Assembly (NCBI RefSeq): GCF_001544455.2
Contig: NZ_FCOC02000010.1
Coordinates: 62,001 to 126,000 of the forward strand
Source of the DNA: Caballeronia sordidicola
Lineage (GTDB): Bacteria > Pseudomonadota > Gammaproteobacteria > Burkholderiales > Burkholderiaceae
DNA: 64,000 nucleotides
Direction of reading: 5' to 3'
This document shows positions 1 to 64,000 of this stretch, piece by piece; the stretch's first letter is position 1; the number at the start of each line of letters is the position of its first letter. The notes beneath the pieces are model-generated. The model ran no database searches, was not told the origin of the DNA, and saw only the letters and a program-made list of their open reading frames with translations. Position numbers and translations under genes: made by a program.

Positions 1-202
1 GCAGTCCGCCGCTGCCGTATCTCCTTCACAGCAAACCGAGACACCCGCGCCCGCTTCAGCGGGTTCGTCGGATATCCAGAACTGGGCATTGCAGCAGACA
101 CAGCCATCCGCGGCTGTCTCGATCATTGCCCCGCCCAAAGAATCACCCGCTTCGCCTGCGTCCGACCCCCTGCTGCCTCCCGTGATTCACGAGGCGGAGT
201 GA
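1..202 (+). CDS. C-terminal end of an unidentified protein (partial)
   Basis: The window opens inside a gene whose last 66 codons are visible, in the frame starting at base 2, ending with TGA at 200-202. The visible tail is rich in Pro, Ala, Ser and Gln and ends ..PPVIHEAE. Such low-complexity tails occur on exported or envelope proteins, but no domain can be recognised. The phospholipase gene follows 61 bases later on the same strand, so the two could share a transcript. The product cannot be named from this fragment. Confidence 0.5.
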   Translation, partial: QSAAAVSPSQQTETPAPASAGSSDIQNWALQQTQPSAAVSIIAPPKESPASPASDPLLPPVIHEAE

Positions 203-263
203 TATCGAAGTACGACCCGCAACCTCGCTCACAACACTCTCCTCTCCACGACTGATCAAGACC

Positions 264-2369
264 ATGACCTTAAAAAGCCGACGTGACTTCCTCAGGGCTG
301 CCGTACAGGCAGCCGGTTCCGCCACAGCAATGGGCGTCGTGCCCGCAGGCATACGCAACGCACTCGCCATTCCCGCAAACAATGTCCACGGCAGCATCCA
401 GGACGTCGAGCACATCGTCGTGCTGATGCAGGAAAATCGCTCGTTCGATCATTACTTCGGCACGCTGCAAGGCGTGCGCGGTTTCGGTGATACGCGTGCC
501 GTGAAGTTGCCCAATGGCAAGCCTGTCTTCAATCAACCACTGGCCGCGGGTCTTGGCGAAGTGCTGCCGTTCCGTCCCAGCGCGCCGGATCTCGGCAACC
601 AGTTCATCCAGGACTTGCCCCATGACTGGACCTCGGGCAAGGGCGCTTATCACGATGGCCGCTACGACCAGTGGGTGCCGTACAAAGGCACGACCACCAT
701 GGCGTATCTGACGCGTGAAGACATTCCGTTTCACTATCAGCTAGCCGATGCTTTCACGATCTGCGACGCGTACCATTGCTCGATCAACTCATCGACAGAC
801 CCGAACCGGTATTACATGTGGACCGGCTGGATTGGCAACGACGGCAACGGCGGCGGACCCGTGGTCGACAACGCAGAGCTTGGCTACGGCTGGTCTTCCT
901 ATCCGGAAGTGCTGGAGAAAGCGAACATCTCCTGGAAGATCTATCAGGATGCAGGCACGGGACTCGATGCAAATGGCTCGTGGGGCTGGACCAACGATCC
1001 GTACATTGGCAACTATGGCGACAACGCGCTGCTTTACCTGAACCAGTATCGCAACGCGCAGCCAGGCAGCGCCCTGTATCAGAAGGCACGCACCGGCACG
1101 AACGCGCAAGCCGGCGACGGTTATTTCGACATCCTCAAGCGCGACGTGCAGAACAACGCGTTGCCGCAAGTCTCGTGGATCGTGGCGCCTGAAGCGTTTT
1201 CGGAACATCCGAACTGGCCGGCAAACTACGGCGCGTGGTATGTCGATCAGGTACTGCAGATCCTTACGTCGAATCCGGAGGTTTGGAGCAAGACGGTGTT
1301 GCTCATCAACTATGACGAGAACGATGGCTTCTTCGATCACGTCGTGCCGCCGTTCCCGCCAACATCTGCCGCTAATGGCAAGTCCACGGTCAGTATCGTC
1401 AACGAAATCTTCCCGGGTAGTTCGACATATCAGAGCGGCGCGTATGGGCTCGGAACCCGGGTGCCGATGCTCGTGGTCTCGCCCTGGTCGAAAGGCGGTT
1501 TCGTGTGTTCGGAAGTTTTCGATCACACCTCGGTGATTCAGTTCATCGAAAAGCGTTTTGGCTCGCGCCCGAACGTACTCGAATCGAATATCACGCCGTG
1601 GCGCCGGGCAATCTGCGGCGACCTGACGTCGGCGTTCAATTTCAAGAACCCGAACGCAGCCGTTCCGTCGCTCCCTGATACCAGTTCTTACGCTCCTGTT
1701 CAGAAGGTTCGTCATCCCGACTATGTTCCGGTTCCGCCCGCCGTTCAGGCCGTGCCGAAACAGGAACCCGGCGTGCGGCAAGCACGTGCGCTGCCCTATG
1801 AACTGTTCGTTCATGCGCACGCAGGCACCACGAATGGCGTCACGTTCGATTTCATCAATACCGGTAGCGTTGGTGCGACGTTTCTGGTCTTTACCGCCAA
1901 CAGCGCGGTCGCTCCAAGTTGCTATACGGTCGAAGCTGGAAAGCGGCTGCGCGACGATTTGCCGTTGGGACTTTCAAATGCCTACGATTATGTGATTCAC
2001 GGGCCTAATGGTTTTCTGCGGCGTTTTGCCGGGAAGGCCGTCGAGCAGCATTGGTGGAGCGACAATCAGGCAATCGCCGAAGTCGTGGAAGGTTACGATG
2101 TTGCTAATGGCAATCTTCAGTTGCGGTTGAAGAATCTTGGGACCGGGCGGTGTAATTTCATCATCAAAAGCGCTTACGAAACCGGAGCGACCATCAAGCA
2201 GCCCATTCGCGGTGGTGGGACCGAGACGGTGTATCTCGACTTGCGTGAATCGTTTGGATGGTATGACGTCACTATTACCATCGATACCGATAGCTCGTTT
2301 CATCGGCGTTTTGCCGGGCATGTGGAGACCGGGAAGAGCAGCATGACCGATCCTGCGCTGGGCAGCTAG
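264..2369 (+). CDS. plcN: Phosphocholine-specific phospholipase C, Tat-exported
   Basis: A 701-residue secreted phospholipase C that would hydrolyse phosphatidylcholine or related phospholipids to diacylglycerol and phosphorylcholine. The N-terminus has a twin-arginine signal (SRRDFL, residues 5-10) and a hydrophobic stretch ending near residue 36. The phosphoesterase/AcpA-family motif ENRSFDHYFG is at residues 57-66, and a second metal-site motif NYDENDGFFDH lies in the middle of the chain. The last ~200 residues form two repeats typical of the C-terminal domains of bacterial PlcN/PlcH enzymes. Length matches the family (about 700). Tat export suits an enzyme that folds with metal in the cytoplasm. 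PlcN and PlcH types cannot be separated by eye, so the symbol is tentative; the family call is firm. Confidence 0.93.
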   Translation: MTLKSRRDFLRAAVQAAGSATAMGVVPAGIRNALAIPANNVHGSIQDVEHIVVLMQENRSFDHYFGTLQGVRGFGDTRAVKLPNGKPVFNQPLAAGLGEVLPFRPSAPDLGNQFIQDLPHDWTSGKGAYHDGRYDQWVPYKGTTTMAYLTREDIPFHYQLADAFTICDAYHCSINSSTDPNRYYMWTGWIGNDGNGGGPVVDNAELGYGWSSYPEVLEKANISWKIYQDAGTGLDANGSWGWTNDPYIGNYGDNALLYLNQYRNAQPGSALYQKARTGTNAQAGDGYFDILKRDVQNNALPQVSWIVAPEAFSEHPNWPANYGAWYVDQVLQILTSNPEVWSKTVLLINYDENDGFFDHVVPPFPPTSAANGKSTVSIVNEIFPGSSTYQSGAYGLGTRVPMLVVSPWSKGGFVCSEVFDHTSVIQFIEKRFGSRPNVLESNITPWRRAICGDLTSAFNFKNPNAAVPSLPDTSSYAPVQKVRHPDYVPVPPAVQAVPKQEPGVRQARALPYELFVHAHAGTTNGVTFDFINTGSVGATFLVFTANSAVAPSCYTVEAGKRLRDDLPLGLSNAYDYVIHGPNGFLRRFAGKAVEQHWWSDNQAIAEVVEGYDVANGNLQLRLKNLGTGRCNFIIKSAYETGATIKQPIRGGGTETVYLDLRESFGWYDVTITIDTDSSFHRRFAGHVETGKSSMTDPALGS

Positions 2370-2428
2370 GGCTTTTTTTTCGGGGACGTTGCCAAGAGGT
2401 TGTGGCGTCGCCCGAAGGATTTTTTTGG

Positions 2429-2466
2429 GCAGCAGCTCTGCGTTTATGCCGGGTTGCTGCTTTTTT
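2429..2466 (+). terminator. Candidate intrinsic terminator after phospholipase C
   Basis: GCAGCA at 2429-2434 pairs with TGCTGC at 2455-2460 and is followed directly by six Ts. The stem is only 6 bp and the loop is long (20 bases), so it is a moderate candidate. It lies 60 bases after the plcN stop. Confidence 0.45.
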
Positions 2467-2533
2467 GGTTTTCGCGCATTTCTTGCTATTGTTTTATTGA
2501 GCACTATTAGCCACTGTCCGTGGCGGGACTTCA

Positions 2534-2560
2534 TTTCTTTTTCCAACGGCGAAAAAGAAA
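2534..2560. repeat. Perfect 10-bp inverted repeat, intergenic
   Basis: TTTCTTTTTC (2534-2543) and GAAAAAGAAA (2551-2560) are exact reverse complements around a CAACGGC loop. It lies midway between two convergent genes. The look is that of a dispersed intergenic element; copy number cannot be judged from this window. Confidence 0.5.
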
Positions 2561-2754
2561 CGAACAAAGAAAACGCCTTCCAACCGCTAATTCTTAAGTG
2601 GACCAAGCGTGCAGTTTCATCTGCTTGGGACTTCAAAAGAACCGTTGCCGCCATAACCACCAACACCTGAAACCCTTCCCCTCCGAACCCCTACATCCAC
2701 ACGCTTCGCCACCAGCGTTCTCGGGCAAGCTCTCGCGCTCTATCGTTTTTTCCC

Positions 2755-4815
2755 TCACGTTCCCGTGTAGCCTACGGGGCGGGTCGAGTTTGATTGCGCC
2801 ACGGCAGCGTTTTTTGACACCACGTATAACGGTGCTTCCGTCAAATTCAGCGACACCACTCCGTTGCTGTAAGCAACACTGGATGCATTGCCCATCCAGT
2901 CAAGTGTCTGTACCGTGCCGCTCGTTCCCGGCGCATCTACCGTGAGCACGTAGCCCACACTATAGGTCTGGCTGAAACCCGCACTCGCGCTCCATACCGC
3001 ATTGTTGTGCGTCCATAACGCCGTCACCACATCGCCCGTCCCCCGCTGTTGGAACGCGTATGCGTAGACGCCCGACGGCGTGCCCGTTACGGGTCCAAGC
3101 GTAGTGGTGCCGTCAAGCACACGCGTCATCGCCGCGACCGCCAGCGCCGCTGGCTTCGGGCTCACGTTGCTCGCACCAAATGAGCCCTGCGCATTGGACA
3201 AATCGAAGAACGTGCCATATCCCGTCTCGCCCGGATAATCCGCGCCGTAAAACACGTAGGTCTGGTCCGCACCCTCACCCAGCAAAATAATATGAGTCCG
3301 CGCCACGATTGCACCCTGCGCAAACAATACATTCGCGCTCGGATAGTCAGTGCCGTACGACGTTCCAAGGTCGTAGCTGATGCCGGTTTCAGTGACATAC
3401 AACTTCATGCCCGGACGGTAATCCGCCTGCATTTCCTGCCGCAAATTGCGCATCTCGTTCATGAGCGCATTCGCAGCGTTGGCCGGATCAGGGTCGGTCG
3501 CAAAACGCTCCGGCGGATGCGACGGCGATGTGCCCGCGTCGTAGTATCCATGCGTGGCTATGCCATCCAGATACCGCGCAAGACCAAGCGGCGCCATGGT
3601 CTTCAGACGCTGCGTGGTCAGCGACGGAAAAGCCCCCGTCGGCCCCATCACAACAGCATTGGGATCCGTCGCGTGAAGTCCCGTGTAAGCGAGCCTGTAC
3701 AGCGCCACGAAATCCGCATTCGATCCCAACCACGTCTGGTCCGGCTCCCACGTGACCTGATAGTAGTTGCCGGTCATCGCCGGAAAATACTTCTCGCGCA
3801 TTGCTTCGGTTTCCGAACCAACCTGACTCATGTATGCCTGGTAACCCGCCTGATCGGTCGGCAAGTACGAACTGTCATTGAATGCCGCGGTCGGACTGTC
3901 CCATCCCGGAATGCCGTCCAGACGCACCAGCCGCATGATCTCGCCCGCGGCATAACCGGTATCGGTGGTCGTGGCCGTGGCGGCAAAACTGTTGGGGCCG
4001 TTCGGCTCGGTGCTGGACAACTGCCGGTCGTCGATCGTGGAACTTATCCCCAGCGCGCGAAGCATCGCCGTCCAGCCGTTGAAACCCTGCATGCCGAACC
4101 GGTGCTGCTCCTGATGAGCATAGGTGGGCGCGGGCAGGCTCGACGTCACGTCAGGCAATACGCCAAAGGTCGCGAAACCCGTCGGGCGCGTTCCCGATGC
4201 CTGAACACTTCCACCCGCCTTCGCCAATGTCGCCGACACAGCGAAATACCCCGCCACGGTCGACGTGCAACTGAGCACCGTCGTACTGCCACCCGATGGC
4301 GCCGCAAAACCGCCGCTCGCCACCGTCTTGCCCAGTGCGTCGCTCACGTTCCAGGCAAGCGTATCGGCAGCCGGCGGATTCGTGGAGATCGCAAGCTGGA
4401 AGGTCGAACCCGACGCGAACATACGTGTTCCGTCGGCGCTGGATGTATCGGCCGAAATCAATCCACCAACCGACGATGACGCGCTTGTGACGGGCGACGC
4501 ACACGTCATGCGCAACGGCGCATTCGTCACGGTGGACGAAGAAGCCGCTGCCGGCGTTGCCCCCGTCGTTGCACCCGTCGTTGAGCCAGCCGTTGCGCCC
4601 GCAGTACCCGCCGTTCCCGACGCGCTGTCTGAGGTCCCACCTGATGTACCACCCGAGGCTGTCGCGGAGGTGCCGGAAGCAGTCGGCGAGGGGTTGCCAC
4701 TTGCGGCAGTGGCCGCGCTGCCATTGGCGGCGTCGCCGGAACCGCCTCCGCCACACGCCGCCAAGGTCAGCAAAACTAAACAAATTGAAGAGCTGAATAA
4801 TGCGGTTTTTTTCAT
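2755..4815 (-). CDS. Lipoprotein with glycoside-hydrolase-like TIM-barrel domain
   Basis: A 686-residue predicted outer-envelope lipoprotein. The start at 4815 is chosen because it gives a clean signal peptide with lipobox LAAC (Cys21) and is preceded by AGG about 10 bases upstream; the frame is open further upstream but that sequence does not look like protein. Residues 22-95 are a Gly/Ser/Thr/Ala linker. Residues ~105-215 look like a beta-sandwich. Residues ~230-600 resemble a clan-A (GH5/GH39-like) barrel with a candidate acid/base Glu357 in WEPDQTW and candidate nucleophile Glu476 in YVTETG. A C-terminal beta domain follows. The substrate is unknown; a cell-surface polysaccharide hydrolase is the best guess. 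The gene is monocistronic and convergent with plcN. Confidence 0.75.
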   Translation of the reverse strand: MKKTALFSSSICLVLLTLAACGGGGSGDAANGSAATAASGNPSPTASGTSATASGGTSGGTSDSASGTAGTAGATAGSTTGATTGATPAAASSSTVTNAPLRMTCASPVTSASSSVGGLISADTSSADGTRMFASGSTFQLAISTNPPAADTLAWNVSDALGKTVASGGFAAPSGGSTTVLSCTSTVAGYFAVSATLAKAGGSVQASGTRPTGFATFGVLPDVTSSLPAPTYAHQEQHRFGMQGFNGWTAMLRALGISSTIDDRQLSSTEPNGPNSFAATATTTDTGYAAGEIMRLVRLDGIPGWDSPTAAFNDSSYLPTDQAGYQAYMSQVGSETEAMREKYFPAMTGNYYQVTWEPDQTWLGSNADFVALYRLAYTGLHATDPNAVVMGPTGAFPSLTTQRLKTMAPLGLARYLDGIATHGYYDAGTSPSHPPERFATDPDPANAANALMNEMRNLRQEMQADYRPGMKLYVTETGISYDLGTSYGTDYPSANVLFAQGAIVARTHIILLGEGADQTYVFYGADYPGETGYGTFFDLSNAQGSFGASNVSPKPAALAVAAMTRVLDGTTTLGPVTGTPSGVYAYAFQQRGTGDVVTALWTHNNAVWSASAGFSQTYSVGYVLTVDAPGTSGTVQTLDWMGNASSVAYSNGVVSLNLTEAPLYVVSKNAAVAQSNSTRPVGYTGT

Positions 4816-5692
4816 TTGAATGATCGCCTGGTCGTAGCGATGAAACAGCATCGGGCGCAGCAGTGCTGCCAAGTACCCTGGAGGAACTCGGCGAAGAATT
4901 TGCATCAGGAGAAATAGACCGGCAGAAATGGGTATCGCGATTAATACACTTACACGATAAATGACCCACACCACACTTCTGCGATCCGAATGGATGTTAC
5001 ATAGACGAAACGTTTTGAACCAGCAAAAAAGACGTAACATGTTGTAACGTCTGACTAATAATCGGTAAAAATTAAATCATCAGAATAATGTTTTATCGAC
5101 TTTGAGTGGGTGGACAGGGATTGCGATATGGCGATGTTTCCAGCTCATTAATTAATCAGACAAAACAGGATTTTCAGCGTGTCAAAATTGAACCATTTTT
5201 TAGCGGTCAAACCGAGCTGGGAGCGCCGTGACCGTGACTTGCGTCCGCACCCATGTTTCCGCGGCTCGAGTTCATTGTTTATTTTCAGAAATTCGCGATC
5301 CGCATATATATCGGCGATCAAGTTCCGCGTGAAAAAGGCCATCGCAATTCCTGCGTAGTGTTCGCCCGAATTAACGGAGCGATTTCTTGAAACTTGAGCT
5401 TTTCCTTTCATGAAATGCTTCCAACTTCAGCCCACCAGGCATGCCGGCTTATTAATCCTGAAAGGAGCCTTTTTAATACGCAGCGTTGCCCATGCCCCGA
5501 CCGGCGTCGAAACGGCCATGCTGTTGCGAGGGCCAAGCACGAACGCGGAAATCCCGGCGGGCTGCGACGCCGTCCGTTCTGACCGTGCTTATCCGCGTTG
5601 CCTTTATAATCCGCCATGATTCCAATTTCCTGCCTCTCCGCCCGCCGCCCTCTTCGCGATTCCCGCGAAGTCCTTTTCTATGCGGCGGTCTC
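4816..5692. other. AT-rich gene-free gap with dyad symmetries
   Basis: An 877-base region between the divergent lipoprotein and kinase genes. It is clearly richer in A+T than its flanks between about 5010 and 5410. It holds a 21-bp near-palindrome (5031-5051), ATTAATTAAT at 5147-5156, and a partial half-site TGTTAC at 4995-5000. An 87-codon open frame on the minus strand (5148-5411) has no recognisable composition or ribosome-binding site and is not called. It must contain the promoters of both flanking genes. Confidence 0.6.
5031..5051. promoter_or_regulatory. 21-bp near-palindrome, candidate operator
   Basis: The arms GACGT/ACGTC and inner ACA/TGT are symmetric about the centre at 5041; only one pair in each arm and the central bases break the symmetry. 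The half-site GTAACA (5034-5039) recurs inverted as TGTTAC at 4995-5000. It lies 216 bases upstream of the lipoprotein start and is unlike the coding sequence around it. Confidence 0.4.
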
Positions 5693-6544
5693 ATGAAAAC
5701 GCCAAAAAGACTGTTGCCATTGCTGGAAGAAGGGCTTATCGACGAAGTCATCGGCCAGTTGATGAGCGGCAAGGAAGCGACCGTGTACGTAGTGCGAAGC
5801 GGCGACTCCACGCGCTGCGCGAAGGTCTACAAGGACGCAAAGCAGCGTAGCTTCCGCCAGGCGGCGTCGTATCGCGAAGGACGCTCGGTGAAGAACAGCC
5901 GGCAAGCACGCGCAATGGAAAAAGGCACGCGCTACGGCCGCCAGATGCAGGAGGAAGCGTGGCAGAACGCGGAGGTCGATGCGTTATTCAGGCTCGCCAA
6001 TGCGGGCGTTCGCGTGCCGCAGCCGTACATCTGCACTGACGGCGTGCTGTTGATGGAACTCGTGGTCGACGCCCAGGGTGACGTTGCGCCGCGTCTGAAC
6101 GACGTCGATATGAGCCACGACCGCGCGCTCGAATTGCACGACGCGCTGCTGCGTGAAGTCGTGCGCATGCTGTGCGCGGGCATGATCCACGGCGACCTGT
6201 CGGAATACAACATCCTGCTTGCGTCCGATGGCCCGGTGATCATCGACCTGCCGCAGGCGGTGGACGCCGCCGGCAACAACGAAGCGGCCGCCATGCTGCA
6301 ACGCGACGTCGATAACCTCGCGACTTACTTCGGCCAGTTCGCGCCGGAGTTGCTGAAAACAAGCTACGGCAAGGAAATGTGGGCGCTATACGAAGCGGGA
6401 TTGCTGAGCGTGGATACAAAGCTCACAGGCCACGTCGAATCCGATACTACCCCGGTCGATCTCGAAGCCGTGATGCAGGAAATCGAGGACATCCGGCTGG
6501 AAGAAGAAGCACGCATTCGCCGCGAGCAGGAACTCGGCAGCTAG
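5693..6544 (+). CDS. RIO-type atypical serine protein kinase
   Basis: A 283-residue protein kinase of the RIO family, of the bacterial type also found in Pseudomonas. ATP-binding Lys is Lys44 (CAKVYK). The catalytic loop HGDLSEYN is at residues 166-173 with Asp168 as the catalytic base, and the metal-binding Asp185 sits in IIDLPQAV. The N-terminal basic segment (residues 50-80) carries RGRS- and RYGRQ-like sequence found in RIO proteins. A charged helix ends the chain (EEEARIRREQE). Start at 5693 was chosen because homology begins at MKTPKR; the open upstream extension is not protein-like. The substrate is unknown. The gene converges with the sirtuin gene, with only 6 bases between stops. Confidence 0.85.
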   Translation: MKTPKRLLPLLEEGLIDEVIGQLMSGKEATVYVVRSGDSTRCAKVYKDAKQRSFRQAASYREGRSVKNSRQARAMEKGTRYGRQMQEEAWQNAEVDALFRLANAGVRVPQPYICTDGVLLMELVVDAQGDVAPRLNDVDMSHDRALELHDALLREVVRMLCAGMIHGDLSEYNILLASDGPVIIDLPQAVDAAGNNEAAAMLQRDVDNLATYFGQFAPELLKTSYGKEMWALYEAGLLSVDTKLTGHVESDTTPVDLEAVMQEIEDIRLEEEARIRREQELGS

Positions 6545-6550
6545 ATCCCG

Positions 6551-7408
6551 CTAACGGCTGCGTTCGAGCGCATCCGCCAGGCCGGACAACACCGGCCCGC
6601 ATTGCGCTTCGACCTTGAATTGCAGAAGCGCATCCGCCCGGGTGCGCCCCAGATTGACCGCCGCGATCGGCTTGCCGGCACGCGCCGCCCACTCGCAAAA
6701 CCGGAAGCCCGAATACACCATCAGCGACGAGCCGATCACAAGCATTGCATCGGCCTGGTCGAGCGCGGCCGCGGCTGCATCCACGCGCGTGCGTGGCACG
6801 CCCTCGCCAAAAAACACCACATCCGGTTTCAGCATTCCGCCACAGCGCAGGCAGGGTGGCGCATGGAATGCGTTGAAATCGTAGCCTTCGAGTTGCGCGT
6901 CGCCGTCCGCCACAGGCAACGCGGCCAGTCCAACAAAGCCCGGATTATCGGCAATGAGCCGCTGCTGGAGCGCGGCGCGCGGGGTTTCATCGCCGCACTC
7001 CATGCAGCGAACGCGGCCGATGTTGCCGTGCAGTTCGATCACATCGGTATTGCCCGCGCTCGTATGCAGTCCGTCGACGTTTTGCGTAACGAGCCGCTGA
7101 AAGACGCCAAGGCGTTCCAGCCGCGCCACCGCCAGATGCGCGGCATTTGGCGTAGCGCCTGCGACCATGGGCCAGCCGATCATGCTGCGTGCCCAATAGC
7201 GTTTGCGCGAAAATTCGGAGCCGATAAAATCCTTCAGCAAGATCGGCGCGCGCCCGGTGCGCTGCCCTTCTTCGTCGCGATAACAAGGTATTCCGGATTC
7301 CGTACTAATTCCCGCGCCGGACAATACGAACAGCCGCGGATATCGTTCGATGAATTCATGAAGCGGATCTAAGAGCGCGACAAGCGCGCTGGTCTGGGCA
7401 GGGTTCAT
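6551..7408 (-). CDS. NAD-dependent protein deacylase, Sir2 family (SIRT4-like class II)
   Basis: A 285-residue sirtuin that removes acyl groups from lysine using NAD+. Visible motifs are GAGIS (31-35), TQNVDGLH (108-115), the catalytic His127 in ELHGN, and a zinc site made of Cys135/Cys138 and Cys186/Cys189. The segment [14 protein letters not shown] (residues ~67-80) matches the class II, SIRT4-like branch rather than CobB, so the symbol cobB is not used. Likely cytoplasmic. It is adjacent and convergent to the RIO kinase, which may be chance. Confidence 0.9.
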
Positions 7409-7645
7409 TGCTGAAATGGTAATGGCTTTACGTTTTGTCTGCTCGCGGCGAACAACGGTGTTTTCTATTCCGCCTGCCTGGAAAGCCGAGTTCCCGAGGC
7501 GAGACCGATCGACACACGCAGCCCTCTTTGCGTTAGCCTTGCGTTAACTGCGGGGAACACGCGAGGTTTGCCGTGTTTCCCCAAGCGCTTTTTTGTCCGA
7601 TGGCAAAATATTTCCTCGTGAAATACAACTCAAAAAACTGAAACA

Positions 7646-8668
7646 GTGTCCCTATCCAGGCCCGCTAATCGAAACAAACCAGGTGCCGCGTTTTGCACCA
7701 CGTTATTCACCGGCGCTTTATGTGCGGCGCTGACGTTCCCGACTTCCGCTTCCGCCCAGGAACTGAACGTTCTGGCCGGACCACTGATCAGCCGGGGCGA
7801 GAACTCCTATTCGTGGGAAGGGAGCTATCGCGAAGGCCTCGGGCGCTATGCGGCATGGAGTTTCTCGTGGATCAACGAGGGACACATTCCCGACCATCAT
7901 CGCGATGGGCAAACGGTGCAACTCTGGGCCCGCCTGCCACTCTGGCGCGACCGGTTCGAGCTATCGGCGGGAGCGGGACCGTATCGATACTTCGACACCA
8001 CCGCCGCGCGCGCCGGTAACACCTATTCGAATACGCATGGCTGGGGCGCGGTGTGGAGCGCGCGCGCGGCGTATTACTTCGACCGCCGCTGGATCGCGCA
8101 AATGCAGGTGAATCACGTGCAGGCGTTCGGCGGTCCGGACACGACCGCGCTTCTGTTCGGCGTGGGTTATCAACTCGATGCAAACGGCGAACCCGGCCCG
8201 CGTCAAAGGCCAACGCCGCGAACGTCGGACGTTACCGGCAACGAACTGACGGTCATGCTCGGCAAGACGATCCTGAACAGCTATGACTCGGAGTCGTCCG
8301 TGGCGGAAAGCGTGGAGTATCGGCGCGGCCTGACCCGTTACATCGACATGAGCGCGTCGTACATTCATGAAGGCGGCCACATTCAGTCCCGGCGCGACGG
8401 CATTGCGCTGCAACTGTGGGCTACCCGCGCGTTTTTCAACGACCGGTTCACGCTCGGCGTGGGAGCGGGTCCGTATATCGCGATCACGCAGAACGACGAT
8501 CTGCCCGACAACCGTACCGGCGACGGGCGGGTTTCCGGGCTGGTATCGATGTCGGCGAGTTACCGGTTCGGGAAAAACTGGCTGACCCGGCTCACCTGGA
8601 ATCGGGTCGTCACGCGTTATGACCGGGACACCGACCTGATCGAAGCGGGCGTGGGCTGGCGGTTTTAG
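7646..8668 (+). CDS. Outer-membrane beta-barrel protein with two homologous halves
   Basis: A 340-residue exported protein starting at GTG. A signal peptide ends near ASA/QE (residue 37/38). The mature part consists of two related repeats, residues ~40-178 and ~200-340. Each has a LxxxGxI.S box, an EGLGRY or RGLTRY box, INEGHI or IHEGGHI, RDGxxxQLWA, GAGPY (109-113 and 273-277), and ends GVGYQL or GVGWRF. The alternating polar/aromatic strands and the C-terminal Phe are typical of outer-membrane barrels. Function is unknown; the duplication could form one 16-strand barrel or two 8-strand ones. No partner gene is adjacent. Confidence 0.7.
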   Translation: MSLSRPANRNKPGAAFCTTLFTGALCAALTFPTSASAQELNVLAGPLISRGENSYSWEGSYREGLGRYAAWSFSWINEGHIPDHHRDGQTVQLWARLPLWRDRFELSAGAGPYRYFDTTAARAGNTYSNTHGWGAVWSARAAYYFDRRWIAQMQVNHVQAFGGPDTTALLFGVGYQLDANGEPGPRQRPTPRTSDVTGNELTVMLGKTILNSYDSESSVAESVEYRRGLTRYIDMSASYIHEGGHIQSRRDGIALQLWATRAFFNDRFTLGVGAGPYIAITQNDDLPDNRTGDGRVSGLVSMSASYRFGKNWLTRLTWNRVVTRYDRDTDLIEAGVGWRF

Positions 8669-8671
8669 CGC

Positions 8672-9946
8672 TCATGCGCTGGCCGGTTTCGGGAACAGCG
8701 GATACGCGACCAGTGCGCACGCGGCCGCGACCAGCCAGACCAATCCCCACGATCCCGCCGAAAGCACATGCGGAATCGACAAAGGCGTGACGAACAATCC
8801 AACGTACACAGCCGTGTTCGTCATGCCGAGCGCGGTTCCCGCGCGCTCCTTGCCGCTCAGTGTGGCGAGTTCGGTATAGGCCACGCCGTGCCAGGCCGAC
8901 ACGCAAATACCGGCGAACACGATCAACCCGATCAGCCACGCGGCCGGCAATCCATATTGAGTCCCCGCCGCCAGCACCACGAACGACGCCACCGCGATCA
9001 GTGTCGATACCTTCGTATAGGCGCGCCGGTTGCCGTGTTTGTCGGTGAAACGGCCGCTCCAGACACGCATGATCATGGCGCCGAGCTGTAGGGCGACCAT
9101 CGTGGCGGTAATGCCGCGCAGGCCGGCGTGTGCGAAATCGTGCAGGAAGACCGTGGCGAATGTCAGCACCGAAAATTGCGGAATGCACAGGATGCCGATA
9201 CCCAGCACCATGCGCCAGATCATCGCGTCGCGCAGCGGGCTGATGCCGGCGGCAACCGGCACGCGCGCGCCGGACGCGGGGTTCGCGGACGTGTCGGCCG
9301 TGTCGGCCGTCTCAGGCGGCTCGTGAAGCCAGCGCCACGCGAGCCACCCCGACGCTGAGCACATGACCGCCAGCGCGCCATACACGAGCCTGAAACCGCC
9401 AGTGGAAGCGAGCCACGGCAGGATCAGCGCGCCAATTCCACCGCCCAGCGGGACGGCGGTCTGGCGGATGCTCATCGCGAGGCCGCGCTCGCCTTCCTGG
9501 AACCAGCGCATGATCGCGCGTCCGCTCGATCCGTTGACGCTTCCGCCGAGCAGCCCGACGCCGCACATCGATAAAACCAGCCACGACAATGCAGGCACCG
9601 ACGCCGCCGATGGCGCCACGAACAGCATCATGGCGAACAGTGCGGCGGCCGTCGTGGTCAGTCCGCTCAACAGGATCGGCCGGTCGCCCCAGCGGTCGGT
9701 CGCGACGCCCCACGGCAATTCCGATAACGCCACGCCGAGTCCCATTGCGCCAAGCGCGAGCCCGAGCGCCGCATTGCCCAGGTGATAGTCAGCCCGCAGC
9801 CAGACGGCCGTGGTCGGAATGCCCGCGATCGCCGCCGAAAAACTGACGTTAGCCGCCACGCCAACGCCGAGCACTTTCCACCTGTGCGACGCGCTCAGGC
9901 CGCGCCGAGTCCCAGCGGTGAGGGGCACTGCACATTGGGTTTCCAT
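8672..9946 (-). CDS. MFS transporter
   Basis: A 424-residue major-facilitator-superfamily permease with about 12 hydrophobic segments. The loop 2-3 signature is visible as GVATDRWGDRP, and the halves are separated by a polar loop near residue 210-230. The substrate cannot be read from sequence. It is transcribed divergently from a LysR regulator across a 109-base intergenic space, the classic arrangement for a regulator and its target, so it is probably induced by its own substrate. Its 3' end lies 3 bases from the stop of the convergent barrel gene. Confidence 0.88.
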   Translation of the reverse strand: METQCAVPLTAGTRRGLSASHRWKVLGVGVAANVSFSAAIAGIPTTAVWLRADYHLGNAALGLALGAMGLGVALSELPWGVATDRWGDRPILLSGLTTTAAALFAMMLFVAPSAASVPALSWLVLSMCGVGLLGGSVNGSSGRAIMRWFQEGERGLAMSIRQTAVPLGGGIGALILPWLASTGGFRLVYGALAVMCSASGWLAWRWLHEPPETADTADTSANPASGARVPVAAGISPLRDAMIWRMVLGIGILCIPQFSVLTFATVFLHDFAHAGLRGITATMVALQLGAMIMRVWSGRFTDKHGNRRAYTKVSTLIAVASFVVLAAGTQYGLPAAWLIGLIVFAGICVSAWHGVAYTELATLSGKERAGTALGMTNTAVYVGLFVTPLSIPHVLSAGSWGLVWLVAAACALVAYPLFPKPASA

Positions 9947-10055
9947 GGGTCGAGCTTCCGTTTTTGCGATTGATGGACTCAGTGTGCCGCACCGCGATGA
10001 TCCTGAATATCAAGTAATATCGCATCGATGCTTCCATAAAACAGGACGATCCGCC

Positions 10056-10976
10056 ATGTCACAGACCAATTTCGATATTGCGTCGCTGCGTACGTTTGTT
10101 GTCGGCATGGAACTTGGAAGTTTCGCGAAGGCGGCGGACCGGGTCGGACGCTCGACTTCGGCAGTCAGCGCGCAAATCAAGAAGCTCGAAGAACAGGCGG
10201 GCGCGCCGTTGTTCAAGAAGGCGGGCCGCAACCTCGCGCTGACCGATGCCGGCGAAACCATGCTGCGCTTCGCGCGCCGTCTGCTCGATCTCAACGACGA
10301 AGCCGCCGTCGCCGTGCGCGGCCCGGATCTGGAGGGCTGGATCAGGCTCGGCCTGCAGGAGGATTTCGGCGAGGTCATGCTCCCGGACGTGCTCGGCCGG
10401 TTTTCGCGCGCACACCCGAAAGTGCGCATCGAGGCGCGCGTGGCGCGCAATACGGAGCTGCTGGAACGCATCGATTCGAACGAACTCGACCTTGCGCTGA
10501 TCTGGGGCGACGCGGCATTGGCGGCGCGGGAAGTCCGGGTGGGCGTGCAGCATGAACTGATCGCCGAGCCGAGAATGTGCTGGATCGGTTCGTCCACCCT
10601 GCCCTGGAATCCGGAGGCCGGCGAGCCGCTGCCGCTGGTCGCGTTCGATCGCGCGTGCCTGTTTTTCAGCGCGGCCACCGCCGAACTCGATCGCGCGAAC
10701 ATACGCTGGCGCGTCGCGTTCACAAGCCCGAGCCTGTCCGGTTTATGGGCGGCCGCAGCGGCGGGTCTCGGGCTGACCGTGCGCACGCAATATGGCCTGC
10801 CGCGAGCGGTGTGCGCGCTCGACGCACACGCTGCCGGGCTGCCGGAACTGCCGTCCTTGCCGCTTTCGCTGATGCGGGCATCGGCGAGTTGCACGCCGCC
10901 CGTGGAGCGCCTTGCATCGATCATTCTCGAATCCGTGCGTGGCGGGTCGGCCTCGTTCGAACGCATGGCCGCCTGA
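10056..10976 (+). CDS. LysR-type transcriptional regulator
   Basis: A 306-residue LysR regulator. An N-terminal winged helix-turn-helix spans residues ~5-64 (recognition region around GRSTSAVSAQIKKLE), followed by the periplasmic-binding-like effector domain. Start at 10056 fits the family N-terminus (FDIASLRTFV); the frame is open upstream but overlaps the promoter of the divergent MFS gene. It probably controls that transporter. The Rieske/FAD gene lies 76 bases downstream on the same strand and might also be in its regulon. Confidence 0.9.
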   Translation: MSQTNFDIASLRTFVVGMELGSFAKAADRVGRSTSAVSAQIKKLEEQAGAPLFKKAGRNLALTDAGETMLRFARRLLDLNDEAAVAVRGPDLEGWIRLGLQEDFGEVMLPDVLGRFSRAHPKVRIEARVARNTELLERIDSNELDLALIWGDAALAAREVRVGVQHELIAEPRMCWIGSSTLPWNPEAGEPLPLVAFDRACLFFSAATAELDRANIRWRVAFTSPSLSGLWAAAAAGLGLTVRTQYGLPRAVCALDAHAAGLPELPSLPLSLMRASASCTPPVERLASIILESVRGGSASFERMAA

Positions 10977-11052
10977 GCGCCTGCCTGGCGCGCTCGTTTT
11001 CGACGGCCCGCTTTTTGCTGAATCCGTCGTGAACCACAGACGGGAGTGCAAC

Positions 11053-12591
11053 ATGGCCGGTTCCATGCAGCATGCAGCGAAGCTGGACGATATTCCCGAG
11101 GACCGCGGCATAAGAGTCACGCTGTCCGAAACCCCAATCCTCCTGGTCAGGCAAGGCGGCGACGTCCATGCTTTTTCCGCGGATTGTCCGCATGCGGGCG
11201 CGCCGCTCGAAAAAGGCGCCGTGTGCAATGGCCGCATTGTGTGCCCGTGGCACAAGGGCACTTTTGCCGTCGCGGATGGCGGGTTGATCGAACCACCGGC
11301 GCTGATCGGCTTGAAACGATATCCGGTCGCGATTGAAAACGGCGACGTGCTCGTCTCGCCGGAAGCAAAGGAACCGCCCACGCGCGTCCCAGCCGCCGAT
11401 ACGCGCACGATGGCGATCATCGGCGCAGGCGCGGCCGGCGCTGCGGCCTGTACCGCACTGCGGGAGTCGGGCTTCGATGGCCGCATCGTGCTGATTGGAC
11501 CCGAGCACGGCGAACCCTACGATCGAACCGCGCTGAGCAAATTCGTGACTGCAGGCGACATGCCGCCCGACGAAGTGCCGCCGCTGCTCCCGGAAGGTTT
11601 CGCCACGAAGCAACGCATAGAGCGCGTCGAAGCCCAGGCGGTCAAACTCGATGCAGCCGATAAACGCATCGACCTGCCCAGCGAACTCTCGCTGCACTAC
11701 GACGCCGCGCTGATCTGCACGGGCGGCATTCCCAAGCCCATGGACGTGCCCGGCGCGAACTTGCGCCGCGTGCATCTGCTGCGCTCGCGCGACGACGCCG
11801 CAATGCTCGTCGCCTCTTTCGATGGCGCGAAAAACGCGGTCATTGCCGGTGCGAGTTTTATCGGACTGGAGGTGGCGTCTTCGCTCAGGAAACGAGGCCT
11901 GAGCGTGACTGTAATTGCGCCGGGAAAGATTGCGCTCGCTTCGCAATTCGGCGACGAACTCGGCCGGATGTTCCAGACGCTCCATGAAAAAAATGGCGTT
12001 GTGTTCCGCATGGAATCGAAGGTCAAGGCATTTATCGGCGACGATACTGTCAACGAGGTCGAACTCGACAGCGGCGAAAAGATTGCGGCGGATGTTGTGA
12101 TCGTTGGAACCGGCATAAAGCCGGCGACGGACTTCCTGCAAGGCGTCACGCTGGCGGATGACGGCGGCATTCCCGTCGATACCGCCATGCGCGCCGCGCA
12201 CGGACTTTACGCCGCCGGAGACGTCGCGCAATTCCCTTTGCCACGCGCGGACCAGCACCTGCGTATCGAACACTGGCGGGTCGCCCAGCAACACGCACGC
12301 GTGGCCGCGCTGAACATGGCGGGCGGCGACGAGCACTACACCGGCGTGCCGTACTTCTGGACCTATCACTTCGGCAAGCGCTTCGAATACCTCGGCCACG
12401 CAAGCGAGCACGACGATGTCGTCATCGACGGCGACCTTGGATCACAGGTTTTCATCGCTTATATGATGAAGGATGGCAACGTGGCTGCGGTTGTCGCGTG
12501 CGAGCGCGAAGCATCTACCGCGAGGCTCGCCGAAGCCATGCGTTCCACGCTGACGCTCGAAGAAGCGCGCCGCGCCGCCGGCGAAGGCTGA
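11053..12591 (+). CDS. Rieske [2Fe-2S]/FAD-NAD(P)-dependent oxidoreductase (AIFL-like fusion)
   Basis: A 512-residue fusion of a Rieske domain and a pyridine-nucleotide-disulfide-type reductase. The Rieske ligands are Cys45/His47 (CPHAGAP) and Cys64/His67 (CPWHKG). The FAD-binding GAGAAG begins near residue 123, a second Rossmann motif (AGASFIGLEVASS) near 262, and the FAD-closing AAGDVA near 390. This layout matches bacterial relatives of apoptosis-inducing-factor-like proteins and ferredoxin reductases. Start at 11053 follows CGGGAG by 6 bases. It is followed after only 7 bases by the uracil-DNA glycosylase gene. The electron acceptor is not evident. Confidence 0.85.
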   Translation: MAGSMQHAAKLDDIPEDRGIRVTLSETPILLVRQGGDVHAFSADCPHAGAPLEKGAVCNGRIVCPWHKGTFAVADGGLIEPPALIGLKRYPVAIENGDVLVSPEAKEPPTRVPAADTRTMAIIGAGAAGAAACTALRESGFDGRIVLIGPEHGEPYDRTALSKFVTAGDMPPDEVPPLLPEGFATKQRIERVEAQAVKLDAADKRIDLPSELSLHYDAALICTGGIPKPMDVPGANLRRVHLLRSRDDAAMLVASFDGAKNAVIAGASFIGLEVASSLRKRGLSVTVIAPGKIALASQFGDELGRMFQTLHEKNGVVFRMESKVKAFIGDDTVNEVELDSGEKIAADVVIVGTGIKPATDFLQGVTLADDGGIPVDTAMRAAHGLYAAGDVAQFPLPRADQHLRIEHWRVAQQHARVAALNMAGGDEHYTGVPYFWTYHFGKRFEYLGHASEHDDVVIDGDLGSQVFIAYMMKDGNVAAVVACEREASTARLAEAMRSTLTLEEARRAAGEG

Positions 12592-12598
12592 CAGCACC

Positions 12599-13216
12599 AT
12601 GACGACCAAGCCCATCGGCATGTTCCCGGATCAGCAGCCCGAGCAACTCGACCAATGCCGCCGATGCATGCTCTGGGAAGCCGCGACCCAGGCAGTGCCG
12701 GGAATAGGCCCGCATCGCGCACCCCTGATGATGGTCGGCGAGCAACCCGGCGATCAGGAGGATCTGCAAGGCAAGCCGTTTGTAGGACCGGCCGGCGCGC
12801 TTCTCGACAACGCGCTTCGGGAAGCCGGCGTAAAGCGCTCGCAGGTCTATGTGACCAACGCGGTGAAACATTTCAAATGGGAGCCGCGAGGCAAGCGCCG
12901 GATGCATAAAACCCCGGCGCAACGCGAGGTGGATGCATGTCATTACTGGATTGAACGCGAGCTTGCGGAACATGATCCCAGGGTCATCGTGGCGCTGGGC
13001 GCGACCGCCTTGAAGTCCGTGCTGCAGAAGTCGACCGTGAAATTACAAGCGTCGATGGGCGAGGCGATAGAGCACGACGGACGTCTGGTCATCGCGACGT
13101 TTCATCCGTCGTATGCACTTCGTGCACCGGATGCCGAGACACGCGACAGCGCATTTCGCGCGATCGTGGAGGCGTTGAGACAGGCTCATCGTCTGATCGA
13201 CAAGCACAGCAAATAG
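12599..13216 (+). CDS. udgX: Uracil-DNA glycosylase, UdgX type
   Basis: A 205-residue family-4-like uracil-DNA glycosylase. Motif A GEQPGDQED is at residues 47-55, followed by the GKPFVGPAG loop. The diagnostic insertion KRRMHK is at 99-104; in UdgX proteins the His of this loop (here His103) forms a covalent link to the abasic deoxyribose after uracil removal. Motif B is HPSYALR. Cysteines 20, 23 and 114 match positions used for the Fe-S cluster in UdgX. The family usually has KRRIH; the Ile-to-Met change is conservative. It is the second gene of a same-strand run. Confidence 0.9.
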   Translation: MTTKPIGMFPDQQPEQLDQCRRCMLWEAATQAVPGIGPHRAPLMMVGEQPGDQEDLQGKPFVGPAGALLDNALREAGVKRSQVYVTNAVKHFKWEPRGKRRMHKTPAQREVDACHYWIERELAEHDPRVIVALGATALKSVLQKSTVKLQASMGEAIEHDGRLVIATFHPSYALRAPDAETRDSAFRAIVEALRQAHRLIDKHSK

Positions 13217-13229
13217 TGGAGGAAACACC

Positions 13230-13583
13230 ATGGCAGCAGCAGCGAAAACCAGCGGCAAACGCAACACGTCCCGGCAAAAACATGCCCGCGCCAAACCGGC
13301 GGCAACGGGTTCGAAACGCTGGTCGCATCATGTGATGGAAACCAGCGACGCAATGGACATCAAGAAGGACATTTTCAAGGAAGGCAACGCGCAGGAAATA
13401 GCCGACTCGCTGAAGAAGTCGTCCACGCGCAGCAACCGGCGCAAGGGCACGCCGTTCCAGTCGGCCATGTCGATGCTGAATTTCTATATCAATCGCGCGG
13501 GGCGCAACTTGCCGAAATCACGGCGCACCGTACTCGATAACGCGAAAAAGCGCCTGCGCGAAGCGTTCGGGCGAAAACCGTGA
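13230..13583 (+). CDS. DUF3175 family protein
   Basis: A 117-residue, very basic protein. The segment KRWSHHVMETSDAMD near residue 29 and the later AMSMLNFYINRAGRNLP match the DUF3175 family, whose function is unknown. The first 28 residues are a Lys/Arg/Ala-rich tail that could bind nucleic acid. A GGAGG-like site precedes the ATG. It starts 13 bases after udgX, so it is likely co-transcribed with this DNA-repair gene; that is the only functional hint. Confidence 0.8.
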   Translation: MAAAAKTSGKRNTSRQKHARAKPAATGSKRWSHHVMETSDAMDIKKDIFKEGNAQEIADSLKKSSTRSNRRKGTPFQSAMSMLNFYINRAGRNLPKSRRTVLDNAKKRLREAFGRKP

Positions 13584-13677
13584 GGCTTCGCGGTTCGAGG
13601 GAACGTAAGTTGCTGCATCGCCTAGCTGTTCTGACGAGCCGTTGGCCACCGATGTATGAGTCATTCAAGGAGATGTC

Positions 13678-13845
13678 ATGCCTGAGAACACCGAACTCAA
13701 CCCCGGCGATGAAGCCGCTCCCGGCACGCCGGGCACTGGCGAGAACATCTGCCCGGCTTGCAACGGTTCCGGCAAGAAGGACGGCGGAAAGTGCGAAACG
13801 TGCGCGGGCACGGGTAAGGTCGTGGAAGGAATCGGCGGTGCTTGA
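13678..13845 (+). CDS. Small DnaJ-type zinc-finger protein (55 aa)
   Basis: A short gene with an excellent AAGGAG (13667-13672) placed 5 bases before the ATG. The 55-residue product has an acidic, Pro/Gly-rich N-terminus and two CxxCxGxG-like elements, CPACNGSG and CETCAGTG, as in the zinc-binding repeats of DnaJ. One such pair can hold one zinc ion. It could be a stand-alone chaperone or nucleic-acid-associated finger; the exact role is unknown. An alternative ATG at 13673 is in another frame and lacks these motifs. Confidence 0.7.
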   Translation: MPENTELNPGDEAAPGTPGTGENICPACNGSGKKDGGKCETCAGTGKVVEGIGGA

Positions 13846-13893
13846 CCCGCAAAACACGCGCGACGCGGCGGCGCCAAGCGCGGTGAAAATCTG

Positions 13894-14379
13894 ATGGCCC
13901 GGCGCGCTGCATCGACGGATGAACTGTTTGCCGTGGCCGAAGCCACCTTGATCGGTCTTTACAACGCAGGCGTACTCTCTCCCGCCGTCCTGGAGCGCGT
14001 GGTCGCGGGCTTTGCGGACAGCTCGATCGACTGGCATTCAAGGCCCACGCGCAAGAGCGTGGATGGCAAGTCGCTGCATGAAGTCGTCGCCATTACGATG
14101 ATGCCAGGGCGCGCCATCCGCAATCCATCGAAGGAGTTCTTTGCGGTCATCGGGCACGTTGGAGGCAGCAGCGTAACGGCTCCGGACGAGCAGGAAAACC
14201 CCGAAGAATCCGCCGCCGACGAACCTGACGATGACCTCATGAACCAGCTTGCCGAAATGAGCAGCAAGAGCAGCGCCGGGCGCAAGCGAGCCGCGAAAAC
14301 CACCCGCGAGTCAGCGCCGTCCCCCGGTTTCAATCCCCTTTTCCACGCCGCGCCGCCGGGCCGCTCCCGCAAGTCATAG
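13894..14379 (+). CDS. Hypothetical protein
   Basis: A 161-residue protein with no recognised domain. The first ~90 residues look globular (helical N-terminus ELFAVAEATLIGLYNAG, then a beta-rich segment). Residues ~95-160 are acidic, then Lys/Ser/Arg-rich, and probably disordered. It is the last gene of the same-strand run beginning with the Rieske/FAD reductase. The ribosome-binding site is weak. Confidence 0.6.
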   Translation: MARRAASTDELFAVAEATLIGLYNAGVLSPAVLERVVAGFADSSIDWHSRPTRKSVDGKSLHEVVAITMMPGRAIRNPSKEFFAVIGHVGGSSVTAPDEQENPEESAADEPDDDLMNQLAEMSSKSSAGRKRAAKTTRESAPSPGFNPLFHAAPPGRSRKS

Positions 14380-14387
14380 CATTGTCT

Positions 14388-14401
14388 TTGACCCATGTCA
14401 T
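14388..14401 (+). promoter_or_regulatory. FNR/ANR-like dyad upstream of phosphoketolase (weak)
   Basis: TTGAC, four bases, then GTCAT matches the FNR/ANR consensus TTGAY-N4-RTCAA at nine of ten half-site positions. It lies 142 bases before the phosphoketolase start. An oxygen-sensing regulator would suit the genes downstream, but a single imperfect site is weak evidence. Confidence 0.3.
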
Positions 14402-14543
14402 GGTGCAATGACAACGCAATCCAGCTACACACGGCACAATATGCAAGACCTGACCGGCGACCCGCATGTGCGAACCGGCACGCATCACCGGCCGAGCCAG
14501 AGTGACACCGCACCATCTTTCAACGGATATCAACGGACACGAC

Positions 14544-16931
14544 ATGGACACACAGGCAACCTCCAGTACCCCGCGCCTTTCCCCCGACGAATTACGCAAG
14601 ATCGATGCATATTGGCGCGCCTGCAATTATTTATCGGTGGGCATGATTTATTTGCGCGCCAATCCGCTTTTGCGCGAACCGCTGAAAACCGAGCACATCA
14701 AGCGGCGTCTTCTCGGACACTGGGGTTCGGATCCGGGCCAGTCCTTTACCTGGGTCCATCTCAACCGGCTGATCATCAAGGAAGACCTGAATGTAATGTT
14801 CGTTTCGGGCCCGGGTCATGGCGCGCCTGCGACATTGTCGAACTCGTATCTCGAAGGCTATTACTCCGAGGTCTATCCGGATCGCAGCGCCGACGAAACC
14901 GGCATGCTGCGCCTGTTCAGGCTGTTTTCGTCGCCGGGAGGAATCGGGTCGCATTGCACGCCCGAAACCCCAGGATCGATTCACGAAGGCGGCGAACTGG
15001 GCTACAGCCTTTCGCATGGCTTTGGCGCGGCTTTCGATAACCCCGACCTGATCGTGGCCGTGATGGTCGGCGACGGCGAAGCGGAAACGGGACCGCTTGC
15101 GACGTCTTGGCATTCGAATAAATTCCTCAATCCCATAGAAGACGGCGCGGTTCTTCCCATCCTGCACTTGAACGGCTACAAGATCGCGAACCCGACCATC
15201 CTGGCGCGCATTCCGCAGGAGGAACTCGAAGCGCTGATGACGGGTTACGGTTACAAACCCCACTTCGTATCGGGCTCGGACCCGGCGACCATGCATGAAC
15301 TCATGGCGAAGACGCTGGAAACCTGCATCGGCGAGATCCGCGCCATTCAGGCACATGCGCGTTCCACCGGCGACACCACGCGTCCGCGCTGGCCCATGAT
15401 CGTGCTGCGCTCGCCGAAGGGCTGGACCGGTCCGAAGGAAGTGGACGGTCACAAGGTCGAGGATTTCTGGCGCGCGCATCAGGTGCCGGTGCTCGATCCC
15501 GCGACCAGCGCGAAAAGCCTGAAGGTGGTGGAAGCATGGATGCGCAGCTACAAGCCGGAAGAGCTGTTCGATGAAAACGGCACGCTCATTGAAGAGCTGC
15601 GCGAGATGGCGCCGAAGGGCGATCGCCGCATCAGCGCGAATCCGCATGCCAATGGCGGCAGGCTGCGCCGTTCGCTGGACCTGCCGGATATCCGCGACTA
15701 CGCCTACAAGGTCAAGGACCCCGGCGACACGTATCAGTCGACAACGGCCGTGCTCGCCACGTGGCTGCGCGACGTCATCAAGCGCAACATGCACACGTTC
15801 AAGCTGTTCGGCCCCGATGAAACCGCAAGCAATAAGCTAGACGGCGTGTATGAGGCATCGGGCAAGCGCTGGATTGCGGAGTTCAAGCCGGAGGACAGCG
15901 ACGGCGGCGCTTTGTCGACCGATGGCCGCGTGATGGAAATGCTGAGCGAACACACGCTCGAAGGCTGGTTCGAAGGCTACGTGCTCACCGGTCGCCACGG
16001 TCTCTTTGCAACCTACGAAGCGTTCGTGCATGTGATCGATTCCATGTTCAACCAGCACGCGAAATGGCTGGAAAAAGCGAAGAACGAACTCGACTGGCGC
16101 GCGCCCGTGCCTTCGGTGAACCTGCTGATCACGTCGCTGGTATGGCGTCAGGATCACAATGGTTTTACGCATCAGGACCCGGGTTTCCTCGATGTCGTCA
16201 CGAACAAGAGTCCCGAAGTGGTGCGCATCTATTTGCCGCCCGATGCGAACTGCCTCCTGAGCGTGATGGACCATTGCCTGCGTTCCCGCGACTACGTGAA
16301 CGTGATCGTCGCGGACAAGCAGCCGCACCTGCAGTATCTCGACATGGAGGCGGCGCTCGCGCACTGCGCCAAGGGCATTGGCATCTGGGACTGGGCGTCG
16401 ACAGACCAGAACAGCGAGCCCGACGTGGTCATGGCGTGCGCCGGCGATATTGCAACCATGGAGTCGCTGGCCGCCGTGGAAATCCTCAAGGAGCGCTTCC
16501 CGGACCTCAAGATCCGTTTTGTCAATGTGGTCGACCTGTTCCGCCTGATGCCCGACACCGATCATCCGCACGGTTTGTCGGATCGCGATTTCGATTCCAT
16601 TTTCTCGCGCGAAAAACCGGTCATCTTCAACTTCCACTCATATCCGTCGCTGGTTCACAAGCTCACGTACAACCGCACGAATCACGAGAACATGCACGTG
16701 CATGGATATCGTGAGCGCGGCAACATCAACACGCCGTTCGAACTTGCGGTCATCAATCAGGTGGACCGCTTTTCATTGTGTGTCGATGTGATCGATCGTG
16801 TGCCGCGCTTGCGCGATACGGGCGCGCATACGAAGAACTGGCTCAAGGATCAGATCAACGAGAGCATTGGCTACGCGCACGCGGAAGGCATCGATCGCGA
16901 TGAAATCCGCAACTGGGCGTGGAAGGGCTGA
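14544..16931 (+). CDS. xfp: Phosphoketolase (Xfp family)
   Basis: A 795-residue thiamine-diphosphate enzyme cleaving xylulose 5-phosphate (and possibly fructose 6-phosphate) with phosphate to acetyl phosphate plus glyceraldehyde 3-phosphate (or erythrose 4-phosphate). Characteristic stretches are GPGHGAPA (89-96), the ThDP-binding GDGEAETG (176-183) and [11 protein letters not shown] soon after. Length is typical for the family. The start at 14544 was chosen because homology begins shortly after it ([15 protein letters not shown]). The acetate kinase gene follows after 4 bases, making a complete route to acetate plus ATP. Confidence 0.96.
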
Positions 16932-16935
16932 CGCC

Positions 16936-18039
16936 ATGGCACAGGACATCCTGGTGTTGAACAGCGGATCGTCGTCGCTGAAGTTTGGCGTGTATGCGCC
17001 GGATGGCGGCGACGAGAAAGCATGGTTGACGGGCAGCGCGAAAGGGATCGGGCGCGAGGATGGGTCGTTGACCATGCGTTCCGCGGACGGATCCATAGAT
17101 ATTCAGCAGAGCCATGTAATGGAGTCGCAGCACGACGCGCTGCAGCACGTGGCCGACGCCTTGCATGAGCATCTCGGTCAACCGCTTGCCGGAGTTGGGC
17201 ATCGCATTGTGCATGGCGGTCCGCACCTGCGAATGCACGCGCTGATCACGGACAAGGTCACGCAAACGCTTCGCGACGCCGTGCAATTCGCGCCGCTGCA
17301 TCTGCCGCAATCGCTCGCGCTGCTCGAACAGGCGCAGGAGATTTTCAACGATGTACCGCATTACGCCTGCCTCGATACCGCGTTCCACCAGACCATGCCC
17401 GCGCGCGCCACGCACCTGGCGCTTCCCAGGCACTACGCCGCCGAAGGCGTGGTGCGCTACGGCTTTCACGGCCTCTCGTATGAGTCGATTGTGTCGAGTC
17501 TCGGCCACGATCTGCCTGAGCGGCTCGTGGTCGCGCATCTGGGCAGCGGCGCGAGCCTGTGCGCCATCCACAATGGCCGGTCAATCGATACCACCATGGG
17601 CCTGACGCCAACCGGCGGCATCCCCATGGCGACGCGCACCGGCGAACTCGACCCCGGCGTGTTCGTGTATCTGATGCGAACAGGCGGACTGGATGCCGAC
17701 ACGCTCGAGCATCTGATCAACAAGGAGAGCGGCCTGAAAGGTCTCTCCGATTCGAACGACGACATGCAGGCCCTGCTGCAACGCAGTGACGCGGACGCTG
17801 AACTTGCCATCGATATTTTTTGCACCGCCGTGCGCAAGACCATTGGCGCTTATGCGGCGTTGATGGGCGGACTAGACCGTGTGGTGTTCACGGGCGGAAT
17901 TGGCGAACATGCCAGTTCGGTGCGCGAACGCATCTGCCAAGGCCTCGAATTCCTCCACGTCCGGTTCGACGTGATCGAGACGCAAGAGGAAAAGCAGATT
18001 GCGCGTCACTGCCGCACGCTGCTGACCGAAAGTATTTAG
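16936..18039 (+). CDS. ackA: Acetate kinase
   Basis: A 367-residue ASKHA-fold kinase converting acetyl phosphate and ADP to acetate and ATP. The N-terminal phosphate loop NSGSSSLK is at residues 9-16, followed by GHRIVHGG, YGFHGLSYE and the C-terminal GGIGEHASSVRE. It is somewhat shorter than the usual ~400 residues but no core motif is missing. It begins 4 bases after the phosphoketolase stop, so the pair is a single unit using acetyl phosphate for substrate-level ATP formation. Confidence 0.95.
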   Translation: MAQDILVLNSGSSSLKFGVYAPDGGDEKAWLTGSAKGIGREDGSLTMRSADGSIDIQQSHVMESQHDALQHVADALHEHLGQPLAGVGHRIVHGGPHLRMHALITDKVTQTLRDAVQFAPLHLPQSLALLEQAQEIFNDVPHYACLDTAFHQTMPARATHLALPRHYAAEGVVRYGFHGLSYESIVSSLGHDLPERLVVAHLGSGASLCAIHNGRSIDTTMGLTPTGGIPMATRTGELDPGVFVYLMRTGGLDADTLEHLINKESGLKGLSDSNDDMQALLQRSDADAELAIDIFCTAVRKTIGAYAALMGGLDRVVFTGGIGEHASSVRERICQGLEFLHVRFDVIETQEEKQIARHCRTLLTESI

Positions 18040-18128
18040 TAGGGAATGTGAATTGCTAAGGGCTTGGTCCATGTGAGTTCAAGGACGCCGGAGCATTCAA
18101 TGCCAGACCGCAGCCGTCGCAGTTCGAC

Positions 18129-19118
18129 ATGCCGCTGACCGCGCCCGTACAGCACATTCACGGCAGCGACAGCGCACCGCTGAACTATTTCCTTCACGCG
18201 GCAGGTCCCGCGGCTGCTCCTACGCTTACGCTGGACTGGATTTTTACGGCTATCTGCGTTCTGGTATGCGTGATCGTCGGCGTCTTGCTGATCGTCGCAA
18301 TCCATCGGCGACGGGCAAACGCGCCGCTCGATCAACTCGTTCAGGGCAATGACGGCTTGCGATGGATCGTGATCGGCGTGGGTCTGTCAGTGCCCGTGCT
18401 TGTCGCCATGCTGGTCTATGCGCTCGTCACGCTCAACCGTGTCGCGACGCCCGCTGAAACGCCCGCATTGACGATTACAGTGACGGCGTACGACTGGTGG
18501 TGGAAGGTCGCCTACGACGATGCCGCCGACGCTTCCCTGCGTTTCGTCACCGCGAACGAAATTCATATTCCCGCTGGCGAACCCGTACGCATCAAGCTGA
18601 AAAGCGCGGACGTGATTCATACGTTCTGGGTGCCGAGACTTGCTGGCAAGACGCAGGCGATCCCCGGCCAGACCAATGAGCAATGGCTTCAGGCCGATGT
18701 GCCTGGGGTCTATCGCGGACAATGTTCGCAGTTTTGCGGCGCACAGCATGCGCATATGGCGTTCGAGGTAGTCGCCGAAAACCGTGCGGAGTTCGCCGCA
18801 TGGAGCGCGGCGCAAGCGCGCGTGCCCGCGTCATCGAACAATGCGAATGTCAGCGCCGGCAAAACCCTCTTCCTCGATAAATGCGCCGGCTGTCATGCTG
18901 TGCGCGGTTCGGACGCGCAAGGCGCTCAGGCGCCCGACCTCACGCATCTGGACTCGCGCCGGCTGATCGCGGCGGGCACGCTTACGAACACGGCGGAAAA
19001 CCAGCTTGCATGGATCACGGGTGCGCAACGCATCAAGCCTGACTCGCTGATGCCGGGCATTGCGTTGAAACGCGAAGAAGCGGCGAACTTGTCCGCGTAT
19101 CTCGCCACACTCAAATAG
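18129..19118 (+). CDS. coxM: Cytochrome c oxidase subunit II fused to cytochrome c (CoxM-like)
   Basis: A 329-residue subunit II with two membrane helices (~36-59 and ~79-101), a periplasmic cupredoxin domain and a C-terminal cytochrome c domain. The CuA ligands are all present: His164, Cys199, Cys203, His207 and Met210 (GQCSQFCGAQHAHM). The heme site is CAGCH (252-256) with a candidate axial Met in LMPG. The fusion and the order II-I-III match the alternative oxidase coxMNOP of Bradyrhizobium. No CtaG or other assembly gene is in the cluster. It lies 89 bases after ackA. Confidence 0.92.
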   Translation: MPLTAPVQHIHGSDSAPLNYFLHAAGPAAAPTLTLDWIFTAICVLVCVIVGVLLIVAIHRRRANAPLDQLVQGNDGLRWIVIGVGLSVPVLVAMLVYALVTLNRVATPAETPALTITVTAYDWWWKVAYDDAADASLRFVTANEIHIPAGEPVRIKLKSADVIHTFWVPRLAGKTQAIPGQTNEQWLQADVPGVYRGQCSQFCGAQHAHMAFEVVAENRAEFAAWSAAQARVPASSNNANVSAGKTLFLDKCAGCHAVRGSDAQGAQAPDLTHLDSRRLIAAGTLTNTAENQLAWITGAQRIKPDSLMPGIALKREEAANLSAYLATLK

Positions 19119-19139
19119 ACCAACGAGGAGCGACGGTTC

Positions 19140-21113
19140 ATGAGCGACCTGTCATCGGTGGATTCGCGTGTTCCTGAAACCGGCCGCGTGCCCGAGGGAA
19201 GCGCGCGTGAAAAGCGTCTTGCCGAAATATGGGAAACGGCGCCCGGCTGGCGCGGCTGGTTATCGACGGTCGATCACAAAAGCATTGGCTTGCGTTATCT
19301 CGTGACGGCGTTCGTGTTCCTGCTGATGGGCGGCGTGGAAGCGCTGATCATGCGCGTGCAGCTTGCACGCCCTGACGCCACCGTACTCACCCCGGAGCAA
19401 TACAGCCAGCTCTTCACCATGCACGGCGTAACGATGATTTTCCTCTATGCCCTGCCTGTACTTTCAGGGTTTTCCAACTACCTGTGGCCGCTGATCCTCG
19501 GCGCGCGCGACATGGCGTTCCCGCGCCTGAACGCGCTTTCGTACTGGCTGTTCCTCTTCGCGGGCATCTTCCTTTATTCGAGCTTTCCATTCGGACAAGC
19601 GCCCAACGCGGGATGGTTCAACTATGTGCCGCTGTCCGGCCTCGAATACAACACGGGTCCGAACATCGATATCTATGCGCTCGGCATGGTGCTGCTCGGT
19701 GCGTCGACCACGGTGGGCTCCGCCAATTTCGTGGTCACGCTGATCCGCATGCGCGCGCCGGGCATGTCGATCGATCGCGTGCCAGTGCTGGTATGGGGCA
19801 CGCTTACGGCATCGGGCGGCAACCTGCTTGCAGTGCCCGCGGTCAGCCTCGCGTTCTTCCTGCTCTGGCTCGACCGCCAGTTCGGCACGCATTTCTTCGA
19901 TGTCCTCAACGGCGGCCGTCCGTTGCTCTGGCAGCATCTCTTCTGGATGTTCGCCCATCCGTGGGTCTACGCCGTCGTGCTGCCAGCAATGGGCATTGTG
20001 TCCGACGCGCTGCCGGTTTTCTGCCGCCGCCGGCTGGTCGGTTATACGCCCGTGGCGTTGTCGACGGTCGCGACCATGGTGATTGGTTTTATCGTGTGGA
20101 TCCATCATATGTTCGCCACTGGCATTCCGGCGCTGGCGCTCGCGTTCTTCGGCTCGGCGAGCATGGTCATCGCGATTCCCAGCGCGGTGGCGACCTTCGC
20201 GTGGATTGCGACCATCTGGACGGGACGCCCCGTATTCAGGGTTCCGTTCCTTTACTTCGCGGGTTTCGTGCTGCTCTTCGTGATCGGCGGCGTCTCTGGC
20301 GTGATGACGGCCGCAGTTCCGCTCGACTGGCAACTCAACGATACCTACTTCGTCGTCGCGCATCTGCATTACGTACTGCTCGGCATCAACGTGTTTCCCG
20401 TGATTGGTGGCGTGGTGTTCTGGTTTCCGAAGTTCACCGGACGCATGATGACGGAACGATTCGGCAAGCTCACCTTCTGGGTGATGTTCATTGGTTTCAA
20501 TCTCGGCTTTTTTCCGATGCACATAGCGGGACTGCTCGGCATGCCGCGACGCATCTATACGTACTCCGGCGACATGGGCTGGAACACGGTGAACATGGTG
20601 ACGTCCATCGGCTCGTTCGTATTTGCGGCGGGGGTGCTGATGTTTATCGGCGACCTTGTGTGGAGCTATAAACGCGGGCCTGCCGCCGGCAAGAATCCGT
20701 GGGATGCGCCCACGCTCGAATGGTCGGTTTCGTCGCCCCCTCCGCCCTATAACTTCGCGACCATACCGGTTGTGGAAAGCGGTCATCCGCTGTGGGAAGA
20801 ACGCATCGAAGCAGGGAATCCGCGTGCGCGCCGGAGCGTGCTCGACGAAGGCATGATCCTCGATCACGGCCGCGAAGCGCTCGCCACGCGCGCGCTCGAC
20901 GGACGTCCCGACGCCATCCTGAAGATGCCCGGTGACTCTTACGCGCCGTTCTTCCTTGGCCTGTTCGCCACGCTGCTGTTCGCCGCCATGCTGCTGCACA
21001 TCTGGTGGCTCGCGTTCGCCACGCTGTTGGGATTCGCCGCTTCGCTCGTGGCATGGCTGTGGCCCGAGCGTGCGCTCGTTCAACGTGAACCTCAGGGAGA
21101 CGCGCTTGGCTGA
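19140..21113 (+). CDS. coxN: Alternative cytochrome c oxidase subunit I (CoxN-like), unusual proton channels
   Basis: A 657-residue heme-copper oxidase catalytic subunit. The active-site His273 and cross-linking Tyr277 (HPWVY), the CuB pair His322-His323, and the heme ligands in AHLHYV and TMHGVTM are present, so O2 reduction is plausible. The Asp at the D-channel entrance (ARDMAFPRLN) is kept. Two normally conserved proton-pathway residues are not: the Glu of HPEVY is Trp275, and the Lys of the TGIKIF stretch is Ala351 (SAVATF). A C-terminal extension with two extra membrane helices follows residue ~595. The start follows GAGGAG. Confidence 0.92.
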   Translation: MSDLSSVDSRVPETGRVPEGSAREKRLAEIWETAPGWRGWLSTVDHKSIGLRYLVTAFVFLLMGGVEALIMRVQLARPDATVLTPEQYSQLFTMHGVTMIFLYALPVLSGFSNYLWPLILGARDMAFPRLNALSYWLFLFAGIFLYSSFPFGQAPNAGWFNYVPLSGLEYNTGPNIDIYALGMVLLGASTTVGSANFVVTLIRMRAPGMSIDRVPVLVWGTLTASGGNLLAVPAVSLAFFLLWLDRQFGTHFFDVLNGGRPLLWQHLFWMFAHPWVYAVVLPAMGIVSDALPVFCRRRLVGYTPVALSTVATMVIGFIVWIHHMFATGIPALALAFFGSASMVIAIPSAVATFAWIATIWTGRPVFRVPFLYFAGFVLLFVIGGVSGVMTAAVPLDWQLNDTYFVVAHLHYVLLGINVFPVIGGVVFWFPKFTGRMMTERFGKLTFWVMFIGFNLGFFPMHIAGLLGMPRRIYTYSGDMGWNTVNMVTSIGSFVFAAGVLMFIGDLVWSYKRGPAAGKNPWDAPTLEWSVSSPPPPYNFATIPVVESGHPLWEERIEAGNPRARRSVLDEGMILDHGREALATRALDGRPDAILKMPGDSYAPFFLGLFATLLFAAMLLHIWWLAFATLLGFAASLVAWLWPERALVQREPQGDALG

Positions 21114-21717
21114 TCTGACGAACGATGCGCTGGACGCGGCGCGGCCGCTGCCCGTGGGCACGGCAGGACGGCACTCCGGCGGCTGGTGGGGCATGTGGAT
21201 GCTGATCGCAACCGAGGCGGCGCTGTTCGCTTATCTGATCTTCAGCTACCTGTATCTCTTCTCGCAGGGCGGCGGCAAATGGCCGCCCGATGGCATGCCG
21301 AAGATGGGGCCGGCGCTCTTCAATACCGCCGTGCTGCTGACCAGCAGTCTCTTTGTCGTGCTATGCGAGCACGCGGTGAAACGCGGAAGGCGACGCCTTG
21401 CAGTGATCTGGGTGGGCATTGCAATCGTGCTGGGCATGCTGTTCACAGGCGTGCAATTGAAGGAATGGCACGATCATCCCTATGGACCCGCGTCGCATCT
21501 GTACGGCTCGCTCTACTTCACCATTACGGGCTTTCACATGTTGCACGTGGTGGCTGGGCTTATCGTGCTCGGCTTGCTGCTGGCGTGGACCGCGCTAGGT
21601 TACTTCGATGACCGGCGCCATACGGTGCTGACTGTAGGCGGGATGTACTGGCATTTCGTCGATATCGTCTGGCTCTTCATCTTCACCACGCTTTATATCA
21701 GCCCTTACGTGCTCTAG
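21106..21717 (+). CDS. coxO: Cytochrome c oxidase subunit III (CoxO-like)
   Basis: A 203-residue membrane protein of the oxidase subunit III family with five hydrophobic segments and the family stretches WWGMWMLIATEAALF, GFHMLHVVAG and YWHFVDIVW. The TTG at 21106 is preferred as start: AGGGAG (21094-21099) lies 6 bases upstream, and the gene then overlaps the end of subunit I by 8 bases, implying translational coupling. Starting further upstream would add sequence unlike any subunit III. Confidence 0.88.
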   Translation: MADLTNDALDAARPLPVGTAGRHSGGWWGMWMLIATEAALFAYLIFSYLYLFSQGGGKWPPDGMPKMGPALFNTAVLLTSSLFVVLCEHAVKRGRRRLAVIWVGIAIVLGMLFTGVQLKEWHDHPYGPASHLYGSLYFTITGFHMLHVVAGLIVLGLLLAWTALGYFDDRRHTVLTVGGMYWHFVDIVWLFIFTTLYISPYVL

Positions 21718-21727
21718 GAGATACGCC

Positions 21728-22123
21728 GTGCCGGCACGCCGACCCATCGCGCTTCAGGTCATGCAGCAGATATACGCGCTGCTCGGCGCGCCGCTCGCGT
21801 GGATCGTGCAGATCTGCGTGTGCGAAGCGCTCGCGGCACAGGCGTGTTATCCGGCGCAGGATCCATTGGTGCATCCCAGGCTGCCGGCCTTGCATGCCTA
21901 CATTGGCGCGGTGAGTCTGGTGGCGCTTGCCGTCGCCTTGGGCGGCCTTGTCGCCGCCTGGCGCGGCTGGCGCTCGACCGGCGCGGGTAAGGAACCCGAT
22001 CCCGACCGCAGGGCCGCACGCTTCGTGTATCGCGTTGCCATCCTCGCGAGCCCCATGTTCGTGCTCGGCCTGATTGCGACGGCGCTCGCCGCGCTTATTG
22101 TTTCGCCGTGCAAACCCTGGTGA
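21728..22123 (+). CDS. Small membrane protein of the oxidase cluster
   Basis: A 131-residue protein beginning with GTG right after a TAGGAG site. It has three probable membrane helices (~15-35, ~58-80, ~100-124). No catalytic motif is seen. Its place between subunit III and the cytochrome c, with 10-base spacing, suggests an accessory or CoxP-like subunit of the alternative oxidase, but similarity to CoxP could not be verified by eye. Confidence 0.65.
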   Translation: MPARRPIALQVMQQIYALLGAPLAWIVQICVCEALAAQACYPAQDPLVHPRLPALHAYIGAVSLVALAVALGGLVAAWRGWRSTGAGKEPDPDRRAARFVYRVAILASPMFVLGLIATALAALIVSPCKPW

Positions 22124-22128
22124 GCCCG

Positions 22129-23400
22129 ATGCGATCCGCCATCTTCGCCCTCCTGTGTCTGTTTGCGCTTGTAAGGCAAACTTACGCCCAGGATGCCGGT
22201 CAGGCGCTGATCGCACGCGGCGGCTATCTGGCGAAGGCCGCGGACTGCGCCGGTTGCCATACCGCGCCCCAGGGCGGCGCGCCCTTCGCGGGCGGCCTCG
22301 GCATGGCCTCGCCCTTCGGCACGATCGTCAGCAGCAACATCACGCCCGACAAACAATACGGCATTGGCGACTACAGCTATGACGACTTTGCGCGAACCTT
22401 GCGCGAGGGCGTGGCGCGCGGCGGCAAGCATCTATATCCGGCGATGCCCTACCCGTCGTTCTCGAAGATCAACGACGACGACATGCACGCCCTCTACGCG
22501 TATTTCATGCACGGCGTTGAGCCCGTCGCCCGCGCTGCACCGCCGACAAAGCTGCCCTTCCCGTTCAATCAGCGCTGGGCGCTCGCCTTCTGGAATTTCG
22601 CATTCGCGCCAAATGGGCTGTATGTGGTCCGCGCGGATCGCGATGCGCAATGGAACCGTGGCGCGTATCTCGTGCAATCCCTGGGGCATTGCGGCGCGTG
22701 TCACACGCCACGCGGTCCGGCGTACCAGGAACGCGGTTACACCGAGTCGTCCCGGCAATACCTCACGGGCGGGACCAACGATCACTGGTTCGCCCCCAAT
22801 CTCACCGGCGACACGGGCGCTGGCCTCGGCCGCATGCATGAGGATGAGATCGCGACGTTCCTGAAATCAGGACATGGCGGCGGCCTGGTCGCTTTCGGCA
22901 GCATGGTGCAGGTCGTGGAAGACAGCACGCAGTACATGAACGACGATGACCTGGACGCCATCGCGCATTATCTGAAGAGCCTGCCGCCGGAGAAACCCTC
23001 AGGGACGTACGAACCTCGATCGCTTGCGGCAAGGCAGACAACAGCGGCGGCGCGCACGGGTAATATCGAACGGCCCGGCGCGGGAGTCTACCTTTCGTAC
23101 TGCGCCAAGTGCCACGGTGATCAAGCACAAGGCACGGCGCAAGAGTATCCAAAACTCGCGGGCAACCCGTCCGTGTTGAGCGCCGACACCACGTCGCTGA
23201 TTCGCCTCATGATCGAGGGCGGCAATTCGCCCGACACAAGACAAGGGCCGCCGCGCAAGAACATGCCCGCCTATGCGGGCACGTTGACCAACACCGAGAT
23301 CGCACAAGTGCTGACGTTCATCAGGACGACCTGGGGTAACAATGCGTCCCCCGTCACCACGCGCGATGTGATCCGCTTGCGCGACGAGATCCACAAGTAG
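22129..23400 (+). CDS. Triheme cytochrome c, probable electron donor to the oxidase
   Basis: A 423-residue exported cytochrome with three heme-binding sites, CAGCH, CGACH and CAKCH, one per domain. A clear signal peptide ends near TYA/QD. The three-domain layout is that of the membrane-bound cytochrome subunit of bacterial alcohol, gluconate or aldehyde dehydrogenases, but no dehydrogenase gene is adjacent, so it more likely feeds electrons to the neighbouring alternative oxidase. Start at ATG 22129 gives the best signal peptide; GTG 22120 (overlapping the preceding stop) is also possible. It converges with the hybrid kinase gene. Confidence 0.88.
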   Translation: MRSAIFALLCLFALVRQTYAQDAGQALIARGGYLAKAADCAGCHTAPQGGAPFAGGLGMASPFGTIVSSNITPDKQYGIGDYSYDDFARTLREGVARGGKHLYPAMPYPSFSKINDDDMHALYAYFMHGVEPVARAAPPTKLPFPFNQRWALAFWNFAFAPNGLYVVRADRDAQWNRGAYLVQSLGHCGACHTPRGPAYQERGYTESSRQYLTGGTNDHWFAPNLTGDTGAGLGRMHEDEIATFLKSGHGGGLVAFGSMVQVVEDSTQYMNDDDLDAIAHYLKSLPPEKPSGTYEPRSLAARQTTAAARTGNIERPGAGVYLSYCAKCHGDQAQGTAQEYPKLAGNPSVLSADTTSLIRLMIEGGNSPDTRQGPPRKNMPAYAGTLTNTEIAQVLTFIRTTWGNNASPVTTRDVIRLRDEIHK

Positions 23401-23408
23401 TGGCGCGC

Positions 23409-26400
23409 TCAAGCCTGTTTATCTGTATCACCGCCGCGCTCACCACCCGCGTCACCGTCGTGCGTTTCTCCACCATGCGCGCCGCGCCAGAAAAACACCT
23501 GCTCGACGGCGGCAATCAGCGCATCGAGCGAAACAGGCTTTGTCAGCGAAAGGTCGAATCCTTTTGCCCTTGACCCGTTCTCATCCACGCTTGCCGGATA
23601 ACCCGTCAATGCAATTGCGGGCAAGTTCGCGAACTGAGGGTTTGAGCGCACCTGGTCGATGAGTTCATGACCACTGATTCCAGGCATGCCGATGTCGCAA
23701 AGCAGAAGGTCGACAGGTTCATGATCGAGGTACGCAAGCGCTTCGCTGCCGCTGTGCGCAGTCATGACCACGGCGCCTTCGAGTTGCAGCAATGCGGCGA
23801 ACGCAATCGCGGTTTCCGCGTCGTCGTCGACCACGAGCGTGCGCACGCCCGCCAGCAAACCGTTGCGCTCCTGTTCTTCCGTGGTGGTCCGGGCAGGCCG
23901 GCCTTCCACGAGCGGGAGCCAGACGCTCACGGTGGTCCCGCGCCCCGCGCCATCCGACTGCGCGAGCACGCGGCCCGCGTGCATTTCCACGAGTTGCTTG
24001 ACCAGCGCGAGTCCAATTCCCATGCCACCGCCTGTCCTGCGGCGTGCTTCAATGCCCTGAGAGAACATCTCGAAGATGTGCGGCAACAACGACGCTTCGA
24101 TGCCAATGCCGGTATCGGTCACGTCGATACGCAGTTCGTCGCCTTCCCGGCTTAAGCGCACGGAAACCGACCCGCCGCGCGGCGTGAACTTCAGTGCGTT
24201 GCTCAGCAGGTTCCACACGATCTGGTCGAAGCGTACTAAATCCACCTTGGTCCATAGCGGCTCGTCCAGCCCGACGAACGACAGCGCAATACCGCGCGAC
24301 GCGGCTTCGGCCTCGGCGGCGGCTGCAATGGTTGCAAGCATCTGTGCGACGTCGCCCGCCGCGAGATTGAGCGCGAGCTTGCCCGTGCGTACACGCGACA
24401 GGTCAAGCAAGTCGTCGATGATCTTGGCCTGTCCCACTACGGCCCGCTGGATAGCCTGCGCTGCGAGCTGGATGACCTGCACGCCGCGCGCTTCCGGAAT
24501 GCGCGACAACATCTCCGCCTTCACATGGATCAGGTTGAGCGGATGTTTCAATTCGTGCGACAGCATGGCCAGGAAATCGTCTTTCAACCGGTTCGCGGCT
24601 TCGGCTTGCGCGCGCACGGCACGCTCTTGTGCAAGCTGGGTCTGGCGTGCATCGTCCTGGGTCTTGCGATCGGTCAGGTCACGCAGGATCTTTGCGTATC
24701 CGGTGAATTTTGGATCGTTGAGCGGCGTCACCACGCCGCTGCAATACACGCGGCGGCCGCCCTTCGCGACTTGCCAGCGTTCGTCGTCGGCGCGCCCGTC
24801 GTGCTGGGCGATTTCACGCTCGCGCCCAGGGGCGCCTATCTCGCGATCCTTCGAGGTGTAGATCACTTCTATATTCAGCCCGACTGCTTCGTGCTCCGAA
24901 TAACCGAACACACGCTCGGCGCCAGCATTCCAGCTCACGATACGGCCATCCGGGTCCTGCACGATGATCGCGAAGTCGTTGGTCGTCTGGGCTGCGAGCC
25001 GCAGGCGCTCTTCGCCGGCCCGCACGTTTGCCTCGGCGCTGCGGCGCGCGGTCGTTTCGATAAGACTCAGCAGCGCGCCGTCGATCCGATCGTCTGCCGT
25101 CCGGTATGGCAGCAAACGTGCGAGGAACCACCGGCCGTCGCTGGACGCCACTTCCCGCTCGATCAGCCTCAACGACTGGAATGTCGCGCTGACGTCATCG
25201 GCGAGTTCGGGGTAGTTCAGCTTGTGCGTGATGTCAAAGAGCGAGCGCCCCACGTCCGCGCCGATCAGGTTGAACACCGTGGCGGCGCTGGGCGTGTAGC
25301 GCTTGATGAACATCCCGCGGTCGACGAAGATCGTCGCAATGTCCGTGGACGTGATCAGGTTCTGCAGGTCGTCGTTGGCCTTGCCGGTTTCCTCGATTCT
25401 CGTCTGCAGTTCCGCGTTGACCGTGATGAGTTCCTCGTTGACCGACTGCAGCTCTTCCTTGCTGGTTTCGAGTTCTTCCGTTGCCGACCTCAGTTCCTCG
25501 TTGATGGCCTGCAATTCCTCGTTCGACGCTTTCAGTTCCTCGGTCGACGTTTCATACTGCTCGATAGTCGTCTGCAACTGCTCCTTGCTCAGGTGCAATT
25601 CCTGTTCGAGCTGCTGCATCACGGTCTCGTGGCCGGCATCGTATTGCGCCGCCACCACGTTTTCCGTCATCGCCTCCTGTACTTCATCGAACAGGACGAG
25701 GACGAAGTCCCCATCGGCGGCGGCGTCGTGAAACGGGCGCACCGTCATGTTCACGAAGGACGGATGCCCGTCACGCTGCAGCTTCACGCGGCGCGCTTCC
25801 ACGCTGTTGCCTGTCTGCACAGCCTGAAACAGCGCCGTGCGCAGGTCGAGCCGCAGTTCGGGCAACACGACTGCAATCAGGTTGCTCGATGGCTCGCCGC
25901 CGACATAACGCAGGAAACGGCCGGCGTTGTCGGACATGTGAACGATCTTCGAATCCCGGTTCACGATCACGCTTGGCGGCGCATATTGTTCCAGCACGCG
26001 CTGGTGCAACGCGTTGAACGAGAAGTTGCGGCGTCCCGGAACCATCGCGTACGCCCGCTCCTCATTGCTCGGAGCCCGTCCCGCGTTTATGGTCGGCGAA
26101 GCCAGCGCAGGACGGTGCGGCAACTTGGCCGCCTTCGCGCGATACACCCGGTTCTTCTTGTCCACGATCGTGAACAGGTCTTCCACCGAGTCGGCCGATT
26201 CGGAACTGCCAAGAAACAGATATCCGTTGGGATAGAGCGCGTAATGGAACATTTCGAGCACCTGATGCTGCACGCTCCGGTCCAGATAGATCAGCAGATT
26301 GCGGCAGGAGACCATGTCGAGGCGCGAGAACGGCGGATCGCGCAGCACGTTGTGCATGGCGAACAGGATCTTCTCGCGGATGCTCTTCACGACCTCGTAG

Positions 26401-27692
26401 TGCGCGCCCGTCTTGACAAAGAATTGCCGCAACGAAGACGGCGGCACATCCGTCATGATCGACTCCGGGTACACGCCGGCCCGCGCGCGGGAGACCGCGC
26501 TTTCGTCGATATCGGTGGCGAACACCTGGATATTGGCCGTCGAGCGAAGCAACTCACGCTGCTCTGAAAGCAGGATGGCAAGCGAATACGCTTCTTCGCC
26601 CGACGAACATCCCGCCACCCACGTCCTGACCTGATCGCCCTCGTTCTTGCCCTGGAACAGCGCGGGCAAGACGTCGCGCCCGATAGATTCGAAAGCTTCC
26701 CGATCGCGGAAAAAGCTCGTCACGCCAATCAGCATGTCCTTGAGCAACGCGCCCGTTTCGCGGCCGTTTTCCCTCAACAGGTCACGGTACGCAATCAGGT
26801 CCGGTACGCCGTTCACCTGCAGACGCCGCTCGATGCGGCGCAACATGGTGGCGCGCTTATAAAAACGAAAATCGTGGCCCGTGCGCGATCGCAAAGTGGA
26901 AAGGATGTCTTGCAGCGCTACCTCTGCTTCACCCCGGCGGTCGGCTCGCTCATTCGGGCTCAACGAGGGTGGATCTGCCTCCGGCAGCGCGATACGCTTC
27001 GCGTTGTTCCATATATCCAGCAACCGCTGCGGCATTTCCACGACAGGCATCACCAGATCGACCTGGTCTGTCTGGATGGCGTTCTGTGGCATCTCGGCGT
27101 ATTCGGCGTCGTTCGGTTCCTGCGCGAGCGTCACGCCGCCGCGCTCCTTCACGGTCGCGATGCCTACCGCGCCATCACTGCCGGTTCCCGACATGACGAT
27201 GCACATGACATGCTGGCCATGCGCCTCGGCGAGACTGCGAAACATCCGGTCTATGCTGACCGGGCGGCCGGTGTTGGGTTCGACATCGCGTGCATTCAGA
27301 TAACCGTCCGACATGGTCAGGTTCTTGCCCGGCGCGATGACATACACGTGATTCGGTTCAATTGGAATCGGCCCGCTGACCTGCAGCACACGCATGCGGG
27401 TCACGTTCTGCAGGACCTTGTCAGCGCTGCTGACGTGCTTCGCCGACATATGCAGGACGACAACGAACGCCATGCCCATATCCGCCGGGGCATTTTCGAA
27501 AAAACGCAGCAATGCCTGGACGCCACCTGCGGAGGCGCCTATGCCGACGACGGGAAAACTCAGCGAACTCGAACGGTGCGCGGAGCCCGGACCGTCATCG
27601 GCCGCGTTCTCATGACCGGTGCCATTGCTCTTCGGCGGGACCGTCGATGTTGATATCTCACTCACTCCAGGGCCTCGCTCGTGACGCTTCAA
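23409..27692 (-). CDS. CheB-CheR-PAS-histidine kinase-receiver hybrid protein
   Basis: A 1427-residue multidomain signalling protein. In order: CheB methylesterase (Ser54 in GASAGG, His81, Asp173 in SGTGSDG), CheR methyltransferase with its N-terminal helical domain (SFFRDREAFE; SAM site GCSSGEEAYS), a PAS-like domain, a long coiled coil near the middle with Glu/Leu heptads, two more PAS domains, a HisKA dimer domain with the phospho-His in MLSHELKHP, a HATPase domain, and a C-terminal receiver with Asp in LLLCDIGMPG. No transmembrane helix is seen, so it is cytoplasmic. No chemoreceptor or other che gene is nearby, so it probably serves a non-flagellar stress or light/redox pathway. Confidence 0.95.
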   Translation of the reverse strand: MKRHERGPGVSEISTSTVPPKSNGTGHENAADDGPGSAHRSSSLSFPVVGIGASAGGVQALLRFFENAPADMGMAFVVVLHMSAKHVSSADKVLQNVTRMRVLQVSGPIPIEPNHVYVIAPGKNLTMSDGYLNARDVEPNTGRPVSIDRMFRSLAEAHGQHVMCIVMSGTGSDGAVGIATVKERGGVTLAQEPNDAEYAEMPQNAIQTDQVDLVMPVVEMPQRLLDIWNNAKRIALPEADPPSLSPNERADRRGEAEVALQDILSTLRSRTGHDFRFYKRATMLRRIERRLQVNGVPDLIAYRDLLRENGRETGALLKDMLIGVTSFFRDREAFESIGRDVLPALFQGKNEGDQVRTWVAGCSSGEEAYSLAILLSEQRELLRSTANIQVFATDIDESAVSRARAGVYPESIMTDVPPSSLRQFFVKTGAHYEVVKSIREKILFAMHNVLRDPPFSRLDMVSCRNLLIYLDRSVQHQVLEMFHYALYPNGYLFLGSSESADSVEDLFTIVDKKNRVYRAKAAKLPHRPALASPTINAGRAPSNEERAYAMVPGRRNFSFNALHQRVLEQYAPPSVIVNRDSKIVHMSDNAGRFLRYVGGEPSSNLIAVVLPELRLDLRTALFQAVQTGNSVEARRVKLQRDGHPSFVNMTVRPFHDAAADGDFVLVLFDEVQEAMTENVVAAQYDAGHETVMQQLEQELHLSKEQLQTTIEQYETSTEELKASNEELQAINEELRSATEELETSKEELQSVNEELITVNAELQTRIEETGKANDDLQNLITSTDIATIFVDRGMFIKRYTPSAATVFNLIGADVGRSLFDITHKLNYPELADDVSATFQSLRLIEREVASSDGRWFLARLLPYRTADDRIDGALLSLIETTARRSAEANVRAGEERLRLAAQTTNDFAIIVQDPDGRIVSWNAGAERVFGYSEHEAVGLNIEVIYTSKDREIGAPGREREIAQHDGRADDERWQVAKGGRRVYCSGVVTPLNDPKFTGYAKILRDLTDRKTQDDARQTQLAQERAVRAQAEAANRLKDDFLAMLSHELKHPLNLIHVKAEMLSRIPEARGVQVIQLAAQAIQRAVVGQAKIIDDLLDLSRVRTGKLALNLAAGDVAQMLATIAAAAEAEAASRGIALSFVGLDEPLWTKVDLVRFDQIVWNLLSNALKFTPRGGSVSVRLSREGDELRIDVTDTGIGIEASLLPHIFEMFSQGIEARRRTGGGMGIGLALVKQLVEMHAGRVLAQSDGAGRGTTVSVWLPLVEGRPARTTTEEQERNGLLAGVRTLVVDDDAETAIAFAALLQLEGAVVMTAHSGSEALAYLDHEPVDLLLCDIGMPGISGHELIDQVRSNPQFANLPAIALTGYPASVDENGSRAKGFDLSLTKPVSLDALIAAVEQVFFWRGAHGGETHDGDAGGERGGDTDKQA

Positions 27693-28208
27693 TGGTCGAT
27701 AGATGCCGCTTCGCCTGACTCACAGCGGGGCAACGATGATCCTCGCGGGCGCATCCAAACGGATCCGACCGGCTAAAAACGCCATCCATGCTCGCTCGCT
27801 TGCTTGCTTGTGTCTCGCTTGGGCGGACGCCATTATATTCAAGCCGCGTTCAATAGGGACAGAAGGACGATTCTCGACGGACTTGCTTTCTCAACAGAAG
27901 TGCTTGATAGCCATGCGCCCGTCAAACCTGGAAGAAAGCGTTCCAGTCCGCTAATCAGGGCCGGCAAGGGCCGATGCGTGTTCAACCCGTTTTCGGTTTC
28001 ACGCTGACTCATACACACGAAAGCATCACCACCAGGTGACACTGTATCGACTGCCCCATCCGGCAATTCCGCGCGCGGACCGATTGGCAATTTTAACTCC
28101 GATACGAGGCTGGCCGAGGCACGCATCCAAAATGGTGCGCAATGCGCATGCCGTTGGTAATCATCGTTTGCCCGAGGTTCGCGGCATGGAAACGCGCAGC
28201 AACGTACT

Positions 28209-28227
28209 TGAAGACTTTAAGTCTTCA
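28209..28227. promoter_or_regulatory. Perfect 19-bp palindrome, candidate operator
   Basis: TGAAGACTT (28209-28217) and AAGTCTTCA (28219-28227) are exact reverse complements around a single T. This compact symmetry is typical of a dimeric repressor site rather than a terminator, as no T run follows. It is 179 bases upstream of the next gene. Confidence 0.45.
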
Positions 28228-28307
28228 GGGGAATGCGGCGGGTGTTTTCGCAGCACTCGGAAATTCCTGCGTGTCCCCACTTTTACTAAAGCAAATCCCT
28301 ATGTTTA

Positions 28308-28331
28308 GCCGTCAACTTTTCCGTTGACGGC
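28308..28331 (+). promoter_or_regulatory. Perfect 9-bp hairpin ahead of a ribosome-binding site
   Basis: GCCGTCAAC (28308-28316) pairs exactly with GTTGACGGC (28323-28331) around TTTTCC. No T tract follows on either strand, so it is not a standard terminator. It ends 15 bases before GGAG (28346-28349) and could form in the leader of the downstream transcript. Confidence 0.45.
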
Positions 28332-28353
28332 CCGTTAAAGTGTTTGGAGCAGT

Positions 28354-28452
28354 ATGAAAAACCGATTCATTCGATGGAAACCGCGCCGTGGCATCACTTC
28401 CCCTCTTCGATCCGACCCTGCAAACTACCCTCGTGGCGCCCAGCAGCCGTGA
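28354..28452 (+). CDS. Candidate 32-codon leader ORF overlapping the next gene
   Basis: ATG at 28354 has a good ribosome-binding site (GGAG at 28346-28349). It encodes 32 mostly basic residues beginning MKNRFIRWKPRR and stops at 28452, out of frame inside the next gene. The next gene's own GTG start at 28388 has a weaker site. It may be a translated leader or only chance. Confidence 0.25.
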   Translation: MKNRFIRWKPRRGITSPLRSDPANYPRGAQQP

Positions 28453-28843
28453 ACTGACGTACCGGGCACAGCGACTGATCGCCGATATGCGCGATAGCCT
28501 CACCGCAACGGTCACGCTCGCAGTCACCGGAGTGCTCGCAATTTTATTGCTTGAGGCGTGGGATCTTCCGGATACGCTGGTCCTCGGCCTCCAGGAGATC
28601 GTCGGCGTTGTCGTATTCGCTACCTGCACATGGCTCATGTATGAACGCGGCGAGAAAAAACTACAGCTGTATTCATTCGAACCCGCAGACCACACCATGA
28701 CGGGCGAAATACGCGCACTGCTCAATCGCCTGCCGGACGGAGCAGCGTATCAGCGCGCCATCGATGCCGAACAGCGCCCATACACGACAGGCGAACTGGA
28801 CGAAATTCGTACGCGCGTGAGAGCTTTCTTCCCGGCTGAGTGA
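28388..28843 (+). CDS. Small two-helix membrane protein, unknown function
   Basis: A 151-residue protein with two membrane helices (~residues 39-58 and ~65-87) between a cytoplasmic-looking N-terminus and a ~60-residue charged C-terminal domain. No family is recognised. The frame is closed by a stop at 28355-28357, and GTG 28388 is the first start after it. It precedes the glycan cluster by ~125 bases on the same strand, but nothing shows a functional link. Confidence 0.6.
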   Translation: MASLPLFDPTLQTTLVAPSSRELTYRAQRLIADMRDSLTATVTLAVTGVLAILLLEAWDLPDTLVLGLQEIVGVVVFATCTWLMYERGEKKLQLYSFEPADHTMTGEIRALLNRLPDGAAYQRAIDAEQRPYTTGELDEIRTRVRAFFPAE

Positions 28844-28967
28844 GTCGAGGCGTCTTCGGCACTCAAGACAGTGATTTCTACGCGGACGTGAGCCCGTGAG
28901 ACAGCGTCCCCGGTATCAGGTCCGCGTTTTGCGTTTTCAGGCGCATCGTGTCCTGCCCGAAAACGCC

Positions 28968-29660
28968 ATGTCCGAAACTTTTTCGCGGCCGCTGGTCGTG
29001 TCCCCGCATTTCGACGACGCCGTCTTCAGTTGTGGCGCCCTGCTCGCCGCGCACGCCGGCGCGGTCGTTCATACCGTTTTCTCCGGCTGCCCGGCTGACC
29101 AAGTAACAACGGATTGGGACCGGCAGTGCGGCTTTGACAATGCGGCGCAAGCGATGCAAGAGCGCGCCCGCGAGGACGACCGGGCACTGCATACTCTCGG
29201 CGCAACGCCTGAGCGGGGCGGATTTCTCGACGCGCAATACGTGCCTTACGGCGCACATCCAAGCACCGAGGCAATCGCGCGGACACTCGACGAAGCAGTT
29301 CACAGGTGCAGCACGCACACACTCCTCATTCCGTTCGGGCTCTTCCACTCGGATCATGAACTCGCGCATCGGGCTTGCATCGACGTCTGGCGGGCGAACC
29401 CCTCGCTCGAATGCGTCGCTTACGAAGATGCGCTCTACCGGCGCATGTCCGGACGCTTGCAAGCGCGCCTCGCGGAACTCGCCACGCGCGGTATCGTCGC
29501 GACGCCGGAGCCTTTGCATCGGCATGCGAATCAACGCGAACAAGCGCTCAAGCAAGATGCCGTCAGAGCATACCCGAGTCAGCTCAAGGCGTTCGGACCG
29601 GAGGGGTACGACGACGTCTTTTGCACCGAACGCTTCTGGAAGCTCGAGCAAGCCAAATGA
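28968..29660 (+). CDS. PIG-L family N-acetylglucosaminyl deacetylase-like protein
   Basis: A 230-residue LmbE/PIG-L zinc hydrolase, a family that removes N-acetyl groups from sugar conjugates. The metal motif is PHFDDA (residues 13-18) with a second metal His in the HSDH element (127-130). The ATG at 28968 was chosen because homology starts just after it; a GTG at 28896 would add an unlikely extension. It is the first gene of the glycan cluster and overlaps the following GT2 gene by ATGA. It probably deacetylates an amino sugar in the assembled glycan or its precursor. Confidence 0.85.
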   Translation: MSETFSRPLVVSPHFDDAVFSCGALLAAHAGAVVHTVFSGCPADQVTTDWDRQCGFDNAAQAMQERAREDDRALHTLGATPERGGFLDAQYVPYGAHPSTEAIARTLDEAVHRCSTHTLLIPFGLFHSDHELAHRACIDVWRANPSLECVAYEDALYRRMSGRLQARLAELATRGIVATPEPLHRHANQREQALKQDAVRAYPSQLKAFGPEGYDDVFCTERFWKLEQAK

Positions 29661-30589
29661 AAAACGATGCCCTGCGCATTGACCCAGACGCTGCTCCGCA
29701 AACGGCCCCGGGTCCGCGTATATCGGTCGTCGTGCTCACTTATAACCGCTGTGTGCAGGTACTCGAAACGCTCGGCCGGCTGTGCGCGTTACCGGAACGA
29801 CCGCCCGTGGTGGTCGTCGACAATGGCTCGTCCGATGGCACGGCACAACGGATCGCCGAACGCTTCCCCCATGTCACGCTCGTGATTGCGCAGAAAAATC
29901 CTGGCGCGGCCGGTCGCAATCTCGGCGTAGCGAGCGTCATTACCGAATACGTGGCCTTTTGCGACGACGACACGTGGTGGCATGCAGGGTCGCTGCCGCG
30001 GGCTGTGGAGCTATTGGATCGAACACCGCGCGCGGGCGTGCTCAATGCGCGGGTTCTCGTTGACGAAGCCGGTGAAACCGATGACACGTGTAAGCTGATG
30101 GCGCGCAGCCCGCTTGATTCCACCGGTCTTCCGGGGCCTTCCCTGATTGGTTACATGGCGGGTGCATGTGTGTTTCGCACGTCACTCTATCGGCAGATAG
30201 GGGGCTATGAGCCGCGCTTGTTCATTGGCGGCGAAGAAGAACTCGTGTCCCTCGACGTTCTGGCAAGCGGCTTCGCCATCGTGTATGCCGAAGAACTCAT
30301 TCTTTACCATCATCCCTCGCCGCTGCGGGACAGCGGCTTGCGCAGGCGCATGCTCGCCCGCAATGCCGCGTGGGTCGCATGGATGCGCCTGTCGTGGCGT
30401 GAGGCGTGGACCGCCACGCGGTTCGCTTTCAATGTCATTCGCCGTGAAGGTGCTTTTCCTCGCGACGCCGTCACGCTGGTTGCAGCATTGCCGTGGGCGC
30501 TGTCCCGGCGCCGCAGGATTTCTGCTGACGTTTCGCGCATGCGCGAAGAGGTGTGGCGTGCCGAGCGTGACATCGCAGCCGAGAGATAA
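29657..30589 (+). CDS. Family 2 glycosyltransferase
   Basis: A 310-residue GT-A enzyme. The nucleotide-binding start SVVVLTYNR is near residue 23, the metal-binding DDD is at 103-105, and the acceptor-side segment GGEEELVSLD follows near residue 191. The C-terminus is helical and basic, suiting peripheral membrane attachment. It overlaps the PIG-L gene by four bases (ATGA), suggesting that transfer and deacetylation act on the same sugar. Donor and acceptor are unknown. Confidence 0.88.
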   Translation: MKNDALRIDPDAAPQTAPGPRISVVVLTYNRCVQVLETLGRLCALPERPPVVVVDNGSSDGTAQRIAERFPHVTLVIAQKNPGAAGRNLGVASVITEYVAFCDDDTWWHAGSLPRAVELLDRTPRAGVLNARVLVDEAGETDDTCKLMARSPLDSTGLPGPSLIGYMAGACVFRTSLYRQIGGYEPRLFIGGEEELVSLDVLASGFAIVYAEELILYHHPSPLRDSGLRRRMLARNAAWVAWMRLSWREAWTATRFAFNVIRREGAFPRDAVTLVAALPWALSRRRRISADVSRMREEVWRAERDIAAER

Positions 30590-30781
30590 CCCGGATACGC
30601 ATTGCATCACTAACTAAATAAGCAAGCATACGCACGCAAAATAAATGCGTGGGTATCGCAACGAACCAACGCTTCTATCGTTCACTCGGCGAGTGGCACA
30701 ACGAATGCTGTGTCTGGTGCAGTCCGCAATTCGCCAGCGGCCGTCATTCTCCAGTAAAAGACCTTCTCCAGGGACGCCATC

Positions 30782-32062
30782 GTGAAGATCGCACTCGTCA
30801 GCGAACATGCGTCGCCGCTCGCCGTTGCCGGCGGCGTCGATAGCGGCGGTCAAAATATCTACGTCGCAAACGTAGCGCGTCAACTTGCCCGCAAGGGACA
30901 TCAGGCCGATGTCTTTACGCGCTGTGACAGGTCGTTGTTGCCGCTTGTATCCCGCTTCGATGGGACACGTGTCATCAATGTACCGGCCGGTCCCGCGAAG
31001 CAATTGGCAAAGGAGAATTTACTGCCGTATATGGACGAATTCGCCCGCTTCGTGATCCAGTTTTTTCGCAATGAACGCACGCAATACGACGTAGTCCATG
31101 CGAATTTTTTCATGTCGGGCCTCGTGGGATTGCGCGTGAAGCAAGCCATGGGCATACCTCTGGTGACGACCTTCCATGCGCTGGGTCGCGTGAGACGCCT
31201 GCATCAGGGAGCAGAGGACGGCTTCCCGGACGAACGCTTCGCCATAGAAGACGCGGTCGTTCGGGGTTCGGATTCGATAATCGCCGAGTGTCCACAGGAT
31301 ACGTCCGACCTGGTGTCGCTTTATGAAGCGGACCCGGCGCGGATCGATCTCGTGCCGTGCGGCTTTGACAGCGACGAATTTCATCCTGCTGACAAACACG
31401 CGGCACGTGTCGAACTGGGCTGGCCGCAGGACCGCTTTATCGTGCTGCAGCTTGGACGCATGGTGCCGCGCAAGGGCATTGACAACGTGGTGCGGGCCAT
31501 TGGCCTGTGCAACAGGAAACTGGATGAAGACGCACATCTCTATGTGGTCGGCGGTAACTCGGATGAAGCGAACGAAATCGCAACGCCCGAGATCGGCCGC
31601 TTGAGAGGCCTTGCTCACGAGTGTGGCGTGCCGGAGTACGTTCACTTCCTCGGCCGTCGCTCGCGCGCTCGTCTGCGTCTTTATTACAACGCGGCGGATG
31701 TATTTGTCACAACGCCATGGTACGAACCGTTTGGCATCACTCCGCTTGAGGCAATGGCATGCAGCACGCCGGTGATAGGCGCGGACGTGGGCGGCATTCG
31801 CTACTCGGTCGCGCATGGCGAAACCGGATTGCTCGTTGCGCCGAAAGATCCATTGGCGTTGGCCCATGCACTCGTCACGTTGAAGACCGACCCTCAGCTC
31901 GCACGCTCGATGGGGGAAGCAGGCCTTGTACGTGCCCGCGAGATGTTCACATGGGACGGTGTTACGGACACCCTGGCAAGCGTCTATGCGCGCGTCTCGG
32001 GCATTGCTGCGAGCGAAGCGGATGTGACAAGACAACGCGCGGCCGGAGGCGCATCGGCATGA
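30782..32062 (+). CDS. GT4 family glycosyltransferase
   Basis: A 426-residue GT-B enzyme of the GT4 (sucrose-phosphate-synthase/MshA-like) type. The N-terminal loop GGVDSGGQNIYV binds the acceptor side; the C-terminal half has LGRMVPRKG and the donor-site TPWYEPFGITPLEAM with its E-x7-E pair. Start is GTG at 30782. A 192-base gap separates it from the GT2 gene, so a second promoter may lie there. It overlaps the HAD phosphatase gene by ATGA. Confidence 0.88.
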   Translation: MKIALVSEHASPLAVAGGVDSGGQNIYVANVARQLARKGHQADVFTRCDRSLLPLVSRFDGTRVINVPAGPAKQLAKENLLPYMDEFARFVIQFFRNERTQYDVVHANFFMSGLVGLRVKQAMGIPLVTTFHALGRVRRLHQGAEDGFPDERFAIEDAVVRGSDSIIAECPQDTSDLVSLYEADPARIDLVPCGFDSDEFHPADKHAARVELGWPQDRFIVLQLGRMVPRKGIDNVVRAIGLCNRKLDEDAHLYVVGGNSDEANEIATPEIGRLRGLAHECGVPEYVHFLGRRSRARLRLYYNAADVFVTTPWYEPFGITPLEAMACSTPVIGADVGGIRYSVAHGETGLLVAPKDPLALAHALVTLKTDPQLARSMGEAGLVRAREMFTWDGVTDTLASVYARVSGIAASEADVTRQRAAGGASA

Positions 32063-32673
32063 CGTCCCGGCGTGTAATGCATGAACCGCGGAAGCGTCGC
32101 GCGGCTGTGTTCCTCGACAAGGATGGCACCTTGCTCGTCGATGTTCCGTACAACGTAGAACCGGAACTGATGCAACTCGCGCCCGGTGCGTTCGAGGCAC
32201 TGCAGATTTTCGCGCGCATCGGCGTTCCGGTTTATGTGATCAGCAACCAGAGCGGCGTGGCGCTCGACAGGTTTCCTGTCGAAGCCTTGAATGCCGTCGA
32301 AATGCGGCTGCACGAACTTGTCAAGAGATGCGGCGCGAGCCTGTCCGGCATCTACTGGTGCCCGCATCACCCGCAAGGCAGTATCGCGCCCTACAAGCGC
32401 TCGTGCAGTTGCCGCAAGCCCTCACCCGGCATGTTGCTGGCGGCGGCAGACGATCATCACATCGCACTGGAGTCGAGCTGGTTCATCGGCGACATCCTGG
32501 ACGACGTCGAAGCAGGCAATCGCGCGGGGTGCCGCACCATCTTGCTGGACAACGGCAATGAAACCGTCTGGCGTCGCGGGCCGTATCGCGAACCGTTTTG
32601 TGTCGCGGGCGATCTTCAGCAGGCGGCGCTCACGGTTCAAAGCGCCCTGCAGGCCACGGAGCTTGTGCAATGA
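32059..32673 (+). CDS. HAD-IIIA phosphatase, D-glycero-D-manno-heptose bisphosphatase-like
   Basis: A 204-residue HAD phosphatase resembling GmhB and the phosphatase part of HisB. Catalytic Asp20 and Asp22 lie in FLDKDGTL, the SNQSG motif follows near residue 67, and a zinc loop is built from Cys101, His103, Cys116 and Cys118 with the adjacent catalytic KP. GmhB removes the 7-phosphate... of heptose bisphosphate during ADP-heptose synthesis. Two GT9 heptosyltransferase-like genes in the same cluster fit this. It is probably a cluster-specific copy; histidinol phosphatase activity is the alternative. Confidence 0.82.
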   Translation: MTSRRVMHEPRKRRAAVFLDKDGTLLVDVPYNVEPELMQLAPGAFEALQIFARIGVPVYVISNQSGVALDRFPVEALNAVEMRLHELVKRCGASLSGIYWCPHHPQGSIAPYKRSCSCRKPSPGMLLAAADDHHIALESSWFIGDILDDVEAGNRAGCRTILLDNGNETVWRRGPYREPFCVAGDLQQAALTVQSALQATELVQ

Positions 32674-33839
32674 AAGAGGCGCCCATGGTCAACATCGTCA
32701 TGGATTCCCATGCGCGCGCACCCGCGGCGCAGCCGGCACGTCCTTGGGGCGAGGAAGTCAGGCGCATTCTCTGCGTCCGGCTCGACAACCTGGGCGACGT
32801 GCTCATGACCACACCCGCCTTGCATGCGTTGCGTACATCGGCGCCGGGTCGCCACATCACACTGCTCGCATCGCGTTCGGGCGCACAGGCAGCCGGTTAC
32901 GTCGACGACATCGACAATGTGATCGACTACGACGCACCCTGGATCAAGAACGATCGCGCAGCCGATGCGGCCGTCGATCTCGACATGTGTGCACGTTTGC
33001 GCAACGCGCGCTTCGACGCGGCCGTGATCTTCACGGTCTATAGCCAGAATCCGATGCCCGCTGCCATGCTGTGCCATCTGGCGGGCATTCCGAGACGGCT
33101 TGCGCATTGCCGTGAAAACCCCTATGCCCTGCTGACGGACTGGGTCGCCGAACCAGAGCCGCAGACGGGAATACGTCACGAAGTCGAACGGCAACTGAGC
33201 CTCGTGCAGCACATTGGCGCGCATTCGGCCGACCAGCGCATGCACTTCAACGTGCGTGCGCACGATATTGCGTCGCTCACGACCAAGCTCGCCGAGCGCG
33301 GAGTTTCGCTCGACACACCCTTCCTCACGATGCATCCCGGCGCGACGGCAGCTTCCCGGCGTTATCCGGCGGAGCGGTTTGCGCAGGCGGCCGCAAAGCT
33401 TGCAGAGTCGACTGGCTGGCCCGTGTTGATTACCGGCGGTCCTGGCGAAGCCGACCTCTGCGCTCAGGTTGGCGGATCGCACGAAAAGACCGTCAATCTG
33501 GCGGGCGCGCTTGAACTCGGAGAACTCGCCGCGCTGATTGCGCGCACGAAGGTACTGATATCGAATAACAGCGGTCCTGTGCATATTGCGTCCGCACTTG
33601 GAACGCCAGTCGTTGACCTGTATGCGCTCACGAATCCTCAGCACACGCCGTGGAAAACACCGCACGTCGTACTCAATCACGATGTGCCATGCCGGTGGTG
33701 TTACCGCAGCGTATGTCCCGAAGGACATCATGCGTGCCTCACTGGCGTATCGGTGGAGGATGTCGTCAATGCAGCAATGCGGCTTCTGCGCGACGCGGAA
33801 TCGCCGGCAGCAGCACAGGCCTTACTTGCAACCTCATGA
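32670..33839 (+). CDS. GT9 heptosyltransferase-like protein (first copy)
   Basis: A 389-residue GT9 (ADP-heptose:LPS heptosyltransferase family) protein. The N-terminal RLDNLGDVLMTTPALHAL and the C-terminal ISNNSGPVHIASALGTP are family hallmarks. A Cys-rich segment RWCYRSVCPEGHHAC near the C-terminus resembles the one in related GT9 proteins. It starts inside the HAD gene's stop (ATGA). Whether it transfers heptose or another sugar cannot be told from sequence. It has little obvious identity with the second GT9 protein in the cluster. Confidence 0.87.
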   Translation: MKEAPMVNIVMDSHARAPAAQPARPWGEEVRRILCVRLDNLGDVLMTTPALHALRTSAPGRHITLLASRSGAQAAGYVDDIDNVIDYDAPWIKNDRAADAAVDLDMCARLRNARFDAAVIFTVYSQNPMPAAMLCHLAGIPRRLAHCRENPYALLTDWVAEPEPQTGIRHEVERQLSLVQHIGAHSADQRMHFNVRAHDIASLTTKLAERGVSLDTPFLTMHPGATAASRRYPAERFAQAAAKLAESTGWPVLITGGPGEADLCAQVGGSHEKTVNLAGALELGELAALIARTKVLISNNSGPVHIASALGTPVVDLYALTNPQHTPWKTPHVVLNHDVPCRWCYRSVCPEGHHACLTGVSVEDVVNAAMRLLRDAESPAAAQALLATS

Positions 33840-33867
33840 ACCCTTTTCTCAATCAAGGCGACAGGAC

Positions 33868-35613
33868 ATGTACACATTGGGAATCAACGCGGTGTATCAC
33901 GACAGCGCCGCTGCGCTGATCAAGGACGGTACGGTCGTTGCGGCCGCTGAGGACGAGCGCTTCACGCATATCAAGCATGCAAAGCGGCCGGTGCCGTTTT
34001 CGACGTGGCAACTGCCGTTCGACGCCATCGACTATTGTCTGAAGGAAGCGGGGATCGAACTTGCCGATGTCGATCACGTCGCCTATTCATACGACCCGAA
34101 ACTGCTTTCGTCGATGCCCTCGCACGTAGGTACGACCATCGAACTGCCGCTCGAACCTGGCGTGAAGCCGCTGACCAATCCCTCCGAATCGCCGTGGGAT
34201 CCCTTGTTCTTAAGCTACATAGTGAACGCGCGCGCGCAATTGGTGGACGGCGCACCGCATCATCTGATGAAACGCTTTCGGAGCGGCGGCCGCAAACCGC
34301 GCTTCGAATGGCATTACGTCGACCATCACCTTTCCCATGAAGCGAGCGCGTTTCTGGCCGCGCCTTTCTCCAATACCTCAGTGCTTACCATGGACGGACG
34401 CGGTGAAGGAGTGACGACCAGCCTCGGGAAATTCGTCAATGGAGAATACACACGGCTCAGGCAGGTCGAGCTGCCGCATTCGCTGGGCCTTCTTTATGAA
34501 ACGGTAACCAGCTATCTGGGTTTCCTGCACTCTTCCGACGAATACAAGGTCATGGCCCTCGCGTCATATGGCAGGCCCGAACACGTAGATGTGTTCCGGC
34601 AGATCGTGAAGTACCGGCAAGACGGAACCTATACGGTCGATGCGCCTCGTCTTGTGGAGCGCTTCGGCCCCCCGCGTGAACGTGGTGGGCTGCTTGCGCA
34701 GCGGCACTTCGACATCGCGCATTCCCTGCAAGTCGTGCTGGAAGAGACCGTGCTGAAACTGGCCGGATGGCTGCACGAACAAACCGGTCTCAGCACTCTC
34801 TCGATGGCCGGAGGCGTGGCGCTGAATTGCGTGATGAACTCACGCGTGCGGGATCGCGGCCCGTTCAGCGACGTCTGGGTGCAACCCGCATCGGGCGATG
34901 CGGGAACCGCGCTGGGCGCGGCGCTCTGGACCGACTATCGCAAGCGCGCAGAGGCTGGCGACCGTTCGCGCAAGTGGCAAATGGATAACGCCTACCTTGG
35001 ACCCGCGTTTGCCGACGAAGAGATCGAACGACTGCTCAAGTGGACGAAAGCGCCGTATCGGCGGATGCGCGACGTGGCGGCGGAGACCGCAGACATCCTC
35101 GCGCAAAACAAGGTCATCGGCTGGTATCAGGGCCGCACGGAGTTCGGCCCGCGAGCGCTTGGTGCACGCTCCATTCTTGCGTCGCCCGTGGATCCGTCCA
35201 TGCAGGCGAAGCTCAACGAAATCAAGGATCGCGAAGACTTCCGGCCGGTCGCGCCCGTTGTCATGGAGGAATACGCAAACGAATGGTTCGTGGACGGTGG
35301 CGTGGCGCCATTCATGTTGTTCGTTTTCGACGTGCGTCCCGCGAAGGAAACGCAAATTCCCGCCGTGCGTCACGTCGATGGAACCGCGCGCGTGCAGACG
35401 GTGAACCGCCAACAACATGCGCTTTACTATGACCTGATCGACGCCTTCCGCAAACGAACCGGCGTGCCGGTGCTTGTCAACACGTCGTTCAACACGCGCG
35501 GTGAGCCGATGGTGAATTCCCCACGCGATGCGCTGGAATCTTTCTGGACTTCGCCGCTGGATGCACTCGTGATCGGCTCGTTCCTGATCGAAAAAAACGG
35601 GGTTCGCGCATGA
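33868..35613 (+). CDS. NodU/CmcH-family O-carbamoyltransferase
   Basis: A 581-residue carbamoyltransferase that would transfer a carbamoyl group from carbamoyl phosphate, through carbamoyl-AMP, to a sugar hydroxyl. The N-terminal Kae1-like domain has the metal-binding DHHLSHEASAF (152-162) and MDGRGEG. The C-terminal part carries GRTEFGPRALG (422-432) and NTSFNTRGEP. Full length for the family. Start at 33868 fits the MYTLGINAVYHDS family beginning. It sits between a GT9 and a GT2 gene, overlaps the latter by ATGA, and so likely decorates the glycan made here. Confidence 0.93.
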   Translation: MYTLGINAVYHDSAAALIKDGTVVAAAEDERFTHIKHAKRPVPFSTWQLPFDAIDYCLKEAGIELADVDHVAYSYDPKLLSSMPSHVGTTIELPLEPGVKPLTNPSESPWDPLFLSYIVNARAQLVDGAPHHLMKRFRSGGRKPRFEWHYVDHHLSHEASAFLAAPFSNTSVLTMDGRGEGVTTSLGKFVNGEYTRLRQVELPHSLGLLYETVTSYLGFLHSSDEYKVMALASYGRPEHVDVFRQIVKYRQDGTYTVDAPRLVERFGPPRERGGLLAQRHFDIAHSLQVVLEETVLKLAGWLHEQTGLSTLSMAGGVALNCVMNSRVRDRGPFSDVWVQPASGDAGTALGAALWTDYRKRAEAGDRSRKWQMDNAYLGPAFADEEIERLLKWTKAPYRRMRDVAAETADILAQNKVIGWYQGRTEFGPRALGARSILASPVDPSMQAKLNEIKDREDFRPVAPVVMEEYANEWFVDGGVAPFMLFVFDVRPAKETQIPAVRHVDGTARVQTVNRQQHALYYDLIDAFRKRTGVPVLVNTSFNTRGEPMVNSPRDALESFWTSPLDALVIGSFLIEKNGVRA

Positions 35614-36674
35614 GCACGTTCACGGCGGATTCGCTCGATACCTTCGAGAACGCAGAGTCCGGCGCGAACGCGCTGGCAGCCGATTCCACGTTTTCCGCAA
35701 CGCCGGACATCTCCGTGGTCGTTCCAACCTACAGGCGCCCGGCAATGCTCGAGCGTTGTCTTGCGTCCATCCTGACGCAAGACTTCGATCCAGCGCGCTT
35801 CGAAATCATCGTGTGCGATGACGGTCCGGACGAAGCCACTCGCGCGAGCGTTGAACGTATCGCGCTCGAGCATGCGAACACCGGGCCTCATGTGCGATAC
35901 GTGGCCGTCACCGCGACCCAGGGGCCTGCCGGCGCACGCAACGCGGGATGGCGTCTTTCGCGAGCGAACAACATAGCGTTCACCGACGACGATACCCAGC
36001 CCGATGCACGCTGGTTATCGTCGGGGGTGAAGGCGCTTGCGGCGGGGGCCGACGCGGTATCGGGGCGCATCATCGTGCCATTGGGTGCTCGCCCGACAGA
36101 CTACGAAAACGACGCCGCCGGTCTCGCCAATGCCGAGTTCGCAACAGCCAACACGTTTGCGCGGCGGTCCGCGCTGGAACGTATCGGAGGGTTCGATGCA
36201 AGGTATACGTCGGCCTGGCGTGAAGACTCCGACTTGCAGTTCGCGTTCATGGAAGCAGGCGTCCCGATTGCCCGCGCCGACGACGCAATCGTGCTGCATC
36301 CCGTTCGCCCGGCACGCTGGGGCGTGAGCATCTCGCAGCAAAGGAAGAGCCAATTCGACGCGTTGCTTTATAAAAAGTATCCTGCACTTTTCAAGGCCCG
36401 CATCCGCAGCGCGCCGCCATTGCTGTATTACGCAATCATCGTGGCCGCTATCGTTACCCTCGCCGGCAGTGCTTACGGTCATCATCGGCTTGCCGGATTT
36501 GCAGCTGTTGCATGGATCGCTATGACAGCATGGTTTTGCACCCAGCGTCTGCGGCATACGTCGCGCGCGCCTTTGCACGTAATGGAAATGGCATGCACGT
36601 CAATTGTCATTCCTTTCCTTTCGATCTATTGGCGGCTCTACGGCGCGCTGAAATTCAGGGTGCTTTTCTTATGA
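35610..36674 (+). CDS. Membrane-anchored family 2 glycosyltransferase
   Basis: A 354-residue GT2 enzyme with VVVPTYRRP near residue 37, metal-binding DDD at 126-128, and an acceptor-side WREDSDL near residue 205. Two membrane helices at ~272-315 anchor it, so it works at the inner membrane, probably on a lipid-linked acceptor. The ~30-residue Ser/Ala-rich N-terminus is not part of the fold. Overlaps with both neighbours (ATGA) place it firmly in the operon. Confidence 0.88.
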   Translation: MSTFTADSLDTFENAESGANALAADSTFSATPDISVVVPTYRRPAMLERCLASILTQDFDPARFEIIVCDDGPDEATRASVERIALEHANTGPHVRYVAVTATQGPAGARNAGWRLSRANNIAFTDDDTQPDARWLSSGVKALAAGADAVSGRIIVPLGARPTDYENDAAGLANAEFATANTFARRSALERIGGFDARYTSAWREDSDLQFAFMEAGVPIARADDAIVLHPVRPARWGVSISQQRKSQFDALLYKKYPALFKARIRSAPPLLYYAIIVAAIVTLAGSAYGHHRLAGFAAVAWIAMTAWFCTQRLRHTSRAPLHVMEMACTSIVIPFLSIYWRLYGALKFRVLFL

Positions 36675-37717
36675 CCGAACGCATCGCGATCTTCCGCGCA
36701 TTGCAGTTGGGCGACATGCTATGCGCCGTTCCCGCACTGCGCGCATTGCGCCGGGCGAAACCCGACGCGCATATTGCATTGATCGGCTTGCCTTGGGCGC
36801 AGAGCTTCGTCATGCGCTATGCGCATCTCGTCGATGAATTGATCGTGTTCCCCGGCGCTGTCGGCTTTCCCGAGCAAGCCGAGACGGATGAGTATCTCGA
36901 ACGTTTTTTGGACGAGATGCGCGCGCGGCGTCTGGACCTCGCCATTCAGATGCATGGAAGCGGCGGCGTTGCAAACGACATTGCCGGGCGAATGGGTGCA
37001 CGCGCCAACGCGGGTTTCGTTCAGCCTGGCGAAGTGAAGCGTGATGGCATGTTCATCGAATGGCCGGATACGCTCAACGAAATCCTGCGCTATACCGCCT
37101 TGATGAGCGCCTTGGGCATCGGCTCTCACGACACGAGCCTCGAGATTCCCTTGAAGGTCGAAGATCTGGCCGAATACCACGAGCTTGTTCGCCGTTTCGA
37201 CTTGAGACCGGACCGCCTTGTACTGATCCATCCGGGCGCTCAACTGCCATCGCGCCGATGGCCTGCGGAGCGCTTCGCTCAGGTAGCCTCAGCGCTTGCC
37301 GGCGAAGGCTGGCAGATCGCGATCACGGGCGCCGCCAGCGAACACCCGCTTGCTTCGGTCGTCGCTGCCGCAACCACATGCCGCCCGATCAATCTTGCAG
37401 GAAAAACGTCGCTTGGAGGTCTTGCCGCGCTCGTATCCCATGCCCGGCTGGTGGTCTGCAACGACACCGGTTTGTCGCACGTCGCCGCCGCGATGAGGAC
37501 ATGCAGCGTGGTAATCGCATCGGGCAGCGACACGCGCAGATGGGCGCCGCTCGACCGAGACCGGCATCACGTTCTTGCGGACTATCCATCATGCCGCCCG
37601 TGTGCGTTTCGCGAGTGTCCCTACGGGCATCCGTGCGCGCGCAACGTGCGTGTTGAACATGTGGTCGAGGCCGCCCTTCATCAACTCTTTCAGTTCTCGA
37701 CCGCGCATGCCGAATAA
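36671..37717 (+). CDS. GT9 heptosyltransferase-like protein (second copy)
   Basis: A 348-residue GT9 protein with FRALQLGDMLCAVPALRAL at the N-terminus, HPGAQLPSRRWP mid-chain and CNDTGLSHVAAA in the donor-binding half. The C-terminal CRPCAFRECPYGHPC is Cys-rich like that of the first copy and may bind a metal. It starts by ATGA overlap with the GT2 gene. Two GT9 enzymes in one operon suggest two successive heptose-type additions. Confidence 0.87.
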   Translation: MTERIAIFRALQLGDMLCAVPALRALRRAKPDAHIALIGLPWAQSFVMRYAHLVDELIVFPGAVGFPEQAETDEYLERFLDEMRARRLDLAIQMHGSGGVANDIAGRMGARANAGFVQPGEVKRDGMFIEWPDTLNEILRYTALMSALGIGSHDTSLEIPLKVEDLAEYHELVRRFDLRPDRLVLIHPGAQLPSRRWPAERFAQVASALAGEGWQIAITGAASEHPLASVVAAATTCRPINLAGKTSLGGLAALVSHARLVVCNDTGLSHVAAAMRTCSVVIASGSDTRRWAPLDRDRHHVLADYPSCRPCAFRECPYGHPCARNVRVEHVVEAALHQLFQFSTAHAE

Positions 37718-38666
37718 CGCTCCCCGGCGCCTGCGCGTTCTTACATGGCACGTGCATGGCAACTATCTTTACTACCTGACTCAGGCGAATCACGACTTTT
37801 ACCTCGTGACCAAGCCCGGCAGTCCACCCGGTTACGCCGGCGCTGGCGGCGTCTTGCCATGGGGCGCCAACGTGCATGAGGTGCCTGCGGATCAAGTGGC
37901 ATCGCAGGAATTCGATGTGATCCTGTTTCAGCATAAAACCCAATGGGACGACGACCGCATTGACGTCCTGAACGACGAACAACGCCATCTGCCGCGAGTT
38001 TATATAGAACATGATCCGCCGCAGGAAAACCCGTTCGCGCAGCAGCACTGGGTGAATGATCCCAAGACGCTGCTGGTCCACGTGACGCATTTCAACCAGC
38101 TCATGTGGGATTCCGGCGAAACGCCGACGCGTGTGATCGAGCATGGCGTAGTCGTGCCCGAGGGCGTGCGTCATACCGGGGAGAAAGAACGTGGCGTGGT
38201 GGTCATCAACCATCTGCGGCAACGCGGCCGGCGTCTTGGCAGCGACATCTACGCCGATGTAAAAAACCACGTACCGCTGGATCTGGTCGGCATGGACGCA
38301 CAGTCCGCGGGCGGCCTGGGCGAGATCGGCAATCTGGACCTGGCGGCATTTACCGCGCAATACCGCTTCTTTTTCAATCCAATCCGCTGGACCAGCCTCG
38401 GTCTCGCGATAGTCGAGGCCATGACCATCGGCATGCCGATTATCGGACTGGCGACAACCGAACTCGCGACGGTCATACGCAACGGAGAAAGCGGTTACAT
38501 CGATACGAACGTGCCCGCGTTGATCGACGTGATGCAACGCCTGATTCGCGATCCGTCCGAAGCGCGACGGCTAGGCGACGGCGCGCGAAAAGTCGCAATG
38601 GAACGCTTTCACATAGACCGGTTCGTCAAGGACTGGGACGAGACGCTGCGGTATGTCGCGACTTAA
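37707..38666 (+). CDS. GT1/GT4-like glycosyltransferase
   Basis: A 319-residue GT-B type glycosyltransferase. The short N-terminal half begins RLRVLTWHVHGNYLYYL; the donor-site region is FNPIRWTSLGLAIVEAMTIGMPIIG, followed by ATTELATVI and NGESGYI. It lacks the long N-terminal half of ordinary GT4 enzymes, so it is a compact variant. It overlaps the GT9 gene by 11 bases. Donor unknown. Confidence 0.8.
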   Translation: MPNNAPRRLRVLTWHVHGNYLYYLTQANHDFYLVTKPGSPPGYAGAGGVLPWGANVHEVPADQVASQEFDVILFQHKTQWDDDRIDVLNDEQRHLPRVYIEHDPPQENPFAQQHWVNDPKTLLVHVTHFNQLMWDSGETPTRVIEHGVVVPEGVRHTGEKERGVVVINHLRQRGRRLGSDIYADVKNHVPLDLVGMDAQSAGGLGEIGNLDLAAFTAQYRFFFNPIRWTSLGLAIVEAMTIGMPIIGLATTELATVIRNGESGYIDTNVPALIDVMQRLIRDPSEARRLGDGARKVAMERFHIDRFVKDWDETLRYVAT

Positions 38667-38687
38667 CCTTGAGCACTTGGGGGCATC

Positions 38688-39674
38688 ATGAAAGAACATC
38701 ATCGCAAGCGCATTCTGGTGACTGGCGGCGCCGGGTTCCTGGGCTCGCATCTGTGCGAGCGGCTCGTGGCGCAGGGACACGATGTCCTCTGCGTGGATAA
38801 CTTCTATACCGGCACCAAAGACAACATTGCGCACTTGCTGGATTGCGCGAACTTCGAACTGATGCGTCACGACGTGACGTTTCCGCTCTATGTGGAAGTG
38901 GACGAGATCTACAACCTCGCTTGCCCTGCCTCACCCATCCACTACCAGCACGACCCCGTGCAGACCACGAAGACGAGCGTCCATGGCGCGATCAACATGC
39001 TCGGTCTCGCCAAGCGTGTGAAGGCGCGCATCTTCCAGGCTTCCACGAGCGAAGTCTATGGCGACGCGCGCGTTCATCCGCAAAAGGAAGATTATTGGGG
39101 TCACGTGAACCCGCTTGGTCCACGCGCCTGTTACGACGAAGGCAAGCGCTGCGCCGAAACGCTCTTCATGGATTACCGGCGGCAACACGGCCTGTCGATC
39201 AAAATTGCACGAATCTTCAATACATACGGTCCTCGCATGCATCCCTCGGATGGCCGGGTCATCTCCAACTTCATGATGCAGGCGCTTGCCGGCAAACCGG
39301 TCACCATCTACGGCGACGGCTCGCAGACGCGTTCATTCTGTTATGTGGATGACATGATCGACGCATTCATTCGCCTCATGAACAGCCCGGAAGAAGTCAC
39401 AGGGCCGATGAATCTCGGCAATCCGCACGAGTTGTCCATGCTGGCGATTGCGCGAAAAATAATCGAGTCGACAGGGTCGTCTTCCGAAGTCATGTTCGAG
39501 CCGCTGCCGATGGACGATCCATGTCATCGGCAACCGGACATAACGTTTGCCCAGAACACGCTCGGCTGGCAACCCGCCACCGGACTCGACGATGGATTAA
39601 AACGTACCGGAGACTATTTTCGCCGGTTGACCCAGGCGGCTGCGGCCCGGGCGAAGCTGCCGTCCATGGCGTGA
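38688..39674 (+). CDS. UDP-glucuronate decarboxylase-like extended SDR
   Basis: A 328-residue NAD-dependent nucleotide-sugar enzyme. The Rossmann motif [10 protein letters not shown] is at residues 13-22 and the catalytic Tyr/Lys in ACYDEGKR. Stretches [20 protein letters not shown] and [13 protein letters not shown] closely resemble UDP-glucuronate decarboxylases (UDP-xylose synthases). It would supply UDP-xylose (or a related sugar) for one of the cluster's glycosyltransferases. A 21-base gap separates it from the GT gene. UDP-glucose 4-epimerase or dTDP-glucose dehydratase activity is less likely. Confidence 0.87.
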
Positions 39675-39719
39675 CTTGCAGCGCGCGACGCCCGTGTGAT
39701 TGGACGCCACGCGTGCCGA

Positions 39720-41504
39720 CTAGCTCTTCGAAGGAAGCACGCTCGACAACACCTGTTTAGCCGTATCGAGTATCACGCTGCCTTGATCCGGATCGCCTTG
39801 CAACAACGTGGAAGCAAAAGCCTTCGCCTGCTTCACGGTGATATGCGGCGGCAGCGGCGGCACGTTCGGGTCCGTTTTCACCTCGACAAGAACCGGCCGG
39901 TCTGAAGCAAGCGCTTCATCGAACACAGCGCCGAGCCGCTCGGGATCGTCCACGAAGATTCCTTTCATGCCGATCAGTTCCGCGAACTTGTGATAAGGCA
40001 CGTCGGGAATCTGTTGCGACGCCTCGAACTTCGGATCGCCTTCCATCACGCGCTGCTCCCACGTCACCTGATTCAGATCCTGATTATTGAAAACGACACA
40101 GACCCATGCGGCCTCAGCCGGCTGCCGATATTTCATCAATGTGATCAACTCGGCCATGTTATTCATCTGCATGGCGCCGTCGCCGACCATTGCGATCACA
40201 GGCCGGTCACGATACGCAAAACGCGCAGCAATCGCGTACGGAACCGCAGCGCCCATCGATGCAAGGCCGCCCGAAAGCGAGCACATCATGCCGCTCCTGA
40301 CCTGGATATCGCGGGCATACCAGTTTGCGCACGATCCGGAATCGCTCGTCACGATGGCGTTTTCCGGCAGCCGCGATGAAAGCTCGACCGCCACGCGTTG
40401 CGGATTGACCGGCGTGGCGCTTTGCATTGCTCGGTCGTGAAGGGTCTCGTGCCAGTTCCGGTTCCACCGGGAAATCCGGTCACGCCAGCTATTTGCCGTC
40501 TTTTGCTCGAGGAGCGGCAACAGCGCCCGCAAGGTCTCGGCTGCGTCGCCCTGCAGGTTGACATCCATTGGATAACGCAGGCTCAGCATGTCGCCTTTCA
40601 CGTCGATCTGGACACCCCGCGCCTGCCCCTCCTTCGGCAAGAATTCCGCGTACGGAAAACCCGAACCGATCATCAGCAAGGTATCGCACTCGGTCATCAG
40701 CTTATAGCTCGGCTCGGTGCCGAGCAGACCGATCGAACCCGTCACCCAGGGGAGATCGTCGGGCAGCACGGCCTTGCCGAGCAGCGCCTTGGCGACACCC
40801 GCGCCGAGCCTGTCGGCGACCGCGATCAGTTCGTCTCCTGCTTCGAGCGCACCCGCGCCCGCGAGTATGGCGACGCGCCTTCCTTCGTTGAGCACCGCGG
40901 CCGCGCGTTCCAGATCGGCGGCGTATGGCACTATTTTCGGCGCGGTCCATCCCACGCCCGAGTGCAACGTTCCGTGTGCACGGCCGGGCTCTTCATACGG
41001 CGTCTCCTGCAAATCGTTCGGTAAAATGATCGCTGTCACGCGGCGTTCGGATAGCGCAATCCTGACTGCCCGGTCAACGAGATGGCGCACTTGCGAAGGC
41101 ACGCTCGCCTGCTGCACGAACGAACCAGCCACGTCCTTGAACATCGAGGCCAAATCCAGTTCCTGCTGGTAGTGGCCGCCAAGCGCGGACCGCGCCTGCT
41201 GCCCGACGATAGCAAGTACCGGCATGTGGTCCATGCGTGCGTCGTAGAGTCCTGTAATCAGGTGCGATGCCCCAGGCCCCGAAGTCGCAATGCATACGCC
41301 CAACTCGCCAGTGAATTTTGCGTGCGCGCATGCCATGAACGCGGCCATTTCCTCGTGCCGTGCCTGGATGAATTCGATCTTGTCGGGCGCGCGGCCCATT
41401 GCACCGAATACGCCGTTGATGCCGTCACCGGGATAACCGAACATCCTGCGAACGCCCCACGCGTGGAGCCTCGCTACGATAAAGTCGCCTACTGTCTGCG
41501 TCAC
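39720..41504 (-). CDS. Thiamine-diphosphate enzyme, pyruvate oxidase (PoxB)-like
   Basis: A 594-residue ThDP enzyme of the pyruvate oxidase/acetolactate synthase family. The activating Glu is in the N-terminal RHEEMAAFMA, the central Rossmann part has LAGAGALEAGDEL, and the ThDP-binding GDGAMQMNNMAEL lies in the C-terminal third. Overall order and length fit PoxB-type pyruvate:quinone oxidoreductases, which give acetate and CO2, better than biosynthetic acetolactate synthase, and no small subunit is adjacent. It stands alone and converges with the glycan cluster. Confidence 0.82.
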   Translation of the reverse strand: MTQTVGDFIVARLHAWGVRRMFGYPGDGINGVFGAMGRAPDKIEFIQARHEEMAAFMACAHAKFTGELGVCIATSGPGASHLITGLYDARMDHMPVLAIVGQQARSALGGHYQQELDLASMFKDVAGSFVQQASVPSQVRHLVDRAVRIALSERRVTAIILPNDLQETPYEEPGRAHGTLHSGVGWTAPKIVPYAADLERAAAVLNEGRRVAILAGAGALEAGDELIAVADRLGAGVAKALLGKAVLPDDLPWVTGSIGLLGTEPSYKLMTECDTLLMIGSGFPYAEFLPKEGQARGVQIDVKGDMLSLRYPMDVNLQGDAAETLRALLPLLEQKTANSWRDRISRWNRNWHETLHDRAMQSATPVNPQRVAVELSSRLPENAIVTSDSGSCANWYARDIQVRSGMMCSLSGGLASMGAAVPYAIAARFAYRDRPVIAMVGDGAMQMNNMAELITLMKYRQPAEAAWVCVVFNNQDLNQVTWEQRVMEGDPKFEASQQIPDVPYHKFAELIGMKGIFVDDPERLGAVFDEALASDRPVLVEVKTDPNVPPLPPHITVKQAKAFASTLLQGDPDQGSVILDTAKQVLSSVLPSKS

Positions 41505-41576
41505 TGCAGCCTCCTGTACGTTTGCGTGCGTTCACTCGACGCAAGGCCCGCGCCCGGCCTCAGTCGCGACGCACAT

Positions 41577-41610
41577 GAAAAAGCGCGACTCGAAGAGCCG
41601 CGCTTTCTTC
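41577..41610 (-). terminator. Intrinsic terminator (read on the minus strand)
   Basis: AAAGCGCG...CGCGCTTT flanks a CTTCGA-type loop, with TTT following on the minus strand. It lies 22 bases beyond the stop of the small Gly-rich protein gene and upstream of the PoxB-like start, isolating the two. One mismatch interrupts the stem. Confidence 0.65.
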
Positions 41611-41631
41611 ATACAGCCACGCCTGAAGGTG

Positions 41632-41916
41632 TCACTGTCCCTTCGTGTCGCTGCTTGCGTTTGCTCCGGGCATGTTGGTTGTGTCGGTTGCGGATTTACG
41701 CGTCATCTTCTTGTGAGTCTTGCCGCTTTTTGCCATGGTTCCGGAAGCCGGGTCGCCGCCACTTGTCACGCCCGCGGTCGCAGCGCTATGCGCGTTGCCG
41801 CCGCCCGACCCACCGTTGCCATTGCCTCCGCCTGCACCGCCACCGCTTTGCGCAAGCGCGGCAGTGGACAAAGCTGCGAACAAACCTGCCATCAAGATTC
41901 GTTTTCCATCTTTCAT
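41632..41916 (-). CDS. Small exported Gly/Ser-rich protein
   Basis: A 94-residue protein with a signal peptide cleaved after ALA (residue ~22). The mature part is almost wholly low-complexity: a Gly/Asn/Ser run followed by a Thr/Lys/Ser-rich tail. No family is recognised. GGAGTG lies upstream of the ATG. It follows the DUF4142 gene by 44 bases on the same strand, so the two probably form an envelope-protein operon. Confidence 0.6.
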   Translation of the reverse strand: MKDGKRILMAGLFAALSTAALAQSGGGAGGGNGNGGSGGGNAHSAATAGVTSGGDPASGTMAKSGKTHKKMTRKSATDTTNMPGANASSDTKGQ

Positions 41917-41960
41917 GGAATCACTCCAATGTTGTATCGAATGGATTTCGCGCTGGCTGC

Positions 41961-42506
41961 TTACTGCGCCGTGACGCCCTTCTTCGCCGCAAGCGCCTGC
42001 GCCATCTTGTAGTGATCCTCGATCGTGGGCAGCGCCTTGGTCGCAGCCTTCTTCAAGTCCGCGTTTTGTCCGTCCGAGATTTCCTTCTGGAATGCGTCGA
42101 CAGCCTCCTTGTGGCCTTCAACGCCTACCTTGCTGATATAGGCCGTGTCGAATTCCTTGCCCTTTAGCGGCTTCAACGAATCAAGGATCGACGTGTCCGA
42201 GTTGTCCTTGGGTACGGTGACGCCCTTCGGTGCGGCCATCTTCAACTGCACAGTCAGTTTGGTGTGATCCATCATCATGTGCCGCGCGAACGACTTCACG
42301 TCCTTGTCGCTGGAATTGGTCATGGCGATCTTGGCTGCATCTATTTCCGTGGACGATGACATCGAGGCAGCCTGCACAAATGCCTTGTCCTGATCCGGAA
42401 GCGGATTTGCCATCGTGGTGGAAGCAGCTTGCGTCTGCGCATGAACCAGCGGCGCGCTTGTTATCAGGCAAGCTGCGAGCAATGCGGAAAGAGTCGTGGT
42501 CTTCAT
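41961..42506 (-). CDS. DUF4142 periplasmic protein
   Basis: A 181-residue exported helical protein. The signal peptide ends VHA/QT near residue 24. DUF4142 features are the AASMSSSTEIDAAKIA helix, FARHMMMDHTKL and the C-terminal HYKMAQAL. These are ferritin-like four-helix proteins of unknown function, common in Burkholderia. The start at 42506 has GGAGA in front. It is divergent from the helicase gene, with the LexA box between them 79 bases from this start. Confidence 0.85.
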   Translation of the reverse strand: MKTTTLSALLAACLITSAPLVHAQTQAASTTMANPLPDQDKAFVQAASMSSSTEIDAAKIAMTNSSDKDVKSFARHMMMDHTKLTVQLKMAAPKGVTVPKDNSDTSILDSLKPLKGKEFDTAYISKVGVEGHKEAVDAFQKEISDGQNADLKKAATKALPTIEDHYKMAQALAAKKGVTAQ

Positions 42507-42584
42507 TCGGTTCTCCGTAGATCGAAATTGAAAGTCGTATCGGAGACACAGCAACCCTCATACCAAGCGGGCATGTTAGTATTT

Positions 42585-42604
42585 TACTGTACATCCATAC
42601 AGTA
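42585..42604. promoter_or_regulatory. LexA (SOS) box
   Basis: TACTG, ten bases, CAGTA: the arms are perfect for the gamma-type LexA consensus and the core fits CTGT-N8-ACAG used by beta-proteobacterial LexA. It ends three bases before the helicase ATG, so bound LexA would block transcription or initiation of that gene. Confidence 0.85.
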
Positions 42605-42607
42605 ATC

Positions 42608-44899
42608 ATGCCCGAGCAATCCTGCTATGTCGTCGCGGTCCGCGCGCTTTGCGAATTCACCGCGAAGCAGGGCGACCTCGACTTGCGCTTCACGCCATCG
42701 CCTACCGCACAACAGGGCATGGCCGGGCACAAGGTTGTCGCCGGGCGTCGCAACGACCGCTACCAGACGGAAATCACACTGTCCGACACCTTCGGCGCGC
42801 TGCATGTGCGCGGTCGCGCCGATGGATACGACCCCGGCCTGAACCAGCTCGAAGAGATCAAGACGTATCGCGGGAAACTGGATGCGATCCCCGAAAACCA
42901 TCGCCATTTGCATTGGGCGCAAGCGCGAATCTACGGGTGGCTGTGCTGCAGGAAAATGGCGCTCTCCGAAATCAACATCGCACTGGTTTATTTCGATATC
43001 GCCAGCGAGAAAGAGACCGTATTTGCGGAAACACAATCCGCTGGTGCGCTGCGTGAGCATTTCGAACTGCAGTGCGCCCGGTTTCTTTCTTGGGCGCAAC
43101 GGGAGATGGCGCACGCTTCGCAACGCAACGCCTCGCTCGATGCAATGGTTTTCCCGCATGCGTCGTTTCGCACCGGCCAGCGCGAACTGGCGGCGGCGAT
43201 CTATCGCGCCGCCATGCATGAACGCTGCGTAATGGCGCAAGCGCCAACAGGTATTGGCAAGACGCTCGGCAGCCTGTTTCCGCTTCTCAAAGCGTGGCCC
43301 GCGCAACAACTCGACAAGATCTTCTTTCTTACGGCCAAGAGTTCGGGCCGCCAGCTCGCACTTGACGCCCTGACCACGCTTGGCCGTACAACACCGCTGC
43401 GCGTCCTTGAACTGGTTGCGCGCGACAAGGCCTGCGAGCATCCCAACCAGGCCTGTCACGGCGAGTCCTGTCCCCTTGCGCGGGGTTTCTACGATCGTCT
43501 TCCCGCCGCTCGCACGGCGGCGTTGAAAGTGACGCAACTCGATCGCGAGAAGCTACGCGAGGTCGCCCTCGAACATTCGGTATGTCCGTATTACCTGAGC
43601 CAGGAACTGGCGCGCTGGAGCGACGTGATCGTCGGCGACTACAACTATTACTTCGATACCAGCGCAATGCTCTTCGCGCTTGCCGAATCGAAGGAATGGC
43701 GTGTAAGCGTTTTGGTCGACGAAGCGCACAATTTGGTCGAACGGGCGCGCACAATGTACTCGGCAACGCTTGACGAAGCGCGTTTTCGCAGCGTTCGCGG
43801 CGGTGCGCCTGCGCCGCTCAAGCGCGCGTTCGATCAGGTGGGGCGTGCATGGAAAACGCTCTCGGGCGCCCAGACCATTGAATATGCAGTGCATGAAACG
43901 CTGCCGGCGCAGTTGCTTGCGACGCTGGAAAACATGGTGGCGGTCATCACGGAATTCGTCGGCGAGCAGCCTGCCGCGCTCGATCGCGACACGTTGCGTT
44001 TTTACTTCGACGCCATGCATTTCGTGCGCATTGCGGAGCGCTTCGACACGCATTCCCTCTTCGATGTCACCCTCGCTGGCGCGCGCCAACAGAGCGTGCT
44101 TTGCCTGCGTAACCGCGTGCCAGCGCCCCATCTCAAAGCGCGCTTTGCACGGGCGCACTCGGTGGCGTTATTCTCGGCCACGCTCGCACCCACGCATTTT
44201 TATCGTGACATGCTTGGCCTGCCCGAAACCTGCATGAACGTGGACGTCGCCTCGCCGTTTCATGCGGATCAGTTGCAGGTTCGCGTGGTGGCGAACGTCT
44301 CCACGCGTTATCGTGATCGCGAGCGGTCCGTGCCGCAACTCGTCGAACTCATTGCCGCACAGTATCGTCGGGCGCCAGGCAACTATCTCAGCTTTTTCAG
44401 CAGCTTTGAATATCTCGAACAGGTCGCAAGCGCGTTGCGCCGCGAATATCCGGACATCGAAGTCTGGCAACAAACGCGCGCGATGAGCGAAGCAGATCAG
44501 CAGGGATTTCTCGCGCGTTTCACCGAGGCCAGCAGCGGCGTTGGTTTTGCGGTGCTCGGCGGATCGTTTGGAGAAGGTATCGATCTCGCGGGGAAACGCT
44601 TGATTGGCGCGTTTATCGCCACGCTTGGATTGCCGCAGATCAACCCGGTCAACCAACAGATGAAAGCGCACATGGAGCAGCAATTTAGCGCGGGATACGA
44701 CTATACCTATCTGTTTCCGGGCCTGCAGAAGGTGGTGCAGGCGGCTGGCCGTGTGATCCGGGGACAACATGACCGTGGCGTTCTTTATCTCATCGACGAC
44801 CGCTTTGCGCACGCCGAAGTGCGCCGGCTGTTCCCTGCATGGTGGGAAGTGCAAATCGTGCGTCACGTGAGCATGCCTCGGGCACCGGTATTGCTCTGA
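42608..44899 (+). CDS. PD-(D/E)XK nuclease fused to Fe-S XPD/DinG-like DNA helicase
   Basis: A 763-residue fusion. Residues ~60-115 look like a PD-(D/E)XK nuclease core: Asp72, Glu83-x-Lys85 and the HWAQARIYG helix. The superfamily 2 helicase follows: Walker A APTGIGKT (212-219), DEAH (371-374), and QAAGRVIRG in motif VI. Cys276, Cys283, Cys288 and Cys326 are placed like the Fe-S ligands of XPD-type helicases. In other genomes such proteins often sit next to a VRR-NUC gene; none is here. No ribosome-binding site precedes the ATG because the LexA box fills that space, so it may be leaderless. Likely a DNA-damage-induced repair enzyme. Confidence 0.88.
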   Translation: MPEQSCYVVAVRALCEFTAKQGDLDLRFTPSPTAQQGMAGHKVVAGRRNDRYQTEITLSDTFGALHVRGRADGYDPGLNQLEEIKTYRGKLDAIPENHRHLHWAQARIYGWLCCRKMALSEINIALVYFDIASEKETVFAETQSAGALREHFELQCARFLSWAQREMAHASQRNASLDAMVFPHASFRTGQRELAAAIYRAAMHERCVMAQAPTGIGKTLGSLFPLLKAWPAQQLDKIFFLTAKSSGRQLALDALTTLGRTTPLRVLELVARDKACEHPNQACHGESCPLARGFYDRLPAARTAALKVTQLDREKLREVALEHSVCPYYLSQELARWSDVIVGDYNYYFDTSAMLFALAESKEWRVSVLVDEAHNLVERARTMYSATLDEARFRSVRGGAPAPLKRAFDQVGRAWKTLSGAQTIEYAVHETLPAQLLATLENMVAVITEFVGEQPAALDRDTLRFYFDAMHFVRIAERFDTHSLFDVTLAGARQQSVLCLRNRVPAPHLKARFARAHSVALFSATLAPTHFYRDMLGLPETCMNVDVASPFHADQLQVRVVANVSTRYRDRERSVPQLVELIAAQYRRAPGNYLSFFSSFEYLEQVASALRREYPDIEVWQQTRAMSEADQQGFLARFTEASSGVGFAVLGGSFGEGIDLAGKRLIGAFIATLGLPQINPVNQQMKAHMEQQFSAGYDYTYLFPGLQKVVQAAGRVIRGQHDRGVLYLIDDRFAHAEVRRLFPAWWEVQIVRHVSMPRAPVLL

Positions 44900-44928
44900 G
44901 TGAGTGACCCCACACACATGGAGCCGTC

Positions 44929-45414
44929 ATGGCCGATACAAAAAAACAGGATGCGCTGACAATGCTCGAAGAAGAGCATCGCGCGGTAGAAAAGCTATTC
45001 GATGCCTTCGAGCGCGCCGAGGAAGACGATCTGGAACGCAAGGCGACTCTGGTGCAGCGTGCCTGCGAACTGCTGACCATGCATGCGATCGTGGAGGAAG
45101 AGATTCTCTATCCCGCCGCGAAGGATGCGCTGGACAAGGACGACAAGGACGATGTCAACGAAGCGTACGTGGAACACTTTCTCGTCAAGACGCTGATCGA
45201 GAAATTCACGACCATGCACGCTGGCGACGAAGGTTTCGACGCCACCTTCAAGGTGCTGACCGAAAACGTGAAGCACCATGTGGAAGAGGAAGAGTCGGAA
45301 CTGTTCCCGGAACTGCGTAAAACCAGGCTTGATCTCGTGGCAATGGGCGAACGCATTGCAAAACGCCGCGCGGCGCTGCAAAATAAAATTACCGAGGTTG
45401 CCACTTCACACTGA
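44929..45414 (+). CDS. Hemerythrin-domain protein
   Basis: A 161-residue cytoplasmic four-helix protein of the hemerythrin HHE family. Metal-ligand candidates are His in EEEHRAVEKL, HAIVEEEILYP, EHFLVKTL and HHVEEEESELFP. Such proteins bind a di-iron site and O2 or NO, or act in iron/oxidative-stress protection. It starts 29 bases after the helicase stop on the same strand and may share its SOS-controlled transcript. Confidence 0.85.
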   Translation: MADTKKQDALTMLEEEHRAVEKLFDAFERAEEDDLERKATLVQRACELLTMHAIVEEEILYPAAKDALDKDDKDDVNEAYVEHFLVKTLIEKFTTMHAGDEGFDATFKVLTENVKHHVEEEESELFPELRKTRLDLVAMGERIAKRRAALQNKITEVATSH

Positions 45415-45541
45415 CGGCGCGCGGGGCATTGAACCCGGCAGACGTATTGAACGGTCTGCAGCTTTGCTAACATGCAAAACAACTGCCGATCAGATCAACA
45501 CGTCCCGCATCGCGGGCACGGCTTTCCCTGGAGGGCAACTT

Positions 45542-46147
45542 GTGACCCTATTCGTCTATATAAACACCGCTGGCCATCATCAGGCTCGCGAAAGCGACCT
45601 GATTGAAATCGACGCAGCAGGTTTTCTTGTCGACATGGGTTCCGTGCTGGTCGATCAATGCAGCAACGCATTGGTATCGACTGCCCGTCCAGCGTTGCAA
45701 CAGGTCATTCGCCGCATCAATCCGGGCGATACGCTGGTGGTGGCCCGCCTGGGCTACCTCGGAAACGGCGTGGGCGATGTAGTATCCACACTCAGCAGGC
45801 TCGCGGCCAAGCGCGCGCACGCCATCTGCCTCGACTCGGGCAAGAACGACTTATGCGTCAACGGCGACGACTCGCCAATTCGCATGCTGCAGCTCGCCGC
45901 AGAACTCGAACGCGATGCAAAACGCGCTCGCGCGCTCGACGCCGCCGCCATTGCGAAGCAAGTCGGTGCTCCGCAGGGACGGCCGGCGTCGTTGTCTGCT
46001 TTGCAACGGCAGCAGGCGCTGAGCGCGCTCGCTGCGGGCAGCACCGTGACGGCCGTTGCGCGAGTGTTCAGTACGTCGCGCCAGACGATTATCCGGTTAC
46101 GCGACGCGAGTCCCAGACCGATGACAACGCGGGATAACGTCGTGTGA
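45542..46147 (+). CDS. Serine-recombinase homologue with lost catalytic residues
   Basis: A 201-residue protein with a resolvase-like N-terminal domain and a C-terminal helix-turn-helix (AVARVFSTSRQTIIRLRD). The GTG start has GGAGGG (45531-45536) in front. Aligned by eye with Tn3-type resolvases, the nucleophile Ser10 is Ala10, Arg8 is Asn8, and the second active-site motif RLDRLGRS reads RLGYLGNG (Tyr72, Asn75). It therefore probably cannot cut DNA and may act as a DNA-binding regulator or structural protein. No inverted repeats or transposon genes flank it. Confidence 0.78.
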   Translation: MTLFVYINTAGHHQARESDLIEIDAAGFLVDMGSVLVDQCSNALVSTARPALQQVIRRINPGDTLVVARLGYLGNGVGDVVSTLSRLAAKRAHAICLDSGKNDLCVNGDDSPIRMLQLAAELERDAKRARALDAAAIAKQVGAPQGRPASLSALQRQQALSALAAGSTVTAVARVFSTSRQTIIRLRDASPRPMTTRDNVV

Positions 46148-46302
46148 CAAGCGGTTTGGCTTGACGTGCGTATAGATGTACCGCTCTCCAACACCACATC
46201 GCTTCAGCGCGCGGTTCGAGAATTAGAGAGCAACATCCGGCGTGCACAGGAACGGCAAGTCGCGCAAACTCGGCGCATTGAATTCGCCAGGAAAAACCGC
46301 CG

Positions 46303-47025
46303 ATGGACCTTCTGAACACCGATCTCGCAACACGCGTCGACACAATCGACTGGCGCCGATTAGAAGATGATCTGAATCAATTCGGATGCGCGACCGTCGA
46401 TCAACTCCTCACCGCCGGGGAATGCGACACGCTCTCAGCGCTTTATGCGCAGGACGCGTTGTATAGAAGCCGCGTGGTCATGGCGCGTCACGGATTCGGG
46501 CGCGGTGAGTACAAGTATTATCGCTATCCGCTTCCCGAGATTATTGGCACTTTGCGGGAAACGGTTTATCCGCATCTTGCGCCCGTCGCGAATAGATGGA
46601 ATGCGCTTATGGGTATCGACGCGCGTTATCCGGCCGATCACGCGGATTTTATAAATCGATGCCACGCCGCGGGGCAAACCCGCCCCACGCCTTTGATCCT
46701 TCAATATGCCGAAGGCGACTACAACTGCCTGCATCAGGATTTATACGGCGAGCACGTGTTTCCAATACAGTTGGCGATCCTGTTGTCCGTTCCGGGACGG
46801 GATTTCACGGGCGGCGAATTTGTCATGACCGAGCAGCGGCCGCGCATGCAGTCGCGGGCCGAAGTTGTGCCCCTGGCACAGGGCGATGCCGTGATCTTCG
46901 CCGTGCATCACCGCCCGGTGAATGGCACGCGCGGGGTGTATCGGGTCAATCTGCGGCATGGCGTAAGCCGGTTGCGTTTCGGGCACCGGCATACGGCGGG
47001 CGTGATTTTCCATGACGCGACGTGA
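46303..47025 (+). CDS. 2-oxoglutarate/Fe(II)-dependent oxygenase (PF09859-type)
   Basis: A 240-residue protein with the 2OG-oxygenase facial triad: His144 and Asp146 in HQD, a distal His at 202/203, and Arg210 in PVNGTRG as the likely 2OG anchor. The sequence LHQDLYGEHVFPIQ and the C-terminal RHGVSRLRFGHRH fit the PF09859 group, described as possible repair enzymes for alkylated DNA. It lies 155 bases after the recombinase homologue. The substrate is unproved. Confidence 0.82.
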   Translation: MDLLNTDLATRVDTIDWRRLEDDLNQFGCATVDQLLTAGECDTLSALYAQDALYRSRVVMARHGFGRGEYKYYRYPLPEIIGTLRETVYPHLAPVANRWNALMGIDARYPADHADFINRCHAAGQTRPTPLILQYAEGDYNCLHQDLYGEHVFPIQLAILLSVPGRDFTGGEFVMTEQRPRMQSRAEVVPLAQGDAVIFAVHHRPVNGTRGVYRVNLRHGVSRLRFGHRHTAGVIFHDAT

Positions 47026-47064
47026 CTTGACGTGATCCAACCCATTGCAGGTCAGGCCACCAAC

Positions 47065-47730
47065 TCACTCATTCTCGTCGAAGTAATGCCCAAAACGAAC
47101 CTGCTTCGTCTTGATATAGCGTTCGTTTTCCTCGCGCATTGGAATGGCCAGCGCCACGCGCTCGCATACCGGAATGTCGTGCTTCAAAAGCGTATCGAAC
47201 TTCGAAGGGTTATTGCTCATCAGGCGCACTGAACGTACATCCAGCGCCCGCAAGATCGCGGCGGCGGAGTCGTATTCCCGGGCGTCGTCCGGAAGACCGA
47301 GGTGCAGGTTGGCGTCGACGGTGTCGTAGCCCTGCTCCTGCAACGCATATGCACGGATCTTGTTTGCGAGACCAATGCCACGCCCTTCGTGACCGCGCAA
47401 ATAAAGCAGGATCCCACGGTTTTCCGCCGCGATATACCGCATCGCCAGGTCAAGCTGCTCGCCGCAGTCGCACCGGTACGAGCCGAAAACATCGCCGGTG
47501 ACGCATTCCGAATGCAGGCGGCACAGCACGGATTCGCCATTGCTGACATCGCCCATCACGAGCGTCAAATGTTCCGCACCCGTGCTTTTCACGCGATACA
47601 CATGCGACTCGAACACGCCGTAACGCGTGGGAATCGTGGCCTTCGCCACGAGTTCGACGCATTCGTCGTTGGCAGCAACCGCTGCGACAGCTTCGGCAGT
47701 GGATGCCGTTGAATCGGAAACGTTTTTCAT
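47065..47730 (-). CDS. ribA: GTP cyclohydrolase II (riboflavin synthesis)
   Basis: A 221-residue enzyme converting GTP to the first pyrimidine intermediate of riboflavin synthesis. Zinc ligands are Cys76, Cys87 and Cys89 (SEC..RCDCG), and the catalytic/GTP-binding stretch [10 protein letters not shown] follows. Start at 47730 (AAGAGA upstream) gives normal length; an upstream ATG at 47766 is possible. There is no fused RibB domain and no FMN riboswitch visible upstream. The gene is monocistronic. Confidence 0.93.
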
Positions 47731-48013
47731 GTTCTCTTGTACAGCATTGAAAGGCGTGAACCGCATGCCGGGATGTTTTTGGGCCGCCGGCTGAACCGGT
47801 AACTTTATCAATATGCGGTGTCGCCCGGTCCGACATGTTAAAACGCCGGGGAAATATTTGCAGCCAGCGCAACCCGCAACCTTCGCTTTGCGCATGAAAG
47901 CGCACGAGTTCGACTCGAATCCGGCATATGGAAAGAAGAACGTCTCGCTTCGATAAAAATTCCCCGGTTGGTAAAGTACATGACTACCTAGCCAACTACT
48001 CCAGTCATCGTCC

Positions 48014-49666
48014 ATGCCCAATCCAAGCCGCCTGCCCCGTTTGTCATTCATTCCCGCTCAAATGGCCCGCGCCGCGGCGTCCGTGCTGATTGCTCTGGGC
48101 GCATCAGGCGCCATATCGGGCGCGGCGCACGCGGCGGGCGGCACGCTCGTGTTCTGCTCGGAGGGCAGCCCGGCCGGCTTCGATTCCGCGCAATACACCA
48201 CCAGCACCGACTTCGACGCCGGCGCGCACGCGGTCTACGACACACTGGTCGAATTCAAGCGCGGTTCACTGGACCTCGTTCCAGGCCTTGCAGAAAAATG
48301 GGACGAGTCCGCCGACGCGAAGACCTTCACGTTCCACCTGCGACACGGCGTCAAGTTCCAGGCGACCGACTGGTTCAAGCCCACGCGCGACTTCAATGCA
48401 GACGACGTCGTCTTCACGTTCAAACGCATGATCGACCCGGAAAACGCCTTTCAGAAAGCGCACCCGGTCAGCTTCCCGTATTTGAGCGACCTCGGATACG
48501 ACAAGAACATTGCATCGGTGGAAAAACTCGATGACTACACCGTGCGCTTCACGCTGCACACGTCCGACGTGGTTTTTGTGCGAAACATTGCGATGGAGTT
48601 CGCATCGATTCTCTCGGCGCAATACGCCGACCAGTTGCTCAAGGCGGGCAAGACCGAAGACCTGAACCAGAAGCCCGTGGGCACCGGCCCGTTCGTGTTT
48701 CGCGACTATCAGAAAGACGCAACCATTCGCTATGACGCGCATCCGGACTTCTGGAACAAGAAGGACGTGCATATAGCGAAGCTGGTGTTCTCCATCACGC
48801 CCGACGCCGCCGTGCGCATGCAGAAACTGACGAGCGGCGAATGTCAGATGACCTCGTACGCCCGTCCCGCGGACATCCAGAGCGCGCGCAACAATCCCAA
48901 GCTGGCGGTGTTGTCGAGTGTCGGGTTCAACGTGGCTTATGTAGGTTACAACACCACGCACAAGCCGCTGGATAACGTGCTCGTCAGGCGTGCACTGGAT
49001 ATGTCCATCGACAAACAGGCGATCCTGAAGAGCGTCTATGAAGGTGCGGCGACCGTTGCGTCGAACCCCATGCCACCTTCGCAATGGTCCTATAACACGG
49101 CGCTGAAAGACGCGCCATACGATCCGGCAAAGGCACGCGACCTGCTCAAGGAGGCGGGTTTTCCGAACGGTTTCGCCATTTCGCTCTGGGCCATGCCCGT
49201 GCAGCGCGGCTATAACCCGAACGCACGTCTCATGGCGCAACTGATCCAGTCGGACTGGGCGAAAATTGGCGTGAAAGCGAACATCGTCTCGTACGAATGG
49301 GCCGAATACAACAAGCGCGCGAAGCAGGCCGGGGAACACGATGCCATCCTCTACGGCTGGATGGGCGACAACGGCGATCCGGATAACTGGCTTGGCACCA
49401 CGCTCGGTTGCGATGCCGTTCACGGCAGCAACATGGCGAAGTGGTGCAACAGGCAATTCGACGATCTGCTTGGCAAAGCGCGCCTGATCACCGACCAGAA
49501 CGCCCGCACGAAGCTTTATGAACAGGCGCAAGTCGTGTTCAAGGATCAGGTGCCTTACACGCCGCTTGCCCACGCCAATGCGTTCCAGTTGATGACAAAG
49601 AACGTAAAAGGCTACGAGCTGAGCCCGTTGGGCGGACACCGGTTCGACGGGGTATCGCTGGACTGA
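48014..49666 (+). CDS. Periplasmic peptide-binding protein (DppA-like, SBP family 5)
   Basis: A 550-residue ABC-transporter substrate-binding protein. The signal peptide ends AHA/AG near residue 41. Family traits are [12 protein letters not shown] at the mature N-terminus, PVGTGPFVF, and [14 protein letters not shown]. The GDNGDPDNW stretch is typical of dipeptide/heme-binding DppA proteins. No permease or ATPase genes are adjacent, so it must work with a transporter encoded elsewhere. A terminator follows. Confidence 0.9.
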
Positions 49667-49687
49667 TTTTCAGGCGCGGTAGGGCAC

Positions 49688-49721
49688 GGCGGCGGCCAGA
49701 AACAGCCGCCGCCCGGATTTT
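49688..49721 (+). terminator. Intrinsic terminator after the peptide-binding protein
   Basis: GGCGGCGGC (49688-49696) pairs with GCCGCCGCC (49705-49713) around an 8-base A-rich loop and is followed by TTTTA. It serves the plus-strand gene; the minus-strand reductase gene ends close by. Confidence 0.7.
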
Positions 49722-49729
49722 ATGCCGCC

Positions 49730-50425
49730 TTACGCCGGCTGCTCGAAACTCCCGGGACTCTTGTCCGTCGCGCTCCATTTCGGCGTGCGGGTCTTGTCGG
49801 CTTTCTGCAAACCAGCCTTCAGCCCTTCCAGATCGAAATCCTTCGTGTAGACCGGCGCTCCGGGCTGATGCCGCCATGAATTGGCGATACCGCCGTTGTC
49901 GAAAGCATCGAAGCCCATTTCATTCACCAGTTGCATTACGACCGCCTTGGCGTCGGCGTTGTCGCCCGAAACCGGCAGCGCAATGCGCCCCTGCGTGCCT
50001 TCCGGCTTGCCGTTATTGCGCAAATGCGCCGCATAGATGTTGTTGAACGCCTTGATGACCGGACGCCCGATCTGCTTCGCAACCCACTCGCTTTCCAGCA
50101 TTCCGGACTCGATCCCGTCGATCCTGCCATCGCGCTCTCGCGGATAATAATTGCCGGTATCGATAATCACGGTGGTATCCGGCACGTCCGCAAACAGACC
50201 GGCAGGCAGATTCAGCACCTTCTTTTCCGGAATCGTCACCACGATCACGTCCGCGTCGCGCACGACATCGGCGAGTTCGGCAGGTTTCGCGCCGGTTTCC
50301 GCCGCGACGTCAGCCAATGTAGCTGGCCCCCGCGAATTGCCGATCAGCACGTCATGACCGCGCTCGGTCCAGCGCAGCGCCAATACTTGCCCGATATTTC
50401 CCGCACCAATAATTCCGATTTTCAT
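49730..50425 (-). CDS. NADP-dependent oxidoreductase, F420-reductase-like
   Basis: A 231-residue Rossmann protein of the NADPH:F420-reductase-like family (PF03807). The nucleotide loop GIIGAGNIGQ is at residues 4-13 and NSRGP follows the second strand. Later stretches (KAFNNIYAAHL, PVSGDNADAKAVV) are family-typical. F420 itself is not expected in this lineage, so the true substrate is unknown; related proteins reduce flavins or other carbonyl compounds. It is divergent from ahpC. Confidence 0.8.
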   Translation of the reverse strand: MKIGIIGAGNIGQVLALRWTERGHDVLIGNSRGPATLADVAAETGAKPAELADVVRDADVIVVTIPEKKVLNLPAGLFADVPDTTVIIDTGNYYPRERDGRIDGIESGMLESEWVAKQIGRPVIKAFNNIYAAHLRNNGKPEGTQGRIALPVSGDNADAKAVVMQLVNEMGFDAFDNGGIANSWRHQPGAPVYTKDFDLEGLKAGLQKADKTRTPKWSATDKSPGSFEQPA

Positions 50426-50637
50426 ATCGCCTCCGTTCGTTGAAAAAGCACGCCGTGCAAGGCGCGCAACGCCTATGCCCGATTGTGCCCGACGCGCTAG
50501 AATGCCGCCGCGGCGTGCGTCATAGGCAATTCACATCGGCGTCATTGAATCATTCGATTTACCTAATTAAGGGCAAACCCGCATACTTCGTCTCATTCCT
50601 TAACTACTTCAACCACTTCAACACAAGGACATACGCA

Positions 50638-51201
50638 ATGCCGATCATCAACAGCCAGGTCAAACCGTTCAAGGCAACCGCTTATCACAATGGCGATTTC
50701 GTAACCGTCACCGACGAAAGCCTGAAGGGCAAGTGGTCCGTGCTGGTGTTCTACCCGGCTGACTTCACGTTCGTCTGCCCGACGGAACTCGGCGATCTGG
50801 CCGACCGTTACGCAGAATTCAAGAAGCTCGGCGTGGAAATCTACGGCGTGTCGACCGACACCCACTTCACGCACAAGGCATGGCACGACACGTCGGACAC
50901 GATTGGCAAGATCCAGTATCCGATGATCGCCGACCCGACGCTGGCAATCTCGCGCAACTTCGACGTGCTGATCGAGGAAGAAGGCCTGGCCCTGCGCGGC
51001 ACGTTCGTGGTCAACCCGGAAGGCGAGATCAAGCTGTGCGAAATCCACGACAACGGCATTGGCCGTGACGCGGGCGAATTGCTGCGCAAGGTTCAGGCAG
51101 CGCAGTACATTGCGGCACACCCGGGCGAAGTTTGCCCCGCCAAGTGGACGCCGGGCGCTGAAACGCTGACCCCGTCGCTCGACCTGATCGGCAAGATCTA
51201 A
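50638..51201 (+). CDS. ahpC: Alkyl hydroperoxide reductase subunit C (peroxiredoxin)
   Basis: A 187-residue typical 2-Cys peroxiredoxin reducing H2O2 and organic peroxides. The peroxidatic Cys47 is in FTFVCPTE and the resolving Cys166 in EVCPAKW. AAGGAC lies 6 bases before ATG 50638; the upstream open frame is not part of the protein. It is paired with ahpF, its reductase, after a 128-base spacer containing a strong hairpin. An OxyR site is expected upstream but none is obvious by eye. Confidence 0.97.
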   Translation: MPIINSQVKPFKATAYHNGDFVTVTDESLKGKWSVLVFYPADFTFVCPTELGDLADRYAEFKKLGVEIYGVSTDTHFTHKAWHDTSDTIGKIQYPMIADPTLAISRNFDVLIEEEGLALRGTFVVNPEGEIKLCEIHDNGIGRDAGELLRKVQAAQYIAAHPGEVCPAKWTPGAETLTPSLDLIGKI

Positions 51202-51252
51202 GCTTTTCGAAGCCGTATCACGTCTGAAAAACTGCTGTAAAGCGCTGTACTG

Positions 51253-51274
51253 TCCGGGCCGTTCGCGGCCCGGA
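51253..51274 (+). promoter_or_regulatory. GC-rich UUCG hairpin between ahpC and ahpF
   Basis: A 9-bp perfect stem (TCCGGGCCG / CGGCCCGGA) closed by a TTCG tetraloop, 52 bases after ahpC and 56 before ahpF. There is no T run. It is likely a partial terminator or an mRNA-stabilising element that lets AhpC exceed AhpF. Confidence 0.6.
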
Positions 51275-51329
51275 TGTCTGTCAGCACGCCTCCAGAACAA
51301 AATCATCTTTAAACGGACTCGAAACCGCC

Positions 51330-52919
51330 ATGCTGGAAGCCAACCTCAAGACTCAGTTGAAAGCGTATCTGGAAAAGGTCAGCCGGCCGATCGAGATCGT
51401 CGCTTCGCTCGATGACTCGCCGAAATCGGCCGAGTTGAAAGATCTGCTCGACGAAATCGCCACGCTGTCGGACCGCATCGCGGTGATCGAAAAGCGCGAC
51501 GATTCGGAGCGCAAGCCGTCGTTTTCCATCGGCGAACCGGGCAAGCCCACGGGCATCCGCTTCGCGGGCATTCCGATGGGCCATGAATTCACATCGCTCG
51601 TGCTGGCGCTGCTGCAAACCGGCGGCCACCCGGTCAAGCTCGACGACGCCGTGATCGAACAGATCCGCGCGCTCGACGGCGACTATCAGTTTGAAACGTA
51701 TATCTCGCTGTCATGCCAGAACTGCCCGGAAGTCGTGCAGGCGCTGAACGTGATGGCGCTCATCAATCCGCGCATCCGCCAGGTCACCATCGACGGCGCG
51801 CTGTTCCAGGACGAAGTCGAACAACGCCAGATCATGGCCGTGCCGACCGTCTACATGAACGGCGAAGTGTTCGGCCAGGGCCGTACCGGCGTGAAGGAAA
51901 TTTTGGCCAAGCTCGACAGCAACGCTGGCGCGCGGGCCGCGAAGGAACTCGAAGGCAAGGGCACGTTCGACGTGCTGATCGTCGGCGGCGGCCCGGCTGG
52001 CGCGGCTGCGGCCATCTATTCAGCGCGCAAGGGCATCTCGACGGGCGTGGCTGCTGAACGCTTCGGTGGCCAGGTGCTGGACACGCTCGCCATCGAAAAC
52101 TTCGTCTCGGTGAAGGAAACCGAAGGACCCCAGTTCGCGACGGCGCTGGAACAGCACGTCAAGAGTTATGACGTCGACATCATGGACGTGCAGCGCGCCG
52201 AAGCGCTCGTGCCGGGGAAGATTCATGAAGTGCGCCTGGCCAACGGCGCGGTGCTGAAGGCAAAGACGATTGTGCTGGCGACCGGCGCGCGGTGGCGCGA
52301 AATCAACGTGCCGGGCGAGAAGGAATATCGCAATCATGGCGTGGCGTATTGCCCGCATTGCGACGGTCCGCTCTTCAAGGGCAAGCGGGTCGCTGTGATC
52401 GGCGGCGGCAATTCCGGCGTTGAGGCGGCGATCGATCTGGCCGGTATCGTGAGCGCGGTGACGCTGATCGAATTCGGCGCCGAGTTGCGTGCCGATGCCG
52501 TTTTGCAGCGCAAGCTGCGCAGCCTGAAGAACGTGACAATCGTGACGCAAGCGCAGACCACGGAAGTCACCGGCGACGGCAAGAAGGTCAACGGGCTTTC
52601 CTATAAGGATCTCCGCTCGGGTGACGCGAAGCACATCGAACTGGAAGGCGTGTTCGTGCAGATCGGCCTCGTGCCGAATACCGAATGGCTCAAGGGCACG
52701 GTGGAATTGTCGCGCCACGGCGAAATCGTGGTCGACGCAAAGGGCGCAACGTCAGTTCCAGGCGTATTCGCCGCTGGCGACGTCACGACGGTGCCGTACA
52801 AGCAGATTGTGATTGCAGTGGGCGAAGGCGCGAAAGCATCGCTTAGCGCGTTCGATTATCTGATCCGCAATTCAGTGCCAGATGAAGTCGAAGCAGGTGC
52901 TGAAGAAGCGGTCGCGTGA
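51330..52919 (+). CDS. ahpF: Alkyl hydroperoxide reductase subunit F
   Basis: A 529-residue flavoprotein that passes electrons from NADH to AhpC. The N-terminal double-thioredoxin domain holds the CQNC pair (Cys129/Cys132). The thioredoxin-reductase-like part has the FAD motif [10 protein letters not shown] near residue 217, the redox pair Cys341/Cys344 (CPHC), and the NADH motif [10 protein letters not shown]. The length is normal. It ends with a strong terminator. Confidence 0.97.
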
Positions 52920-52975
52920 TTTTAATTTTATTGCCGGCCGGATATTAATCCGCTAGGTATTCAGCTTTACCGGAC

Positions 52976-53020
52976 CGCCCGATAATCGCGATGCGATTGA
53001 TTATCGGGCGTTTTGCTTTT
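52976..53020 (+). terminator. Intrinsic terminator after ahpF
   Basis: CGCCCGATAATC (52976-52987) and GATTATCGGGCG (52999-53010) form a perfect 12-bp stem with an 11-base loop, followed by TTTTGCTTTT. It lies 57 bases beyond the ahpF stop. Confidence 0.9.
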
Positions 53021-53126
53021 CCCGCGTTTTTTCTCAGTTTTTCCTCACCAATCCTCTGAGGAAATCTAAAGTTTCCTTTTGCCATGCCGTAGAAGCTTGA
53101 AACATCAGCCTTCGAGGTGAGCGGCC

Positions 53127-53594
53127 ATGGGAATCCTGGACAACACCCTTTTTACTTTCTTTCGCGGCGACGCGCGTGCAAATCCTGCTGTAAGCCAAAG
53201 GCTTGAGCGGACGCTGGAGCGGGAAAGCGCGCTGCGGCGTGAACTGGCGCAATTGAAAACGCGGGTAGCGGCAAGTGCGCCGGAACTGCAGGTCAAGATG
53301 GATCTCATGCAGTTCGATGTCACCCAGGAGAAAGCCGCGGTTGCCAGCCTCACCGCGGCATTGATGCAGGCGCAGGAAGATCTGGAACTGGAGAAAGCGA
53401 ACCGCTCGGCCGCCATCCATTTGCTCAAGAAACATGGCGTGGTGGACGGCGTTGCATATTCCAGCTTCACGCGCGAGGAACGGGTCGAGCTGATTGCATC
53501 GGCAATGGATGAAGTCGTGGGCAGCGAGACCACCCTTCGCTGGAAAGCCCGCTCGCCGGCCAGCGCAAAATCGAGTTCAAGGAAAGGCGCTTGA
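53127..53594 (+). CDS. Coiled-coil protein, unknown function
   Basis: A 155-residue cytoplasmic protein. Residues ~22-100 are a long helical region with Leu/Glu/Arg heptads (LERTLERESALRRELAQLKTRV and a second block QAQEDLELEKA), so it likely forms a parallel coiled coil. The C-terminal part is Ser/Lys-rich. No family is known to me. It stands alone, between terminators and the organosulfur locus. Confidence 0.6.
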   Translation: MGILDNTLFTFFRGDARANPAVSQRLERTLERESALRRELAQLKTRVAASAPELQVKMDLMQFDVTQEKAAVASLTAALMQAQEDLELEKANRSAAIHLLKKHGVVDGVAYSSFTREERVELIASAMDEVVGSETTLRWKARSPASAKSSSRKGA

Positions 53595-53773
53595 AGGAGC
53601 GTGAATACTAGGAGGGTCTGCGTTCTGCCAACCCTACCTTTCCGATATGTTTAGCTCGGATCGATATTTAAGATTCGCATATGCCGATGTTAGCCTTCAA
53701 GGCAATCGGCAGGCGTCATGAAGCATTTCTTCGCGCACTGCCTGTCAGTGTCATTTAGCGAGGAGCGTCATTC

Positions 53774-54850
53774 GTGAGCGTCGAATTCATCGGCATGATC
53801 CAGCAGCACAAGGTCTCGGAAACCCATCTGGCGCGCGGCCCGGCTGTCGATATTGGCTACACGCGCGACTTCGCGCAGGCCCACGAGAAAGCCGGCTTCG
53901 ATCGCATTCTCGTCCCCTATCAGTCGACCAGCCCCGACGCCATGCTGACGGTCGCCTACGCGGCCGGCGTCACGGAGCGCATTCATTTCATGCTTGCGCA
54001 TCGTCCGGGATTTGTCGCGCCCACACTTGCCGCACGCCAGATCGCGACGCTCGACCAGTTGAGCGGCGGCCGCCTTGCGGTGCACTTCATCTCGGGCGGC
54101 AGCGATGTTGAGCAACGCCGCGACGGCGACTTTCTTTCGCACGACGAACGCTACGCCCGCACCGACGAATATCTGCATGTGCTGCGCCGCGTTTGGACCG
54201 AATCAAAACCCTTCGATCACGAAGGCCGCTATTACCGCTTCGAACAAGCGTTCTCCGAAGTCAAGCCAAAACAGGCGCCATACGTGCCGATCTACTTCGG
54301 CGGTGCATCGACGCCAGCCCTTGAAGTGGCTGGCAAGCATGCGGACGTGTACGCGCTCTGGGGCGAGTCGAAGGATCAGGTTCACGAGCAGGTGACACGC
54401 GTTCGCGCCGAAGCGGCCAAACACGGGCGTGACGTGCGCTTCTCGGTATCGTTCCGGCCGATTCTCGCGGCCACCGAAAAGGCCGCATGGGAACGCGCCG
54501 ACCATATCCTCGCAGAAACACGGCGGCTGCGCGCGCAACAAGGTCTGGGCGAAGCGACGCCTCAGCAGAGCGAAGGCGCGCGCCGCCTGCTCGCGGCGGC
54601 GGGAGACGGCGTGCGCGCCGATGACCGCCTCTGGACCGGTGTCGCAAAAGAAATTGGCGGACGTTCGAATTCAACAGCGCTCGTAGGCACGCCTTCACAA
54701 GTTGCAGAAACGCTGGCCGAGTATCACGCGCTGGGCGTCACCACATTCCTGATTCGCGGCTTCGATCCGCTCGAAGACGCGCTCGACTATGGCCGCGAAC
54801 TGATCCCGCTCACCCGCGAGCTGACATCGCGGGTTGCACATGCCGCTTGA
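53774..54850 (+). CDS. SsuD-like flavin-dependent monooxygenase (first copy)
   Basis: A 358-residue LLM-class (luciferase-like) FMNH2-dependent monooxygenase of the alkanesulfonate monooxygenase type, which cleaves C-S bonds of sulfonates to aldehyde plus sulfite. Family stretches are HRPGFVAPTLAARQIATLDQLSGGR, DGDFLSHDERYARTDEY and YFGGAS. The GTG start has AGGAG upstream. It overlaps the cysteine dioxygenase gene by 11 bases. It is paralogous to the enzyme at 58220-59338; a flavin reductase partner is not in the window. Confidence 0.88.
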   Translation: MSVEFIGMIQQHKVSETHLARGPAVDIGYTRDFAQAHEKAGFDRILVPYQSTSPDAMLTVAYAAGVTERIHFMLAHRPGFVAPTLAARQIATLDQLSGGRLAVHFISGGSDVEQRRDGDFLSHDERYARTDEYLHVLRRVWTESKPFDHEGRYYRFEQAFSEVKPKQAPYVPIYFGGASTPALEVAGKHADVYALWGESKDQVHEQVTRVRAEAAKHGRDVRFSVSFRPILAATEKAAWERADHILAETRRLRAQQGLGEATPQQSEGARRLLAAAGDGVRADDRLWTGVAKEIGGRSNSTALVGTPSQVAETLAEYHALGVTTFLIRGFDPLEDALDYGRELIPLTRELTSRVAHAA

Positions 54851-55436
54851 AAAGTTGCGGGGGTTTATCGGCGAGATTGCGCAGCTTGTCGATGACCGTT
54901 TGCCCGAAGCGCAATTGCTCGAACGCGGCGCGGCATTGCTTGGCGCATTGATCGCTGAAGATGACTGGCTGCCCGATGCCTACGCGCAACCGTCGCCTGA
55001 CCGGTATCAACAATTTCTGCTCTACGCCGATGCGCGCCAGCGCTTTTCGGTCGTCAGCTTCGTCTGGGGACCGGGGCAGCAAACCCCGGTTCACGATCAC
55101 ACGGTCTGGGGACTCGTGGGCGTATTGCGCGGCGCCGAGCTCGCGCGTTCCTACGTTCGCGATGACCATGGCGCGCTGATCACGAAAGGCGAGGACGCGC
55201 TGCTCGAACGCGGCGCGGTCGCAGCGGTGTCTCCGCACATTGGCGATATTCATCGCGTGAGCAATGCGTTCGATGACCGCGTATCGATCAGCATCCACGT
55301 GTACGGTGCGAATATCGGCAGCATTTCGCGGCATGTCTATCCCGCCGATGGTCCGCCGAAACCGTTCGTCTCCGGCTACACCAACGACACGCTTCCCAAT
55401 CTCTGGAACCTCTCGAAGGAACGACTTCATTCATGA
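54840..55436 (+). CDS. Cysteine dioxygenase-like cupin
   Basis: A 198-residue cupin of the cysteine dioxygenase type I family, which oxidises thiols such as cysteine or 3-mercaptopropionate to sulfinates. Iron ligands are His85 and His87 (HDHTVW) plus a third His in SPHIGDIHRVSN near residue 137. As in many bacterial members, the Cys that cross-links in mammals is Gly here. It overlaps both neighbours (11 bases and ATGA), placing it in a sulfur operon. Confidence 0.88.
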   Translation: MPLEKLRGFIGEIAQLVDDRLPEAQLLERGAALLGALIAEDDWLPDAYAQPSPDRYQQFLLYADARQRFSVVSFVWGPGQQTPVHDHTVWGLVGVLRGAELARSYVRDDHGALITKGEDALLERGAVAAVSPHIGDIHRVSNAFDDRVSISIHVYGANIGSISRHVYPADGPPKPFVSGYTNDTLPNLWNLSKERLHS

Positions 55437-57034
55437 GCGCCACCCCTCTGCGCAGTTTCAACGACGTGCGCGAAGCCCTTATTTCAAAGCGCGAAATCGC
55501 CTTCCTCGATGTACGCGAAGAAGATCCGCACGCGCAGCGCCATCCGCTGTTTGCCGCGAATTTTCCGCTTTCGAAGATCGAGCTGGATGCCTTCACCAAG
55601 TTGCCGCGCCAGAGCGTACCGATCGTGCTTCTGGATGACGGCGAAGGTCTCGCACCACGCGCGGCGCGCCGTTTCGAAGCGCTCGGTTATACCGATGTGT
55701 CAGTTTTCGACGGCGGGCTGAAAGGCTGGGAACGTGCTGGCGGCGAAGTCTTTCGCGACGTCAACGTCCCGAGCAAGGCGTTCGGCGAGTTGGTGGAAGC
55801 GAAGCGGCACACGCCGGCGTTATCGGCCGAAGCCGTCAATGCCTTGCTGAAAAGCGGCGAGGATGTCGTCGTGCTGGACGCCCGCCGCTACGACGAATAT
55901 CAGACGATGAACATTCCCGGCAGCATCAGCGTGCCGGGCGCTGAACTCGTATTGCGCGCACGCGCGCTCGCGCCTGATCCGAAGACGCGCGTGATCGTGA
56001 ATTGCGCGGGGCGCACGCGCAGCATTATCGGTACGCAGTCGCTCGTGAATGCGGGGCTTCCCAATCCTGTATCGGCATTGCGTAACGGCACGATCGGCTG
56101 GCTGCTTGCAGGCCAGACGCTCGCGCATGGCAGCGCCACGCAGTTCGCCGCCACCGACGGCCGCGCGGACGAAGCACTGCATGAAGCGTCGCGGGAATCG
56201 GCGCGTTCGGTGGCGGATCGCGCCGGTGTCAAGCGCACGACCTACGCCGACGCGCAACGCTGGGCGCAAGACACGAACCGCACGACCTATCGCTTCGATG
56301 TGCGCACGCCGGGCGAATACGAACACGCGCACGCATCCGGTTATCAAGGCGCGCCGGGCGGCCAGCTCGTGCAGGAAACGGAGATGTTCGCGCCCGTTCG
56401 CGGCGCGCGCATCGTGCTCTTCGACGACGACGGCGTGCGCGCCAACATGACGGCGTCGTGGCTCGCGCAGATGAACAACGACGTTTATGTGATCGATGAC
56501 GCAAGCAGCGCCCCGCTCACCGAACACGGCCCGTGGCGCGGTGCAAAACCGCAGCCCTCCGCCCTTCCGGCGATCACCGCGAAAGATCTCTCCAAGCTGC
56601 TGGACGATCCATCGAGCCAGACGATCGTGCTCGACTTCACCGCAAGCGCGAATCATGTGAAGGGACACATTCCGGGCGCATGGTGGGCCGTGCGCTCGCG
56701 GCTGCCCGAAGACTTGCCCGCATTGCCGGACGCGAAGCAATACGTCGTCACCTGCGCATCAAGCGCGCTGGCAGCCTACGCCGGCCCCGAGGTTGCGGCG
56801 CTGACCGGCAAGCCTGTCCTGCTGCTTGAGGGCGGCACGGCGTCATGGATTGCGGCCGGCCTGCCGCTCGAAAAAGGCGAGACACGTCTGGCTTCGCCGC
56901 GCATCGATCGATACAGGCGGCCGTATGAAGGCACCGACGGGCCGCACGAAGCAATGAACGCGTATCTCGAATGGGAATACGGCCTCGTCGCGCAGTTGGA
57001 ACGCGACGGCACGCACGGCTTTTTCGTGATCTGA
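55433..57034 (+). CDS. Four-domain rhodanese (two inactive/active pairs)
   Basis: A 533-residue protein of four rhodanese domains: ~1-110, ~125-235, ~265-365 and ~380-480. The second and fourth have the catalytic Cys (Cys191 in NCAGRTRS, Cys441 in TCASSALA); the first and third have Asp at that position (Asp68, Asp331). Ordinary thiosulfate sulfurtransferases have one inactive plus one active domain, so this looks like a duplicated tandem pair. It probably moves sulfane sulfur from thiosulfate or cysteine-derived sulfur. It overlaps the cysteine dioxygenase gene by four bases. Confidence 0.87.
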   Translation: MSATPLRSFNDVREALISKREIAFLDVREEDPHAQRHPLFAANFPLSKIELDAFTKLPRQSVPIVLLDDGEGLAPRAARRFEALGYTDVSVFDGGLKGWERAGGEVFRDVNVPSKAFGELVEAKRHTPALSAEAVNALLKSGEDVVVLDARRYDEYQTMNIPGSISVPGAELVLRARALAPDPKTRVIVNCAGRTRSIIGTQSLVNAGLPNPVSALRNGTIGWLLAGQTLAHGSATQFAATDGRADEALHEASRESARSVADRAGVKRTTYADAQRWAQDTNRTTYRFDVRTPGEYEHAHASGYQGAPGGQLVQETEMFAPVRGARIVLFDDDGVRANMTASWLAQMNNDVYVIDDASSAPLTEHGPWRGAKPQPSALPAITAKDLSKLLDDPSSQTIVLDFTASANHVKGHIPGAWWAVRSRLPEDLPALPDAKQYVVTCASSALAAYAGPEVAALTGKPVLLLEGGTASWIAAGLPLEKGETRLASPRIDRYRRPYEGTDGPHEAMNAYLEWEYGLVAQLERDGTHGFFVI

Positions 57035-57165
57035 AGTAAAAGGAATGACGCGCGCGGGCGTGACGCGCGTCATTCCAAGAGCGACGATTAGCAAAGCAGA
57101 ACTATGCGTTTGTCTAATGTCCCGGCGATCCGTATTGTGAATCTTTTCTCTTGCATGGATGATTC

Positions 57166-58101
57166 ATGAAACGACGCAGTCTTCTGCTTAGCGCCGCCCT
57201 GACTGCTTTCACGGCGCTCGCGCCGCTTGTCTCGAACGCCGAAACCGTTTTGAAAGTCGGCGACCAGCAGTTGCAGACGCGCGGCATTCTTGAGGCATCG
57301 GGACAGTTGAAAGACGTCCCTTACACGATCGAGTGGTTCAACTTTCCCGCAGCACAGCCGCTGGGTGAAGCATTGAATGCAGGCGCAATCGATGTCGGCG
57401 GTTTGGGCGACGCGCCGTTGATCTTCGCTTACGCGGCAGGCGCACGCGTTCGCGCCGTGGCCGCCACGCGCTCTCAACCTGTCGACCTTGCGATCCTCGT
57501 GCCGGAAGGCTCGCCGATCAAAAGCGCGGCCGACCTGAAGGGCAAACGCATTGCAACCACACGCGGGTCGATCGGCCATTTCCTTGCCGTCGCCACGCTG
57601 GAACGCGCGGGCATCAAGCTCTCCGACGTCACGTTCCAATACATGCAGCCTGCCGACGCCAAGTCGGCACTCGAATCAGGCAACGTGGACGCATGGTCCA
57701 CGTGGGACCCTTACGTTGCGCTCGGCGAATTGCGTGACAAGAACCGCAGCGTGGCGAATGGCGTGGGCCTCTCGTCGGGTCTGAGCTTTCAGGCCGCAAC
57801 CGATGCATCGCTTGCAACCAAGCGCGCGCAAATCGATGACTTCGTGCATCGCGTGGCGGAAGGCCAGCGCTGGGCGTTGACGCATCCGGATGAAGTCGCG
57901 GCAATCCAGTCGCGCGTGACGCACTTGCCGGTCGATGTGCTCAAGGTCGTTTATCAGCGCGCGCAGTTGAAGCCGATCGTGATCGACAAAGCCGTGATCG
58001 CCGAACAGCAACGCACCGCCGACCTGTACGTTCGCGCGGGCGTGATCAAGACCACGCTCGATGTCACGCCAAGCTTCGATACCCAATTCACCGCGCACTG
58101 A
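57166..58101 (+). CDS. Sulfonate-type ABC substrate-binding protein (SsuA-like)
   Basis: A 311-residue periplasmic binding protein. The signal peptide ends SNA/ET near residue 25. The SsuA/TauA fold is seen in GDAPLIFAYAAGA, SPIKSAADLKGKRIATTRGS and DAWSTWDPYVALGE. It likely binds aliphatic sulfonates. It lies 131 bases after the rhodanese gene and 118 before the second monooxygenase. It has no permease next to it on this strand; the permease/ATPase pair on the minus strand may serve it. Confidence 0.87.
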   Translation: MKRRSLLLSAALTAFTALAPLVSNAETVLKVGDQQLQTRGILEASGQLKDVPYTIEWFNFPAAQPLGEALNAGAIDVGGLGDAPLIFAYAAGARVRAVAATRSQPVDLAILVPEGSPIKSAADLKGKRIATTRGSIGHFLAVATLERAGIKLSDVTFQYMQPADAKSALESGNVDAWSTWDPYVALGELRDKNRSVANGVGLSSGLSFQAATDASLATKRAQIDDFVHRVAEGQRWALTHPDEVAAIQSRVTHLPVDVLKVVYQRAQLKPIVIDKAVIAEQQRTADLYVRAGVIKTTLDVTPSFDTQFTAH

Positions 58102-58219
58102 CGGGTCCCCTCATGACCCTCTGTTCGCGCTTGCACAACAACCCGGCGCGCATTTGCCGAAAAGCATTCGCCGTACCGCATTCGCCACGCTTCAATACTA
58201 TTTTTGAGGAAACGTCATC

Positions 58220-59338
58220 ATGAGCGTTGAATTCATCGGCTATGTCAGTCATCAGGAATCGAGCGAAATCCACTTGCCGCAAGGACCCGCAGTCAATCCG
58301 CCGTACATCGCGGCAGTTGCCCAGGCGCATGAATACGGCGGTTTCGACCGCGTGCTGATTGCGCATTCGAGTGCGTCGCCGGACGGCTTTCAGATCGCAT
58401 CGTTCGTGGCGCAGCAGACGAAGCGGCTGGGTATCCTGCTTGCGCATCGGCCAGGCTTTGTTGCGCCGACACTCGCCGCACGCCAGCTCGCGACGCTGGA
58501 TCATTTCAGCGCGGGACGCACGGCGGTCCACATCATTTCCGGCGGCGACAATACGGAACAGCAACGCGACGGCGATTTCCTCGAACACGACGACCGATAC
58601 AAGCGCACCGACGAATATCTCGACGTCGTCAAGCAATCGTGGACAAGCGAAAAACCATTCGATCACGATGGCGAGTTTTATAAGGTACGTGGCCATCGCT
58701 CGTTGATCCGCCCTGTGCAAAAGCCCCACCTGCCGGTGTATTTCGGCGGATCGTCGGAAGCCGCCATACAGGTTGCAGGCAAACATGCAGACGTGTTCGC
58801 GCTCTGGGGCGAGTCGCTTGCGCAAGTCGCCGAGACCATCGAACGCGTGCGTGCCGCGGCCCGTGTGCATGGACGCGAGCATGCAATCCGCTTCAGTCTC
58901 TCGCTGCGGCCGATCATTGCCGCCACGGAGGATGCTGCGTGGGCGCGCGCCGAATCCATCCTGGAACGGGCGAAACAAGTGGTAACGAGCAATCCTAACT
59001 TCACGCGCCGTCCGAGCGAGCCGAAAAACATCGGTTCTCAGCGTCTGCTCGCCGAAGCGGCGAAAGGCACGGTAGTCGATAAACGGTTGTGGACAGGGAT
59101 CGCCGCGCTGACAAAAGCGGCGGGCAATTCCACGTCGCTGGTGGGTACGCCCGCGCAAGTGACCGAAGCGTTGATCGAGTACTACCGTCTTGGGATCTCG
59201 ACGTTCCTCATTCGCGGTTTCGATCCGCTTGAAGACGCGCTTGCTTATGGACGCGATCTTTTGCCGCTCGTGCGTGCCGCCGTGGCGAAAGAAGAAAGCG
59301 CGGGCGCCGTGGAGGAACGGGAGACGGTCCACGCCTGA
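58220..59338 (+). CDS. SsuD-like flavin-dependent monooxygenase (second copy)
   Basis: A 372-residue LLM-class monooxygenase clearly paralogous to the product of 53774-54850: both begin MSVEFIG, share HRPGFVAPTLAARQ, DGDFLEHDDRYKRTDEY, YFGGSSE and end with FLIRGFDPLEDAL. It differs by a longer C-terminal acidic tail and different active-site surroundings, so the two probably act on different sulfonates. A GAGGAAA site precedes the ATG. Confidence 0.88.
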   Translation: MSVEFIGYVSHQESSEIHLPQGPAVNPPYIAAVAQAHEYGGFDRVLIAHSSASPDGFQIASFVAQQTKRLGILLAHRPGFVAPTLAARQLATLDHFSAGRTAVHIISGGDNTEQQRDGDFLEHDDRYKRTDEYLDVVKQSWTSEKPFDHDGEFYKVRGHRSLIRPVQKPHLPVYFGGSSEAAIQVAGKHADVFALWGESLAQVAETIERVRAAARVHGREHAIRFSLSLRPIIAATEDAAWARAESILERAKQVVTSNPNFTRRPSEPKNIGSQRLLAEAAKGTVVDKRLWTGIAALTKAAGNSTSLVGTPAQVTEALIEYYRLGISTFLIRGFDPLEDALAYGRDLLPLVRAAVAKEESAGAVEERETVHA

Positions 59339-59357
59339 TTCAGGCACTGTGAAACCA

Positions 59358-59388
59358 ATGATCCGGGCAGGATTCCTGCCCGGATCAT
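59358..59388. terminator. Perfect 14-bp hairpin between convergent genes
   Basis: ATGATCCGGGCAGG (59358-59371) and its exact complement (59375-59388) flank ATT. It separates the second monooxygenase from the minus-strand binding-protein gene, touching the latter's stop codon. It lacks a T run but would block both directions as an RNA hairpin. Confidence 0.65.
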
Positions 59389-60374
59389 CACACCTTCGCG
59401 AGATAGTCCGATACGTTGATCTTCTGCGGCAAGACGCTGCGTGCCGCGAGCCAGTCCGCCGCTTTCTGCAGGTCCTGAACAAAGGCCTTATCGGCGACGC
59501 CATGCATGTTGAACTTGCGCTTCATGCCCGCAAGCGTATTGCGGACCTCGTCGCTGTAATGACCTTGCTGCTGCGCAATGGTCTCGGCTTCCTGCGAATT
59601 GTCCGACGCCCATTTCGCCTCCTGCTGATAAGCTGCGTTCACCGCCTTCACGATATCGGCGTTGTCTTCCGAAAACTTGCGCGTGGTCACGTACGAGTTG
59701 AAATCGATCTGGAAATCCAGGTCGCGCCCTTCCAGGAAGATGTTATGGCCTTTGTAGTTCGCACGCGCAATATCGACGCCGGGACTCCACATGGACCATG
59801 CATCGATCTTGCCTTGCGAGAACGCCGGCGCTGCATCGGGCGGATTGAGGTACACCATCTTCACGGCATCGCGCGGCACCTTGTGCTTTTCGAGCGCGGC
59901 CACCAGCAGGAATTCTCCAAGTCCCGAGCGATTCACCGCAACGGTCTTGCCGACGAGATCCTCGACCTTATCGATACCCGACCCATCCTTCGCAATGATC
60001 GCCGTGCTACGCGGATCGACCACGCAAAACTGCGTGAACACAAGTGGCGAACCCGCGATCATGGCCGCGAGCGCGGGCGTCGTGCTGCCGCCGAAACTGA
60101 AGTCCGCGCTGCCGCCGGTCACAGCGGCGAGCGACGGCGCGTGATTCGGAAACGGTCCGATCCATTGCACCTTGATGTTGTCCCTGGCCAGCGTCTTTTC
60201 GAATTCGCCGCGGACCTTCGCGAGCATCGGCAGGCCGCCGAGTCCCCATCCAAGGCGCACGGTATCGGTCTTGCGGCTGCCGCACGCAGCGAGTCCGGTT
60301 GCCAACGCCGATGCAGCGACGGTGCTTTGAAGAAAACGGCGGCGGGACCACGGAGACTTGCTTGCAATTGACAT
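59388..60374 (-). CDS. Tat/lipoprotein ABC substrate-binding protein, sulfonate type
   Basis: A 328-residue binding protein of the SsuA/NrtA-like family. The N-terminus has a Tat motif (SRRRFLQ) and a lipobox LAAC near residue 31, so it may be anchored as a lipoprotein. Family stretches are GWGLGGLPML, FGGSTTPALAAM and IDAWSMWSPGVD. It is the last gene of the permease-ATPase-binding-protein order on this strand (83-base gap) and so is the likely cognate binding protein. Confidence 0.86.
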   Translation of the reverse strand: MSIASKSPWSRRRFLQSTVAASALATGLAACGSRKTDTVRLGWGLGGLPMLAKVRGEFEKTLARDNIKVQWIGPFPNHAPSLAAVTGGSADFSFGGSTTPALAAMIAGSPLVFTQFCVVDPRSTAIIAKDGSGIDKVEDLVGKTVAVNRSGLGEFLLVAALEKHKVPRDAVKMVYLNPPDAAPAFSQGKIDAWSMWSPGVDIARANYKGHNIFLEGRDLDFQIDFNSYVTTRKFSEDNADIVKAVNAAYQQEAKWASDNSQEAETIAQQQGHYSDEVRNTLAGMKRKFNMHGVADKAFVQDLQKAADWLAARSVLPQKINVSDYLAKV

Positions 60375-60457
60375 GGCGGTTCTATCTGGAACGGGTGAAC
60401 GGGATCGCGCCCGGCGTTTTTGCGGGCGAGAGGCGACAGTGAAACAAGTTGAATGGG

Positions 60458-61168
60458 CTAATGAGCAGCAGTATCGGCGTCAACACCGAGTTGCGCGAGC
60501 AGCGTGTCGCGCAAGGCCGCCCTGGTCTGTTCCGTCACCCGATACTCGGCGGCAATCGCACCGTCACGCATGATCAACGCGCGATCGGCGAGCGCGATGG
60601 CTTCATCGACGTCATGCGTGACGAGCAACACACCGGGCTGATGGCGTTCTATCAGATGTTTCACCAGCCGCTGCATCCTGATTCGCGTGAGCGCGTCGAG
60701 CGCGGCAAAAGGTTCGTCGAGCAGCAGCAACTGGGGCTCCTGCACAAGCGCACGCGCGAGGGCAACGCGCTGCGCCTGACCACCAGACAGATTGCGCGGC
60801 CAGTCTTCGAGGCGTTCGCCAAGGCCCACTTCCGCGAGCGCGGCTTGTGCGGCGGCACGGCTTTGCGGACCAGGCGCGAGACCAAGCGCGACGTTTTGCT
60901 CAAGCGTTTCCCATGGCAGCAGGCGCGGTTCCTGAAACACGATGGCAGGCAGGCGCGGCCCGTCGATAGAACCGCCATCAACGGGATCGAGTCCCGACAG
61001 CGCCCGCAGCAACGTGGTTTTGCCACAGCCGCTTTCGCCGAGCAGCGCGACGAATTCGCCGCGTTCGATCCGCAGATTCAGACTATCGATCACAACACGC
61101 TTGCCATACAAGCGTCGCAGGTTACGAACGACGACGGCCGCGCCCGATGGTGTCGACGGTGCATTCAT
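60458..61168 (-). CDS. ABC transporter ATPase, sulfonate/taurine type (SsuB-like)
   Basis: A 236-residue ABC ATPase. Walker A is GESGCGKTT (44-52), the signature LSGGQ is near residue 127, and Walker B LLLLDEP near 147, followed by the H-loop THD. The Q-loop is FQEPRLLPW. The start at 61168 overlaps the permease stop by four bases. A much longer frame is open upstream but that part is antisense-like sequence over the permease gene. Confidence 0.92.
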   Translation of the reverse strand: MNAPSTPSGAAVVVRNLRRLYGKRVVIDSLNLRIERGEFVALLGESGCGKTTLLRALSGLDPVDGGSIDGPRLPAIVFQEPRLLPWETLEQNVALGLAPGPQSRAAAQAALAEVGLGERLEDWPRNLSGGQAQRVALARALVQEPQLLLLDEPFAALDALTRIRMQRLVKHLIERHQPGVLLVTHDVDEAIALADRALIMRDGAIAAEYRVTEQTRAALRDTLLAQLGVDADTAAH

Positions 61169-62043
61169 GAGCGCGGAGCCTTTGCAAAGTTCACGTGCCA
61201 CGACAGCAAGCGGCGCTCGAGGAAGCGCGCGAACGCATCGGCCAGCACGCCGATCACGGCATAGATCACAATGGTCATCACGATCACATCGGTACGCAGG
61301 AATTCGCGTGCGTCCATGGCGAGAAAACCGATACCCGTGCTGGTCGCAATCGTCTCGGCCACGACCAGCGCGAGCCATGCGGTGGCGAGCGCATAACGAA
61401 CGCCGGCCAGCACCGAAGGCAACGCGCCCGGCAATACGATGCGGCGGATCAGCGTACGGTTCGACAGCCCGAGCACGCGGCCAAGTTCGATCAGCTTGGG
61501 ATCGACCTGTCGAATGCCTAGCACCGTGTTGATATAAATGGGAAACATCACGCCCAGCGAGACGAGAAAGATCTTGCCCGCCTCGCCCACGCCGAACCAT
61601 ACGATCACCAGCGGCAACACGGCGAGAAACGGAATGGCGCGCAGCATCTGCACGTTGCGGTCCAGAAAAGCCTCCGCGACTTTTGAAAAGCCGACAGCTG
61701 TACCGAGCGCAAAACCAATCGACCCGCCGATCACGAATCCTGTTGCGGCGCGCAGCAGGCTGACCGCCATATCGCCGAGAAGACGCCCTTCCTTGACAAG
61801 CTGGAATGCCGTGAGCGCGACCTTCGATGGCGCCGGCAACACGTTCGGCGACAACGCGCCGAGACGTGCGAACAGTTCCCATACGATCAGCAACAAGACG
61901 GGCATGCCCCAGGACACATAGCGCAGCCACGGCGCTAGCGCGGCGGCATGGTTGGCTTTGCGGGCGATCGGCGGCAGCACATCGGCATCGCGATCATCGG
62001 CGGCATGGAGAACGGATGACCCGCGGGCGAATACTTCTGCCAT
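61165..62043 (-). CDS. ABC transporter permease, sulfonate/taurine type (SsuC-like)
   Basis: A 292-residue inner-membrane permease with about six helices and the EAA-loop QVDPKLIELGRVLG typical of the SsuC/TauC/NrtB family. The start at 62043 is preferred because AGGAG lies ten bases upstream; ATG 62067 is possible. It is the first gene of the three-gene ABC operon, 127 bases downstream of the LysR gene on the same strand. Confidence 0.9.
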   Translation of the reverse strand: MAEVFARGSSVLHAADDRDADVLPPIARKANHAAALAPWLRYVSWGMPVLLLIVWELFARLGALSPNVLPAPSKVALTAFQLVKEGRLLGDMAVSLLRAATGFVIGGSIGFALGTAVGFSKVAEAFLDRNVQMLRAIPFLAVLPLVIVWFGVGEAGKIFLVSLGVMFPIYINTVLGIRQVDPKLIELGRVLGLSNRTLIRRIVLPGALPSVLAGVRYALATAWLALVVAETIATSTGIGFLAMDAREFLRTDVIVMTIVIYAVIGVLADAFARFLERRLLSWHVNFAKAPRS

Positions 62044-62170
62044 GGGTGGAAGACTCCTTTTGTCCATAGTCCAGCAGCAACAAGCTACTAGCCACACGAT
62101 GTTAAACAAAAGGAAAAATACTGGAACCACATAAAACTTCTATGCTTAGAACGCGTGCCGCGCTAAGACT

Positions 62171-63112
62171 TCAACCCTCCACCGCCCGCCCGTGCGCCAG
62201 CGCCATCTGAACGAATTGCCTGCCCATTGGCGACAATACGCCTACACGGCGCGTAACGATGCCGAAGGTCTGCGACTTCGACTTGAACCCGATCGGCACG
62301 ATACGCAGCATCCCATGCTCGCAAAAAACCCGGGCCACGCCCGCGGGCAACACCGAAACCAGGTCGGCGCTGCATCGAAGCAAAGTCACTGTGACAAAGG
62401 TCGACGCCGTGGAAATCGCGCTCATCGGCACTTGCGCGCCGGCCAGGTCCATCTCGCGCGCGAGCATCGCCTGCATGGGCATTGCGCTCGGGTATGTCAC
62501 CCACCTGTGCCCGGCGAGGTCCGCAAAGCTCAGGTCACCGGAAGGAAACGGCGGGTGGTCGTAACCCACCACCACCGACAACGGCTCGTCCCCAAGCGGC
62601 TGATAGTGATACTTCGACGGCTCGTCGCTCACGATCGAGCGGCCGACCACGAGATCCAGGCGTCCTTCATCGAGCAGCGACAGCATGCGCGCGCTCGTGT
62701 CCTCGACGATTTCTATCGATAACCCCGGGTTGCTCTCCTGCAAACTGTTCAGGACCGGCACGACCAGATCCGGCACCGATCCCATGATGGCGCCTACCGC
62801 CAGCCGCCCGCCCGTGCCGGAGCGAATATCCGCGACTTCCTGGCACAACGCGGTCAGGTCGGCCGCGAGCAACCGCGCGTAGCGGATCACGCAATGCCCG
62901 AACTGGTTCGGCACGAGCCCCTTCTTCGCGCGCTCGAACAGCGGCCCTTCGAGCATGGATTCGAGTTCGGCAAGCGCCTTGCTCGCGGCGGATTGCGTCA
63001 TCGACATCGCGCTCGATGCCTTGTGCAGCGACTTGTGATCGTCAAGCGCAATGAGCAGTTGAAGCTGCTTCATGCGCAGGCGGCTCATCAATACGTCCAG
63101 CGTCGATTTCAT
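62171..63112 (-). CDS. LysR-type regulator (GbpR-like)
   Basis: A 313-residue LysR regulator. The N-terminus STLDVLMSRLRMKQLQLL and the HTH MTQSAASKALAELE resemble the GbpR group, which responds to sugars or sugar acids. It is divergent from the dihydrodipicolinate-synthase-family gene across 118 bases and so probably regulates it. The ABC operon downstream on the same strand could also be a target, but the sulfonate theme makes that less likely. Confidence 0.88.
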   Translation of the reverse strand: MKSTLDVLMSRLRMKQLQLLIALDDHKSLHKASSAMSMTQSAASKALAELESMLEGPLFERAKKGLVPNQFGHCVIRYARLLAADLTALCQEVADIRSGTGGRLAVGAIMGSVPDLVVPVLNSLQESNPGLSIEIVEDTSARMLSLLDEGRLDLVVGRSIVSDEPSKYHYQPLGDEPLSVVVGYDHPPFPSGDLSFADLAGHRWVTYPSAMPMQAMLAREMDLAGAQVPMSAISTASTFVTVTLLRCSADLVSVLPAGVARVFCEHGMLRIVPIGFKSKSQTFGIVTRRVGVLSPMGRQFVQMALAHGRAVEG

Positions 63113-63230
63113 GGCGATAACCGGAAGGTTTTGGGTGAGTCGCGAAAGCGATCACGAGATGGAAAGGTTTCACTATACAACGCCAGCACGCTCGCCCTAT
63201 AGTGGCCCCAAATCAGAATTGGAGACTTTC

Positions 63231-64000
63231 ATGACCCAACCGATCTATCGCGGCGTGTTCCCGGTCGCGCCCACCGTCTTCGATTCCGCCGGACGGCTTG
63301 ATTTGAACGGCCAGCGCCGCGCGATCGATTTCATGATCGACGCCGGATCGCACGGCCTATGCATCCTCGCCAATTTCTCCGAGCAGTTCGCCCTCACCGA
63401 CGACGAACGCGCCGCCGTGCAGAAAACGGTGCTCGAACACGTGGCCGGCCGCGTGCCGGTGATCGTGACGACCACCCATTTCAGCAGCGACGTCTGCGCG
63501 GCCCGCAGCCGCGCGGCGCAGGACGCGGGCGCCGCGATGGTCATGGTCATGCCGCCATATCACGGCGCGACCATCCGCGTGGGCGAGCGCGGCATTTACG
63601 AATTCTTTGACCGGGTTTCAGACGCAATCGATATCCCGATCATGATTCAGGATGCGCCCGTCGCCGGCACGCCGCTCTCTGCGCCCTTCCTTGCCAAGCT
63701 CGCGAAGGAAGTGCAGAACGTCTCGTACTTCAAGATCGAGACGGCGCAGGCGGCATCCAAGCTGCGTGAACTGATCGAACTCGGCGGCGACGCGGTCGTG
63801 GGCCCGTGGGATGGCGAGGAAGCGATCACATTGATCCCGGATTTCGATGCAGGCGCAACCGGCGCAATGACCGGCGGCGGCTATCCGGACGGTATCCGCA
63901 AGATTGTCGATGCGTACACGGCCGGCGACACGGAACGCGCCGCCGACCTTTACGAGCAGTGGCTACCACTGATCAATTACGAAAACCGCCAGTGCGGCCT
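63231..64000 (+). CDS. Dihydrodipicolinate synthase family lyase/aldolase (partial)
   Basis: The first 256 codons of a DapA-family (class I, Schiff-base) enzyme; the gene runs off the window. GGAG lies 7 bases before the ATG. The Schiff-base Lys is in SYFKIETAQ near residue 167 and the catalytic Tyr in PPYHG near residue 107. The N-terminus (GVFPVAPTVF) and the neighbouring GbpR-like regulator fit sugar-acid dehydratases or aldolases such as 2-keto-3-deoxy-L-arabonate dehydratase better than lysine biosynthesis. The exact substrate is not known. Confidence 0.85.
   Translation, partial: MTQPIYRGVFPVAPTVFDSAGRLDLNGQRRAIDFMIDAGSHGLCILANFSEQFALTDDERAAVQKTVLEHVAGRVPVIVTTTHFSSDVCAARSRAAQDAGAAMVMVMPPYHGATIRVGERGIYEFFDRVSDAIDIPIMIQDAPVAGTPLSAPFLAKLAKEVQNVSYFKIETAQAASKLRELIELGGDAVVGPWDGEEAITLIPDFDAGATGAMTGGGYPDGIRKIVDAYTAGDTERAADLYEQWLPLINYENRQCG

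Follow-up and report, generated by a model that had tools for sequence, protein, structure and literature searches.

A ten-gene carbamoyltransferase block of Caballeronia sordidicola as a probable Gram-negative counterpart of the Streptomyces cwg operon

Introduction

The cwg ('cell wall glycan') operon of Streptomyces coelicolor, SCO6179-6190, comprises twelve genes, and its expression was reported to be induced by vancomycin and to depend partly on sigma-E. The published annotation places a heptosyl transferase at position 5, a phosphoheptose isomerase at position 8 and a bifunctional synthase/transferase at position 9. One paper labels cwgE as 'GT1' rather than GT9, and cwgA has been named as a modelled SigE target (PMC3902916). 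Hong et al. 2002 is cited in PMC3123327 and PMC2687793. Another related arrangement is the lipopolysaccharide (LPS) core locus of Pseudomonas, which, in the accessible part of its description, unites a PIG-L gene, the carbamoyltransferase gene wapO, a LA:core-OS transporter and waaC/waaF (PMC8005017).

Here we describe a block of ten genes at positions 28968..39674 of the window, the whole stretch of 64,000 nucleotides of DNA from the soil bacterium Caballeronia sordidicola that was analysed. The block is probably a Gram-negative counterpart of cwg, a predicted cytoplasmic assembly line for a short decorated envelope oligosaccharide.

Results

The ten genes are all intact and lie on the + strand, according to open reading frame calls and Pfam searches of the window, and each of the ten proteins has a Pfam match above the curated cut-off. 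This agrees with the families and the single orientation given in an earlier note on this DNA, as does the finding that most gene junctions, five of nine, are ATGA overlaps. The remaining junctions are one 11-base overlap and gaps of 28, 21 and 192 bases. The 192-base gap (30590..30781, + strand) has the PIG-L/GT2a pair on one side and a core of eight genes on the other.

The first gene (28968..29660) encodes a PIG-L family de-N-acetylase of 230 residues (PF02585, 39.6 bits) with PHFDD and HSDH motifs, in line with the deacetylase proposed previously. The closest solved structures are glycopeptide pseudoaglycone deacetylases, at a weak 35.8 bits. The partner of PIG-L is the 310-residue glycosyltransferase GT2a (29657..30589; PF00535, 70.2 bits). 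GT4 (30782..32062; 426 residues, GTG start) is a glycosyltransferase of the MshA/sucrose-phosphate-synthase type, as indicated by the NCBIfam model of MshA and by matches to the solved proteins MshA (236 bits) and Tll1590 (229 bits). Its score of 308.2 bits against the MshA model (TIGR03449) is below the cut-off of 462.5, and by this model GT4 does not qualify as the MshA of mycothiol synthesis. The next gene (32059..32673) encodes a HAD-IIIA phosphatase of the GmhB (heptose-bisphosphate phosphatase) type with DKDGT and zinc-loop motifs, which matches a solved heptose-bisphosphate phosphatase at 112.9 bits and two GmhB models of NCBIfam at 133.8 and 120.7 bits, under their cut-offs of 178 and 149.6.

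Two proteins belong to the heptosyltransferase family, GT9a (32670..33839; 389 residues; PF01075, 107.4 bits) and GT9b (36671..37717; 348 residues; PF01075, 119.8 bits). A heptosyltransferase label stands for GT9a, which exceeds the cut-off of the model for heptosyltransferase II of LPS (TIGR02195; 138.7 against 134.6 bits); GT9b reaches 109.1 bits and stays below it. Heptose, which the earlier note thought possible, is a likely component. The protein of 581 residues encoded at 33868..35613 has both Pfam halves (PF02543 and PF16861) and the HDS and HHxxH motifs of NodU/TobZ-type O-carbamoyltransferases, which supports the previous suggestion of a probably carbamoylated oligosaccharide. The glycosyltransferase GT2b (35610..36674; 354 residues; PF00535, 92.6 bits) contains one hydrophobic segment at approximately residues 267-290, identified in a crude hydropathy scan that also flagged gene 9. 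Gene 9 (37707..38666; 319 residues) encodes a GT1/GT4-type glycosyltransferase with a predicted GT4-like fold, and was used as the marker for the cluster in this analysis. The last gene (38688..39674) encodes a short-chain dehydrogenase/reductase (SDR) for which UDP-glucuronate decarboxylase (UDP-xylose synthase, UXS) is the best-fitting description. It has STSE and YDEGK (YxxxK) motifs and matches the solved UDP-glucuronic acid decarboxylase 1 (4gll) at 419 bits, compared with 147 bits for the next kind of enzyme, which favours the earlier proposal of a UDP-xylose synthase-like enzyme and a UDP-xylose-derived sugar.

No polymerase, flippase, ligase or exporter turned up in Pfam searches of the ten genes, as noted previously. 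These searches also found no initiating lipid-phosphate transferase, as would belong to a Wzx/Wzy polysaccharide locus, no heptose kinase or Kdo genes, as would belong to an LPS inner-core locus, and neither GmhA nor HldE. Genes that could complete heptose supply are located elsewhere in the genome: a GmhA-type gene (172.1 bits, under the cut-off of 209.45) and a heptose-kinase (RfaE domain I) gene (396.2 bits, over the cut-off), each on another contig, and a second GmhB-type gene (102.7 bits). A tRNA scan and Rfam at gathering thresholds gave no match. Six stretches were scanned for sigma-54 promoters, and a strict pattern matched in none of them; a looser pattern had no match in window positions 27001-41000 or in loci L102 and L127, and scattered matches in loci L165, L144, L151 and L117. 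The small flanking open reading frame at 28388-28843 was considered as kin of a small Ralstonia neighbour, and no relationship was found. At 60.6% G+C the block does not differ from the remainder of the window, and a recent horizontal arrival was rejected on this ground. Gene 9 had no match at 1e-10 among 50,697 phage records, so that a phage origin has no support.

The synteny search proposed in the earlier note showed that the block is conserved in Burkholderiales. Thirty-four Caballeronia loci were retrieved, and 30 of them were used for synteny counts. The eight-gene core keeps its gene order in 26 of these 30 loci and in 66 of 80 loci from named genomes, two sets that have strains in common and in which gene order was required. 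The block is not a one-off or chance assembly, because all ten genes keep their order in 24 of the 30 Caballeronia loci and the core does so in 26. The four retrieved loci outside this count contain different carbamoyltransferases, 36-40% identical, and no other block gene was matched there. The block is accessory, being found in 29 of 58 genomes of the genus, including that of the window. Among 14 loci of other genera of the order, some of whose stretches are cut, only three have all eight core genes, and the carbamoyltransferase was not found in seven. PIG-L and GT2a form a separable pair, which places PIG-L and GT4 in separable units; this separability had been overlooked previously.

Also overlooked was an MsbA-like ABC exporter that many relatives encode next to the block. 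At its C-terminus this exporter often carries a kinase-ATPase-like and a receiver domain. The genome of the window yielded no clear equivalent. The best ABC protein of this genome shares 44-52% identity with the cluster exporters, and these are 49-70% identical among themselves; the ranges overlap, and the protein is likely not the missing exporter.

Actinobacteria are monoderm and have no LPS, and Streptomyces lacks an outer membrane. A single run of genes in Streptomyces sp. CA-256286 contains nine of the ten gene families of the block together with GmhA and HldE, in the order SDR, carbamoyltransferase, GT2, HAD, GT9, GT1, GT4, SIS, HldE, GT9, GT2, GT2. Nine of the ten window proteins match this run at 28-49% identity: GT2a is 45% identical to its last gene and GT4 42% identical to the Streptomyces copy, and the low values include GT9b (28%), gene 9 and GT9a (both 33%). 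The actinobacterial loci tested gave no PIG-L match, and loci of Arthrobacter and Clavibacter had no carbamoyltransferase match. Among 72,556 plasmid records, window gene 9 (E limit 1e-40) and Streptomyces gene 9 (E limit 1e-20) retrieved an identical set of 14.

In an unrooted carbamoyltransferase tree, 18 cluster-type sequences from both phyla split from eight others with a branch support of 98/96. A quick tree, also unrooted, to which 20 gammaproteobacterial sequences were added and from which five Burkholderiales sequences and L050 of the first tree were omitted, separated 14 cluster-type sequences from 26 other NodU-family enzymes (SH-aLRT 99). The actinobacterial cluster copies came from Streptomyces and Nonomuraea, and compared with these the trees point to a carbamoyltransferase ancestry common to both phyla. 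In the GT9 tree, which omits locus L002 (no match over 50 bits), GT9a and GT9b form separate lineages with both phyla in each (support 90/89 and 90/92). The cross-phylum grouping of both GT9 lineages has moderate support.

Discussion

The earlier note had not recognised the combination of genes as a described system and had overlooked its resemblance to cwg. The CA-256286 run, which stands in for the S. coelicolor genes, has GT9, SIS and HldE at positions 5, 8 and 9, as in the cwg annotation, and the likeness to cwg is one of gene order and published annotation. Judged through this run, the window block shares with cwg the linkage of a carbamoyltransferase, a UXS-type SDR, a GT2, a HAD phosphatase, two GT9, a GT1 and an MshA-type GT4, as well as a GT2a-type gene. 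It differs from cwg in its gene order, in containing PIG-L and in lacking GmhA and HldE, and because of the latter absence we regard it as a probable cwg counterpart and not as a cwg operon itself. In searches of an open-licence library we found no paper linking cwg to Burkholderiales, and the accessible parts of PMC8305402, PMC12013268, PMC3966863, PMC7364216 and PMC5563000 do not describe the block. The low-oxygen (lxa) locus of B. cenocepacia was rejected as a candidate, since 'carbamoyl' is absent from the main text of PMC6127331.

Other known systems are less similar. The S. meliloti pSymB region (L164) contains a 41% identical carbamoyltransferase, which falls outside the cluster group in the tree, and a UXS-type SDR (62%) 13 kb away; beyond these, nothing matched there except a further SDR (26%) and, weakly, the ABC query. 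Mycothiol synthesis resembles the block in combining an MshA-like GT4 with a PIG-L deacetylase, which in that pathway is MshB. Unlike in mycothiol synthesis, the GT4 of the block scores under the MshA cut-off and is separable from PIG-L, and we know of no counterparts of the other block genes in that pathway.

The earlier note had offered a side module on the LPS core as one reading; the block would then decorate the Caballeronia inner core with heptose and carbamate, like the Pseudomonas core locus. The GT9a score against heptosyltransferase II fits this reading, and so does the Pseudomonas core locus as far as the accessible description goes, with its carbamoyltransferase, PIG-L, two heptosyltransferases and nearby transporter; the block differs from that locus in lacking a heptose kinase and in containing UXS, the GmhB-type HAD phosphatase, the MshA-type GT4 and gene 9. 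We consider a role in the LPS core decidedly unlikely, because Actinobacteria, which lack LPS, have nearly the same gene set, the block is accessory in the genus, and its ten genes include no match to a heptose kinase or Kdo gene. Moreover, other GT9 genes of the same genome score higher against the family model (215.6 and 178.9 bits, compared with 121.2 and 108.9 for those of the block). At the gammaproteobacterial locus L236, where GT9-type genes lie about 7 kb from a carbamoyltransferase, that enzyme is on a long branch far outside the cluster group. Since Streptomyces has no outer membrane, the near-identical gene set makes an envelope sugar of its own the more likely product than a part of the usual LPS.

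The product might instead be a soluble secreted oligosaccharide or an aminoglycoside-like metabolite that is not attached to the envelope. Members of the MshA/sucrose-phosphate-synthase type of GT4 act on small phosphorylated acceptors, antibiotic-tailoring enzymes are among the closest solved relatives of the carbamoyltransferase and, weakly, of PIG-L, and the block has no enzyme initiating synthesis on a lipid carrier. Nevertheless, such a product appears unlikely given the wide conservation of the block in the genus and beyond, the partial sigma-E envelope-stress control of cwg, the MsbA-like exporter adjoining the block in many relatives and, weakly, the hydrophobic segment of GT2b. It is very improbable that the likeness to cwg is superficial and that common glycosyltransferase families were put together independently. 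The families are indeed common, several identities to the Streptomyces run are low, and half of the other-genus loci have no carbamoyltransferase match, but the carbamoyltransferases group across phyla, both GT9 lineages include both phyla, and gene 9 of either phylum retrieves the same plasmid records.

Based on the enzyme families, a pathway can be proposed. ADP-heptose would be produced by the GmhB-type phosphatase of the block together with the GmhA- and heptose-kinase-type enzymes whose genes lie on other contigs. GT4 and gene 9 may first attach residues of the hexose or GlcNAc type to a primer; GT9a and GT9b would add heptoses, and GT2b may extend the chain, perhaps at the membrane. UXS would supply UDP-xylose or a pentose formed from UDP-xylose, and the NodU-type enzyme would carbamoylate a sugar. 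GT2a may add an amino sugar, which PIG-L would then de-N-acetylate. In relatives with the adjacent MsbA-like exporter, this transporter may carry the product through the inner membrane, with a phosphorelay controlling the step, and the strain of the window would need another exporter. The product is probably an envelope oligosaccharide that is carbamoylated and contains heptose and, probably, a pentose. We infer its sugars, linkages, acceptor, location and stress role, and for the window block it is the neighbouring genes that suggest a possible link to stress.

We tentatively speculate, and hold it possible rather than probable, that monoderm Actinobacteria and diderm Burkholderiales have a single pathway of ancient origin in common. 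Its product would be a carbamoylated oligosaccharide with heptose that serves as a glycan of envelope stress, apart from both LPS and teichoic acids. In diderms, export would have come under two-component control when an MsbA-like exporter was fused with a kinase-ATPase-like domain and a receiver that is functional. Should this fused exporter act in the relatives as its domains imply, phosphorylation would switch glycan export directly. Soil Burkholderiales are easy to handle, and a conserved Gram-negative version of the pathway in them would offer a second system for isolation of the product. If the pathway occurs in monoderms and diderms alike, its product would count as an envelope component that belongs to neither of the usual classes, LPS and teichoic acids.

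Organization and conservation of the glycan block

The window is part of contig 10 in a genome of 6.87 Mb, and its positions 28968–39674 hold ten intact genes on the + strand, which confirms the earlier note's observation of ten co-directional glycan genes. Their Pfam families are also those named in that note, in the order PIG-L, GT2a, GT4, HAD, GT9a, carbamoyltransferase, GT2b, GT9b, gene 9 (a GT1/GT4-type glycosyltransferase, 37707–38666, + strand), and SDR. Joining by ATGA overlaps, described for most of the genes, holds for five of the nine junctions; one more has an 11-base overlap, and a 192-base gap separates the PIG-L/GT2a pair from the other eight genes, referred to here as the core. 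The deacetylase, HAD phosphatase, carbamoyltransferase, and SDR all contain the motifs expected of them, as do both GT9 proteins. Judging from its closest structures, the SDR is a UDP-glucuronate decarboxylase. The nearest solved structure to the HAD protein is a heptose-bisphosphate phosphatase, and its score is below both curated GmhB cut-offs. A second GmhB-type gene elsewhere in the genome scores 102.7 bits, compared with 120.6 for the block HAD and a cut-off of 149.6. The genome also encodes, outside the block, a GmhA-type protein scoring under its cut-off and a heptose kinase scoring above its cut-off. The earlier note's interpretation, a carbamoylated, possibly heptose- and xylose-containing oligosaccharide made by an LPS-core side module or a glycolipid/metabolite pathway, is supported in part.

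Carbamoyltransferases at least 79% identical to that of the block occur in 29 of 58 Caballeronia genomes, including that of the window strain, and two of the 29 are partial. Thirty-four Caballeronia loci were fetched; four, with different carbamoyltransferases and no other block gene, were set aside. The core is present in 26 of the remaining 30 loci and all ten genes in 24, in a single order and strand throughout; loci short of the full core are mostly on short or cut contigs. The genes flanking the block are shared chiefly with the closest relative, L017. A scan of named genomes detected 270 relatives. The 80 retained come from Caballeronia, Paraburkholderia, Trinickia, Ralstonia, and Cupriavidus, with a few others and some MAGs; the two sets overlap in strains and are not independent. 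The core has one order and strand in 66 of the 80, is divided between two strands in eight, which all belong to the Cupriavidus section of the set, and lacks at least one gene in six. The six-gene run from HAD to gene 9 is in order in 78 and all ten genes are present in 39. The block recurs in the synteny search in other Burkholderiales that the earlier note had proposed.

With gene 9 as the marker, a sample of 398 other genomes of the order gave 14 with a match (1e-20), and a phylum sample gave four of 398 (1e-30), own genome included, all within the order. Among the 14 loci from the order, some of them cut, the complete core occurs in only three, HAD and GT9a in 13, GT4 in 12, and the carbamoyltransferase in seven. 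Because of these counts, HAD, GT9a, and GT4 are the steadiest partners of gene 9, whereas the carbamoyltransferase, SDR, and PIG-L/GT2a look like variable decorations. Both PIG-L and GT2a were found in 72 of 124 loci and one alone in seven, and the side and strand of the pair relative to the block vary among genera.

Two Caballeronia genomes carry two block copies each (G010, loci L030 and L042; G052, loci L028 and L043). The carbamoyltransferase gene of two Caballeronia members with small genomes (L044/L110, which is Candidatus Burkholderia pumila, and L045/L103) has an in-frame stop or is fragmented, as if the block were decaying. In a Burkholderia stagnalis plasmid copy (L174:13200–23400), SDR, GT4, and PIG-L are represented only by pieces, and searches for carbamoyltransferase, GT2b, HAD, and GT2a found no match. 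A short-chain dehydrogenase gene missing from the window block directly precedes HAD in Ralstonia, Cupriavidus, and Burkholderia multivorans (L151:3225–4196, L165:9420–10169); the loci of Nonomuraea and Arthrobacter also contain homologues of it.

Probable counterparts beyond Burkholderiales

When a plasmid collection was searched with the window's gene 9 (1e-40) and with that of Streptomyces (1e-20), both queries returned the identical 14 of 72,556 records, ten from Burkholderiales and four from Actinobacteria. A run in Streptomyces sp. CA-256286 is composed of SDR, carbamoyltransferase, GT2, HAD, GT9, GT1, GT4, SIS, HldE, GT9, GT2, and GT2 (seven assigned by Pfam). Nine of the ten window proteins match it with 28–49% identity; PIG-L has no match in the run. 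The gene set is rearranged in Nonomuraea. No matches to carbamoyltransferase, GT2b, or SDR were found in the Arthrobacter locus, and the Clavibacter locus has only gene 9, one GT9, and a weak SDR match. In S. fungicidicus, SDR, carbamoyltransferase, GT2, and GT4 adjoin SIS and HldE, with no gene 9 match. Gene 9 is common in Streptomyces, to which every organism-named entry among the 120 best matches belongs. Locus L231 (genome G1115), in the same class but outside Burkholderiales, preserves the gene order of the cluster: GT4, short-chain dehydrogenase, HAD, GT9, carbamoyltransferase, GT2, GT9, gene 9.

All trees were unrooted. In the carbamoyltransferase tree of 26 rows, 15 Burkholderiales-type and three actinobacterial cluster rows split (98/96) from eight others, among them Caballeronia enzymes that lie outside the cluster and a Streptomyces enzyme encoded within a peptide-synthetase locus. 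A quick 40-row tree, with 20 hand-picked gammaproteobacterial loci added (from 14 of the 100, of 369, genomes with a match), kept the cluster group (14 rows, SH-aLRT 99) apart from 26 rows, several on long branches; its sole newcomer was L231, itself in a full run. The 27-row GT9 tree has two lineages (90/89 and 90/92), each with Burkholderiales and actinobacterial members, which suggests that GT9a and GT9b diverged before the phyla's copies separated.

Exporter and other neighbouring genes

The protein family at the block edge in relatives is an ABC exporter, matched (at least 45% identity over at least 150 residues) in 18 of 30 Caballeronia, seven of 14 order, and 52 of 80 named-genome loci, many of which end inside the gene; 18, four, and 32 of these matches extend into a receiver part. 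Beside the block, exporters with a kinase-ATPase-like region and a C-terminal receiver are encoded in L080 (12595–15258, −), L089 (11971–14910, −), L076 (14601–17438, −), and L165 (6019–8763, +). Of six exporters scanned, those of L080, L089, and L076 have a receiver domain over the Pfam cut-off, one with a sub-threshold HATPase_c match (18.8 bits); the shorter L069, L070, and L078 proteins gave neither match in the domain scan. Receiver residues D164, D165, D212, T248, and K270 are unchanged in all 15 aligned rows. The structure predicted for the extension (pLDDT 83.7, pTM 0.50) has ShkA, a hybrid kinase, as its best match, the superposition as a whole being poor; a kinase catalytic domain ranks 20th, and the other top entries are nearly all receiver domains. 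This architecture may gate export by phosphorylation. The best exporter match in the window strain's genome is 47% identical, has no receiver match, and is probably not the equivalent of the cluster exporter. The window strain would have to export the product by another route, or not at all.

Among the genes that neighbour the block in relatives are those for hemerythrin, CsbD, PRC-barrel, DUF4142, BON, ferritin-like, and Hsp20 proteins, and the Streptomyces run has CsbD, STAS, ANTAR, and PP2C genes as neighbours. The window strain has only two hemerythrin-domain genes, one of them (44929–45414, +) 5 kb downstream of the block, and hemerythrin hits also occur in nine of 94 relatives' loci; all four CsbD-type matches in the genome are on other contigs. 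These neighbours are only suggestive of a stress setting. Upstream, a 1427-residue CheB-CheR-PAS-histidine kinase-receiver protein is encoded (23409–27692, −), and its relatives occur near the block in L017, L088, L108, and L156.

Relation to described systems

The block could be an LPS-core module, since GT9a scores above an LPS heptosyltransferase cut-off and, in excerpts of a published description, a Pseudomonas core locus that shares the pairing of carbamoyltransferase and PIG-L also includes a core transporter and two heptosyltransferases (PMC8005017). However, the gene set recurs almost complete in bacteria that have no LPS, the block is accessory within the genus, it contains no heptose kinase or Kdo genes, and the genome has other GT9 genes that fit the family better. 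We therefore rank the LPS reading lower than likeness to the cell wall glycan operon cwg.

In excerpts of the published accounts, cwg is the 12-gene operon SCO6179–6190 of S. coelicolor, with predicted cell wall glycan synthesis, induced by vancomycin in partial dependence on sigma-E; SCO6178, a target next to the operon and a possible parallel to the window's PIG-L, is given there as a putative deacetylase (PMC6767563). A 2026 account terms SCO6178 a glycoside hydrolase and reports salt activation of cwgA and SCO6178 without a rise in sigE (PMC13011467). The annotated cwgD (putative dehydratase), cwgH (phosphoheptose isomerase), and cwgI (bifunctional synthase/transferase) (PMC5839063) occupy positions 4, 8, and 9, where the CA-256286 run has HAD, SIS, and HldE; dehydratase against HAD is the loosest pairing, and at position 5 cwgE, annotated as a heptosyl transferase, corresponds to GT9 of the run, with which its published label GT1 is at odds. 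The cited excerpts give no structure for the cwg product; we infer the product chemistry, acceptor, and role of the block. The CA-256286 run matches cwg by gene order and published annotation, and the block probably represents a Gram-negative variant of this known but uncharacterised type of Streptomyces operon.
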